Assembly: GCF_040954645.1 (NCBI RefSeq)
Contig: NC_092809.1
Span: forward strand, 79,937,435 to 80,001,434
Direction: 5' to 3'
From: Diabrotica undecimpunctata
Lineage: Eukaryota > Arthropoda > Insecta > Coleoptera > Chrysomelidae
Length of the DNA: 64,000 nt
Positions 1-64,000 of this stretch are shown in pieces; within the stretch, counting starts at the first letter, position 1, and the number at the start of each line of letters is the position of its first letter. A program made the translations under genes and the position numbers. The notes under the pieces are model-generated. The model was given only the letters and a program-made list of their open reading frames with translations, was not told the origin of the DNA and searched no databases.

Positions 1-3000
1 GAGATTTCTTCCCTGGAAAGCAAAGTTTCTGCTAACATCTCTTCAGAAATCTCTAAAGTCACTTCTGAGATGTGTGCCCTGGACGATAGAATATCTTCGT
101 TAAAAAACCAAGTTGCTGCCGATAAGTTGGCCTTCGAAGAAAAGATTAAAGAGATGGAAAGGAAGATGGAAGAAACAGGGACAGCAGAGAGAGGTAACAA
201 TCCGATTACAATGGAGATAAAAGAAGACGAGACGAAATTTAAGTTGGAGACACGGCCGAAATTTGAAGGAAGTGGAGGTTCTATTCATGTTAAAGTCCCA
301 ACTTTCGACGGAAAATCATCATGGAACAACTACATGAAACAGTTCGAATCAGCCGCAAGAGCGAATGGATGGTCTGAAAAAGAAAAGGCTGTAAACCTGA
401 CTATCGCTCTTCGAGGAGATGCCTTAGATGTACTTCAGACCATAGCCGTAGAGGAGACCGATGATTTCGAACAACTGAAGAAGAGGTTAAATATGCGATA
501 TGGCCACGAACATTTGGAGCATGTATATCAGTCGCAGCTTAAAAATCGTAGACAGAAGAAAGATGAGGCTCTTCAAGAATATGAGGTAGATATTGCCAGA
601 TTAGTACGATATGCTTATCCAACAGCTCCCGAAGACATGATGGAAAAATTGGCCGTTCAAACGTTTATTGATGGTCTTCGTGATCATGAAATGCAGAGAA
701 CACTACGATTAGCTCGTCACAAGACGCTGGTTGATGTCTTATCCGCCGCCCTCGAATACGAGTCAGCTACGCAGGCCTCTGGCGGGTACAGTAAAGTTAG
801 AACTGTAAAAGAGGAAGGAGATGAAGATAAACTTGACCAGCTCGTTAATATGATAAAAAGCATTACATGCAAGAAAACGAAGACTATAAAATCAAGGAAC
901 TCACCATCAGAAAAACCAGAACGAGTCGGCTTTAGGGGAGCAGCTTCGACCCGGAACTTTTCCAAAGACCCTCTCATACTAATAGCTTCTTTGAAATGTC
1001 GTGAAGATAGTGTATATGTAGATGGAGACATAAATGGTAAAAAGCATACGTTGTTGGTGGATACCGGAGCGACCAGAACCATTATACGCCCGACAGTTAT
1101 AAACAGCCGAAAGAAACTGTTACCAACGAGGTTACGACTTCGGACCGCTACAGGTGAAAATGCCAACATTCATGGAGAAATCCAGGTACAATTGGGAATT
1201 GGGGCAGAAAAGTTTGTCCATACTGTTATAGTTGCTGACATCGAAGAGGATGTTATATTAGGAATGGACGTAATGAATATGCATGGATTCCAATTGGATT
1301 TTAAGAATAAGGTAATCAAAGTTGGCAACGAGGAGGTATTTCTCCATCCACATAATGACAACACTGTGCAAGCAGCCATTACAGAAGATACAGTCGTGCC
1401 TGCGAGAAGCGAAACGATCATAGTAGCGCGACTACAGGGAATTGTAGACGAAGGGAGACCTGTTATGATGGAGCCTTGGAACCACGACGATGAGGTTGGC
1501 CGTGGAATCATAATTGGAAAGGAATTGGTGACTTCGGCTAAAGAAATTCCTGTGAGACTTATCAATGTCAACGACTACCCAGTGACCATAAAGAAAGAGA
1601 CAAAAGTAGGAACTTGTGTACCTGTGACATCCATAATTCGTCAGGCGACAACATCTGATAATTCCAACGACAAATTCGACCAAATGGTTGCAGTTGCAGG
1701 ACAGTCTCTAAATCAGATGGAGAAAAGGAAATTAAGGGAATTTCTTCGGCAGTATCGTGATATTTTCGTACCGAAAGGAGGAAAGACGGGAAGAACTACC
1801 GTTGTTAAGCATAAAATTGATACTGGTAATGCTAAGCCAATTCGTCAAACAGCTCGACGATTACCACAGGCGAAGAGAGAGGAAGCTGAAACGATTGTTC
1901 AGGAAATGAAGAAAGACGGGGTGATAGAACCTTCTACGAGTCCATGGGTCTCTCCGGTGGTCCTGGTTAAGAAGAAAGACGGAACGACGAGGTTCTGTGT
2001 GGATTACCGTTTGCTGAACAACGTTACCAAGAAAGATAGTTATCCTCTGCCTCGGATCGATGACACATTGGACACATTGGCTGGAAGTAAATTGTTTTCT
2101 ACTTTAGATTTGAAGTCTGGATACTGGCAGGTAGAAATGGACCCAGTCGATAAAGAAAAGACAGCCTTCACCACAGGATCTGGATTGTGGCAATTCAACG
2201 TTATGCCATTTGGACTTTGTAATGCTCCTGCGACATTTGAGAGGCTTATCGAAAATGTGTTGAGAGGGTTATCTTGGAAAACATGCCTGGTTTATTTAGA
2301 TGACATAATCGTCTTGGGGGAGACATTCGAAGATCATTTGAGGAATTTAGAAAACGTTTTTAATCGACTTAAAGCTGCCCAATTGATGCTAAACCCCAAG
2401 AAGTGCCAGCTATTTCAAGGTAAAGTCAATTATCTGGGTCATATAGTCAGTAAAGAAGGAGTGGCCGTGGATAAGGGAAAAATCGATTCCATTAAGGAAT
2501 GGCCAAAGCCAACTGACAAACATCAAGTGAGAAGTTTTCTTGGACTATGTACTTACTACCGAAGGTTTATTAAGAAGTTTGCAGATATCGCTAAGCCATT
2601 AACGCGACTTACAGAGGAAACAAGAAAATACCGCTGGGATATAGACTGCCAAAATGCCTTTGAAACGTTGAAAAAGCATTTAATAACAGCACCAATTTTG
2701 GGGTATCCACTGCCAGAAGGAGAGTTCATCTTAGATACGGATGCAAGTAACGTGGGAATTGGAGGAGTGCTGTCTCAGATTCAAGGAGGACAGGAACGAG
2801 TCCTCGGATATTTTAGTAAAGTCCTTTCAAAACCTGAGCGGAATTATTGCGTCACGAGAAGAGAACTTCTGGCAGTAGTGAAATCAGTAGAGCACTTCTA
2901 TCAATACCTCTATGGAAGGAAGTTTTTAATCCGAACCGACCATGCCGCCCTTAAGTGGTTGATGCAGTTTAAGAATCCAGAGGGTCAGATAGCCAGGTGG

Positions 3001-5175
3001 ATCGAACGACTCCAAGAATACGATTTTAAGATTGAGCACCGAGCCGGAGTTAGCCACAGAAACGCTGATTCTCTTTCCAGAAGGCCATGCCCAGCAGAGT
3101 GTCCCCACTGCAACAAAACGGAATCCAAGGAAGCAGCAGTGCTAAGAACGACGATTGTCAACGACGACTGGACGCCTACTAAGATAAGGGAAGAACAAGA
3201 GAGAGATCCAGTTATACAGAAAATCCGAAAATGGAAAGAGGAAAACCGTCGACCACCTTGGCAGGAAATATCAAACCTATGCTCAGTAGTTAAGACGTAT
3301 TGGGCCCAGTGGGACTCATTTATCATCGAAGATGGCTTGCTTAAACGAGTCCTGGAAAATGATGACGGTTCAGAGAAGAGAAGACAGTTGGTGATCCCAA
3401 AGAGCAGAATAGCCGAAGTACTTCGTCAGTTACACGACAGTCCATCGGGAGGGCATTTTGGTGTAAGGAAAACCCTTCAGCGAATTCGGGAACGATTTTA
3501 TTGGATGAACAGTTCCGACGACGTAAAAGACTGGTGTAAGAAATGTACTATTTGTGCTACGAGTAACGGGCCTCACCGGAAAAGGAGAGCTCCTATGAGA
3601 CAATATAATGTTGGAAGCCCGTTTGAAAGAATAGCTTTGGACATTGCAGGGCCATTTCCAGAAAGTGAAAATGGGGGCAAGTACATGTTGGTAGTAATGG
3701 ATTACTTCACTAAGTGGGTCGAGATTTACGCACTTCCAGACCAGAAGGCCGCCACCGTTGCAGATAAGTTGATCCAAGAATATATCAGCCGATTTGGAGT
3801 GCCTTTGGAGATCCATAGTGGCCAAGGCAGGAACTTCGAAAGTGATCTATTCCAAGGAATATGTGATAGACTAGGCATGAAGAAAACAAGAACTACCGCG
3901 TATCATCCGCAATCGGATGGTATGGTAGAACGAATGAATAGGACAGTTGGCAAGTATTTGACAAAGATGGTGTCCGATCATCAGCGAGACTGGGACCAAT
4001 ACCTTCCGTTCTTCACAATGGCCTACAGATCTGCTGTTAACGAATCAACGGGCCAGACACCAGCCAGAGTCCTATTCGGACGCGAAATGCGACTACCTTG
4101 TGATCTAGAATTTGGGTGTCGACCTGGAGAAGATGTAGCAGGTGAAGATTATGTGATCGAATTACGAAGAAGAATGGACGATGTACATGAGTTGGTCCGT
4201 TCCCACCTTCAGATCGCTAGCGACCGAATGAAGAAACGGTACGATACACAAGCCGAAAAGGGTTGCTTTAAGAAGAACGACAAAGTATGGCTGTATAATC
4301 CCAAGAAGCGAAAAGGTTGTTCTCCCAAATTGCAGCAGTTTTGGGAAGGTCCATACCTCATCATGGAGAAGATCAACGATGTCATCTACCGAATAAGCAA
4401 GATTCCGAGGGGAAAGCCGATGATAGTACACCATAACCGGTTGGCATCTTTCGAAGGTGACCACGACGTAGATGAAGAAGTGGAAGTAAACCAAGTCCAA
4501 GATGTGTTTGACCTCACGTTTGAGGAATTCATGGGTGCCTATGGAGGTACCGGTAAAGCGAGACATGGTGTTACCACTGAAGAAAAGCAAGATCTACTCG
4601 CGCTCCCCGATGACTACTCGCTGGCCCTTACCATCCCGGCCAGTATCAAAGACGCACCAGGGTTGGCATCCGTCTTTCGAAGGAAGTTTGGTCGAGTTGC
4701 AGAACTTCAATGCCAAGTGCCAGCTCCCGGTAAAACCTTGAAACTCCAAGATGCATCACGTTACCTTTTCTACCTGGTAACAAAAGACACTGCCCGTGAC
4801 CAACCTACCTACCGAGATGTATGGGAAGCCTTACTTCAATTGAGAGGGCACGTACTAGAGTCCGACGTGCAAAAGTTAGCCATGCCAAAGTTGGAGTGCC
4901 GCCAATTAGATTGGAGGGTTATCCGAAATATGGTGGAGGAGATCTTTAAAGACACCGAAGTCCAGGTGTTAGTCTGTTGCAATCCGCATAGTTACTGGTG
5001 CGGAGAGAAAACCGTCCCTTGTCATTTTTATACAACTGGAAGTTGTAAAAGAGGGTCCAGTTGCCGATACCAGCATACCGTTCCAGTTCTAGTCCCAACA
5101 AGGTTCCAGGAGGAACCATCTTTTGAGAGGGGGGCAATGTTACGTAAAAATATGAGTCATAGTTTTAACCTTTAA
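1..5175 (+). CDS. Gag-Pol polyprotein with C-terminal macro domain and CCCH zinc finger (5' partial)
   Basis: The frame is open from base 1; the first ATG is at 70 and residues are counted from it (1701 aa), but the 24 codons before it are open and coiled-coil-like, so the true start is probably upstream. Order: coiled coil (1-45), Gag capsid-like (75-240, no CCHC knuckle seen), protease DTGA (D331), RT with YLDD (742-745), RNase H (D889, D891), integrase zinc-binding HHCC from H1122, and integrase core D1191, G1251, E1287. The middle catalytic Asp is Gly (GGC, 3820-3822); its 35-residue spacing to E1287 confirms the position. Residues about 1512-1637 match the OARD1/TARG1-type macro domain in layout: APGLASVF, KFGRV, YLFYLVTK, PTY and LAMPKL. 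Residues 1651-1669 form C-x7-C-x5-C-x3-H. No stop or frameshift breaks the frame. The macro call is from recalled family hallmarks, not a search. Confidence 0.88.
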   Translation, partial: EISSLESKVSANISSEISKVTSEMCALDDRISSLKNQVAADKLAFEEKIKEMERKMEETGTAERGNNPITMEIKEDETKFKLETRPKFEGSGGSIHVKVPTFDGKSSWNNYMKQFESAARANGWSEKEKAVNLTIALRGDALDVLQTIAVEETDDFEQLKKRLNMRYGHEHLEHVYQSQLKNRRQKKDEALQEYEVDIARLVRYAYPTAPEDMMEKLAVQTFIDGLRDHEMQRTLRLARHKTLVDVLSAALEYESATQASGGYSKVRTVKEEGDEDKLDQLVNMIKSITCKKTKTIKSRNSPSEKPERVGFRGAASTRNFSKDPLILIASLKCREDSVYVDGDINGKKHTLLVDTGATRTIIRPTVINSRKKLLPTRLRLRTATGENANIHGEIQVQLGIGAEKFVHTVIVADIEEDVILGMDVMNMHGFQLDFKNKVIKVGNEEVFLHPHNDNTVQAAITEDTVVPARSETIIVARLQGIVDEGRPVMMEPWNHDDEVGRGIIIGKELVTSAKEIPVRLINVNDYPVTIKKETKVGTCVPVTSIIRQATTSDNSNDKFDQMVAVAGQSLNQMEKRKLREFLRQYRDIFVPKGGKTGRTTVVKHKIDTGNAKPIRQTARRLPQAKREEAETIVQEMKKDGVIEPSTSPWVSPVVLVKKKDGTTRFCVDYRLLNNVTKKDSYPLPRIDDTLDTLAGSKLFSTLDLKSGYWQVEMDPVDKEKTAFTTGSGLWQFNVMPFGLCNAPATFERLIENVLRGLSWKTCLVYLDDIIVLGETFEDHLRNLENVFNRLKAAQLMLNPKKCQLFQGKVNYLGHIVSKEGVAVDKGKIDSIKEWPKPTDKHQVRSFLGLCTYYRRFIKKFADIAKPLTRLTEETRKYRWDIDCQNAFETLKKHLITAPILGYPLPEGEFILDTDASNVGIGGVLSQIQGGQERVLGYFSKVLSKPERNYCVTRRELLAVVKSVEHFYQYLYGRKFLIRTDHAALKWLMQFKNPEGQIARWIERLQEYDFKIEHRAGVSHRNADSLSRRPCPAECPHCNKTESKEAAVLRTTIVNDDWTPTKIREEQERDPVIQKIRKWKEENRRPPWQEISNLCSVVKTYWAQWDSFIIEDGLLKRVLENDDGSEKRRQLVIPKSRIAEVLRQLHDSPSGGHFGVRKTLQRIRERFYWMNSSDDVKDWCKKCTICATSNGPHRKRRAPMRQYNVGSPFERIALDIAGPFPESENGGKYMLVVMDYFTKWVEIYALPDQKAATVADKLIQEYISRFGVPLEIHSGQGRNFESDLFQGICDRLGMKKTRTTAYHPQSDGMVERMNRTVGKYLTKMVSDHQRDWDQYLPFFTMAYRSAVNESTGQTPARVLFGREMRLPCDLEFGCRPGEDVAGEDYVIELRRRMDDVHELVRSHLQIASDRMKKRYDTQAEKGCFKKNDKVWLYNPKKRKGCSPKLQQFWEGPYLIMEKINDVIYRISKIPRGKPMIVHHNRLASFEGDHDVDEEVEVNQVQDVFDLTFEEFMGAYGGTGKARHGVTTEEKQDLLALPDDYSLALTIPASIKDAPGLASVFRRKFGRVAELQCQVPAPGKTLKLQDASRYLFYLVTKDTARDQPTYRDVWEALLQLRGHVLESDVQKLAMPKLECRQLDWRVIRNMVEEIFKDTEVQVLVCCNPHSYWCGEKTVPCHFYTTGSCKRGSSCRYQHTVPVLVPTRFQEEPSFERGAMLRKNMSHSFNL

Positions 5176-5387
5176 AACATGTTTTTATTCTAATATGTTG
5201 TAGAGTTTACGAGAGGCCTCGATTTACCTGAGCGACCTTCCAGAACCGATGCGAGGGAAATCCAGTTTGCCTTTACCGTTTCGCCATCGAAGGTTTTAGA
5301 CTATTCGAGATAACGGCACTGGTATATAATAACGGAACTTTATTTGGAAGGGACAGTTAATTCTCAACACCCGCGCTCGCGAATTTG
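5138..5387 (+). repeat. 3' LTR (partial) of the macro-domain gypsy element
   Basis: It begins TGTTACG right after a purine tract (GAGAGGGGGG) and overlaps the last codons of the polyprotein. A TATA-like box (TATATAAT) lies near 5323-5330. TGTTACGTA occurs again at 5386, next to the LINE junction, so the right limit is uncertain. No partner LTR is in the window to fix the ends. Confidence 0.55.
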
Positions 5388-8300
5388 TTACGTACGGATA
5401 TAATAAATTATTGTCAGATAAGTTAATATAAATAAAGAAATAAATTAAATCCGTAAGTGTTATAAATATTGAACCTTTTAATAAATTCACAACAATATAC
5501 TCGTATATTTTTATTATAAATTGGTTTATACATCGTGTATTTAATGAGCAATTTAAAACTAAATGCTCAATTGAGCCTTCTTCACCACATTCGCAAAATG
5601 GAGTTTCGGCTAAATTAATTCTAAATTTATGTAACGGAGACAGAGCATGGTTAAATCTTATTCTACATAGTATTCTAATTATATCTTTATTAAAATTTGA
5701 GTTTTTGAACCACGTTGAGGACTGTATTTTTGGTTTTATATCTTTATAATATAATCCTTTGTTGGACAAATTGTACAGTGTTTGCCATGAATTTAACATT
5801 TTTTTTCTTAGATGAGAATTTAGATCTTCAATTACACATTTATATTCTAATTCTTTAGATGGTTCATTACATTTAGCAATTTTATCTACTATTTCATTAT
5901 TTAATATTCCACAATGAGCTTTTATCCAACAAAACATTACATTAGATCCTCTTAATTTTATTGTACCCACCAGGTTTATAATTTCAGATAACACATAGTT
6001 AAATCCAATATTGTTATATTTAGAAACATTTTCAATTTTTTGTATTGAACTTTTACCATCAGAGAATATAACGTAATTAGATTTTGTTCTTGAGAAATTA
6101 CTAATATATTTAAGTGCTTCTAATATTGCTATTAATTCAGCAGTATATATCGAGGTTTTAATATTTAGATCTACTACTGTACTAAATTTTCGATCTGGAT
6201 CGTAAAAGGCAGATGTAACCTTTAAAACTGATTTAGATGCATCCGAAAAAATATATGAATAATTAGGGAACATAGACTTTATGTCAGCTTGGAACATGCT
6301 ATTCCGGATATATTGTGGAAATTCTGAGTAGTCTCTAAGATATCCTACTTTTATACTGTCCAAGTCTTCTAATTCTATTTTAAAACATGGTAATTCTCTT
6401 GAAGTCGAAATGTCCTTACTAAGTTGTATCCTTACGTATTTGTACGATTCAATAATAGGAATTGTAGGCTTTGTTTGCCAATATTCCTTAACTAGATCGT
6501 AAATACTGAGTTGAAAGCATTTTTGGACTACCGGACTTTTCTTTGCATACATTTTTAATAAAAACTTCTCCGTTAAGTAATCTCTTCTGAAATTTAGTGG
6601 AGGTTCATTGCATTCTACATTTAAATTTGAAATGGGTGTACTCTTAAGTGCACCTATACTTATTCTTAAGACTTTATTTACTAGCCTATCTAATTTCTTC
6701 AGGTGAGTCTTCGCTGCTTGACTATAAAAAATTGACCCATAATCTATTATTGAACGAATATAAGCTTTATAAAAGGTAAGCGTAATATTTGGATCAGCTC
6801 CCCAACTTGTATGACACACTGATCTTATTGCATTTAATCCTTTTTCTGTTTTTGTTATTAAGCGGTCTATGTGTTCGTTCCACAATAACTTCCTATCTAT
6901 TACCATACCCAAATAGTTAATGGATGATTGAACCACAAAATTAACGTTATTTAATACTATACATTGTGGTAATCTATGTTTTTTGGAGAATATACATGCT
7001 TGGGTTTTCTTTGTAGAGATACTGAGTCCTATATTAAAATAATACTCTTCTATTGTCGAAAACATTTTACTCATTATATTGATACCTTGATCGATTTCAA
7101 CTTTAGGTACATATATACACACATCATCAGCAAACTGTAGAACATTTCCTCTTGTATTCATTTTTTTGTGTAAGTCTGAGGTATAAATGAGATATAGTAA
7201 AGGACTAAGGATGCTTCCTTGCGGTAACCCAACATTAGAAATTCTTGGATCCAATAGTTCATTATTGATTTGAAGTTGTAGATTCCTATTTGAATACAGT
7301 TTTATTATTCTTTTACCAAAGTCACTGGGTAGTCCTATCTTCTCTATTTGATGATAGAGGATATTTAATTTGATATTATCATATGCACCTTCTACATCTA
7401 TGAATAGAGATACCAGGGATTTACGTTCAGAAAAGGATATATTAATATCTAGGATAAGGTTAGCTATATTTTCTGATGTCGATCTTAGTTTATGAAACCC
7501 ATATTGTGTATCACTAATTTTGTTATTTTTCTCTAACCATAATTCAAGTCTTCTCTTTACCATCCGTTCAAATGTTTTTAAAATACACGATCCTAATGAA
7601 ATTCCTCTATATGAATTCGCTGAGTCTATATCTTTATTTGGTTTTAAAATCGGTATAATTACATAATCTTTCCATGAATCTGGAAATTCACCTTTCATCC
7701 ATATTAAATTAATTATATTTAACAATTTTATTTTCTGACACCTTGGTAAGTAATACAGCATAATATAATGGACATTGTCTAAGCCAGGAGCAGTATTTTT
7801 ATGACACTTTAAACTATATTCTAGTTCTTTTAGAGTAAATTCATATAACAAATAGTTTAAATTATTATTATTCACTTTTTTAGGATGGTTTACATTTAAA
7901 TTTGGTGAAACCCAGGGCGGAGCTAACTTATTTAAAAATTCTTCAGTCCAATTATCTTTCTTTACTTGATTTTTTGGGACATTATAAGTATTTTTGATTT
8001 TTTAAATTTCTTTCTAAATTTCTTGGACCGGAGTATTTTTATTTAATTTATTACAAAATTCTCGCCAAGAAGCTTTTTTACTTTTTAATATTGTTTTTTT
8101 CTTAATTGCCTCTGCTTTCTGATATTTTATGTAATTTTCATATGTACTATTTCGTTTAAATTCTAAAAAAGCTTCTTGCTGAAATTTTATAGCTTGTGCA
8201 CATTCTGGGTTCCACCATTTTTTATTAAACTTACTATTGATCGTCATTTTTTTCTTAGGTATTGATAATTCACAAGCATCATTAATTCTATTGATAAATG

Positions 8301-9104
8301 TATTATATATGTTATTAATATTTTCATCAGTATTTATATCTTTGGTGTCAATAGTTTCAAGAATCGAAGAAAATAACGACCAATCTGCTCTGTTCACGTT
8401 CCATCGGGTTCTCTCATTAACTATTGTTATATTATCAACATCGCTTTCAATTATTATTGGAAAGTAATCAGAACCTAGAGATACATTTTTTACGTTCCAA
8501 TCAAAACAGGAAGATATGTCACTGGAACATATAGTTATGTCCACAGCTGATTTATTTCTAGTGTATAATCTAGGTATTATAGTTTCGGCCCCATTATTTA
8601 AAAAACATAACTCACAGTCTTCTATTGCTGTTAATAGACTAAGTCCAGCCCTATCCTTCTGATCGCAACCCCATGCATTATGGTGACAATTAAAGTCTCC
8701 TGCCACCAAAAATGGTGTACTTAAACTATTAAAAAACTTTTTCCATTCACTCTCTGATACGTTTAAATTTGGTTTTGCATACACTGAATATATATATTAA
8801 GTACTTTATTTGATTTTAATTTGACTGTTATTGATATACTCATAACCTGATTGATTTTATGATGATTTGGATTACCTGTGAACTGAATGTGTTTTTTAGT
8901 TAAAATAGCTAATCCTCCATAACCATCATCTCTATCTCTCCGAAATATATTATAACCACTGAAATTAATATTATTTTTTTCTTTTAACCACGTTTCACTA
9001 ATTATAGCTATATCAATATTATTTTCAAAAATAAATTTCTCAAAATGACCTTTATTGTGTACAATGGACCTAGCGTTCCACTGTTCAATTTTGAACTTAT
9101 TCAT
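5388..9104 (-). pseudogene. LINE ORF2: endonuclease, reverse transcriptase, RNase H (broken)
   Basis: Starts at ATG 9104. Endonuclease segment: QWNARS near the start, SETW, then GDFNCHHNAWG. The usual SDH motif reads SDY, so the catalytic His is Tyr. A frameshift lies near 8785, next to a short AT run. Two in-frame stops (TAG and TAA) occur in the linker at about 7990-8015. Reverse transcriptase follows, with NSYRGISL, VEGAYDNI, LPQGSILSPLL and FADD. RNase H (about 6270-5850) keeps FSDASK, TAELIAILEAL, SDGKSS and KAHCG. A CxC...H-x4-C segment (CECGEEGSIEHLVLNC) near the end is usual in this clade. The broken frames mean it cannot encode an active protein. Confidence 0.88.
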
Positions 9105-10372
9105 TATCAGCGAGAATACGACTTAAATTATTTTTAAAATCGTCAAACATTTTTATATTGTCGAAAGTTATTGAGTTATTCTTTAATACATTTTTAAAAG
9201 TGCTTATAATCATATCACAAACAGAGTTTATTTTACAGTTTTTATTTGAATTTGAGCTCATTGTTGATTGGGAATAGTTAGGGATATTTCTATAATTTTG
9301 ATATACCGGTTGACTACTAGTAGATGGAGATGAAAGAATCTCCTTATGCTCGTCAGAATATCCTGAACGGGGATAATTAGGATAACCTTCTAAATTTCGT
9401 CTGCGTTTAACTGGTACTGAGTAATGAGTGCTTTTATTTACATTCTTTGTCACCGTTGCGTAACTATTATCAGATTTTTTATTAGCCTCACTATAGGATA
9501 AATTTTCTGTAGCCATATATGTTTTAATTTGTTTCTGACGATGAAATTCTTCACAATTTTTCCTATCCGTTGCTTCATGATTTCCTTTGCATAAAATACA
9601 TGATGTTAATTGAGAATTACAAGAATTTGTTTCATGTTCATTGCCGCATTTTCCACATCGAACTTTACCTCTACATTGTGCGCTAACGTGACCGTACCTC
9701 ATGCATTGTCTGCATTGGATTACTCGTGGAACATATATGTCTACATCGTAAATAATTTTTTCTATTACTACCTGTTTAGGTATCATTTGCCCCTTAAAAG
9801 TAACAATAACTGCCATTGTAGGGAGTAACTTACCATTTACCTTTCGTTTTATTCTCCTTACTTCATAAACTTTAAAATTATTTCCATATTTAGGTTTAAT
9901 TATGTTTAATAAATCATCGTCTTTGATATCCTTGTCAATACTTTTTATTACACCTTTTTTGTATGTAAAGAAAGTGGGTATATAAGCCTCGTAATTTTTT
10001 TCCTGAAATACTTTGGCCTCGACTAATTTGTTGGCACTATTGAATGAATTTAATTCGACTTTAACTTTATTTCTACCAGTTACAGAAATACCTATTTAAA
10101 ATGTTATCCCTGATCTCCGGTTCTGCATTTAAAATTAATCTAGCAGTAGAAATTTTATGAAACTTACCTATGTTTCCTTCTTTACTTTGCACAAATACAT
10201 AATATGGACCTTGGTCCGTTGGACTATATTTATTTTTTTGTTTTATTATTTTTTCAATACCACCTGTTTCGTCGCTTTTTCCATTTCCGCTAAATTCCAT
10301 ATTCACTTTATCTATAATTATACTTTTTCCTCTATCAGGAGGTTCATATCTTCCGTCCGAATCCCCGATCAT
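9097..10372 (-). pseudogene. LINE ORF1: Gag-like RNA-binding protein with CCHC knuckles (frameshifted)
   Basis: Likely start is ATG 10372 (MIGDSDGRY). A single frameshift near 10085 separates the N-terminal segment from the rest, which stays open to TAA at 9097-9099. The C-terminal half has clustered zinc knuckles: CRQCMRYGHVSAQC, then CGKCGNEHETNSC and CILCKGNHEATDRKNC, the triplet usual for ORF1 proteins of I, R1 and Jockey-type LINEs, which coat the element RNA. The stop overlaps the ORF2 start by 8 nt (ATGAATAA), a layout compatible with termination-reinitiation. Confidence 0.82.
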
Positions 10373-10480
10373 AACAATCAAAAAACAAATAAACAAACAC
10401 TTAATGAATACTCGTTCACGCACTGATAAGAACTTTACCTGACCACTGCCAAAAACGAACTGATACATGAGTGGAAATAA

Positions 10481-10588
10481 TAAAAACGGGGAGATTCAAC
10501 GTTGCCAAACTTATTGGTTTTATTTGACCTGTTGTCTTTTTAGCATTTGAACAATGTTCTAAGATAATCAAATTTGGGCAGATAATCA

Positions 10589-10593
<5 letters not shown>
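10481..10593. other. Short unassigned spacer
   Basis: AT-rich sequence between the LINE 5' end and a TA tract. It may hold LINE 5' UTR. No coding or repeat signature was recognised. Confidence 0.4.

Positions 10594-10677
<84 letters not shown>
10594..10677. repeat. (TA)n microsatellite
   Basis: Uninterrupted TA dinucleotides, about 84 bp, bounding the left end of composite unit A. Confidence 0.99.
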
Positions 10678-10681
<4 letters not shown>

Positions 10682-12149
10682 CCGCTATCGTTTTAAGCTC
10701 TTTTCACGTTGCAGTAATTTAGCATCACCAAGAAATGCTATCATTTTCTATTTATAAGTCGTGTATGTTCGTTTAGTGCACCTTTGTAGGGTTGGCACCG
10801 TTGTCGATTTTTCAATAATCCGATTTTTTTATAAATTAAATTTTTTACATCAAACCATCATTTTAACATTGGGAGGTAAAATTACTGTATTTGGTATCAT
10901 TTTAAAGCCAATAGATGTTGCCAGTGTTAATACTTAAATAATATTTGAAAACATAAAAATATCGATCGGTTTGGGTCAAGTTCAAATGAAGACATTGAAA
11001 CTACCTGCCGGCTGGCTGGGGTCAACCAACAAGTTTTTTTATATCAATGTTCAGTTGTTATTCAATTTAGATATTTTTTCGCAGAGAGTTGTGTAGGGGA
11101 ATATTTTACATATTTAAATTTCCAAGCTGTTTAATCGAAGTTATCAGTGAATAGTTTAAGATAAATATTAGGTTTTTATGGGATTAGGTCAAAAATATTG
11201 GTTGTGATTGGGATTAAAATCACATTTTTAATTATTTAATGTTTAACATTCTGATTTCCATTCATGAAATCGTTCTCAGAAAACGTTTTTTGTACAAAAT
11301 GTGTATACACATTTTTACATAATTTGTACAATAAACAAGGTTAAATATTGGAAATCGTATCGTTAAATATTAGTTAATTAAAAATGTAATTTTCATCTCA
11401 ATATCGACCAATAATTGTGGCTTAATCACATAAAAAAATAATATTTGACTTTGACCATGCCATAAGAAAGTAGTTCACGAACCTCGCTAAATAGTTTAAA
11501 AAAAATCTTATACAGAAATTTAAATTCTAAATAGTATGAGGGGTAGCCGACGAAAAATTCGTAAAGACGTACAGTTGATTTTGCTTTGTTTTCTTAAACA
11601 ATCTTAAAAGGCAAAAAAAAAAAATTTTGCTTATAAAACGTTTTGTATACATTCTAAAGAAAAATAATTTAAATAAAAGTTGTAGACAATAAAAAGTTTT
11701 CTATGTAGAGAAATAACAAATTTAAATACATAAATAATTGAGATAATTTCAAAAAACCATAAACTCTAAGATATTATGTTTGTAGTAATTTATAAATGTT
11801 AATAACTTTGTTTTTTGACTAACGACAGGTAATATAGCTACTTGAAATCATGGCAATTGATGAGTTATTAAAGTGTGCTAAATATCAAGCAGATCAAAAA
11901 ATATTTTACAATTTATTCAATTTGTTTATCACAGAAAGCGATTATTTAAACAACTGTACTTGTCCAAACTCGTATGACTCTACAAGTATTTTGTAACTTG
12001 CAATCGATTCTTTGCGCTTTCAGTTTTAGGGTATATTAAAAAAACTTTTAACATATTATTAAATTTTTTTACTTTTTAGTTTTTAGACTTTTTTGTGTAG
12101 TCAAGTCAACACTATTATAGAAGTTACCCATACTTTTTCAGTAGTCATG

Positions 12150-13770
12150 CAGACGGTTCATCTTAATTGTTCCCATATGGAACATAAGCCCGAGAAAAGT
12201 CTTAAATTCTGTTTGTGTTGTCTCTTTCCAAAACGCAATCTTCGATTTTTCTGAACGACTTTGTGCAAGTATTTCGTCAGAGTCACTTCCACAATTCATT
12301 TAATCTACATCGTCCTCGCCAGATGCTTCTAACAAGGATTGTAATTCAGCAGCGGTCAATCTACGTTTATCTTCACATCTAGCTTTTTTAGATGTCGAAG
12401 GCATATTATTTACATCCATTTCTTTATAAATACTATAACTCACTTTTACGGAGGTCTTCTTCTTCCTATGCCGTCCCCATTAACGGAGGTTGGCGACCAC
12501 ATTTTTAAAGGCTTCTCTATCTTTTGCAACGTGGAATAATTCGTCTACAGTCATGTTTGTCCAGTCTCGAATATTTCGCAGCCATGACTTCCTCTTTCTA
12601 CCTATTCCCTTTTTGCCATCGACTCTACCCTGCATGATGACCTGCAGAAGACTATATTTATTATTTCTTAGTATGTGTCCAAGGTATGCAGTCTTGCGTA
12701 CTTTTATCGTTCTCAACAATTTTTTGTCTCGACCCATTCTTCTCAGCACTTCCTCATTGGTGACCCTGGCAGTCCATGGGATTCTCAACATTCTCCGGTA
12801 TATCCAAAGTTCAAAGGCTTCAATCTTTTTAACTATTTGCGCTTTTAGTGTCCATGTTTCTACCCCGTACAATAGTTGCGACCAGACGTAACATTCAACA
12901 AACCTCAGTCTCAGCGCAATATTCAGATTTTTGTCACAGAACAATTGTTTGAATTTTAAGAACGCTGCCCTTGCCATTTCTATTCGTACCCGGATCTCTT
13001 GGTCTGGATCTAATTCTGTGTTGATGTAAGCTTTACGGAGGTAATTAACAATAAAAACGTTTTACTGGAAACTATCAACTTACGACTTCCAATACTATAA
13101 GGCCACTTGAGGCACAATACGTTTTTACTCAATAATAGTTCCTGTATAAGTAAAATTGTTTTTTAATGTGCTTCATTGAAGCACACTAGATATATTTCAG
13201 TTATGCAATCACATTCTTCAGAGTATGATTTAACTTTTTTAACTTTTCCATCGGCCTTTCTACTAGTCAGGTTTCTTCTTAAAACTTTGTAACATCTTGT
13301 ACACTTTCTTCTCTTTGTATTATCTACATCGCTTTGTCTTAAATGGTATTTTTGGGTGTAACTGGTCGTGAGGGTTACAACATTTCTTTATTTGTAAATG
13401 CCTTCGCGAACTCCAGTCTGAACTCAAGGATAGGTTGTCGCTTTTTTTAAGTTTTCTATTATTTACCAACTAAGCATTGACTACTGCGGTATTAAATATT
13501 AATTACATTGCCACTTTCCGGTACCACTTCAGCATTTTGCAGGCTTTGGTAAGAAGCCACTTGATCACTAAAATCAACACTCTTTTTCACCAAGTTATAA
13601 TCGAGAATAGTTTGTGGTTTTAGTACTTAATTTAGTGTATAATTTTTCTCTTCATTTGATTAAACCACGATACAACTATTATGTTTAATGCAAGGATTAA
13701 AACTGATCTTTTGTCGACCCATTTTATCACTCGTAAAATCAATAATGGGGTTAAGTTTCATCGAGAGTAA
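12150..13770 (-). pseudogene. piggyBac-like transposase remnant (copy A)
   Basis: Decayed minus-strand coding sequence seen by comparison with copies B and C. Pieces: an N-terminal segment starting near 12422 (MDVNNMPSTSKK), a C-terminal cysteine-rich segment (about 13360-13150), and the conserved DFSDQVASYQSPIRK-type segment near 13590-13520, here mutated. Stops and frameshifts run throughout, and an RTE LINE end lies within it. piggyBac transposases are DDD enzymes that cut at TTAA; nothing here looks functional. Confidence 0.6.
12456..13031 (-). mobile_element. RTE-like LINE 3' fragment with target-site duplication
   Basis: Minus-strand frame 12977-12480 (165 aa) matches the C-terminal end of RTE/BovB-type reverse transcriptases: LLYGVETWTLK, WIYRRMLRIPWTARVTNEEVLRRM, YLGHILRN and WLRNIRDW. 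It is 5'-truncated, with a GAA-rich 3' tail at the left end. The 11-bp duplication TTTACGGAGGT sits at 12445-12455 and 13032-13042. Copies B (about 30105) and C (about 46905) show the undisrupted site, so it inserted after the units separated. Confidence 0.88.
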
Positions 13771-13974
13771 CTGGTTGCAACTTTTTTAATCGAGATTTTG
13801 GTTTTACATGTTTTTATAGTAAAACATCTGCACATGAATAATTCGTTTCTTGAACAATGATTTCAATTCATCGACCAATATTCTAAAATAAGGTGTTATT
13901 ACGTCGTCCAGAATATTATAAACTGGTTCTATTTCATAAAGCATTGGAAATATGGTTTACACTCTATATTATTA

Positions 13975-14940
13975 TCTCCGTCAAATCCTATCATTTTAGG
14001 CTCCATATGTGATGTTTAGACCTATAGCACCGGAGATACGCAACTAAGGCTCTTTTGACATAACATATATAGGAGCAAAGATATATACCTAAGGTTCTTT
14101 TGACGTGTTGATGTATTTGATTTCTATGTCATAGTATTCTATTGGTGGAGCAGTACGGCAAGAGATAAGGGCTTGCGGCTCGGTGATACTCCTCCATAGA
14201 TCCCTACCGGAAGGGCGTGTGCCGCCTAAATACCAGATATATATATATAGTATTCTATTGGTTAAATGTTACCATTTGAGGTACTGTACGTCACAATTGG
14301 ACTAATAGGATAGAAGATACATAACTAAGGTCCTTTTGCCAGGCTACTCTATTTAATTTTTGTATCTCATTGTATTCTATTAGTTTAATTCTATCATTTG
14401 AGGTACGAAACGTCACGATTGGACTAATGGGACCGCAGATACATAACTAAGGCTCTTTTGACAAGCTGATGTATTTTATTTTTCTATCTTATTGTATTCG
14501 ATTGGTTAAATCCTATCATTTCAGGTACTGTACGGCACGATTGGGCTACTAAAAACGAAGATACGTAACTAAGGCCCTTTTAACATTTTGCTGTATTTGA
14601 TTTTTATCTCATTGTATTCTATTAGTTAAATTCTATCATTTGAGGTATCGTACGTCACGATTGGACTAATAGGACCGAAGATACTTGACTACGGCCCTTT
14701 TGACATGCTGTATTTAATTTTTTTATTTCATTGTTTTCAATTCGTTAAATCCTGTCATTTGAGATACTGTACGTCACGATTGGACTTATAGAAACGAAGA
14801 TATATAATTAAGGCCTTTTTGACATGTTGCTATATTTGATTTTTCTGTCTTATTGTATTTTATTGGTTAAATCCTATCATTTGAGGGGCTGTACGTCGCG
14901 ACTGGACCAATTGGAGCGAAGATACAATAGGTAGTTGCAA
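13975..14940 (+). repeat. ~121-bp minisatellite array (copy A)
   Basis: Tandem units with a core TATCATTTGAGGTACTGTAC, then GTCACGATTGGACTAATAGG and GAAGATACATAACTAAGG. About 6-7 diverged units, interrupted by the retroposon at 14145-14247. The same array ends copies B and C. Confidence 0.85.
14145..14247 (+). mobile_element. 103-bp retroposon fragment with (TA)n tail
   Basis: Absent from copies B and C at this point. It is bounded by the 14-bp duplication TAGTATTCTATTGG (14131-14144 and 14248-14261). It begins TGGAGCAGTACGGC, is GC-rich for this window, and ends CCGCCTAAATACCAGA plus a short TA tail. This is the structure of a 5'-truncated LINE or SINE. The family is not recognised. Confidence 0.75.
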
Positions 14941-14995
14941 TATATCATAACCCGTTACTTTTAACCAAACATGATGCCAGAATGATTTGTGGATG

Positions 14996-14998
<3 letters not shown>

Positions 14999-15050
<52 letters not shown>
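14999..15050. repeat. (TA)n microsatellite
   Basis: About 52 bp of TA between composite unit A and Penelope-like element PLE1. Confidence 0.99.
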
Positions 15051-15053
<3 letters not shown>

Positions 15054-15140
15054 AAGAAATTTAATCTTTGCAGATTAGTTAAATAGTAAACTCTTAAATA
15101 TTGGGGAAATCTGCAAGAAATACTCTAATGTGTATCAATT

Positions 15141-15197
15141 GTTTCGCCGAACGTTTTCGCCAAAGAGAATTAATTTGGCTTCTTCAGGGCTGAAAGA
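15141..15197 (-). ncRNA. Hammerhead-like ribozyme motif, PLE1 left arm
   Basis: Mirror of the right-arm motif at 21382-21436. Minus strand: CTGAAGA, a stem GCCAAA/TTTGGC, GAAA, a short AACGTT palindrome as stem III, and TTC before a stem I that pairs GGCGAAA with TTTCAGCC, with one bulged A. There is one extra A between CTGAAGA and stem II compared with the usual core. Confidence 0.5.
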
Positions 15198-15743
15198 GAA
15201 TAAATTATAATTAGCTACCATATATTATCTATTAAAACATTATTGATCTTACCGTAACTTAGAATTGTAGAGTTAGAATATTAAAAAACTTTGCTAGTAA
15301 CATAGTGGTGTTTTTTGTTACTATGTGCAAAAAAGTTTTTTATAAGGATTGAAATGTATGGTAGCTTCGAACTTGACACGTAAAGGCTTACCCAAGGTTA
15401 ATCGAAAAACCCAATGCAACTACATTTAAAAGGAGGTAATTCTTTGAATTGTCGGCAATAACTAAATTTTTGATTTTTAGATAGTTAAAAGTGAGGTTCT
15501 GTTTAAGCCAGAACGCAAGCGCTGACAACTTCATTATTAGTTCGTATGAATCTTTATGTCATTAAGGTTCATTGGTAAAAAACGAATGAATTTAAATCCC
15601 AGTAAAGGGAAATATTATTTTGATTTTCTTTATTTAATTATATTATATTGTTCATGTATTATTGAATCTTATTGAGACGTATCTAAGAAAAGCAAGGGAA
15701 TGTTATATATTTTTTGTTAATGAAAATTAATTATAAAGGTATG

Positions 15744-16634
15744 TTAGTTGTTAATGGATATATCAGTCAAGTTAGTAATCTGTGATATAGTATTGTTCTT
15801 GGTATCTGATTTAAGTAACAGGTGGTATATATCGCTTAGATTCTTGATGTCACTCTTAACATTAATGGAGAAATCGTTAAGGAAAATATAAGACATTTCA
15901 ATGAACTCTCTTTTAGATTTATTGTTCTCACGGTGGAGAATTGTGGTGTTAGTATAGTCCATGAGATGACCAGTGGAATGGACATGTTTGGCTAATGCAC
16001 AACGGTCAGGGTGAAGTCGAGAATCACTTTTGTGTAGTGTAATACGTGATTTCAATAATTGAGATGTTTGACCGATGTAGGAATTGTTGCAAGAGAGACA
16101 TGGAATGTTGTAGACAATATTACTAAGCCTATCTATGGGAGTCTTATCTTTTATCTTAGAATAAAGATTATTAATTGTTAGGGCTGATCTACAAGCTACA
16201 TTAAGTTTAATGTTGTTATTATTATTGCCAAAGCTATTTTCAACACTTTTCAGAATCCTTGTTAACCCCGGAGTGATATCTCTGAAATATGGTAATGAAA
16301 AATATTTGTGCATAGGAGTATCCGAGACTGGGTTCTCACTTAAGACATCAGGATCAGCATTGTTAGTCGCGAAGGAAGGTGAAATATCTTCGTCATGAAT
16401 AGTACTAAACAAAATCTTATTAACTAATGGTGTTGGATAAGCGTTTGAAATAAAAAGTTTCTGTAGGATTTGTAGGTTTTTTGTATGAAATGAAGGATCT
16501 GATAGTTTTGTTACTCTATTTTTCATCTGTTTGATTAAGTTGACTTTGGTAGAATTATTATGGTATGAGTTTTAGTTAAGGTATCTACCAGAATGGGTCG
16601 GTTTTTGATACCAATCTATTTTGATGTTGTTGCC
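15744..16634 (-). pseudogene. Penelope polyprotein C-terminus: RT end and GIY-YIG endonuclease
   Basis: Frame from the arm boundary (16634) reads WYQKPTHSGRYLN, the C-terminal side of Penelope reverse transcriptases. It is stopped by TAA at 16572-16574, then stays open for 260 aa from ATG 16526. GIY-YIG domain: IVYNIPCLSCNNSYIGQTSQ (about residues 138-157), then KSRITLHKS and CALAKHVHSTGH. In Penelope elements this nuclease nicks the target DNA for primed reverse transcription. The RT catalytic core is absent, so the copy is dead. Confidence 0.85.
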
Positions 16635-17058
16635 ATACGTCTCAATAAGATTCAATAATACATGAACAATATAATATAATTAAATAAAGAAAATCAAAAT
16701 AATATTTCCCTTTACTGGGATTTAAATTCATTCGTTTTTTACCAATGAACCTTAATGACATAAAGATTCATTCGAACTAATAATGAAGTTGTCAGCGCTT
16801 GCGTTCTGGCTTAAACAGAACCTCACTTTTAACTATCTAAAAATCAAAAATTTAGTTATTGCCGACAATTCAAAGAATTACCTCCTTTTAAATGTAGTTG
16901 CATTGGGTTTTTCGATTAACCTTGGGTAAGCCTTTACGTGTCAAGTTCGAAGCTACCATACATTTCAATCCTTATAAAAAACTTTTTTGCACATAGTAAC
17001 AAAAAACACCACTATGTTACTAGCAAAGTTTTTTAATATTCTAAGTTACGGTAAGATC

Positions 17059-17212
17059 TGTTATATACTTGGCAACACAGGTAGGCAACACCGCTCACGG
17101 ACACAAGGGAATGAAGTTAGTCAGTTATTGGGCAATAAAGGTTAATGATATAAAACCACGTTGTATTATTAATTATTACCTTATTTAAGTAAGAAATACC
17201 AAATACACAACA
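17059..17212 (+). repeat. 5' LTR (154 bp)
   Basis: Starts TGTTATATACTTGG and ends ACACAACA. Its twin is 21175-21328, with no difference seen. Confidence 0.95.
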
Positions 17213-17214
17213 AT

Positions 17215-17231
17215 TGGCGACGAGGATGGGA
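17215..17231 (+). other. Primer-binding site
   Basis: TGGCGACGAGGATGGGA starts 2 nt downstream of the 5' LTR, the standard place for tRNA priming of minus-strand DNA. The tRNA was not identified. Confidence 0.65.
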
Positions 17232-17340
17232 TACATATGATGGTAATAATAACTACTACAGAGATTATTACGACTACTACCATTGCTACTTCAACTTCAA
17301 GTACAGTTATTTACATTATTATTATACTACATCCCCAATT

Positions 17341-18590
17341 ATGTCTACACAAGTATCTACATTTCAATTTTCCGTTGAATCTTTCAACCAGTCTGCCACC
17401 AAATGGTCCAGGTGGGTAAAGAGGCTGGAAGGTGCTTAGAAGGTATTTAAAATTCCAGACGAAATGAGATTACCTTATCTACTACACTACATGGGTTCTG
17501 AGGCCTACGACACCCTATGCGACAAGTTAGCCCCAGAAGTCCCGGAAGACAAGTCATACGACGACATTGTCAATTTATTGGATAATTTTTACAACCCTGC
17601 ACCCCTGGAAATTGCAGAAATCTTCAGATTCCAATCAAAAAGGCAAGCCGAAGGAGAAACAATACAAGAATACTTTCATTCACTACAAAAGTTGTCAATT
17701 AACTGCAATTTCTCTACATATCTTAAAAGTGCTATAAGAAACCAATTTGTTTTTGGCCTACGATCGAAAAGAATACAAGCTAGACTTCTAGAATCAAAAG
17801 AACTGGACCTAGATAGAGCCGTTGAGATTGCCACAAGCATGGAGGCATCAGAAAAGGACAGTAACCAATTTTTTCATAATCAAAATTATAATAATTCTAG
17901 TGTCAATATATTAAATACAAAAGCAAGGAGTGCAAATAATAATAGGATGCAATTTCAGAATAACTCTGCTGCAAATTCTTCAAACACAAATAGTAATGTA
18001 TGTTATAGATGTGGAGATCCTTCACATTTAGCAAATTCTTGTTCAAAAAAACATTTAACTTGTAATTTTTGTAAAAAAGTTGGACACATTCAAAAAGTTT
18101 GTTTAAAATCAAAAAATGTTAGGTCTAACCAAGTAACTTCAGTTTGCTCAGTTCAAGAAATTTTTAAGATTAGTACTGTAAATTCAAAAGACAAATTTTT
18201 TATAAACTTAAGAGTAAACAACAATATTTTAAAATATGAAATTGATTCAGGTGCTGCTGTTACCATTGTAAACAAAAATATATTTGACACATATTTTTCT
18301 ACACTACAATTACAGAAATCTGATGTAAAATTAACTACATACTGTAAAAATCATTTAAATGTTTTAGGGTTAACTCCAGTGGAGGTTGAGCACCAGGGAA
18401 TAAGGCAAATGTTAAAGTTGTACGTGGTGGATGGTGAGGGTCAATCACTAGTTGGAAGAGAATGGATACGTGCCCTTGGAATTAAACTACATGAGGTAAA
18501 AAAAATATCACATGAGAACTCTAAAGTCTCAAGTTTATTAGATAAATACAAACATTTGTTTGAAAAGTCAATTGGTTTTACAAAAAGTAG
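17341..18590 (+). pseudogene. Gag-protease of the mag-like element (nonsense codon, then truncated)
   Basis: Start ATG 17341 (MSTQVSTFQF). Codon 33 is TAG (17437-17439); the same frame then continues open through Gag, two CCHC knuckles (CYRCGDPSHLANSC and CNFCKKVGHIQKVC, about 18000-18100) and protease with YEIDSGAAVTIV (about 18235). Near 18590 the frame ends, because sequence expected between protease and the RT fingers is missing and the RT lies in another frame. Without readthrough the stop leaves only 32 residues. Confidence 0.85.
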
Positions 18591-21124
18591 AGTTTTCAGA
18601 TTGGGCAACCCCAATTGTCCCAGTTGTCAAACACAATGGGGACATACGCATTTGTGGGGATTTTAAAATTACTTTAAATCCCTGTATTGAAGTGGACGAA
18701 TATCCTTTACCTACCCCTGATGATCTTCTATCTCAGTTAGCAGGGGGCGATAAGTATTCAAAAATAGACATTACAAAAGCTTATTTGCATTTACCTATAA
18801 AAAGTGAAATGAAACATTTACTTACACTTAATACTCACAAAGGTCTGTACCGCCCAAACCGTTTAATGTTCGGTATTGCAAGTGCTCCTGCCAAATGGCA
18901 ACGTTTAATGGAACAAATGTTACAAGGAATCGATGGTATTTCTGTGTTCTCAGATGATATAAGAATTACTGCCCCAAATACTGATATACATTTACAAAGA
19001 CTTGAACAAGTGTTACAAAAATTATCTGAACATAATTTACATATAAATTTAGACAAAAGTGAATTTTTAAAAGACGAAATTGAATACTGCGGATACAAAA
19101 TAAATAAATTTGGTATTACTAGTAGCTCAGATAAAGAAGATGCAATTGTAAATGCTCCAATACCAGAAAATAAAACTCAAGTCCGAAGTTTTTGTGGGTT
19201 AGTTAATTATTACAGACGTTTTTTACAACATACCTCTACAATATTAAAACCTTTAACAAATCTACTTAAAAATCATGTTGAATTTGAATGGTCCCGAGAT
19301 TGTCAAATGGCATTTGATAAAGCCAAAAGGCTTATTTCTTCTAAAAATGTTTTGTGTCACTACGACCCAAATTTGCCATTAGTCCTTGCAACTGATGCAT
19401 CCCCTTATGGTGTTGGTGCAGTACTGTCCCATATTTTTCCAGACGGTACAGAAAGACCGATACAATTTGCTTCTCAAATGTTAACCCTTACACAGCAAAA
19501 GTACTCTCAAATAGATAAAGAGGCATACAGCATTATTTTTGGTGTGAAAAAGTTCTTCAATTACCTATATGCTAGAAATTTTATTTTATACACTGATCAT
19601 AAACCTTTAGTCCAGATTTTTGCACCAGATAAAAGTCTACCAGTTTTAAGTGCTACAAGAATGCAGCATTATGCAATTTTCTTACAAGGTCTAAAGTATG
19701 ATATTCGATACAAAAATACAGATTCTCATTTTAATGCAGATGCTCTTTCACGTTTACCTATTAAAAATGAACAAAATTATACTCATGATGAACCAGACAT
19801 ATTCGAACTTAATCAGATTGAAAATTTACCTACAGATGTTAACAGTTTATCTTTTCATACCAAAAATGATGCTACTTTACAAAAGTTAATATTAGGTTTA
19901 CAAACTGGTGAGGTTGTTGAAAAACAATTCAGATTTAACGTAGATCAATCAGAGTTTTCACTACAGTCTGGAGTCATAATGAGAGGAGAACGAGTTTTAA
20001 TACCTATGAAATTAAGAAATAAAATTCTGCAGGAATTACACACTGCGCATTTTGGTATGGTGAGAATGAAGTCTTTAGCCCGGAGTTACTGCTGGTGGCC
20101 TTTCATAGACAAGGATATTGAATCGTTATGTAAAAATTGTTTTCATTGCAACAAGCACAAAAACAATCCTGTTAAGCACAATTCCCACATCTGGGAAACA
20201 CCTAAATTTTGCTTTGAAAGAGTACATGCTGACTATGCTGGACCTTTTAACGGAGGCTATTACTTCATTTTAGTCGATTCTTTTAGTAAGTGGCCTGAAA
20301 TACATTTCACGAAAGACACTACTACAAAAACTACAATCGAAATTTGTAGAAAAATCTTCACTACTTTCGGAATACCCACAGTATTTGTTACTGATAATGG
20401 TAGACAATTTGATTCTCATGAATTTAGAGAATTTATGAAGAATAATGGTATCACACATAAATTTACTGCACCCTATCACCCAGCCACGAATGGCCAGGGG
20501 GAGAGATATGTCCAAACACTAAAAAATTGTCTGCGAGCCATGCACAGTGAAGAGAAAGACAGAGAACTTGAATTGTGCAAGTTACTAATGCAGTATCGTA
20601 GAACACCTCACACAGTAACTGGCAAAAGCCCGTCTGAACGTAAGCTAGGAAGGCAGATTAGAAATAGATTAGATTTACTTAAACCTTTTACTCATGACAA
20701 AAATGCTTACACAGACCAGAGTCTTAGAAATGTTGCTATAGATACCAGAGTTTCAGTGGGAGATTACTTTAATGCCAAATGGCAATTTGGCAAGGTTATA
20801 CTAAGGTTAGGATTATTACATTATTTAGTTGAGTTAGATGATGGTAGGACGTGGAGACGTCATATTGACCAAATTAGAGTAATTGGGCAGGATACACCTA
20901 TAGAATATAACCCAACTTGTTTCATTCCTGATACAGTTACACATAGTATAGTTCCAAGGGAGGTATCTGTCCCTGAACCCAATTCCGTTTCACCACCTAC
21001 AAATGTACAAGAACTTCTAAATGATACAATAGAGCCAACAGTACCTGAGGCTCACACTGAAGCTGAACCAGTGTTAAGACGTTCAAGTAGAGTATGTAAA
21101 CCTGTTCAGAGGATGAATTTGTAA
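18575..21124 (+). pseudogene. Pol of the mag-like element: RT, RNase H, integrase (N-terminus deleted)
   Basis: Open from the deletion junction to TAA 21122-21124. RT starts abruptly at KVEFSDWATPIVPVV; SKIDITKAYLHLPI follows, and the YxDD box reads FSDD (about 18945-18960). RNase H has LATDASPYGVGAVL and YTDHKPL. Integrase has zinc-binding H...CKNCFHCNKHKN and the catalytic set HADYAGPF (D), VTDNGRQFDS (D), and GQGERYVQT (E), all kept. The loss before KVEFSDW removes part of the fingers and shifts frame relative to Gag-protease, so no active polyprotein can result. Confidence 0.88.
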
Positions 21125-21174
21125 GTACATCTTTATTTCAATCTGTATTTATGAATTTTGGTCAAGAGAGGAGG

Positions 21175-21328
21175 TGTTATATACTTGGCAACACAGGTAG
21201 GCAACACCGCTCACGGACACAAGGGAATGAAGTTAGTCAGTTATTGGGCAATAAAGGTTAATGATATAAAACCACGTTGTATTATTAATTATTACCTTAT
21301 TTAAGTAAGAAATACCAAATACACAACA
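21175..21328 (+). repeat. 3' LTR (154 bp)
   Basis: Twin of 17059-17212, preceded by the polypurine tract at 21165-21174. Confidence 0.95.
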
Positions 21329-21381
21329 AGGTCAATAATGTTTTAATAGATAATATATGGTAGCTAATTATAATTTATTCT

Positions 21382-21436
21382 CTTTCAGCCCTGAAGAAGC
21401 CAAATTAATTCTCTTTGGCGAAAACGTTCGGCGAAA
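21382..21436 (+). ncRNA. Hammerhead-like ribozyme motif, PLE1 right arm
   Basis: TTTCAGCC / CTGAAGA / A / GCCAAA-loop-TTTGGC / GAAA / ACGT / TC / GGCGAAA. Stem I pairs GCC with GGC and TTTC with GAAA around a bulged A. The cleavage triplet is TTC. Stem III is a tiny palindrome, as in Penelope hammerheads thought to work as dimers. The extra A after CTGAAGA departs from the usual core. Confidence 0.5.
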
Positions 21437-21489
21437 CAATTGATACACATTAGAGTATTTCTTGCAGATTTCCCCAATATTTAAGAGTT

Positions 21490-21492
<3 letters not shown>

Positions 21493-21575
<83 letters not shown>
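21493..21575. repeat. (TA)n microsatellite
   Basis: About 83 bp of TA at the right end of PLE1. Confidence 0.99.
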
Positions 21576-21577
<2 letters not shown>

Positions 21578-23089
21578 AAATGATTTCAATATGTTAAAAA
21601 GGATACAACTTAAATGGATTTTTATATGAGTTTGTTGTTCATGAATTTCATGAAGCCATCACAATGTGGGTTCGACTCTGAAATAAAAGAGAGAAAAAGA
21701 TTAGTAAATTGTTAAATAAATTAATTTTGACTTACCTGGTATAGTGTTAATAATTTCTGAATAGTATAGTTGCCTAGTGTATAGATGAATCGTCTAAACC
21801 TTAAAAAGAACAAAAAAAGAAGAATTCTTAAAAAATATTTAAACATAGAAATTTTGAAAACGTCAGAAAATAAACTGTCAAGCAAGTCTATGGGAGCTAA
21901 ATTAATAGGGGTTTTGTTAAATAAGAAATTACAATGATGTGGAGATGAAAAGAATAAATTGTATTAGCATTGTAATAGAATAAGTTTTATATCTGAACAT
22001 TTTTTTTTATAAATTCCCAAATTAGATGTGATTAAAGTGATTATGAGAAATTAATGTGGATTGACAAATGTGTCAGAACAGGACAGTTTTATGGTTTAAA
22101 AAAAAATAGAAGACGAAAAGAAAAAAGAACGTTGGTTGCTGTTAGCAACGGATAATAGATTTTGGGAGAGGCGGACAAGAAATTTTGAAAGGAGAGTCCT
22201 GAAATTGTGGAATAGGTCGGGAGTGTTTTTTTAACTCGTCTAAAGAGAATTTTAGTTTTTCCACAGTTTCCACAGCAGAGATATCCAGAATTTGTTCCAG
22301 AGAGTAAGAGAAACAATTTAACTTATAAATTATTATTGGAGTACAGAAATGTCATTTAAATTGAGAAAATTAAAATTCATGAATTAACATAATTGCGATA
22401 GGCCTTAAAAAAAATTGAAAATATTAATGATCATTAAATTAAAAATAGAATAGTACGTACCTTAACTTCCGAAGAGAGGATTGATATTCCAGTTTCACCA
22501 ATTATTTTGCGAGTAGTTAGTTTTCTTTAAATAAATCAGAACTGTTTTAAAGTAAGGTTGGATAATAATTTTGGGGATCATTTGAAATTTTGATTATATT
22601 TGAATGCAAGTTAAAAGTCAGCGGAATAAAGTGTTCATTTTCTTTTCTTTATAGTTCATTTAAACACTTTATAAAGTTACAATATTTATTTAGTTTTTAG
22701 GTACTTGTATAGAGTCTCCACATTTTGTAATAAATTTTTATTGTCACGACTCTAAACCACATTAAGATTTATACGATTCCTATTTTTGTAAATTTTTAAA
22801 GGCAACCCAAGTTGCAGACGAATTTTATTGTTTATATTAAATTTGTTCAATATTAATAAATAACGTGCTTCATTTGGGTTAATTTATCAAAGGTCTAAAG
22901 TAAATTTTGGTTTAATTTCTTTTTGAACTCTACCAGGAGACTACAGAGTCGACGTCACACAGTGACAGATTGCTTAGAACACATAATTGAGCTAGCTGAG
23001 GTATATATTAAATTAAACAACGAACCACAGATTTTAAAAATTACAACATTTATTATAAATAAAAATAAAATTAATAAAATACAACTTTT

Positions 23090-23092
<3 letters not shown>
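21576..23092. other. Unassigned 1.5-kb intergenic stretch
   Basis: AT-rich, with no frame over 80 codons that looks real. Nothing here matches the other repeats in the window by eye. A GTAAGT-like donor on the minus strand near 21735 and purine-rich leader-like sequence around 22090-22310 are the only marks. It could be an old solo LTR, but no second copy is visible. Confidence 0.35.

Positions 23093-23150
<58 letters not shown>
23093..23150. repeat. (TA)n microsatellite
   Basis: About 58 bp of TA left of D copy 1. Confidence 0.99.
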
Positions 23151-23152
<2 letters not shown>

Positions 23153-23567
23153 TTAAATTTACTATTTCGTTGTGGGTAATATTATATTCAACAGCGATGC
23201 CAAATTTCTGATGATTGATAATGAAAGTGAGATATACATTTTCATGTATATAATGGCAGCGAGTAAACGGTAAAACCCTGAACTAAATATATATATAATA
23301 TTTTCACTGTACCATCATTTTAGACTCAAACATTTTCTGGAATAAGCTTGTATAACTCAGTAAGGGATAAAAAGAGAAAGCGGATATTTTAAAATATCAA
23401 CACGGTATCAACACTCTAATCAATGAGATGGTTAAAATTTTTGTAACAAGTACAGGAAAAAAGTTATTAAGGTCTTGTAAAGTAGCGTCGATATACAGAT
23501 GCTACTTTGCAAGACGATGCTAAAGTGATGGTAAAAGCATAATGTATCGATGCGAAAATGATAGTAG

Positions 23568-23571
<4 letters not shown>
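23151..23571 (+). repeat. Short TA-bounded repeat D, copy 1
   Basis: About 421 bp, starting TCTTAAATTTACTATTTC and ending GCGAAAATGATAGTAGGATG, with TA tracts on both sides. Copies 2 (inverted, 23704-24130) and 3 (51532-51958) match nearly throughout. Copies 2 and 3 keep about 7 bp (GCTAAAA, before TGATTGATAATG) that copy 1 lacks. Non-coding. The right end resembles the start of the composite units (CATC, three bases, CTATC, one base, TTTT), so it may be a small relative of them or their terminal piece. Confidence 0.8.
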
Positions 23572-23630
<59 letters not shown>

Positions 23631-23641
23631 TTTTATATATA

Positions 23642-23703
<62 letters not shown>
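23572..23703. repeat. Interrupted (TA)n tract at the centre of an inverted pair
   Basis: About 132 bp of TA with a few TT interruptions (TTTATATAT). It lies exactly between inverted D copies 1 and 2. Confidence 0.97.
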
Positions 23704-23710
<7 letters not shown>

Positions 23711-24130
23711 CTATCATTTTCGCATCGATACATTATGCTTTTACCATCAATTTAGCATCGACTTGCAAAGTAGCATCTGTATATCGACGCTACTTTACAA
23801 GACCTTAATAACTTTTTTCCTGTACTTGTTACAAGAATTTTAACCATCTCATTGATTAGAGTGTTGATACCGTGTTGATATTTTAAAATATCCGCTTTCT
23901 CTTTTTATCCCTTACTGAGTTATACAAGTTTATTCCAGAAAATTTTTGAGTCTAAAATGATGGTACAGTGAAAATATTATATATATTTAGTTCAGGGTTT
24001 TACCGTTTACTCGCTGCCATTATATACATGAAAATGTATATCCCACTTTCATTATCAATCATTTTAGCATCAGAAATTTGGCATCGCTGTTGAATATAAT
24101 ATTACCCACAATGAAATAGTAAATTTAAGA
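23704..24130 (-). repeat. Short TA-bounded repeat D, copy 2 (inverted)
   Basis: Inverse complement of D copy 1 across the central TA tract, giving a ~980-bp palindrome. It is followed by only ~12 bp of TA and then the end of composite unit B. The order unit-then-D is the same as for unit C and D copy 3. Confidence 0.82.
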
Positions 24131-24189
24131 ATATATATATATTCTTTTCATCCACAAATCATTCTGACATCATGGTTGGTTAAAAGTAA

Positions 24190-25170
24190 CGGGTTATGAT
24201 ATATTGCAACTACCTATTGTATCTTCGCTCCAATTGGTCCAGTCGCGACGTACAGCCCCTCAAATGATAGGATTTAACCAATAAAATACAATAAGACAGA
24301 AAAATCAAATATAGCAGCATGTCAAAAAGGCCTTAATTATATATCTTCGTTTCTATAAGTCCAATCGTGACGTACAGTATCTCAAATGACAGGATTTAAC
24401 GAATTGAAAACAATGAAATAAAAAAATTAAATACAGCAACATGTCAAAAGGGCCGTAGTCACGTATCTTCGGTCCTATTAGTCCAATCGTGACGTATAGT
24501 ACCTCTAATGATAGGATTTAACATAGAGAATACAATGGGATACAAAAATCAAATACAGAACAATGTCAAAAACATGTGTATCTTTAGTTCTATTAGTCCA
24601 ATCATGACGTACAGTACCTCAAATGAAAGGATTTAACAAATAAAATACAATGAGGTATAAAAATTAAATAAAGTAGCATGTCAAAATGGCCTTAGTTATG
24701 TATCTTCGGTCCTATTAGTCCAATCGTGACGTACGATACCTCAAATGATAGAATTTAACTAATAGAATACAATGAGATAGAAATCAAATACAGAAAAATA
24801 TTAAAAGGGCCTTAGTTACGTATCTTCGTTTTTATTAGCCCAATCGTGACGTACAGTACCTTAAATGATAGGATTTAACCAATCGAATACAATAAGATAG
24901 AAAAATAAAATACATCAGTTTATCAAAAGGGCCTTAGTTATGTATCTGCGGTCCTATTAGTCCAATCGTGACGTACAGTACCTCAAATGGTAATATTTAA
25001 CCAATAGAATACTACGACGTAGAAATCAAATACATCAACACGTCAAAAGGACCTTAGGTATATATCTTTGCTCCTATATATGTTATATCAAAAGAGCCTT
25101 AGTTGCGTATCTCAGGTCCTATAGGTCTAATCAGGATATATGGAGCCTAAAATGATAGGATTTAACGAAG
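24190..25170 (-). repeat. ~121-bp minisatellite array (copy B)
   Basis: About eight diverged units; plus-strand core CGTGACGTACAGTACCTCAA followed by ATGATAGGATTTAAC. It is the inverse of the arrays in A and C. Confidence 0.87.
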
Positions 25171-25369
25171 ATAATACGATAGTGGAGAGAAATTCAACAT
25201 GGCTGCATCTAATAACACCTTAAACTGGCAGCAATAAAACGAATTTACGCACAGAGGTATGTGGCATATTACGTGACAGAATTTATCAAATACCATACGA
25301 TTACGTCATACATCTCTTTGCATACGTCCACTTTTAGTTAACTACTTAGTATGTATTCAGTACTTAGCT

Positions 25370-26900
25370 TTACGGTGTTGAGGCATGGACTCTTAAACAG
25401 AAGAATGTTACAAATCTTGAAAGCTTTGAGATGTGGTGCTACTGCCGTATACTAAAAATAAGTTGAGTGGATAAAATTACAAAGGAAGGGGTAATACGTA
25501 GAATACATAACGATCCAGAAGTTATACTGAATATAAAAAAGAGAAAACTTAAACACTTTGGCCACCTGATGAGTTAGTGATGAGTGAATTATTCAAAACA
25601 GCAGTAAATAAAATTAGAATCGCCCTAATGATATCCAATCTCCGATAGGAGAGGCACTCAAAGAAGAAAATATGAAAGACTCGAAAAATCTCCAACGTTC
25701 ACTGTTAAACATATTCCTCCCGTTCACTGCACACATTTACTGCTCCTTGACGCTGTGACGAGAATGAGATAGGATTTAACAAATAAAATTACAGAAAACT
25801 AAACAAGACAGTGTGTGAAACGTGGAATGCGTCGTAGAACGTGAAATAGCGTCAAATTATATGATGGCCATAGACGTTTCTTTAATACCCAGCAAACGAC
25901 TCGCTTTGTAAAGTTACATAGGCGGGATCTGTGCGAGAAAAAGTCGATCATTCGTTTTATAATCTAAAGGGGACCATAAAATATTCAACGTTAAAATGTG
26001 ACATAATGTTACGTTATGACAAATCTTTTTTCTCCCGCACGGGTGCATGCCTGTGTACCTATGCAAGGGGAGTCGTGCATAACCTTTAAGTTGATCGTAA
26101 TACATAACTGCAACAACAAGTATGTTGACGGTTTGGGTTAGTATATACAGTGCATTCCGTACGTTTTTTAAACATGATTAGGAAACTGTTGACTGGAGGC
26201 TATTAAAGAAGTTCTTAAAATTTTTGCAGGTCACCCCCTTTTCTGTAAATGGAGTGAATATTGTTATCCGTTTAATTTTTTCCCCAGTTGAATAATTCCT
26301 TCTGGTATTTGGTCTAAGCTTACTTCTTTTCCCCATTTAAGCTGTTTCATAGCTAATTCTACTTCCTCTTTATAGTACCCTGTTCACCTGGCAATTTCGG
26401 ACTATTTCATCTCTTATAACATAAAACAGTTGTTTCAGATATCTTTATCGCGTTACCTTTTTTTATGCATGAATATGCTGCCGTTTTCATCTTTTACTAT
26501 TTCATATGGAGCTACACGATTAACAATTCCAAATCAAGAAAACACAAGTAACACTCCGAATTATATTATACAACTAATAGTCGAAAAATGAAGAGCAAGA
26601 GTTAGATGACCAAGAAGCCGAAATCTTAATGACGAACACAAATATAATCGACTAATCAGACAATTAAGATCAGCGCTACATGACGCACGCAATGCCACAT
26701 TTGAACACTACATTAGTACATTGTCTAAAGAAGATCATTCAGTATGGATACCAACAAAAACACTTAAAGAGACCTGAACAACACAACCCACAAATTAAGA
26801 AAGATGACGTTAGTTGAGGAAGATCAGACCAGGAAAAAATGTCAACATTTTCAGAATACCAGATGATAATAATCAAGCAATAGAACACTGAAAACTTTTG
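25370..26900. other. Fossil LINE pieces inside unit B (shared with C)
   Basis: 25374-25575 plus strand: an RTE-type C-terminal piece (YGVEAWTLKQKN, TKEGVIRRIHND, LKHFGHLM) with an in-frame TGA. 26260-26375 minus strand: an RTE-type RT piece (EVELAMKQLKWGKEVSLDQIP). 26585-26780 plus strand: a Jockey-type endonuclease-RT linker (RLIRQLRSALHDARNATFEHY, split here as RLIRQLRSALHD and ARNATFEHY; then STLSKEDHSVW). The same pieces occur in the opposite orientation in copy C (48240-49740), so they predate unit duplication. Bases 25710-26240 show no recognised family. Confidence 0.6.
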
Positions 26901-27280
26901 TTTTTAACTGTACGCCCGTCGTGAATGACATACCATTTTTTAAATAACACTTAATATTGCACTTTTTTAGTGTATTTATTTCATGTTTCAAGATAATTCT
27001 TTTAGGAATATATTTATTTATAACATACAGTCTTATGGTCTTATTACGGCTTTCAGATTATACGACATAAATGTATCTTGTACCGCACTGCTAATTAAGA
27101 ATTATGTTTGTAATGCGATAAGAGGTCCGGATATACGAGACACCAGTGACTCATGCCGCACTGATAAAAATCCGACAGGAATATAAAAAAAATAGATTAA
27201 TTTGTTTTGTGTATTAATTTAGTTTAGGTCGAACAAGAGTTGCAGTAAAAGATTTTTCTAAATATAGAGTGTAAACCATA
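26900..27280. other. Conserved unassigned block in units B and C
   Basis: Open for 67 codons on the plus strand in B (26983-27186, starting MFQDNSFRNIF) and for 75 codons in the matching C segment (48126-47899 minus). The peptide is near-identical between the copies. No family recognised, and it may be chance. It lies just upstream of the piggyBac-like remnant. Confidence 0.35.
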
Positions 27281-27816
27281 TTTCCAATGCTTTATGAAAG
27301 AGAACCAGTTTATAATATTCTGGACGACGTAATAACACCTTATTTTAGAATATTGGTCGATGAATTGAAATCATTGTTCAAGAAACGAATTATTCATGGA
27401 CAGATGTTTTACTCTAAAAACATGTAAAAATAAAATCTCGATTAAAAAAGTTGCAACCAGTTACCCTCGATAAAATTTAACCCCATTATTGATTTTACGA
27501 GTGATAAAATGGGTCGACAAAAGACCAGTTTTAGTCCTTGCAACATTTAAACATAATAGTTGTATCTTGGTTTAATCAAATAAAAAGAAAAATTATAAAC
27601 AAGTACTAAAACCACAAATTATTCTCGATTATAACTTGGTGAAAAAGAGTGTTGATTTTAGTGATCAAGTGGCTTCTTACCAAAGCCCAATACGCAAAAT
27701 TCTGAAGTGGTACCGGAAAGTGGCAATGGAATTAATATTTTTCTGAAGCTATTTTCTTGTGGCATTTTAAATTAATTACTATTTAACTGGGAATAAGCCA
27801 CAATTAAAGGTTAAAA

Positions 27817-27875
27817 TACGTTTATTGACGTTTCAATTTCCACTTCGGAAATCGTTCTCAAAATACAAACATTAG
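27817..27875 (-). ncRNA. Hammerhead-related motif, PLE2 left arm (variant core)
   Basis: Minus strand: TTGAGAA, stem ATTTCC/GGAAAT with GAAGT loop, GAAA, CG, TC. The layout is that of a Penelope hammerhead, but the core reads TTGAGAA instead of CUGANGA, so cleavage is doubtful. The right arm has the mirror copy at 29545-29600 (plus). Confidence 0.4.
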
Positions 27876-28342
27876 TAAATTAAACAAATTTTGTTTTTGT
27901 TACTTAGTGAAAAATTCTTCTAATAATTTAATTTTATCTGACTCATCTATATTGACAATTCAGACATACATTATACATTTTAAAGTAGACGACTTTAAAA
28001 TGATATTGTCAATATTGTTGAGTTGCGTTCCTGGGACGACTTTACTTATAAGATAGTTCATTCGATTACATGAAATCAACTTTAACTTGAGAATATCCGT
28101 CAGAAAAGATCATAACATGTAATTCGTCTTTAAAAAGACAAATACATGCCATGATGACAGTAAAATTCTCCTGTTAGTGATTCCATAGTAAATTATGAGG
28201 GAAAAACCAGGAAAAAAACCTCATAATACTATCCCGACATGGTAAGTATTTGATCTTGCATTTAGTTTACCTTCAATAAATACCAAATTCCGATTTTATA
28301 TGTTTGTTATTTAAAAAATATAAATGATGTATTCTCTATATG

Positions 28343-28750
28343 TTACTGACTTACCAATACTGGTATTTTCTTTTTAATAACTTTCTCTTTCAATATGGGT
28401 AACCAGATCCTACTACATTCTGCCGAGGAATTCGCGACACAATTGGTCTCATTTAGCATAATTAGAGCCGCTTCTTTGATTTTTTTCTTTTTACCATCCG
28501 TTTCTTTTATGACTATATTTGAATCATTCCATTGAACCCTATGTTCATTATCCCAAGCATGTTTACATATTTGAGATCTATCAAATTTTCTATTTTTAAT
28601 ATAGGATTGATGTTCACTTATTCTAACATTTAATGGCCTTGATGTTTCACCTAAATAAAACTGATCGCATTCACAAGGTATTTTATAAATGCAATTCTTT
28701 GTCCTTTCTTGTTCATTGTTAGGTTTGGTTTTGGACAAAATAGATCTCAA
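28343..28750 (-). CDS. GIY-YIG endonuclease domain of PLE2 (C-terminal fragment)
   Basis: 135-aa open frame matching the Penelope C-terminus: CIYKIPCECDQFYLGETSR is the GIY-YIG core, followed by NVRISEHQ, KHAWDNEH and a tail ending PVLVSQ. In full-length elements it is fused to the RT and nicks target DNA. Here it lacks the RT, and its 3' half repeats inverted in the right arm. It is open only because it is a fragment; an independent product is unlikely. Confidence 0.8.
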   Translation of the reverse strand: MRSILSKTKPNNEQERTKNCIYKIPCECDQFYLGETSRPLNVRISEHQSYIKNRKFDRSQICKHAWDNEHRVQWNDSNIVIKETDGKKKKIKEAALIMLNETNCVANSSAECSRIWLPILKEKVIKKKIPVLVSQ

Positions 28751-30138
28751 CGTGTTTGTCGTTTTGAATGTTGTTGAAATGTTGAATTTATTTCCTATCC
28801 TTTTAAGCTTTTCCGATAATCCTTTTATATATGGTATTGTTATTTTCCTCGTATTATCCCTTGTATATGCTGTAGGATCTCGTTCTAAGTTGTTTTTTTT
28901 TCCTAAAAGAAACGGATGGTAAAAAGAGAAAAATCAAAGAAGGGGCTCTAATTATGCTAAATGAGACCAATTGTGTCGCGAATTCCTCGGCAGAATGTAG
29001 TAGGATCTGGTTACCCATATTGAAAGAGGAAGTTATTAAAAAGAAAATACCAGTATTGGTAAGTCAGTAACATATAGAGAATACATCATTTATATTTTTT
29101 AAATAACAAACATATAAAATCGGAATTTGGTATTTATTGAAGGTAAACTAAATGCAAGATCAAATACTTACCATGTCGGGATAGTATTATGAGGTTTTTT
29201 TCCTGGTTTTTCCCTCATAATTTACTATGGAATCACTAACAGGAGAATTTTACTGTCATCATGGCATGTATTTGTCTTTTTAAAGACGAATTACATGTTA
29301 TGATCTTTTCTGACGGATATTCTCAAGTTAAAGTTGATTTCATGTAATCGAATGAACTATCTTATAAGTAAAGTCGTCCCAGGAACGCAACTCAACAATA
29401 TTGACAATATCATTTTAAAGTCGTCTACTTTAAAACGTCTAATGTATGTCTGAATTGTCAATATAGATGAGTCAGATAAAATTAAATTATTAGAAGAATT
29501 TTTCACTAAGTAACAAAAACAAAATTTGTTTAATTTACTAATGTTTGTATTTTGAGAACGATTTCCGAAGTGGAAATTGAAACGTCAATAAACGTATTTT
29601 AACCTTTAATTGTGGCTTATTCCCAGTTAAATAGTAATTGAATTAATATTTAATACCGCAGTAGTCAATGCTTAGTTGCTAAATAATAGAAAACGTAAAA
29701 AAAGCGACAACCTATCCTTGAGTTCAGACTGGAGTTCGCGAAGGCGTTTACAAATAAAGAAATGTTGTAACCCTCATAACCAGTTACACCCAAAAATACC
29801 ATCTAAGGCAAAACGATGTAGATAATACAAAGAGAAGAAAGTGTACAAGATGTTACAAAGTTTTAAGAAGAAGCATGACTAGTAGAAAGGCCGATAGAAA
29901 AGTTAAAAAAGTTAAAACATACTCTGAAGAATGTGATGGCAAAACTGAAATATATCTAGTGTGCTTCAATGAAGCACATTAAAAAACAATTTTACTTATA
30001 CAGGAACTATTATTGAGTAAAAACGTATTGTGGCTCAAGTGGCCTTATAGTATTGGAAGTCGTAAGTTGATAGTTTCCAGTAGAACGTTTTTATTGTTAA
30101 TTACCTCCGTAAAAGTGAGTTATAGTATTTATAAAGAA

Positions 30139-30486
30139 ATGGATGTAAATAATATGCCTTCGACATCTAAAAAAGGTAGATGTGAACATAAACGTAGATT
30201 GACCACTGCTGAATTACAATCATTGTTAGAAGCATCGGGCGAGAACGATGTGGATTAAATGAATGGTGGAAGTGACTGACAAAATACTTGCACAAAGTCG
30301 TTGAGAAAAATCGAGGATTGCGTTTTGGAAAGAGACAACACAAACAGAATTTAAGACTTTTCTCGAGCTTAAGTTCCATATGGGGACAATTAAAATGAAC
30401 CGTCTGCATGACTACTGGAAAAGTATAGGTAACTATAATAGTGTTGACTTGACTAGACAATTGTTCATAGCCCATATGAAGAAATA
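30139..30486 (+). pseudogene. piggyBac-like transposase N-terminus, downstream of the C-terminus (copy B)
   Basis: ATG 30139 opens MDVNNMPSTSKKGRCEHKRR then LTTAELQSLLEASGENDVD and a stop at 30256. After frameshifts the sequence reads FLELMFHMGTIKMNRLHDYW, the start of the piggyBac transposase domain, and ends LTRQLFIAHMKK. Copy C carries the same (46870-46500 minus; 46721-46521 is open for 66 codons). It lies 3' of the transposase C-terminus in the same direction, so the gene parts are permuted or two remnants lie in tandem. Confidence 0.62.
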
Positions 30487-30664
30487 ACCTAATCCTCACT
30501 TGTCAAAGAAACTAAAAAAACGTTAAGTGGTCTAAAAACTAAAAAGTCCCCTATTCAAACTGGTTTTTAATAAAAAATTTAATAATATGTTAAAAGTTTT
30601 TTTAATATACCCTAAAACTGAAAGCGCAAATAATCGATTGCAAGTTACAAAATACTTATAGTCA

Positions 30665-31137
30665 AACCTAATTAAAGACCACTGTATGAACATATGGCAA
30701 GACTACTGGAAAGATTCAGGAACCAAACTATATGAGATTTATCCCCTTGTGAAGACCATCTTAAATAATCCATCCAATAGAAGGGATCAAGTAATAATTA
30801 ACCGACTAAGAATTGGACACACTGCACTGACCCATAGATTCTTAATCAACAAAGAACCTTCTCCAACCTGCAGAAACTGTTCTCTCCCATTGACGGTGAA
30901 GCATGTTCTGACTGACTGCCAGTACCACGAAGAAACAAGAAGAAAATATGGAATCTCAGATGACATCAAAACCACTTTAACCATAAACAATGACCATGTA
31001 ATAAATTATTTAAAAGATTTACGTTTATATACATCTATTTAATGTAAATAAAATGAACTTTTGTGTACGTTACTCCACTAATAACCCTTCGTGGTTGATG
31101 TGGATTATATGTTTTTTCTAAATAAAAAAAAAAAAAA
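30665..31137 (+). mobile_element. I-type LINE 3' end, 5'-truncated, with poly(A)
   Basis: Codes for the RNase H-distal C-terminus (30686-31042) and ends in a run of A. The 11-bp duplication ACTTATAGTCA flanks it at 30654-30664 and 31138-31148. The empty site is in A (about 11980) and C (about 46355). Confidence 0.9.
30686..31042 (+). CDS. LINE ORF2 C-terminal fragment
   Basis: 118 aa: RDQVIINRLRIGHTALTHRF then CRNCSLPLTVKHVLTDC, the cysteine-histidine motif at the end of RNase H-containing LINE ORF2 proteins. It is the same region as, but diverged from, the LINE at 35.2-40.4 kb. Fragment only, not expected to be expressed. Confidence 0.82.
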   Translation: MNIWQDYWKDSGTKLYEIYPLVKTILNNPSNRRDQVIINRLRIGHTALTHRFLINKEPSPTCRNCSLPLTVKHVLTDCQYHEETRRKYGISDDIKTTLTINNDHVINYLKDLRLYTSI

Positions 31138-31149
31138 ACTTATAGTCAT

Positions 31150-32272
31150 ACGAGTTTGGACAAGTACAGTTGTTTAAATAATTGCTTTCTGTGATAAACA
31201 AATTGAATAAATTGTAAAATATTTTTTGATCTGCTTGATATTTAGCACACTTTAATAACTCATCAATTGCCATGATTTCAAGTAGCTATATTATCTGTCG
31301 TTAGTCACAAAACAAAGATATTAACATTTATAAATTACTACAAACATATAATATCTTAGAGTTTATGGTTTTTTAGAATTATCTCAATTATTTATGTATT
31401 TAAATTTGGTATTTCTCTACATAGAAAACTTTTTATGGTCTACAACTTTTATTTAAATTATTTTTCTTTAGAATGTATACAAAACGTTTTATAAGCAAAA
31501 TTTTTTATTTTGCCTTTTAAGATTGTTTAAGAAAACAAAGCAAAATCAACTGTACGTCTTTTTCAAAATTACATTTTTAATTAACTAATATTTAACAATA
31601 CGATTTCCAATATTTAACCTTGTTTATTGTACAAATTATGTAAAAATGTGTATACACATTTTGTACAAAAAACGTTTTTTGAGAACGATTTCCTGAATTA
31701 AAATCAAAATGTTAAACATTAAATAATTAAAAATCTGATTCTCATCCCAATCACAACCAATATTTTTGACCTAATCCCATAAAAATCTAATATTTATCTT
31801 AAACTATTCACTGATAGCTTCGATTAAACAGCTTGGAAATATGTAAAATATTCCTCTACACAACTCTCTGGGAAAAATAACTAAATTGAATAAATATAAC
31901 AACTGAACATTGATATAAAAAAACTAGTTGGTTGACCCCAGCCGGTCGGCAGGTAGTTTCAATGTCTGCATTTGAACTTGACCCAAAACCGATCGATATT
32001 TTTATGTTTTCAAATATTATTTAAGTATTAACACTGGCAACATCTATTGGCTTTAAAATGATACCAAATACAGTAATTTTACCTCCCAATGTTAAAATGA
32101 TGGTTTGATGTAAAAAATTTAATTTATAAAAAAATCGGATTATTGAAAAACCGACAACGGTGCCAAGCCTACAAAGGTGCACTAAACGAACATACACGAC
32201 TTATAAATAGAAAATGATAGCATTTCTTGGACTAAATGACTGCAACATGAAAGGAGCTTAAAACGATAGTGG

Positions 32273-32276
<4 letters not shown>
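31150..32276. other. Non-coding start region of unit B
   Basis: Shared with 10678-11980 of A and the start of C. It contains a near-palindrome around GTGTATACACATTTT (about 31645-31665) and short indels between copies. A 49-codon frame opening MAIDELLKCAKYQADQK (A, 11850-11996, plus strand; present also in B and C) lies next to it but has no known relative. Confidence 0.5.

Positions 32277-32343
<67 letters not shown>
32277..32343. repeat. (TA)n microsatellite
   Basis: About 67 bp of TA between unit B and the errantivirus-like element. Confidence 0.99.
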
Positions 32344-32350
<7 letters not shown>

Positions 32351-32533
32351 TTGGGAATACTTCGAAGTCACTTTTAAAAAAAGATTTATTTATAAAACTA
32401 ACAATAATTTTGAACTACAAAAATGTAAAGATATTTTTCTAAAATAAAAATGGGCACCGGGAACATGTGTCTTGCTAATTTATAATGTTTCTTTGCTGTC
32501 TCTGCATTTTCCAGAGGCGGCGACTATATTTCT
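32344..32533 (-). repeat. 3' LTR of the errantivirus-like element (190 bp)
   Basis: Minus strand starts AGAAATATAG and ends ATATTTCT, so the ends are inverted repeats. A polypurine tract (GGAAGGAGG, 32534-32542) precedes it. It differs from the 5' LTR by a 2-bp and a 7-bp indel and a few substitutions. Confidence 0.9.
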
Positions 32534-34122
32534 CCTCCTTCCTTTGGTTCTGACTTCGTCCTCGAAGTCTCTTTGAATATGGTTTCTAATATCGAGATTT
32601 GGGATGGCTGTAGTTTGGGTCCATAGAGCAATTTGTAAATTCTCTTCCTTTTCTTAATTACAATTGTCAATAATATTGCTAAAACAGAAATTATTAGAAA
32701 TATGGCTGTGGCTCCAAGTCCTGTTGAAATCTCCGGTAGGTTTTGCAGAGGAACAATGGGTTGAATTTGGCCTTAATTTCCTGGAATTTTTAATTTTTCT
32801 ATTTTCAATTCTCTATCTGGCATCAATTTAATTGGAATGATCTCGGGGATTGGAATCTGTTGAATTGTTTTCTTGGCGTATGTAATTCCTTCTATAAGTA
32901 CGGTTTCATTTGACATCAAAATGCTGCTTACTTGGACTTCTTTTTGTTTAATTTTTATTGGTTTAACAACTCCTAACAGGATAACTTTATCGGTCTCTTG
33001 TACAAAGTTTTCTGTAACTAATGCTTTAGTGCAGTTTTGTACATTAGGAATAAGACATTTGGAATTGACTGGTTTCGTACAAATGACATAGTCTGCTTGG
33101 CCGGTACAACTTTCTAACCATTTGTTGTTGGCAAAAAATTGAGCTGGTGTTAAAATCATAACGTGATCATCGTTAGGGATTATGTAAATTCTAAATGTTA
33201 AATAGGAATTTTCAATAAGGATTGGTATTTTAAGGATAATGAGCATAGTCTTAGAAGTAACACAAATAATAGATTTAGAAGATTCAATGAGTTCATAAGG
33301 ATGTTCATTATCAGATACTAAAGAATTCGTAGAATAAATTTTTACTAAATTTTCTTTTAAGTCTAAAAGTTCTTTTAATGTGAACAGTTCAATATTTGAC
33401 GAGTTAAAATGAGAAAGAGTGATAGTTCTAACTAATTTCATTAAAAATTCGTTAATAATCTGTAAATTTAAAATATCATTATGTATTACTGCGTATCCAT
33501 CAAAATCTGCCGATAATCTCTTAATTTTTGTGAAAAGTATTTGATTATTTTTTGTAATTTGTTCTTATAAAGTATTAAATCTCGTGGAGACAGTTTTGTC
33601 GAAGGAGATGCGGTTGTTAAACAATGTTATAACTTCATTTTGTTTATTTTCTAAAGCAATGATATGTGATTTTAATAAGTTTAAGTCGGCATCGTCTGGA
33701 TTTCCGGTTACATATTTTATAGCGGTACCTAGAAAGTTAAAAAGTCCTCGTTTATGTCTCCTAGTTATTTTCTGCAAATTGTCTTTGGTTTCCTTAAGTA
33801 AGTGGTCGTATTGGGATTTTAGTAAGGTTAATGGTCCCATTTTTGTCGGAGTTTGAAAATGGTCATCAGGGTTGACGTTTAGAATGTCTTCTAATTTTTC
33901 TAAGTTGATATGTAGGATATGTCGGTGATAGTGGGAGATTTCTTTGGATTTTCCAATTTCTTCGGAGTAGTATCCGTTATTCGGAATCGTCTGAATTTTG
34001 ACAGTAGCCTGAAGGCCCAGGAACAGGGTCGTCCCGTAAAGAATTTTGGTTTTGACATAAGCCTGAAAGCCCAGGAACAGGGTCGTCCTGCAAAGAATTT
34101 TGGTTTTGTAAGCGTTTGTCAT
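32524..34122 (-). pseudogene. Envelope (F-type fusion) protein remnant
   Basis: One minus-strand frame, open except for TAA at 33565-33567 and TAA at 32773-32775. A furin-like site RRHKR followed by GLFNFLGTAIKYV (fusion-peptide region, about 33780-33720) marks the F-type envelope of errantiviruses and baculoviruses, which drives membrane fusion. A hydrophobic segment (AIFLIISVLAILLTIVI, about 32705-32650) followed by KKRKR is the membrane anchor and cytoplasmic tail. The frame ends in TAG inside the LTR (32524-32526). No signal peptide was seen upstream; spliced expression is usual in the group. Not functional because of the stops. Confidence 0.85.
34007..34114 (-). repeat. 54-bp tandem duplication near the pol-env junction
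   Basis: Two units starting GCCTGAAGGCCCAG (34007) and GCCTGAAAGCCCAG (34061) on the plus strand. The period is 54 bp, a multiple of 3, so the frame is kept. On the minus strand one frame reads QNQNSLRDDPVPG twice. Confidence 0.85.
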
Positions 34123-34242
34123 AAGTTTTTCTAAATCTTTTTACAAATTTTAAATGAGTGCTCGTTTCGTTTTGTTTATTAGTTTTACCAATGATTTTTG
34201 TTTTATTTTGGGTTGTAGGATTTATTGTAGAATAAGGGGCAT

Positions 34243-35163
34243 TTAATTTTGCTCCATGTTTTTTCTTTTTAACATACAAATTTGTGTGGGTTCAATTTCA
34301 GGTATAGATTCAGTATTTTGGTTTTGTTTGTTTAGTATGTCTTCTCTTTTCTCTTTTTGTTTTGTATATAAGTTACTTAAAAATGGTTGCAATTCTTCTT
34401 TATGTCTTTGAACGTACGTTTCATATACTGGAAGATTAAAGTCCAAATGTATTTCCTCGGCGTATGGTCCGTAAAGTATTGAAAAAGGCGAAAAATTGGT
34501 CGCGCTATGAATAGATTGATTATAAATTAAAACAGCATGAGTAAATATGTCGTCTATTGGGTCATTTGGATTTTGGTCACGTAACGTTCTTAATTTTTCA
34601 ATTAGGGTAGAGTGAAAACGTTCTACTGGAGAATTGGAAGAAGAATTATTAACTGTGGTAAAATGTAATTCTATTTTATGTAGCTTCATGAATTCTATTA
34701 ATAAAGAGGAATTAAATTGTGTGCCATTGTCACATACGATTTTTCTAGGGTAATTGTGGTGCGAAAAATAATGTCTTAGTTTACTCAAAATTGAAATTGT
34801 GGTTTTGTCAGGAATTTTATAGCATTGCGCGTACTTGGAAAATGAGTCAATTATGGTCAGATATAAATTTTTATTACAATAAAATACGTCTATGTGTAAA
34901 ATATCGAAGGGCTTTTGTTCCAACAAAGGTCCTAATTGTGGAAGTTTGTACGGATGTCGTTCGTATTTGTTCTTTAGGCAAATTTCACATTTGTTAATAA
35001 AGTTTGAAATAGTTGTTTGCATAGAAGGCCAGTAATATTTTCGCTTTAAATGTTTGTACGTTTCCGTTATGCCATTATGATTTTCGGTATGATACCTTTT
35101 TACACATTCTATTTGGTTTATTTCTTCTTCAATGTCCTGTAATATAGTATTGCAAAACAACAT
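34243..35163 (-). CDS. Integrase segment of the errantivirus-like pol
   Basis: 306 aa from ATG 35163; the true upstream part is cut off by the LINE. Zinc-binding motif HTENHNG...CEICLKNK, then the catalytic core HIDVFYC (D), VCDNGTQFNSS (D) and SNSPVERFHST (E), all kept. It joins cDNA ends to the target. The C-terminus overlaps a second frame (34279-33977). The enzyme segment looks intact, but pol is split by the LINE and by a frameshift. Confidence 0.88.
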   Translation of the reverse strand: MLFCNTILQDIEEEINQIECVKRYHTENHNGITETYKHLKRKYYWPSMQTTISNFINKCEICLKNKYERHPYKLPQLGPLLEQKPFDILHIDVFYCNKNLYLTIIDSFSKYAQCYKIPDKTTISILSKLRHYFSHHNYPRKIVCDNGTQFNSSLLIEFMKLHKIELHFTTVNNSSSNSPVERFHSTLIEKLRTLRDQNPNDPIDDIFTHAVLIYNQSIHSATNFSPFSILYGPYAEEIHLDFNLPVYETYVQRHKEELQPFLSNLYTKQKEKREDILNKQNQNTESIPEIEPTQICMLKRKNMEQN

Positions 35164-35173
35164 CTTTATATAG

Positions 35174-38100
35174 TTACACTAAGTAGTAAAGGTGACAGTC
35201 TTTTAGGAAACGAATTATGGCACTGTACATGTTTGTAGAACCAAGTAGATCACTTAAATTATTTGGAAAGTTGTAGTAGTCTCTTTGAGGTTTGTAGTGG
35301 ACGCATTCTAGTAATATGTGCTGGACTGTTAAGGACTCATTACAATGTTCACAGCGAGGATGGTTTTCAGACGACATCAGATATCCATGAGTAAGACGAG
35401 TGTGACCTATTCTGAGCCTTCTGATGATAATATTGTCTTTTCTGCTCATTTGTGGCATGGTGGTGGAGGTAACAGTTGGTTGAATTGTGCGTAGTTTTGT
35501 ATTTTGTACATTCCAGTGTGTTTGCCAAGTGCTTAGTACGTTGTTCTTGATATTGGCCTTTAGGTCTTGGTGAAGTAGTATGTTTTCCATATTTTCTAAG
35601 GAGCAGGCCAGTTTTGCTGCATGATCAGCGTTCTCATTTCCATTGATACCAACATGGGATGGTATCCAGATGATAGTTACTGAAACACCATTCTTTGACT
35701 GCTCTTGGCAGATACTGTGGATGCACTGTACAATGGGATGGATGGAGTATATATTTCTGATTGAGTCAATGGCGGAGAGAGAATCGGTGCAAATTGCTAA
35801 TGATTTCTCATTAGCAATGGGCGAGTCTAATGCCTTGAGTATTCCATACAGTTCGGCTGTGTGTATACTGCATCTGGGAGAAAGCCGATATGATGCTACT
35901 GTTGTATTTGAGGTACTGACAGCACAACCGACGGCCTGTTCTTCTTTGGAGGCATCTGTGTAGAGAATTTTGTCATAATGCTGTGTCTGTATAAGTTCCT
36001 TAAATGCTTGCACCAAGAGAGTTCTGGGCGTTTCTTCTTTTTTGTATCGGTTCAAGCTGGTAAGGACAGTAGGTAGCTTTTTGGTCCACGGGGGGATTCT
36101 GGACGTAGTAAACGGAGTTGTGAGTTTTAGATCTGTGTCTTTTAGCAAACTTTTTAAAATTTGTGAGAGAGAATGTGCTCGAGGGTTACTATTATCTGGG
36201 ACAGAGTGGGGAGTATTAATTAGTTTAATTACTGGGTTTTTTGGATTAGCAGAAATTCTAGAGAAGTAGGATAGAAGTAAACGTTGCCGTCTTATAAAAA
36301 GTGGAGGTTCTGAGGATTCGATATAAAGACTTTCAGAAGGACTTGATTTAAAGGCGCCAAGGCTAATGCGTAAAGAAGTGTTGTGAATTGTATTCAGACT
36401 TTTAAGGTGAGTATCGGAAGCAGATATGTAAAGAATGCTTCCGTAATCCAACCTAGAGCGGATCAATGTTCTGTAAATTCTTAAGAGGACTTTCTCTTCT
36501 GCCCCCCATTGATGATGAGCTAGAGTTTTTAAGATGTTGATTCTATTTAGGCAGTTTGTTTTTGTATTCTGTATCTGATCTCTCCATGTGAGTCTTTTAT
36601 CGAATATTACTCCTAAGAATTTGTGTTTATCAACGACTTGAAGAGGAGAGCCATTTAGATGAAGTAGAGGAGGGTGAGTGTGATGTCTTCTAGAGAAGTT
36701 TATGACTTTAGATTTTCCAGATGAAAATTTGACTCCAATTTTAGTGGACCAGTTATGAAGATTGTTAAGAGTGTTTTGGAGTAAAGAGCATGTGCTCCTT
36801 GTAACTTTACCTTGGCAATAGAGAACAAGGTCATCTGCGTATATTGAGTATTTTATTGGAGGGAGAACAAGAGAGTTTATATCGTTGATGCTAAGAAGGA
36901 ATAGTGTGGGGCTGAGAACTGAGCCTTGGGGTACTCCATTTTGTGAGATATGTGATGTAGATGTTTTCCCATTTGTAACTACTTTGAATGATCTCTCTTG
37001 TAGGAAATTGTTTATAAAGGTGATAATATTACCCGTTAAATTGAGTTGCTCAAGTTTTCTAATAATAACAGCTCTGTTTATTGTGTCAAAAGCGCTTTCT
37101 AAGTCTAAGGCAACTGTGATGACTTCATTCTTATTTGATATAGCTTGGGTTATTTCTGTATGGAGAAGTACCAGGTTATCCATCGTACTTCGATTGGGTC
37201 TGAATCCCGACTGTGCTGCATCTATAAGATTATTTTCTTCAAGAAACCAAAGCAAACGTTTATTTATCATCTTTTCTAGTAGTTTGCACATTGTGCATGT
37301 TAGTGAGATTGGCCTGTAGGCACTGGGAAAGTTAGAAGATGAGTCATTTTTCTTGATCGGTATGATAAGCGACTGTCGCCAAAGACTCGGAAAGCTTTGG
37401 CTGAACCATATCTTATTGTAAAGCGCAAGTAGCTTCAGGAGGGTTCCTGCCTGTAGATGTTTGAGAAAGATAGACGGGATGTCATCTGGACCTGCAGATG
37501 AGTTTTTTATTGATGAGATTGCCAACTTTAACTCTACTTCTGTGAAGGCGAGGTTTATTGGATTGGTTTGGATAGGGTTAGGTGGTGAGTGGTTTGTGGG
37601 GTACGAAATGGAGAGTTCAGACTTAGTTTTGTTTTGAAAGTATTTGGCTAGCGTTTCGGTTATTTGGTTATCATTTGTAATGATATTATCTCCATCTGTT
37701 ATTGCGGATATTTTACGATATGTTTTTAAACCTCTCATTTGTTTAATTTTTGTCCACACTTGAGCGGGAGGGGTATCTGAAGTTATGCTGTTAACGAATT
37801 ATTTCCAGGATTCTTTTTTGCTTTCCTTCAGAATTCGTTTGGATTTTGCACGCATTTTCTTAAAATGAATAAGATCTTCGATGGTACGAGTTTTGCGATA
37901 TCTATTAAGGGCCTTTTTGTATTCTTTTATTGCGAGTTTACAGGAGTCGTTCCACCATGGGACGGCCTTTCTTGAGGGATTTATGGTGCATTTACCTATA
38001 CATTGGTTGGCCGCAGTTATAATGCAATTTGTAAATTGCTCTACGGCAGCGTCGATGTTTTCCTTAAAAATAATTTGGTTTGAAAGGTTTTCTAGAGTGT

Positions 38101-38815
38101 CACTGAATAACCTCCAATTTGCCTGGGCAATTTTCCATTTATTTATGACTTCCGCATTTTCGGGTATGTGACTTGAGATTAAAATGGGGTAGTGATTGCT
38201 ATCATATAAGCTATCTAGTGTTTGCCACTGAAGCAGGGGAGCGGTTCCAGGATCGCAAAAACTTAGATCTATGCAAGAAGAGGTTCCAGACTGGATGTGG
38301 AAATATGTGGGGCTCCCTGTATTCAAGAGGTTAATGTTAGAGTTGCTTATGATATCTTCGATATGTTTACCTCTCCCAAAGGTGCGCTGGGAACCCCATG
38401 TTGTGCTGTGAGCGTTAAAGTCCCCAACTAAGATGAAAGGGTTTGGCAGTTGTTTTATGAGGTCGCTTAGTTCTGAGCTAAATAAGTTGTAGTTTGGAGG
38501 AATGTATATAGAACAAATAACTATCTTGTTGGGACACCATGCGGTTATCGCAATCGCTTCTAGGCTTGTGTGTAAGTCAAACTCTTGATGGAAGATATCG
38601 TTGGAAACAAAAATAGATGAACCGCCACTTGCTCGTAGGTGTGTGGGTCTTAGGAAGTTGTAGCTAGTGTAATTTTTTAGGTAGGGGTTGTGATCTTTGG
38701 TGAAATTGGTTTCTTGAAGACAGATAAACTTGGGCGAGCAGTCCGATATAAGTTTTTGTAAATATTCTAGTCTGGGGTAAAAGCCATCGCAGTTCCATTG
38801 AATTAGACTTAGCAT
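35174..38815 (-). pseudogene. LINE ORF2: endonuclease, RT, RNase H (single nonsense codon)
   Basis: Start taken at ATG 38815 (MLSLIQWNCDG), 8 nt beyond the ORF1 stop; an in-frame ATG at 38890 would overlap ORF1. Endonuclease has QWNCDG, LQETN, VGDFNAHSTTWG and SNHYPI (Asp of SDH is Asn). TAA at 37799-37801 lies in the linker; the same frame then continues to 35174. RT has PSAYRPISLT, VALDLESAFDTI, VPQGSVLSPTLF and YADD. RNase H has YTDASK, HTAELYGILKAL, CTDSLSAID and WIPSHVG. C-terminal CEHCNESLTVQHILLEC closes it. Confidence 0.9.
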
Positions 38816-38825
38816 AGTGTTAGTA

Positions 38826-40223
38826 TTAATAGGAGCTGAATTGAGAAGATTGGGATAGTTGTGAGCTGTCAGAATTGTAGTTATCTTCATTAGAATCGAC
38901 GGAAAGATTTGGACTGGGCGTACTTTCGGATTCTTCTGGATCAGTGCCTAAGGCCTTTATCAGTTTTTTGGTTAGACGGGTTAGCCTGTTTTTGATAGAC
39001 CTCTCCTGACAAGTTGGGTATAATGCTTGAATGTTGGAAATTAGCCCTGATACATTTTCAGTAAACTTAAGAGCTTCAGCGTAGGGGTCACTACAGCCGA
39101 AAGTGTTTTCGACAAAGGCTATCAAGTTTTCTAGAGGAATAACAAGTGATTCTGAGGTTTGCTTAAAGGATTCTTTGATAGCGTCTTTTGTTAAATCGGA
39201 AAGGTAACGTTCTGATGGTGAATTTGTTCTGGGTTTCTTTTTTGGTTTCTTAATGTCTCTACTAGGGGGAGGCATGATGTTGTCCTCGGACGGATTTGCG
39301 ACCGAGATGTTATCGGGAATATCCGTCTGCTCACTTGTGCTCTCGATTTCAGAGTGGCCACGTTTATGTGTGGGCGTTTTAGTCATTATGGAATTGTTTG
39401 GTTCTGTAGCAGACATATGTGGTGATGTTGCGGGTTGTATAGAAGACTGTGGTGGTAAGGGATCTATTATCTGGGTTGATATTAACGGCTGAGGCTGGGA
39501 TGTTATATAATTAGGTGGAGGATTGGGACAATTTGAGGCAATATGCCCTGACTTCTTGCATATGTAGCATTCCATTTTGTCTGTGGACAAAAATATTCTA
39601 TTTTCATTACCTTCGAATGGGATAACTAAAGAAGTTTGCAGATTGAAATTGTCATCAGAGGTAAAAACATATACTTGCCTTCTAAAGCTCATGATGTGCG
39701 AATATTCATCGCCGGGGATACCTGCTCTTAAAAATGAGACGGGGGAGACCAGTTGGAGCCCAAGTTCTTTTATAGCATTTTCTGCAAGGTCGTATACCAC
39801 ACATGGAGATATATTGGATATTATTATTCTTTTTGTGGGAGAGACTAGCCTGCGAACATTCATCACAGAGTTTCCTACTGTTAAAGTCGGATGGGATTTT
39901 AGAAGTTTGTCGACGAGTTCTGAATTAGTTAAATATATACAAATTCTGTTATTAGATATTCTGGATGCGAATAGGATTTGTTTGGGACCAATAGCGTCAC
40001 CTACTGCCTTGACGTAATCAAACAATTTTAGATTTTCATCGGCATGCAGTACTATGGCTTGATCCCTCTTTGGAAAAGTTGATCTGGGAGTTGATTTGGT
40101 TGCAGTTGCATATGAGGAAGTTGAAGTGGAATTATGCTGCATATTTTGTGACATCTTGACAAGTTGTGAACTGTGAGGATCTGATGTGAGAACTGTATTT
40201 GTTATCGGTACCCTTGTAGTCAA
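38826..40223 (-). CDS. LINE ORF1: Gag-like nucleic-acid-binding protein
   Basis: 465 aa, intact. An N-terminal Ser/Thr-rich part is followed by an RRM-like or PRE_C2HC-like region (about 75-190), then one CCHC knuckle CYICKKSGHIASNC (about 217-230) and a long Pro/Ser-rich, later acidic tail. Proteins of this kind bind LINE RNA and form the RNP. A second in-frame Met at residue 24 (MSQNMQH) is an alternative start. The stop is 8 nt before the probable ORF2 start. Confidence 0.85.
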   Translation of the reverse strand: MTTRVPITNTVLTSDPHSSQLVKMSQNMQHNSTSTSSYATATKSTPRSTFPKRDQAIVLHADENLKLFDYVKAVGDAIGPKQILFASRISNNRICIYLTNSELVDKLLKSHPTLTVGNSVMNVRRLVSPTKRIIISNISPCVVYDLAENAIKELGLQLVSPVSFLRAGIPGDEYSHIMSFRRQVYVFTSDDNFNLQTSLVIPFEGNENRIFLSTDKMECYICKKSGHIASNCPNPPPNYITSQPQPLISTQIIDPLPPQSSIQPATSPHMSATEPNNSIMTKTPTHKRGHSEIESTSEQTDIPDNISVANPSEDNIMPPPSRDIKKPKKKPRTNSPSERYLSDLTKDAIKESFKQTSESLVIPLENLIAFVENTFGCSDPYAEALKFTENVSGLISNIQALYPTCQERSIKNRLTRLTKKLIKALGTDPEESESTPSPNLSVDSNEDNYNSDSSQLSQSSQFSSY

Positions 40224-40429
40224 AGGTAGACGAGAAATTTATTTATTTGTTAAATTTAGTTAGGTTTTATGTATTTTCTTCCAAAAATACATATTAAGTA
40301 GGCCTACGCCACTGGTAGCTGACCCAGTTATTGACGAAATTACTAATTTGCTAATTAACTAATCGATCCAAAAAAAATCATGCAATTAGGCTTATCGATA
40401 CATACGGTAAAGTCTGGTCTTACTAGTAT

Positions 40430-42918
40430 TTAAAAGTAGTTGTTTGGTTTCACAAAAACACTAAAACTCGGAGCAAAACACTGATACGATGTTACCTCGT
40501 TCAAGTACACACTCGGAATGAAGAAGACTTTTACCGTCGTATTTATATTATCTTTAAAATAGTTACAAATAAATGGCCTTAATTCGTGTGCTACTTTAAT
40601 TGCAAATTTTTGATTAGGTTTAAGTATATTTTTTAGCATTTCTGGAATTTCTTTTTTCCAGTCATTAGTTAAATTTATTGTGTATCTGTGTTTATCGAAA
40701 ATTTTCTTATAGGTTAAATCGTTAGTTAGCGATTCTGGAATTATAATTATTTGATTTTTCGAAAGATTAATAGGTTCTTCTGAAATTTGAATTCCTGTAA
40801 TAGGATTTTCAATAGCCGTATGTTGTGTGTTGTCAGTGCTGTTATTATTTTCTTGAATTGCGATAAATTCTTCAAGGAATTGGTCTGGGTCAAAATCGTT
40901 AAGATCTGGGGGTTCTGCGCACATTGAACTGCGAGTTAACGCGTTGATTTGAACTCTAGAGAGGTCGTCTGCTACTTGATTCTCTTTTCCTTTTTTGTAT
41001 TTGACCGTAAAATTATAGTCTTCAAGTTTTAATCTCCATCGAGCTAATCTTGATGTGGGATCCTTAATTTTATAGATCCACACCAGTGGGTTATGGTCGG
41101 ATTCGACAGTAAATTTTTTCCCATATAAATAGGGTTTGAAATGTTTACAGGAATCTATAATTGCTAAAAGTTCTTTTTCGGTCGTCAAATAATTTTGTTC
41201 TGCGGAGTTTAGTGTGCGGGAGTAATAGGCAATTGGGTGATTATTCTGTGTTAAGACAGAGCCTATTGCAATATTGGAGGCATCTGTTGTTAGTACAAAA
41301 GGTACTGTAAAGTCAGGATATTTAAAAACTGGGGCATTGGATAGTAATTGTTTGCATTTTTCGAAGCACTCTAAATAATTGGGATTTTTAGGGTCAATAA
41401 TAGCTCCTTTGCTCGTACAACGAGAGAATGGGGATGTAATTTTAGCGAAATTAGGGATTGATTTCCTTTAATGTTTTTGGAAGAGGGTAGTTTTGTATAG
41501 CATTCAATTTGGAAGGATTGGGTTTTATGCCATCGGGCGTGACTATATGTCCAAGAAATGCGACTTCTTTTGTCAAGAATTCTGATTTATCTAGCTGAAC
41601 CTTAAGATTAGTTTCCCTGAAAGTGTCAAATATGGTAGAAATGTGAACAAGATGTTCTTGCAATGATTTCGAAAAAATAATAACGTCATCCATATAGACG
41701 AAACAGAATTTATATAGATAAGGGCGTAAAATATTATCCATTAGTCTTTCAAAAGTAGCTGGGGCATTTTTGAGACCAAAAGGAAGTCTTAAAAATTCGA
41801 AATGACCATGTGGAACCGTAAAAGCGGTTTTCTCAATAGAATTAGGATTTAGTTCGATTTGGTGGAAACCTTGAGCTAAATCGAGAGTCGTAAAATATGT
41901 CGCTTTGCCTAAATTATCTAAAATGTCATCAATTTTAGGTATGGGGTACTTATCGTCTACTGTGTTTTCATTTAATTTGCGGTAGTCGATAACCATTCTA
42001 AATTTTTTCTCGCCGGATGCGTCGGCTTTTTTTGGTACAACCCATACAGGGGCTGAATAAGGTGATATAGATGGTCTAATAATTTTATTGTCGAGAAGTT
42101 TATTCACTTGCCTGGTTATTTCTTCTTGCATACTTTTCGGGTGGCGAAATCCTCTGACATATATGGGATTATCGTCTTGCGTCCTTATTTCGTGCTTTAT
42201 CGCCGAAGTGAAGGTTAATGGTGCTTTTTCGTCATAAAATATGTCCTTGTATCTCTTGCATAATTTTAAAATTTTCTCTTTTTCTTCTTCGTTTAAATGT
42301 TGCGTGCGTATAATTGAAGGGTCAAAATTCGTGGGTCCTTTACAAATTTCGTACTCATCTAAATTCTCTACATGAATCGGCTCCATTTGTACCGGGTTAT
42401 CAAATGTGATATTATTAATATAGCCATTTGTAACTGTATGAATAGATTCAGGTAATTTTATATTATTTATTATAATTTCTTGAAGCAAAATATTTCCATT
42501 ATCAATGTCTACTGGAATTTTATTATACAACGTTTTAAAAGGAATCCTATAACTAGTGTTATACGTATTTAATGTCAGTGTCATATTTTTATAGTTAATG
42601 ACCGCGTTTAATTTTTCGAGATCCGCATTACCTAGTAAAATATCAAAATCTCGACTGAAATTTGCAACTCTGGCGTCAAATAACACAGATATGTTCATTT
42701 CGCTAAGCAGTGGCGTTCTTATATTGTCATTAAAAGTTTGCGTAATTTCCATTGCAGTTAATTTAAATGGTTTTTTATATTTGTGGGATGGATTAAAATA
42801 TTTGGTAGCGTTGGGTGAAATAATGGTATCTGATCCTCCGGAATCTATTAGGACTTTTAATTTAGACTTGGGTAAAACAAAATAAGGTATTTGAGGATAG
42901 TTGTGGATATTATTTAAG
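40430..42918 (-). pseudogene. Protease, RT and RNase H of the errantivirus-like pol (frameshifted)
   Basis: Begins by a -1 shift from the gag frame at CCCCCTCAATAA (42917 region). Protease has LIDSGGSDTII (about 42850-42820). RT has FRMVIDYRKLNENT, TTLDLAQGFHQI, FGLKNAPATFERL and YMDD (about 41700). The frame stops at 41451 in the region joining RT to RNase H, where a short conserved segment is missing, and resumes shifted. RNase H follows with TTDASN and ESDHNPLVWIY, then a connector that ends at the LINE near 40430. Defective as it stands. Confidence 0.87.
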
Positions 42919-43766
42919 TTTATTGAGGGGGTGGCTGTTCTTGTAAAGGAACGCTCTGAAAATTTTGATCATAAACATTTTCTTGTTCGTATGGGTCAGA
43001 TAAGAATTCGAAATCTTCGCTATTATTAGCTTCTACATTAAAAGCGTGAGTTCTCCTAGTCGAAATACTTATAGGTTCGTGGTTTCTGGACGAAGACGTC
43101 TGTACGCCGCTCATGGGGGTAGGATTATTGTTTTGACGATTTTGCGGAAAATATTGTCTATTAGTGTGTTAGTTGAAATTGTTTCTTTGTGGAAATGAAG
43201 ATTGTCTATTTAAATTCGTATTATTTTGCGGAAAATAATTATTGTTTCGGGTATAGTTACTTGGAGTATTTGAAGTATTATTATTGTTAGGAAAGTTATT
43301 TCTGAAATTATTTGGTCTGGGATTATTATATTGGAATGAGTTATTAGAATTAGATTGGTATTGATTTCGAGGCTGGTTGGAATTATATTTCGAATGATTA
43401 GGGTTATTTTTAAGATGGCTAGGCGGATTATTATTTGATTTTGGCATTTGTTGTCGTTTTAAAAAATTCATGTAGGTACTGCTGTTGATTTTTGTGGTTG
43501 TCGTATGATATACATTTTTGGAGAGCTTCGTCTAAGGAATTTAATTGAAAGTGGGACAGGTACTCGCAGTAGGGTTCATTAATACCAGTGCAAAAGGTTT
43601 TTAGAGCAATGTTTTTAAAATATGGGGTTTTAAATTCTACCGTTTCTGGATTGTTGTGTAAAGAAATATGTTGTAATAAATCATTAAGGTTATTTAAAAT
43701 TCTCTGATGATATTGATCGTAATTCTCTTGTGATTTTTGTACAGTTGTTGAAAGTTGGGTGACTAA

Positions 43767-44406
43767 AGGTCGATTCTCACTATACGTTCCGTTTACTTTC
43801 CATACCCGTTCCGTATACCTCCCATTATTTTAACCACAATTCTCAGTAGACGTCGCGTTTACTTACAATAAGACTGGTTTTTCTTAATGAACTTTAAATT
43901 AGAGTGGAAACAACTTCCACGTTCAGTTGTGTAGACAAAAATTACTTTTTCTGAGTCATCCAGTATCACAGTTGCTAAGATTTTGCATTATACACATAAA
44001 CAAACAAATAATTTAAAATTTACTTACCTGTGGCATCGAGTTCCTTGACAATAGCTGACCAAATATTGTCTTTAAATGAATTATCGCTATATTTATTTGC
44101 AACATCATATAAGGCATTATTTTGCCTGACAAGTTCTATCAATTTTTCGTCATTCATATTTATCTTAACAACTTAGACTGAACCGCGATGTAATAATATT
44201 CGTACTATCCATTCCATACCCGACACGTCGCAGCTTGTCGCAAAAAAAATACGTGGCCGGTAATCTTGAACGCGAGGCTTCGGGAATGATAGGTAAACGG
44301 AACGGAAAGTGGGCATATACTATATGATTTGTGTTTAATAATATTTTATGTAAATGGAAAGCCACCGATATGGAAAGTAAATGGAACGTATAGTGAGAAT
44401 CGACCT
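43767..44406 (-). mobile_element. PIF/Harbinger-type DNA transposon, 640 bp, non-autonomous
   Basis: Terminal inverted repeats of about 37 bp with one mismatch, starting AGGTCGATTCTCACTATACG. They are flanked by TAA at 43764-43766 and 44407-44409, the TWA 3-bp duplication of PIF/Harbinger elements. It carries one MADF-type exon but no transposase. It sits inside the errantivirus gag. Confidence 0.88.
44028..44157 (-). CDS. MADF-domain first exon of the Harbinger element
   Basis: From ATG 44157: MNDEKLIELVRQNNALYDVA followed by NKYSDN, then FKDNIWSAIVKELDATG, ending CAG|GTAAGT at 44028/44027, a consensus splice donor. This is the first half of an MADF (Myb/SANT-like) domain; PIF/Harbinger elements encode such a DNA-binding partner beside the transposase. 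The second exon is missing, so the element is an internal deletion product. Confidence 0.75.
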
Positions 44407-44974
44407 TAAAATATCTTCTGAACGTCTGTCTCCGTATTTGGTTAAAAGTAGGGGCCTAATTTCGGTCCAAAGGGTTTTATTAGAATAATTTAAATATTCT
44501 CTGGGTTCACCTTTAATTTTTGAAACAATATTTGCATTTAAAATAAATTGTTGTGGTACAGTAAGATTTTGATTAGTAAAAAAGCTAAGTAGATTATCTA
44601 CGGATTTAATGAATGTGGAGAGGTTATCTCCTGTGGTAAAATCAGGTAATGTAGAACATAAGCTAGAAATATCACTATTGTTAAGGGCCATTTTTGAACG
44701 ATTACGGTTTCGAAATTTATTTCGTGAACTATTCGTCTCTTTAGAAAGATCTTTAATTTCGTTACAGTTTAAATTACATTCAGCTAATAATAAATGTAAA
44801 TTTTCTACAGAAGTATCAGTAAAAGTGCTCATTCAAAGAAAAAGGGAAAAACTTACAGGATGATGATCAGTGGTGATGTTCTCTGCATTGCCTTGTGCCT
44901 TCTTCTCTTAGGTTCTTTTGGATTTTCGTCAAACAACTAAAGTTGACCAGGAAACACTAGTTTCTGTACGAAGT

Positions 44975-44991
44975 ATCCTGTTCGCAGCGCC

Positions 44992-44992
<1 letters not shown>
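44975..44992 (-). other. Primer-binding site of the errantivirus-like element
   Basis: Minus strand TGGCGCTGCGAACAGGAT adjoins the 5' LTR, its first base being the LTR's last. TGGCGC starts are common in errantivirus primer sites. The exact tRNA was not assigned. Confidence 0.7.
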
Positions 44993-45491
<499 letters not shown>

Positions 45492-46499
45492 ATTTTTTTA
45501 TAAATTAAATTTTTTACATCAAACCATCATTTTAACATTGGGAGGTAAAATTACTGTATTTGGTATCATTTTAAAGCCAATAGATGTTGCCAGTGTTAAT
45601 ACTTAAATAATATTTGAAAACATAAAAATGTCGATCGGTTTGGGTCAAGTTCAAATGAAGACATTGAAACTACCTGCCGACCGGCTGGGGTCAACCAACT
45701 AGTTTTTTTATAATATCAACGTTCAGTTGTTATATTTATTCAATTTAGATATTTTTTCCAAGAGAGTTGTGTAGAGGAATATTTTACATATTTCAATTTC
45801 CAAGCTGTTTAATCGAAGCTATCAGTGAATAGTTTAAGATAAATATTAGATTTTTATGGGATTAGGTCAAAAATATTGGTTGTGATTGAGATGAGAATCA
45901 CATTTTTAATTATTTAATGTTTAACATTTTGATTTCAATTCAGGAAATCGTTCTCAAAAAACGTTTTTTGTACAAAATGTGTATACACATTTTTACATAA
46001 TTTGTACAATAAACAAGGTTAAATATTGGAAATCGTATCGTTAAATATTAGTTAATTAAAAATGTAATTTTCATCTCAATATCGACTAATAATTGTGGCA
46101 TAATCACATAAAAAAATAATATTATATGATATAAGATATTATATGTTTGTAGTAATTCATAAATGTTAATAACTTTGTTTTTTGACTAACGACAGATAAT
46201 ATAGCTACTTGAAATCATGGCAATTGATGAGTTATTAAAGTGTGCAAAATATCAAGCAGATCAAAAAATATTTTACAATTTATTCAATTTGTTTATCACA
46301 GAAAGCGATTATTTAAACAACTGTACTTGTCCAAACTTGTATGACTCTATAAGTATTTTGTAACTTGCAATCGATTCTTTGCGCTTTCAGTTTTAGGGTA
46401 TATTAAAAAAACTTTTAACATGTTATTAAATTTTTTATTAAAAACCAGTTTGAATAGGGGACTTTTTAGTTTTTAGACCACTTAACGTTTTTTTAGTTT

Positions 46500-47650
46500 C
46501 TTTGACAAGTGAGGATTCGGTTATTTCTTCACATGGGCTATGAACAATTGTCTAGTCAAGTCAACACTATTAGAGAAGTTACCTATACTTTTCCAGTAGT
46601 CATGCAGACGGTTCATTTTAATTGTCCCCATATGGAACATAAGCTCGAGAAAAGTATTAAATTCTGTTTGTTTTCTCTTTCCAAAACGCAATCCTCGATT
46701 TTTCTGAACGACTTTGTGCAAGTATTTTGTCAGTCACTTCCACCATTCATGTAATCTACATCGTCCTCGCCCGATGCTTCTAACAATGATTGTAATTCAG
46801 CAGTGGTCAATCTACGTTTATGTTCACATCTACATTTTTTTAGATGTCGAAGGCATATTATTTACATCCATTTCTTTATAAATACTATAACTCACTTTTA
46901 CGGAGGTAATTAACAATAAAAACGTTCTACTGGAAACTATCAACTTACGACTTCCAATACTATAAGGCCACTTGAGGCACAATACGTTTTTACTCAATAA
47001 TAGTTCCTGTATAAGTAAAATTGTTTTTTAATGTGCTTCATTGGAGCACACTAGATATATTTCAGTTTTGCCATCACATTCTTCAGAGTATGTTTTAACT
47101 TTTTTAACTTTTCTATCGGCATTTCTACTAGTCATGCTTCTTCTTAAAACTTTGTAACATCTTGTACACTTTCTTCTCTTTGTATTATCTACATCGCTTT
47201 GCCTTAGATGGTATTTTTGGGTGTAACTGGTCATGAGGGTTACAACATTTCATTATTTGTAAATGCCTTCGCGAACTCCAGTCTGAACTCAAGGATAGGT
47301 TGTCGCTTTTTTTACGCTTTCTATTATTTAGCAACTAAGCATTGACTACTGCGGTATTAAATAATAATTCCATTGCCACTTTCCGGTACCACTTCAGAAT
47401 TTTGCGTATTGGGCTTTGGTAAGAAGCCACTTGATCACTAAAATCAACACTCTTTTTCACCAAGTTATAATCGAGAATAATTTGTGGTTTTAGTACTTGT
47501 GTATAATTTTTCTTTTTATTTGATTAAACCAAGATACAACTATTATGTTTAGATGTTGCAAGGGTTAAAACTGGTCTTTTGTCGACCCATTTTATCACTC
47601 GTAAAATCAATAATGGGGTTAAATTTCATCGAGAGTAACTGGTTGCAACT
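46500..47650 (-). pseudogene. piggyBac-like transposase remnant (copy C)
   Basis: Minus strand. 47650-47380 carries the DFSDQVASYQSP-type block. 47234-47028 is a 68-aa open piece (RRKCTRCYKVL, KTYSEECDGK, CSNEAH) that matches the cysteine-rich C-terminal domain of piggyBac transposases, with some Cys changed (EECDGKTEIYLVC). 46870-46521 is the N-terminal piece with FLELMFHMGTIKMNRLHDYW. Frames are broken throughout. Same permuted order as in copy B. Confidence 0.65.
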
Positions 47651-47859
47651 TTTTTAATCGAGATTTTAGTTTTACATGTTTTTAGAGTAAAACATCTGCA
47701 CATGAATAATTCGTTGCTTGAAAAATGATTTCAATTCATCGACCAATATTCTAAAATAAGGTGTTATTACGTCGTCCGGAATATTATAAACTGGTTCTCT
47801 TTCATAAAGCATTGGAAATATGGTTTACACTCTATATTTAGAAAAATCTTTTACTGCAA

Positions 47860-49930
47860 CTCTTGTTCGACCTAAACTAAATTAATACACAAAACAAATT
47901 AATCTATTTTTTTTATAGAAATGCAGATTCCTGTCGGCTTTTTATCAGTGCGGTATGAGTCACTGGTGTCTCGTATATCCGGACCTCTTATCGCATTACA
48001 AACATAATTCTTAATTAGCAGTGCGGTACAAGATACATTTATGTCATATAATCTGAAAGCCGTAATAAGACCATAAGACCGTATATTATAAATAAATATA
48101 TTCCTAAAAGAATTATCTTGAAACATGAAATAAATACACTAAAAAAGTGCAATATTAAGTGTTATTTAAAAAATGGTATGTCATTCACAACGGGCGTACA
48201 GTTAAAAAAAAAGTTTTCAGTGTTGTATTGCTTGATTATTATTATCTGGTATTCTGAAAATGTTGACATTTTTTCCTGGTCTGATCTTCCTCAACTAACG
48301 TCATCTTTCTTAATTTGTGGGTTGTGTTGTTCAGGTCTTTTTAGGTGTTTTTGTTGGTATCCATACTGAATGATCTTCTTTAGACAATGTACTAATGTAG
48401 TGTTCACATGTGGCATTGCGTGCGTCATGTAGCGCTGATCTTAATTGTCTGATTAGTCGATTATATTTGTGTTCGTCATCAAGATTTCGGCTTCTTGGTC
48501 ATCTAACTCTTGCTCTTCATTTTTCGACTATTAGTTGTATAATATAATTCGGAGTGTTACTTGTGTTTTCTTGATTTGGAATTGTTAATCGTGTAGCTCC
48601 ATATGAAATAGTAAAAGATGAAAACGGCAGCATATTCATCCATAAAAAAAGGAAACGCGATAAAGATATCTGAAACAACTGTTTTATGTTATAAGAGATG
48701 AAATAGTCCGAAATTGCCAGGTGAACAGGGTACTATAAAGAGGAAGTAGAATTAGCTACGAAACAGCTTAAATGGGGAAAAGAAATAAGCTTAGACCAAA
48801 TACCAGCAGGAATTATTCAACTGGGGAAAAAATTAAACGAATAACAATATTCACTCCATTTACAGAAAAGGGGGTGACCCGCAAACATTTTAAGAACTTC
48901 TTTAATAGCCTCCAGTCAACAATTTCCTAATCATGTTTAAAAAACGTACGGAATGCACTGTATATACTAACCCAAACCGTCAACATACTTGTTGTTGCAG
49001 TTATGTATTACGATCAACTTAAAGGTTATGCACGACTCCCCTTGTATAGGTACACAGGCATGCACCCGTGCGGGAGAAAAAAGATTTGTCATAACGTTAC
49101 ATTATGTCACATTTTAACGTTGAATATTTTATGGTCCCCTTTGAATTATAAAACGAATTATCGACTTTTTCTCGCACAGATACCGCCTATGTAACTTTAC
49201 AAAGCGAGTCGTTTGCTGGATATTAAAGAAACGTCTATGGCCATCATATAATTTTACGCTATTTCACGTTCTACGACGCATTCCACGTTTGACACACTGT
49301 CTTGTTTAGTTTTCTGTCATTTTATTTGTTAAATCCTATGTCATTCTCGTCAGAGCGTCAAGGAGCAGTAAATGTGTGCAGTGAACGGGAGGAATATGTT
49401 TAACAGTGAACGTTGGAGATTTTTCGAGTCTTTCATATTTTTTTCTTTGCGTGCCTCTCCTATCGGAGATTGGATATCATTAGGGCGATTCTAATTTTAT
49501 TTACTGCTGTTTTGAATAATTCACTCATCACTAACTCATCCGGTGGCCAAAGTGTTTAAGTTTTCTCTTTTTTATATTCAGTATAACTTCTGGATCGTTA
49601 TGTATTCTACGTATTACCCCTTCATTTGTAATTTTATCCACTCAACTTATTTTTAGTATACGGCAGTAGCACCACATCTCAAAGCTGTCAAGATTTGTAA
49701 CATTCTTCTGTTTAAGAGTCCATGCCTCAACACCGTAAAGCTAAGTACTGAATACATACTAAGTAGTTAACTAAAAGTGGACGTACGCAAAGAGATGTAT
49801 GACGTAATCGTATGGTATTCGCTAAATCCTGTCACGTAATATGCCACATACCTCTGTGCGTAAATTCGTTTTATTGCTGCCAGTTTAAGGTGTTATTAGA
49901 TGCAGCCATGTTGAATTTCTCTCCACTATC
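47860..49930. other. Conserved block and LINE fossils of unit C
   Basis: Inverse counterpart of 25200-27250 in B: the unassigned 75-codon frame (48126-47899), Jockey-type linker piece (about 48570-48370 minus), RTE RT piece (48735-48845 plus, EVELATKQLKWGKEISLDQIP split as EVELATKQLKWG and KEISLDQIP), a 63-codon unknown frame (49003-49191, MYYDQLKGYARLP) and an RTE C-terminal piece (about 49740-49510 minus). None is functional. Confidence 0.55.
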
Positions 49931-49934
49931 GTAT

Positions 49935-51040
49935 TATCTTTGTTAAATCCTATCATTTTAGGCTCCATATATCCTGATTAGACCTATAGGACCCGAGATA
50001 CGCAACTAAGGCTCTTTTGACATAACATATATAGGAGCAAAGATATATACCTAAGGTTCTTTTGACGTGTTGATGTATTTGATTTCTACGTCGTAGTATT
50101 TTATTGGTTAAATGTTACCATTTGAGGTACTGTACGTCACGATTGGACTAATAGGATCGAAGATACATAACTAAGGCCCTTTTGCCAGGCTACTCTATTT
50201 AATTTTTGTATCTCATTGTATTCTATTAGTTTATTTCTATCATTTGAGGTACGAAACGTTACGATTGGACTAATAGGACCGCAGATACATAACTAAGGCC
50301 CTTTTGATAAGCTGATGTATTTTATTTTTCTATCTTATTGTATTCGATTGGATAAATCCTATCATTTGAGGTACTGTACGTCATGATTGGGCTAATAAAA
50401 ACGAAGATACGTAACTAAGGCCCTTTTAATATTTTGCTGTATTTGATTTCTATCTCATTGTATTCTATTAGTTAAATTCTATCATTTGAGGTATCGTACG
50501 TCACGATTGGACTAATAGGACCGAAGATACATAACTAAGGCCATTTTGACATGCTACTTTATTTAATTTTTATACCTTATTGTATTTTATTTGTTAAATC
50601 CTTTCATTTAAGGTACTGTACGTCATAATTGGACTAATAGAACTAAAAATACACAACTAAGGCCCTTTTGACATTGTTCTGTATTTGATTTTTGTATCCC
50701 ATTGTATTCTGTATGTTAAATCATATCATTAGAGGTACTATACGTCACGATTGGACTAATAGGACCGAAGATACGTGACTACGGCCCTTTTGACATGTTG
50801 CTGTATTTAATTTTTTTATTTCATTGATTTCAATTCGTTAAATCCTGTCATTTGAGATACTGTACGTCACGATTGGACTTATAGAAACGAAGATATATAA
50901 TTAAGGCCTTTTTGACATGCTGCTATATTTGATTTTTCTGTCTTATTGTATTTTATTGGTTAAATCCTATCATTTGAGGGGCTGTACGTCGCGACTAGAC
51001 CAATTGGAGCGAAGATACAATAGGTAGTTGCAATATATCA
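49935..51040 (+). repeat. ~121-bp minisatellite array (copy C)
   Basis: At least eight units; starts of the GAGGTAC core at about 50124, 50246, 50368, 50488, 50610, 50732, 50855 and 50976 give periods of 120-123 bp. A variant first unit (ATCATTTTAGGCTCC) opens the array. Confidence 0.9.
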
Positions 51041-51092
51041 TAACCCGTTACTTTTAACCAACCATGATGCCAGAATGATTTGTGGATGAAAA

Positions 51093-51094
<2 letters not shown>

Positions 51095-51148
<54 letters not shown>

Positions 51149-51157
51149 AACTCTTTT

Positions 51158-51223
<66 letters not shown>
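51095..51223. repeat. (TA)n tracts with a 16-bp Penelope end fragment
   Basis: Two TA runs separated by GTAAACTCTTTTCTTT (51146-51161). The first ten bases equal the outer end of PLE1 (AGTAAACTCTT), so it looks like a remnant of a PLE1-type insertion. Confidence 0.7.
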
Positions 51224-52023
<800 letters not shown>

Positions 52024-52026
<3 letters not shown>

Positions 52027-52250
52027 AAAGATATAATCTTTTAGCGAAAGCCGCTATCGCTTTATTAAATTAAATGGCCAAATATATGGCCTAGGAGGAC
52101 AAATTCGTTAAACTTCCCGTGCTCGAATCGGTATCAATAAAGTGTTATGATCATTTCGGCCTAGCCCAGCCTCATCAGACACTTTGGGCTGATACAAATT
52201 CAAACTCGGAAAGTCCAACGAATGTCTCCCAAAACTTCACTACAACAGTA
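52024..52250 (-). mobile_element. Penelope-type (or retrozyme-like) fragment carrying a hammerhead
   Basis: About 225 bp between a TA tract and the hAT remnant. Its centre is the hammerhead at 52131-52195. Short inverted pieces GGCCAAATATATGGCC (about 52073-52088) lie beside it. No coding sequence; the right boundary is uncertain. Confidence 0.5.
52131..52195 (-). ncRNA. Type I hammerhead ribozyme
   Basis: Minus strand, in order: GTATCA (outer stem I), internal loop, AAAGTGT (stem I), CTGATGA, a short stem II (GGCT...GGCC), GAAA, TGATCA with the following T as stem III, then ATA before the cleavage point, ACACTTT (stem I) and TGATAC (outer stem I). All core residues (CUGAUGA, GAAA, NUH) are present and stem I pairs on both sides of an internal loop. 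Stem III is an 8-nt palindrome (ATGATCAT), as in hammerheads of Penelope elements that act as dimers. Confidence 0.82.
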
Positions 52251-52251
52251 G

Positions 52252-52620
52252 TTAGCTACAAAAGCCGGTGGCGCCTTTGCTCAGTTTTGATATAACATTC
52301 CTGAAGTAATTAACCTGACGTAATGAACAAGTTTTTCTTGTTGGCGGTTTATGTCCAGGAATCCACCCTGAAAACTTTTTAAAACATCGTTCTTCAACTA
52401 TGGAAAACGGATGAAACGAGTCTTTGCATAGGTTTAGTAAATCCGTATCTATTTGTTTCTTTTGTTCTAAACTAATATTTTTATTAATGGAAGTATCCAT
52501 CACCTTTTGGCGCTTGGGTGGCGGTGGCGGTATGTCAGTACTTGTAGTAGAAGTAGTCGAAACGGACAGAAATGCGTCAGGAGAAGTTTCAATCATTGCA
52601 ATATTCAGAAAGTGGACCAT
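52252..52620 (-). pseudogene. hAT transposase fragment, central part
   Basis: 122-aa open frame from ATG 52620. TDLLNLCKDSFHPFSIVEER and CFKKFSGWIPGHKPPTRK match the region before the catalytic domain of hAT (ZBED-like) transposases. The N-terminus is Ser/Thr/Pro-rich. It ends at a stop without the DDE domain, so it is a fragment. Confidence 0.65.
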
Positions 52621-52839
52621 AAAAGCTGCATCTTCTACAAATGTGCATTTTTTGAAAATAAAATTATTCTTATACTAGGTCAATAATTTTGACTAAGAAA
52701 AATAATTCTTAACTGAATATTTACAATAAATAAATCCTTTAAAGTACTATCAATAAAGATTTGAAATCGAAAATGCAGATCAACGTAAATCGAAACTCAT
52801 TCATTAATAAGAATACCTAGTTATAAAAAACAAAAGAAA

Positions 52840-53295
52840 GAGTTAAGAAGCTGGTTATTTCTATAAAAAAAGAAAAAGAAGATTGTACTAGTGAAAATCA
52901 ACCAGTACAAGAAAAAGAAACTGATAAAGATGACTTAAGTCCATGGTGTATTTTTGATGAATTAATTGGACATGACTCATCTAAACATACACCTGTATCG
53001 AGAGATATAAAAGAAGTCGACATGTATTTGTTTGATGATATTACCCACAAAAAATTTCAAACGGAGATTGGAACATGGCCATTACAGTGGCGGAAAACCA
53101 TCGCCATGTATATCCTAACTTAACCACTATATTCATAAAATATTATAGTATTGTAACAAAATCTGTTCCTTGTGAACACATGTTCAAAACCTAGTTTAAT
53201 TTTAAATAAGAGAAGAACACGGTTAACAAGAAAAGTGGAAAAACTTATGTTTTTAAATGTCAATTTAGACGATTCGCGATTTAATAATGTGTAAT
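52840..53295 (+). pseudogene. hAT transposase fragment, C-terminal dimerisation region
   Basis: Plus strand, frameshifted. SPWCIFDELIGHD, then EVDMYLFDD, a tryptophan-containing piece (WPLQWRK), SVPCEHMF and LILNKRRTRLTRK-type sequence ending FLNVNLDD give the order of the hAT C-terminal dimerisation domain. It points away from the central fragment at 52252-52620 (opposite strand), so the gene was inverted internally. Confidence 0.6.
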
Positions 53296-53710
53296 GTAAA
53301 TGTAAGTACTATATGTATTGTTTAATTTATTTTTCAAGTTATAATAAATATATCCTTCGTTAGTTTCTTTTAATAAAATAGCCAATATGTTTGTTTGTAT
53401 ACTCGCTTATTTGAAACTACTGGTAAACAATCAACTAGTTACAGTTTACGAAAAACGGTTTCGATAAAAATGTCAACGACCCACCTCCAGTTTAATCGGT
53501 ATATTAGGATCGGAAGCAGAGATATGTAAAATATCTCTGATCGGAACTAATTGTCTCAATAATGGGCAATGGGTGTCAATAAGAAATATGGAGGGGAGAC
53601 CAAGGGGAAATATGATTGTTATCTTTGTTTATTCGCTGAAAATATGATTTTATATCTGTGTTAGATATGCTGTTAAATTTTACCATACCGACCATAAACT
53701 TTTACCTACA

Positions 53711-53713
<3 letters not shown>
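53296..53713. other. Unassigned stretch
   Basis: No coding signal. A hairpin-capable segment GAGATATGTAAAATATCTC lies at about 53519-53537. It may hold the hAT 3' end, but no TIR was found. Confidence 0.35.
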
Positions 53714-53772
<59 letters not shown>

Positions 53773-53779
53773 GTATATA
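53714..53779. repeat. (TA)n microsatellite
   Basis: About 66 bp of TA, with TGTA at the right end. Confidence 0.98.
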
Positions 53780-53814
53780 GGGACGAACTCTGGAATTTAA
53801 AATCAGAGACATAC

Positions 53815-54115
53815 GCAGGGTGAAGAACCTCTGAGATGGGTTAATAACGCCATTGAGGATATAATTTAAAAAGAGATTGAAAATAATTTGTCACATGACC
53901 AGGTCGGGTTAACTTTTTGTTCAAAAAGTTTTGGTCGCGGACAGGATTGGATGTACCTCCGAAGTTACTGTTGATGATGTATAGAATAAAGGTTCCATAT
54001 ATCAATCGAATTCTGCAAGAGTAGATATTATCAAAAACAATGATAATCTATCCCTCTCTCGAGCTCTAGTGGTAGCCAGAGCTTATGTGAACAAAGGCCC
54101 TATAGATTATATTTA
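53815..54115 (+). pseudogene. Maverick/Polinton DNA polymerase B N-terminal fragment
   Basis: Broken plus-strand frames. EEPLRWVNNAIEDII, then DQVGLTFCSKSFGRG, then VTVDDV and IYQSN, then NNDNLSLSRALVVARAY give the order seen before the polymerase domain of protein-primed DNA polymerases of Mavericks/Polintons and related adintoviruses. At least three stops and one frameshift occur in 300 bp. The catalytic region is absent. Assignment rests on the last motif and the order only. Confidence 0.55.
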
Positions 54116-55030
54116 ATCTGTTTATTCGTCCGTCCAGTCAGAGATTGAAAAACTGTAATAGATAGAAAAAACTGACGACGGATTCTGATTCATCGCTTGA
54201 AGTTATTACAGCAAAAATTGTCAAAACGGAAATACTTCCGGCTTTGAGAAAATTAATAAAAGCGGTATAACTCTCAAATGACGATAGATACAATTATTTT
54301 GAGAGTGATAGTGATTTTGTGATCAGCCTGCAAAAATATGTCCAAAAACATGTCTTGGTTAACTTCCGGTAATAAAAGTATTTCCCTTCCGGTGAAAATT
54401 CTTGTTGGCTTCCGGTTTATATTTGATTTTTTTAGATTGAGACTTAATAAGCTCACCTTTATCTTACCTTTTTATTGATTTATTGATTTAATTTCGATAA
54501 CCAACTTTGCTTGCAAGATAAAAATTCTTACAGAAAAATGATTTTTGTACGATAAAGATTTTCTCCCTTTTATTTATATTACCTACAACTTTCATTAAGT
54601 ATAAATTGTTTAACAGCGCACCGTACAATGAAGTCATAATTATATTCGGTGGTGAATTCGCTATATGTATATGATTCCTGCATTTGTTCCATAATAAAAA
54701 TTTATTTATTAATTACTACGCCCACAATTCTAAAAAAAACTAAATGAAAATGAAATACTGCGAATATATAAATAATATAAGTATACCGTATCTCTAATAA
54801 AATAAAATTGTATATAGCAGGTATGGCAACAATATTTAACCGCAACCAATGATGGACCCTTGCAAGTGGAGGCAGATTGTTAAATCAGAGAAGGCCCACC
54901 CCGGGTTGTAGACGTAGAAAGAAGAAAAAGAGGTATCTTTGAGTTATCAAATATACAAACGGTTACTTAAATATTTTTGTTTTTTTTTTGTTAAATATAT
55001 TCGTTACGCAAGATATTCAAAGCGGTCGGT
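54116..55030. other. Mostly unassigned; RTE-type tail near 54890
   Basis: 54355-54420 holds three CTTCCGGT copies, with a fourth ACTTCCGG near 54230. 54886-54945 (GGCCCACCCCGGGTTGTAGA then a GAA-rich run) looks like the tail of an RTE-type LINE. Nothing else is recognised. Confidence 0.4.
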
Positions 55031-55350
55031 GAGAACGGAATATGGAGGTGTAGATATAACTTTGTACTGCAGAATATCTACAAGCATGAGATTGGTGGAA
55101 AAGATATTACCACTCTAATCAAGCGAAACCGTCTGCAGTGGGTAGCCCGGCACCCAGAATCAAACAAGATAAGAAAGTGGGACTGAGAAGACAAAGCGGG
55201 CCAAAGCAGAGGTGGATAGACAGAGTAACACAGGATGCTGACAAGATCGGCGTTGCCAACCTGAAATCCCAGCAAGGGACAGAGCAGAATAGCGTAGAAA
55301 GCTTGAGCAGGTCGAGGCTCTTTAAAGACCATAGACCATGATGATGATAA
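55031..55350 (+). mobile_element. RTE-like LINE 3' end with (ATG)n tail
   Basis: One frame (55138-55341) holds PKQRWIDRVTQDADKIG and ends FKDHRP; just upstream, in another frame, is DITTLIKRNRLQWVARH. This is the C-terminal end of RTE-type ORFs. It ends CCATGATGATGATAATA, the triplet tail of these LINEs. 5'-truncated and frameshifted. Confidence 0.7.
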
Positions 55351-55576
55351 TATTTTTATGTTATATTCTTTAATTTTAATTTTTTATCATTTATAGGCAT
55401 AAGTTTATTTATTTACTCGATAGTTTATCGGATTAACTCACTTAGTACGTCTAAGAACAATAAGGACTGATTATTATTAAGAATATTCTCACTTAGCTAT
55501 ACCCTACATAAGCAAAAGACACAGAATTCGTAACTATCATCACGATTACCTCTTAAATTTTATTAATAAGTATTAC

Positions 55577-55740
55577 CTGCACAAGTATCATAATAATCAG
55601 GACAACATCTATTATTAACGACGCAATCATCATCACAGTCGCATGTTAAATGATACAATTCCGTTATATTTTCTTTTTGTCCACAGCGATTTTCACAAGC
55701 ATCTATTATTGGAATCACTTCACTATCTGTACTACTGTAC
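55577..55740 (-). CDS. Somatomedin-B domain exon of a host gene (single exon)
   Basis: 164-bp exon bounded by TTTTTTTTAG|G at 55741 (acceptor) and GCAG|GTAATA at 55577/55576 (donor). Phases are 2 in and 1 out. It encodes CENRCGQKENITELYHLTC, then DCDDDCVVNNRCCPDYYDTC: eight cysteines in somatomedin-B spacing, with the diagnostic CxCDxxC and CCPDY parts. Such disulfide-knot domains occur in secreted or membrane proteins (for example poly(U)-specific endoribonucleases and ENPP-type enzymes). Neighbouring exons were not found in the window, and the upstream intron begins with a TA tract. Confidence 0.72.
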
Positions 55741-55748
55741 CTAAAAAA

Positions 55749-56465
<717 letters not shown>

Positions 56466-56497
56466 TTTATATCGACAGTCACTAATATCCAGTAATT

Positions 56498-56678
<181 letters not shown>

Positions 56679-58087
56679 TGTTATGATATGTAAAATCGAG
56701 AAAAATATTGGTTTGTTTAAAAATATTTCAAAGTTCAAAAACATTAAAATAATTCAGATAAGTAGGATAATATCCAACAAACATTTCGGAGAAGGAAAGT
56801 TATTAAATCTTTGAATTACCTGTACCAAACAAAATGTAAGCTTTACATCAATCATTTCTTTGTTAAACTTGAGTGACCCGCATAAGTTTAAGTGAAACAA
56901 AAGACAAATTGAAACGGGTTTTTACAAATGCATTAGTGCAGTGATTAAAGACAATAGAAGATATTTTAGAAAGAGGTTTTGTTAGTTTTAAGATTATAGA
57001 AAAATATTATTTGTAAATAAGTTTTAGGAAATTTATAATTATAGGTAAAAATTTGTTTGTTATCGAAATGAAGAAATGGGGGAATTGTGACGAGTTGTGA
57101 TTGGCGGAGATTGAAAAAGGTGGGATAAGTGTGTGGGAGAAAGTTTAGCGAGATTGAGGAGAGAGAAAAGATAGCAGGCAGTTGGTTTCCAAGTCTGTAA
57201 GAGGAACAGGGATTGTTCTCTGGCGGTTCCTGAAATGTAGCAAGCAGTAGTGTTGAATGTTAGTGAGTTTTGGTGGAGTTAGTGTATCTGACGGAAGCTG
57301 AAGCAGCAAAATATTGTAAGTCATATTTCTCTACTTATATTCCAAGAGTCACTGTTCAGGCCAACGAGAGATTCAGTTTATCGTAAAGAGAAGATATTCC
57401 AAGAGTCATTTTTCACTCGGGCCAACGAGAGATTCAGTTTATCGAGAGGAGAAAAGGCTATCATAATTTGAATGATTTGTGCTTTTGAAGGAGATCATTA
57501 AGGACGATATACTTGCAACAATCTGTGTAAGATTGCTGATTACATAGGGAGCGGTTGAGAGGAGATAATACAGTCTACAAGGAACAAGGATTTGGACCAC
57601 TCATCATCAGAGAGAGATATTTTTGTTTTCTGCAGTTTTTTCTTTTATTGATAATACAATTTTTACACTTAATTTAGAAAGGATATAAATATTTTGATTA
57701 GGAGAGTTAGAATAGTTCGGAATTTTGAGATTTCAATTAATATTGTTTGTACCATAAATTTTGATTGTTCACATACGGAGAACAAAATTTTGAGAATCCT
57801 TATATGAGATTTGTTTATTGAAAACTTTTGCGTGTGAATTATTTCATTATTTTTATTTCAATATATAGTGTTAGATCGTATGTGTTTTTTATTATTCTAG
57901 TATTTTTTGGACCTTACCTTTCACATGTAATAGCATAGATATTGAAGCACGAATTTAACCCTGAGATAAGAGAATTAAAAATTGTGATAGAGTCATAATC
58001 ATATCATTTAAATAATTTTAATTAATCAAAAAAAAATTAATTAGCTAATTATTGCTTGGCGCACCAAGACTTTAAATATCACAATAA
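56679..58087 (+). repeat. 5' LTR (1409 bp)
   Basis: Starts TGTTATGATATG and ends ATATCACAATAA, an imperfect inverted terminal pair. It contains a tandem duplication with the shared block GGCCAACGAGAGATTCAGTT (57338-57383 and 57395-57443). The exact 3' boundary is uncertain by a few bases. Confidence 0.9.
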
Positions 58088-58486
58088 CTGGCTTCCAAAA
58101 CGTGGGGCTTGAAAATATCGCAGCTTTACATTTGAAGGAAGGGAAAGAGATCTGGAATAAGTACAGGTGATCCAGAGATAAAAACATATAACATTGAGGG
58201 AATTTGAAAGTATTTTGACAATTTTTCCAGAGAATATAAATTTGATTTATTGATTGATCGTAGTTAGTGGATATTTACTGCTTTTGAATTATTTGATTTT
58301 ATTTTCTTTACCAATCGTACATTTGATATTTATTTTGAATTATTTGAATTTTACTGATTGCATATTTGATATTTGTCGTGAAAATTTAATACATTTGGGG
58401 AGAAATATTGTTGTGTTCTGAAACATATAGAGTGTTGTAAAATTTCACATTTGGCGGGGACAAAAACAGTAAAGAAAAGAAACAAC

Positions 58487-59125
58487 ATGTCGACCACAAG
58501 GAGTCAAAGCAAAATGCAAGAAAGGAAGGAGGATAACAGAGAAGAGGAAACAATTGTTGAAGAAGGATCGGATAATGAAGGAAATGTTACAATAGTTGAG
58601 GAAAAAAAAGAATTATCAGGAATAGAGAAATTATTAGCAATGATGCAAATACAGACACAAACAATGAATGAAACATCACTAAAAATGGATAGAAATCAAC
58701 AAGAAACAAAACAAACAATGGCAGAAACAAAACAAACAATAGAGAAAAACCAAAAAGAAACATCACTAAAAATGGAAGAAAACCAACGGCAAACAAAACA
58801 AACAATGAGCAAGATAGAGCAGCGTCTGGAAAACTATGAACAGGAAATTAGAGGATGTGTTGAGGGGATAAAGAAAGAACTGATACAACAAATAGAAGAG
58901 ATTAATGAAATTAAAAATGATATGAAAGAACAAGAAATGAGAATTAAAGATAATTTGGAGGAATTAGAAAGCAAACTTGAAAATGTAATGAAAGATAGTA
59001 AGACGGTCCAGAAAAAGGAATTAGAACAGTTAGAAGAAAAATTTGAAATGGCATTACAAGAAGACAGGAGGGAAGTAGAAAGAAGATTAAAGCAAAATGA
59101 AAACAAATGGCAGAAATTGAACTAA
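58487..59125 (+). CDS. Coiled-coil Gag N-terminal protein
   Basis: From ATG 58487 (MSTTRSQSKMQERK), about 212 aa. After an acidic start it is nearly all predicted coiled coil, with imperfect repeats of TKQTM/ETSLKM and long Glu/Lys/Gln heptads. It has no Cys-rich motif. It ends 19 nt inside the next frame (59107), which is in the -1 frame, so the two could be joined by frameshifting or translated by reinitiation. Its place before the capsid suggests a Gag assembly domain. Confidence 0.75.
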   Translation: MSTTRSQSKMQERKEDNREEETIVEEGSDNEGNVTIVEEKKELSGIEKLLAMMQIQTQTMNETSLKMDRNQQETKQTMAETKQTIEKNQKETSLKMEENQRQTKQTMSKIEQRLENYEQEIRGCVEGIKKELIQQIEEINEIKNDMKEQEMRIKDNLEELESKLENVMKDSKTVQKKELEQLEEKFEMALQEDRREVERRLKQNENKWQKLN

Positions 59126-60999
59126 GAGGGGTAGAGAGAAAAGAAGTTATCATCCATGGAACAAGCGAGGCGAAAATACAATTTGGCGGGGATATTCGGA
59201 AAACACACCCAGTACCGTTTGTTAAAAATTTGAAAACCAAATTACAACATATTAGATATTTTGACGATTGCAAAGAAACAATTAGAAACCATTTGAAAGA
59301 AGGAGCAGCGTTATGGTATGAAAGCAAGGAAGATGAGTTTGAAAATTGGACAGATTTTGAAAATAAATTTCTCAACTATTTCTGGGGGAAAAATAAACAG
59401 AGAGAAATCAACCAAGAGCTACAGAATGGAAAATATCACGAAAAAATGGGAATATCTGAAGAAAGATATGCTTTGCAGATATATAACAATTCAAAATATC
59501 TAGAATACAAATATTCTACCGAACAGCTGGTAGAAATGATCAGCAGACATTTTGAGGAAACATTGGAAGATCACGTGATTTTGAGAAACTATCAAGATAT
59601 TGATAGTTTGTGCCAATTCCTTCAATTAAAAGAAGCGAAAAGAAAAGAAATGAGAAATAGAAGACAACATGACCAATATAATGGACCGGAAAGAAGGTAT
59701 TCATCAAATTATGACCAGAGAAACCGACATCCCAGATCAACAAACGAATATAGGCCGAGAAATTACAATAATTACAATAGACAACAAAATTACGATAACA
59801 GGAATGACACACAACAGAGAACATATGAAAATCACAACAGGAATAGAGATGCACAAAATCCTCCGAATAGGAATACTAACGAACAAAGGGACGATGGAAA
59901 TAACCAGAGCTTCCAACAACAAAATAGAAGGGAGATGAATCATGTAGCAATAGGAAACGACAGACAAATTTCTAATTCTAATCTAATATTTTTAGATGCA
60001 TTTATAAAACATAAAGCGATTAAAATTGTGATTGATTCTGGATCGGAGATATCGCTAATCAATAAAAAACTAGTAAAAGAATTAAATTTGGACAGATTTG
60101 TGTATAAGATTCCTAGGGTTGAGTTAGTGGGTGCAAACAATAAAAATTTGACGACAGTAAACGAAGGCTTGGGAGTACAGATAAGAGTGGGAAACAAATT
60201 CCATATTATGAAATGTGTGGTGATTGAAGATTTAAATCATGATATGATAGCGGGAATTGATGAATTGAGGAAAAAAGATATCACCATAAATTTTTCGGAA
60301 AATAAACTGGAAATCAGAGCAGAACCAGACAACACAGGAGAAGAAAAGCAAACAGATAGGAAAACAAATTCTGGAAGGATCAATGCACAGGAAAAACGCA
60401 AAGAAATCGATATGACTGTAGAGGATAAACCGAAAGTACAAGAACAAGATCTAACAGAAAAGAAAAAGAGAAGGAAGAAAAAGAAGAAGAGTTCGAAAAG
60501 AAAGCAGGAAAATAAGATGGAGACCAGAGAAAAACAGGAAATAGAAGGTACAGAAGAATTGTTGGCAACCGACGATAAAACAGAATGGAAGCAGGAAGAA
60601 AAAGAAGGTATCATCAGAGAAATGAAAGGAATAGAAACATGGTGCTCGGAATACCAAAGGGAATTAGAGGATAAAAAGAAAACAGAAGAAAAAATGGCAC
60701 TGATGGACGAGAATCCAGAATTTTGTGAAGAAGTATTATGGACAGTGAACACATGTGAACAAAAGGTGGATGAAAGAAAAATAAATTGTGAAAAAAACAT
60801 GGAGAAGGAAATAGAGAAGATTTTAGGAAACCATGGAGATTTTGTTAATAAAGTAAATCAAGTGGTTAAAAATTATGAACTTTCTTTTAAGGGAAAATAC
60901 TTGGAAAAATTTAAAACGAAAATATATCCAATCCCGTATAAAGACAGGCAATATACGGGGTATTTTAACATTCACGACATTTGTCAGTATCATAAGTAG
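59107..60999 (+). CDS. Gag capsid and protease; pol deleted
   Basis: 630 aa. Residues about 30-190 are capsid-like (FVKNLKTKLQHIRYFDD, EGAALWYE, WTDFENKFLNYFW). Then comes an Asn/Arg/Gln-rich basic stretch with no CCHC knuckle. The retroviral-type protease has VIDSGSEISLIN (D310) and DMIAGIDEL. A long Lys/Glu-rich segment (about 410-560) follows. Near the end YPIPYKDR (about 607-614) resembles the entry to Ty3/gypsy RT, but the frame ends 16-17 residues later. This looks like a deletion that removed RT to integrase and left a clean stop. Confidence 0.82.
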   Translation: MAEIELRGVERKEVIIHGTSEAKIQFGGDIRKTHPVPFVKNLKTKLQHIRYFDDCKETIRNHLKEGAALWYESKEDEFENWTDFENKFLNYFWGKNKQREINQELQNGKYHEKMGISEERYALQIYNNSKYLEYKYSTEQLVEMISRHFEETLEDHVILRNYQDIDSLCQFLQLKEAKRKEMRNRRQHDQYNGPERRYSSNYDQRNRHPRSTNEYRPRNYNNYNRQQNYDNRNDTQQRTYENHNRNRDAQNPPNRNTNEQRDDGNNQSFQQQNRREMNHVAIGNDRQISNSNLIFLDAFIKHKAIKIVIDSGSEISLINKKLVKELNLDRFVYKIPRVELVGANNKNLTTVNEGLGVQIRVGNKFHIMKCVVIEDLNHDMIAGIDELRKKDITINFSENKLEIRAEPDNTGEEKQTDRKTNSGRINAQEKRKEIDMTVEDKPKVQEQDLTEKKKRRKKKKKSSKRKQENKMETREKQEIEGTEELLATDDKTEWKQEEKEGIIREMKGIETWCSEYQRELEDKKKTEEKMALMDENPEFCEEVLWTVNTCEQKVDERKINCEKNMEKEIEKILGNHGDFVNKVNQVVKNYELSFKGKYLEKFKTKIYPIPYKDRQYTGYFNIHDICQYHK

Positions 61000-61094
61000 A
61001 TTTTAATAACATAGTGAAATAATTTGATCCTAGAAAACTTTTGTCATTTTTAAAATTTAACAAAGAGTTTTCGGCAGATCAAATGGCGGGGATT

Positions 61095-62497
61095 TGTTAT
61101 GATATGTAAAATCGAGAAAAATATTGGTTTGTTTAAAAATATTTCAAAGTTCAAAAACATTAAAATAATTCAGATAAGTAGGATAATATCCAACAAACAT
61201 TTCGGAGAAGGAAAGTTATTAAATCTTTGAATTACCTGTACCAAACAAAATGTAAGCTTTACATCAATCATTTCTTTGTTAAACTTGAGTGACCCGCATA
61301 AGTTTAAGTGAAACAAAAGACAAATTGAAACGGGTTTTTACAAATGCATTAGTGCAGTGATTAAAGACAATAGAAGATATTTTAGAAAGAGGTTTTTGTT
61401 AGTTTTAAGATTTATAGAAAAATATTATTTGTAAATAAGTTTTAGGAAATTTATAATTATAGGTAAAAATTTGTTTGTTATCGAAATGAAGAAATGGGGG
61501 AATTGTGACGAGTTGTGATTGGCGGAGATTGAAAAAGGTGGGATAAGTGTGTGGGAGAAAGTTTAGCGAGATTGAGGAGAGAGAAAAGATAGCAGGCAGT
61601 TGGTTTCCAAGTCTGTAAGAGGAACAGGGATTGTTCTCTGGCGGTTCCTGAAATGTAGCAAGCAGTAGTGTTGAATGTTAGTGAGTTTTGGTGGAGTTAG
61701 TGTATCTGACGGAAGCTGAAGCAGCAAAATATTGTAAGTCATATTTCTCTACTTATATTCCAAGAGTCACTGTTCAGGCCAACGAGAGATTCAGTTTATC
61801 GTAAAGAGAAGATATTCCAAGAGTCATTTTTCACTCGGGCCAACGAGAGATTCAGTTTATCGAGAGGAGAAAAGGCTATCATAATTTGAATGATTTGTGC
61901 TTTTGAAGGAGATCATTAAGGACGATATACTTGCAACAATCTGTGTAAGATTGCTGATTACATAGGGAGCGGTTGAGAGGAGATAATACAGTCTACAAGG
62001 AACAAGGATTTGGACCACTCATCATCAGAGAGAGATATTTTTGTTTTCTGCAGTTTTTTCTTTTATTGATAATACAATTTTTACACTTAATTTAGAAAGG
62101 ATATAAATATTTTGATTAGGAGAGTTAGAATAGTTCGGAATTTTGAGATTTCAATTAATATTGTTTGTACCATAAATTTTGATTGTTCACATACGGAGAA
62201 CAAAATTTTGAGAATCCTTATATGAGATTTGTTTATTGAAAACTTTTGCGTGTGAATTATTTCATTATTTTATTTCAATATATAGTGTTAGATCGTATGT
62301 GTTTTTTATTATTCTGGTATTTTTTGGACCTTACCTTTCACATGTAATAGCATAGATATTGAAGCACGAATTTAACCCTGAGATAAGAGAATTAAAAATT
62401 GTGATAGAGTCATAATCATATCATTTAAATAATTTTAATTAATTAAAAAAAAATTAATTAGCTAATTATTGCTTGGCGCACCAAGACTTTAAATATC

Positions 62498-62504
<7 letters not shown>
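61095..62504 (+). repeat. 3' LTR (1410 bp)
   Basis: Partner of 56679-58087. Differences seen are single-base indels in T runs near 61394 and 61412 and near 62270, plus about two substitutions. Confidence 0.93.

Positions 62505-62554
<50 letters not shown>
62505..62554. repeat. (TA)n microsatellite
   Basis: About 50 bp of TA at the right end of the LTR element. Confidence 0.99.
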
Positions 62555-62556
<2 letters not shown>

Positions 62557-62822
62557 ACGCTGAAGTCTAAGGATATTTTAATAATTTGACAATACCAATG
62601 ACAGAAATTTCATGGCAGTATAAATTTGCTTGTACTATAATATTGTTGATACAGACAGTCACTTCTTATAAAAAAAAATTGTAAAACTGATAGCAATACG
62701 TATTTAAGAATGTTTTTATAAGGGACAAAAAATCGACATTTGTATGTTTTGTTTATTTTTAATTTTAGTCACTTTATACCATTCTTGATTAATAGGTGAG
62801 TTAAAGATATTATCTTTTCACC
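62555..62822. other. Unassigned leader of the Tc1-type remnant
   Basis: AT-rich. ATACAGACAGTCACTTC near 62650 could be the remains of a terminal inverted repeat, but no partner was found to the right. Confidence 0.3.
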
Positions 62823-63693
62823 ATGCAACGACAACATTTAACGTTGGACGAGATGACGAGATGAGATGAATAGTTCAAGCTGGTATGCGACAAACTCAAG
62901 TTGCTGACCAGCTGGATGTCTCCCAAAGTGTCGTAAGTCGTTTGTGGCGTCAGTTTAGAGACATTGGGAGTCCAGTCGAGCAACATCCAGGACGTGGTCG
63001 CTCTACAACCGTCGCTCAAGACCGATATTTAATTTTAAATGCCAGAAGACAGCCAACAATCACAGCACCCGAGCTGCTTAATGAATTAGAGCTTGCACAT
63101 AATGTAACAATTAGCAGCAGTACTGTAAGGAATCGTCTTTATGAAGCCAATCTTCGTAGTCGGCGACCACTGAGATGTCCACCTCTATCTAGAGGCAATC
63201 GCGCTGCAAGATTAATCTGGTGTCACGAGTTTCAGAATTGGACTAACAATGACTGCGCCACAGTTTTGTTTAGAAGCTAGTCTAGATATGGATTTCATCC
63301 AGATTCCCGTCGGACAAGAGTTTGGAGACGACCCGGAAATGTCAAACGATTACGACATCTTCAAGAAGTGTATGCATACAGAGGTGGTACATTAACGGTA
63401 TGGGCGGAATCGTGATTGACGGAAGAACTGACCTCATTTTCCCACGTGGCTTTCTCACAAGTCAGCAATATTTGGACACTATTCTTGAACCTGTTGTGCG
63501 CCCGTTTGCTGCTGCTGTTGGAGAAAATTTTTACTTTATGTATGATAACGCTCGACCACATGTTGCGCATATTGTAACAAACTGGTTGGATAACGAGGGT
63601 ATTGATGTATTGCCGTGGCCAGCACAATCACCGGACTTGAATCCTATTGAGCATGTATGGGACATGCTCCCATGCTTCACTCCAAGAGAATGA
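62823..63693 (+). pseudogene. Tc1/mariner-type transposase (DD34E), broken
   Basis: Starts MQRQHLTLDEMTR, frameshifts near 62865, then has a helix-turn-helix (TQVADQLDVSQSVVSRLW), PGRGRSTTV and TVRNRLYEANLRSRRP. At the first catalytic site VLF is followed by RS and a TAG, so the Asp is lost. A further frameshift near 63400 leads to GIVIDGRTDL. YDNARPHVAH (second D) and SPDLNPIEHVWD (E after 34 residues) are kept. The C-terminus ends early (MLPCFTPRE), lacking the usual last ~40 residues. Confidence 0.85.
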
Positions 63694-64000
63694 ATAATTT
63701 TTCTGCATATATCGTTTATCTGGTTTTGAGATTTATTTAGTATTGTTGAGAATTGAAACAAAATGATGTTTAACTATTCAGAAGAGTTTAAATATAAAAT
63801 CCAATATTAAAAATAACATAATAATAAGTTTAAAAAGTGTTTAAGTTGCAATGTATTTGATTATTTTAATAATTATGATATTGTAAATATATTTGAGTGC
63901 GCCATCTTTGTAGGCAACCAAGTATAAACTTAAGCGAATTTGGTGGTAGGAACTTTTATATAGAATTATGGATTAAAAAATAGTGTTATTTATTAATTTA
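63694..64000. other. Unassigned AT-rich end of window
   Basis: No coding or repeat signal recognised. Confidence 0.4.

Follow-up and report, generated by a model that had tools for sequence, protein, structure and literature searches.

Predicted TARG1-derived macro domain and CCCH zinc finger as a C-terminal extension of the integrase in a beetle Ty3/gypsy retrotransposon

A 64,000-nucleotide stretch of the Diabrotica undecimpunctata genome (NC_092809.1, positions 79,937,435 to 80,001,434; hereafter the window) carries a Ty3/gypsy retrotransposon in which, as domain and homology searches indicate with high confidence, a TARG1-derived macro domain and a CCCH zinc finger form a C-terminal extension of the integrase, an arrangement shared by descent with related elements. 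The element begins upstream of the window, its gag-pol frame being open to window position 1, and on the forward strand a single open frame of 1701 aa runs from an ATG at 70 to a stop at 5175 (70..5175). Pfam matches within this frame follow the order expected of Ty3/gypsy elements, namely gag (Retrotrans_gag, 400..684; E 1.1e-8), part of the aspartyl protease profile (gag-asp_proteas, 1018..1182; E 9.1e-7), reverse transcriptase (RVT_1, 1966..2400; E 2.1e-31, a match that ends where the searched piece ends), RNase H (RT_RNaseH and RT_RNaseH_2, 2635..3021; E 4.1e-35 and 7.4e-34), and the integrase zinc-binding H2C2 (3394..3567; E 7.3e-22), core rve (3622..3909; E 2e-12) and C-terminal Integrase_p58_C (4348..4446; E 2.4e-13) domains, the last with a GPY motif in WEGPYLI (4342-4362). 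Beyond a 45-residue linker (4447..4581, the gap between the integrase and macro domain limits), a TARG1/OARD1-type macro domain of 131 residues (4582..4974) and, separated from it by a short spacer, a finger of the form C-x7-C-x5-C-x3-H (5020..5076) occupy the space between integrase and LTR. Directly downstream lie a polypurine tract (5125..5137, approximate limits; identical letters precede the 3′ LTR in eight other copies) and then the 3′ LTR itself (TGTTACG...ACAACA, about 357 bp, 5138..5494 by comparison with other copies), which holds the final codons and the stop of the gag-pol frame. The match to other copies extends to 5498, four bases past the ACAACA end. The 3′ LTR alone is readable for the window copy; paired LTRs, a polypurine tract and a short target duplication were found in eight further copies for which both ends could be read.

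The genome searched comprises 2867 contigs totaling 1.74 Gb. A search with the tail scored 150 of 5861 candidates, and every one of the 150 was full length at 100%. Ranking by tail similarity is biased to intact tails, and the genome was resampled with the RT/RNaseH piece as query (131 scored of 17,964 candidates), from which 40 of the 131 were fetched, a non-random set hand-picked from about the first 60 rows with the window copy excluded. The macro-CCCH module was reached in 39 of these 40 copies, at different genomic places, and was open in the same frame as the integrase in 36 (the others having one stop, two gaps and one truncation). LTR pairs of eight copies were 96.7 to 100% identical, seven of them at least 99%, with the eighth differing solely by gaps; all eight were flanked by 4-bp duplications, one within a TA repeat. 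Such copies are recent insertions, and the many nearly identical copies indicate that the family was recently active. Given the 39 copies, the eight with LTR pairs and duplications, and the presence of the fusion in other species, the chance that it reflects an assembly error or an accidental joining to host sequence is negligible. The open frames of the copies fall into classes, often of 1422, 1431 or about 1780-1850 codons, suggesting that gag is open in some copies and not in others. Similarity to the window ends at 5144, just within the LTR, in 29 copies of the sample of 40, which points to LTRs of at least two types.

As the earlier note on this DNA had proposed, the segment behind the gypsy integrase is homologous to TARG1, with significant sequence similarity to human OARD1/TARG1 (E 6.7e-22) and a macro fold nearest to TARG1. 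The Pfam Macro profile was not reported for the window copy in the Pfam scan, so the TARG1 assignment is based on matches to PDB sequences and folds. An initial structure model from six sequences was discarded (pLDDT 42.5). In TARG1, Lys84 is described as the nucleophile and the covalent intermediate as being resolved by Asp125, with the hydrolase pattern given as TKx(30,35)Px[IL]GxGxD (PMC6397177). A Thr-Lys pair equivalent to T83-K84 is present in the window (4780..4785), is invariant across the six sequences of alignment A3, and is retained in 39 of the 40 window-subfamily copies, the remaining one being truncated upstream of the site. The earlier note had the catalytic Lys replaced by Pro, which proves incorrect; the Pro it intended may be the one that stands at the position of Ser35 in TARG1 loop 1. 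Its statement that the loop with the catalytic Asp is absent holds: loop 3 (PKLECRQLDW, 4885..4914) aligns as PKLEC--RQLDW, two residues shorter than in TARG1, and lacks GxG and D125. The full TARG1 pattern was found in five of 20 element-type relatives vs 101 of 102 other listed proteins. By this comparison, ADP-ribosyl hydrolysis has probably been lost or crippled in the window's lineage, leaving a binding or structural role, and ADP-ribose binding may be lost as well, because the pyrophosphate-binding GxG loop is absent.

The CCCH finger that had been read after the macro domain is upheld by Pfam PF00642, at 28.1-29.3 bits against a cut-off of 20.5. Its nearest solved relatives are the fingers of CPSF4/CPSF30 (PDB sequences, E 1.5e-11); CPSF30 binds A/U-rich signals.

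The same fusion, looked for in related insect elements, was found in proteins of other beetles. Among the best 120 of 1020 proteins listed, the macro module occurs in Molorchus (Cerambycidae), Brassicogethes (Nitidulidae) and Pyrocoelia (Lampyridae), in Aromia, which we take to belong to Cerambycidae, and in Gonioctena, Callosobruchus and Diabrotica virgifera, presumably all Chrysomelidae. The leafhopper Macrosteles (Hemiptera) probably has the module too, the fusion there resting on a few residues like an integrase end in a gene model without a finger. Twenty element-type relatives (13 from named insects and seven without a named source) were read by pattern and by eye. Lys is kept in all 20, P0017 having Pro in place of the Thr, and of the 19 extending to loop 3, Asp is kept in 15, a count that includes four Aromia and two Molorchus rows which are non-independent. 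Half of the 20 show the CCCH pattern, the rest being cut short, altered or without a finger. Six of the proteins (P0002, P0003, P0004, P0015, P0018 and P0021) plainly include integrase sequence as well, at E 5e-10 or better, and in P0019 the integrase match is slight (E 0.002). The closest named copies, at 74-83%, are from D. virgifera, in which two proteins named OARD1-like (P0006 and P0007) look like pieces of elements of this sort, a point of consequence for annotation. In the same species, the model of P0008 (tachykinin-like peptides receptor 86C) holds a fragment that is 85% identical to the element macro domain and is likely part of a retrotransposon annotated as an exon. Searching viral_contigs with the tail gave no relative. 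The insect TARG1 sequences of a 2019 survey, 84 as given there, are all from flies and mosquitoes (PMC6397177), so the beetle element domains went uncounted in it.

When human TARG1 was used as the query on the genome (150 scored of 4799 candidates), the best match, L009 at 49%, was a 683-aa frame without integrase in which both catalytic residues are kept; this OARD1-like frame, found at L009 and L034, is probably a host gene. At L034 (3733-5784, reverse strand) the N-terminal half of the 683-aa frame is repeated in part, the TARG1 motifs are complete, and additional sequence is present at the C-terminal end. The other 149 matches were 38-40% identical to human TARG1. From this second subfamily (subfamily B), 11 of the 149 (L010-L020) were read together with 12 loci (L021-L032) that came from a different query, L015 and L023 being the same locus, and 22 of the 23 had a readable frame. 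Arg stands at the place of Lys84 in all 22, Asp is kept in 20, and a finger is visible in 19. Among the loci read, the alignments thus present two abundant subfamilies, each without one catalytic residue through a different change; several catalytically complete relatives score below subfamily B under the human TARG1 query.

A midpoint-rooted tree of 34 domains took in those of 17 elements, the leafhopper row, 15 vertebrate rows and host L009, with L009/L034 counted as one host OARD1-like gene and the sole insect OARD1 included. The element domains and the leafhopper row split from host L009 and vertebrate OARD1 with support of 96/90. The idea that a retrotransposon had captured a host ADP-ribose module is therefore retained as regards a TARG1-derived domain in the element, and given up as regards a fresh capture. 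The Asp-less P0002, P0004, P0005 and P0006 group with the window copy (100/98), so that a single loss explains them, and subfamily B adjoins this group with weaker support (81/76). The integrase of the window subfamily is 66% identical to that of subfamily B and 63% identical (232 residues) to that of an Aromia polyprotein; both of these relatives have the macro-CCCH tail too, which argues that integrase and tail were inherited together. One capture followed by long vertical descent would be the simplest history; the catalytic loss appears secondary in it, because 15 of the 19 readable relatives keep both catalytic residues.

Comparison of the window (A) with L012 (B) showed saturated synonymous sites (pS 0.85 in the macro domain) and pN values of 0.20 in H2C2-rve, 0.39 in macro, 0.40 in spacer plus finger and 0.45 in the linker. 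These values point to long-term constraint at the protein level on the macro domain, weaker than on the integrase, with the finger kept. Changes shared among the 40 copies numbered 26 synonymous and seven nonsynonymous in the integrase (ratio 0.084) and seven synonymous and four nonsynonymous in macro (ratio 0.204; binomial p 0.01 against neutrality), so that constraint among recent copies looks weaker on macro than on the integrase, the difference between the two ratios being non-significant (Fisher p 0.42). Single-copy changes in macro (five synonymous, 11 nonsynonymous; ratio 0.78, p 0.42) are compatible with neutrality. Spacer plus finger had no synonymous and six nonsynonymous shared changes, numbers that are small.

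The explanation we favor joins this lineage identity and history to an ADP-ribose-guided integrase mechanism, and as a whole we hold it to be somewhat short of probable; the mechanism itself, in which the extension would act with the integrase at ADP-ribosylated chromatin or DNA, is a tentative proposal. An ancestral element would have held a complete TARG1-type ADP-ribosyl hydrolase, from which the window's lineage would have lost the D125/GxG loop through one shared deletion, while in a second subfamily of the same genome K84 would have changed to Arg. The extension would accompany the integrase within the pre-integration complex. There the macro domain would recognize, and ancestrally also remove, ADP-ribose at broken DNA ends or on the chromatin of the host, and this recognition would help the integrase choose or clear sites, with the CCCH finger holding element RNA or cDNA intermediates. 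In favor of such a mechanism are the placement of the module, which is that of the chromodomain in chromoviruses (PMC12440569), and the activity of DarG, the nearest structural neighbor of TARG1, on ADP-ribosylated DNA. A binding or structural role would remain in the window's lineage after the loss of hydrolysis. In a very improbable variant, catalytically complete relatives would read and erase ADP-ribose, and in the window's lineage the Lys, without the Asp that frees the product, would form a lasting lysyl-ADP-ribose anchor to ADP-ribosylated chromatin or DNA ends.

Erasure might instead have been directed against silencing, the complete ancestral domain stripping the host's silencing ADP-ribose from chromatin proteins or element products, with its activity later lost in lineages of this genome after host pressure had changed. 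The two abundant subfamilies amplified despite one missing catalytic residue each, and we know of no case in beetles where LTR elements are silenced by way of ADP-ribose; both points count against such a role. The retention of Lys together with Asp in most readable relatives speaks for it, as do the silencing of L1 in mammals through mono-ADP-ribosylation of KAP1 by SIRT6, as reported in PMC4695847, and the recurrent loss of macrodomain activity described for alphaviruses and host PARP14 (PMC10221186), and on balance we think it unlikely. A similar standing is given to a tail that is structural or binds nucleic acid, with the macro fold as a scaffold and the CCCH finger binding element RNA for packaging or processing: both subfamilies have lost a catalytic residue yet retain the domain and nearly always the finger, and the kinship of that finger to CPSF4/CPSF30 fits, but the active-site Lys and Thr are unchanged in every window-subfamily copy that reaches them. 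The earlier note's thought of a counter-defense, aimed at an antiviral system of ZAP- or PARP-like type in the cytoplasm, has lost ground and is now improbable. Many RNA viruses, some of them of insects, do have macro domains, and the best viral fold match, VP8 of Kadipiro virus, is 34% identical; most vertebrate PARPs are described as absent in insects, however, and insect-specific alphaviruses as having lost macrodomain activity (PMC10221186, PMC7729036).

Set among known systems, the element belongs to a known kind, LTR retrotransposons that have captured a C-terminal module, and an ADP-ribose module at the integrase end was not found reported. To our knowledge no such module stands at that end, unlike the well-known chromodomains. 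A literature search, its broadest result sets viewed in part, gave no report of insect gypsy elements with a macro domain. Human TARG1/OARD1/C6orf130, the terminal ADP-ribose protein glycohydrolase, is homologous, the element version differing in lying within a polyprotein with a CCCH finger. TARG1's nearest structural neighbor, the macrodomain of the DarG antitoxin (a DNA ADP-ribosyl glycohydrolase acting on ADP-ribosylated DNA), is bacterial, 19-24% identical and joined to other partner domains. Kadipiro virus is an insect-borne dsRNA virus with an unrelated genome, and its likeness is a structure library match alone; several thrips-associated RNA viruses come after its VP8 in the fold-match list, and a literature search for Kadipiro and macro domain found nothing. 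Chromoviruses, described as Ty3/gypsy elements with a chromodomain at the integrase C terminus (PMC12440569), have an accessory reader domain at the same position, where the window element has macro-CCCH instead; Pfam scans of its C-terminal pieces gave no Chromo match. Macro domains are also on record in fish endogenous retroviruses (PMC4977317); these epsilon-like elements likewise combine retroelement and macro domain but, compared by description only, are vertebrate retroviruses with additional open reading frames. The fusion ties ADP-ribosylation to insect retrotransposon biology, and its natural pairs of complete and degraded domains permit direct testing.

Other retroelements lie in the window. 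Another gypsy-type element (17464-21124, forward strand) carries a CCHC knuckle and has an integrase 28% identical to that of the first, with no macro or CCCH match reported for it. Further pieces at 34246-42752 (reverse) and 59107-60996 (forward) include an integrase accompanied by H2C2, an RT in a frame of its own, and a frame for protease whose Arc-capsid match scores under the profile threshold. A non-LTR element at 5296-8784 (reverse), with one frame for RT and RNase H and another for endonuclease, overlaps the 3′ LTR and extends past it, and the gypsy copy seems to have inserted at its end.
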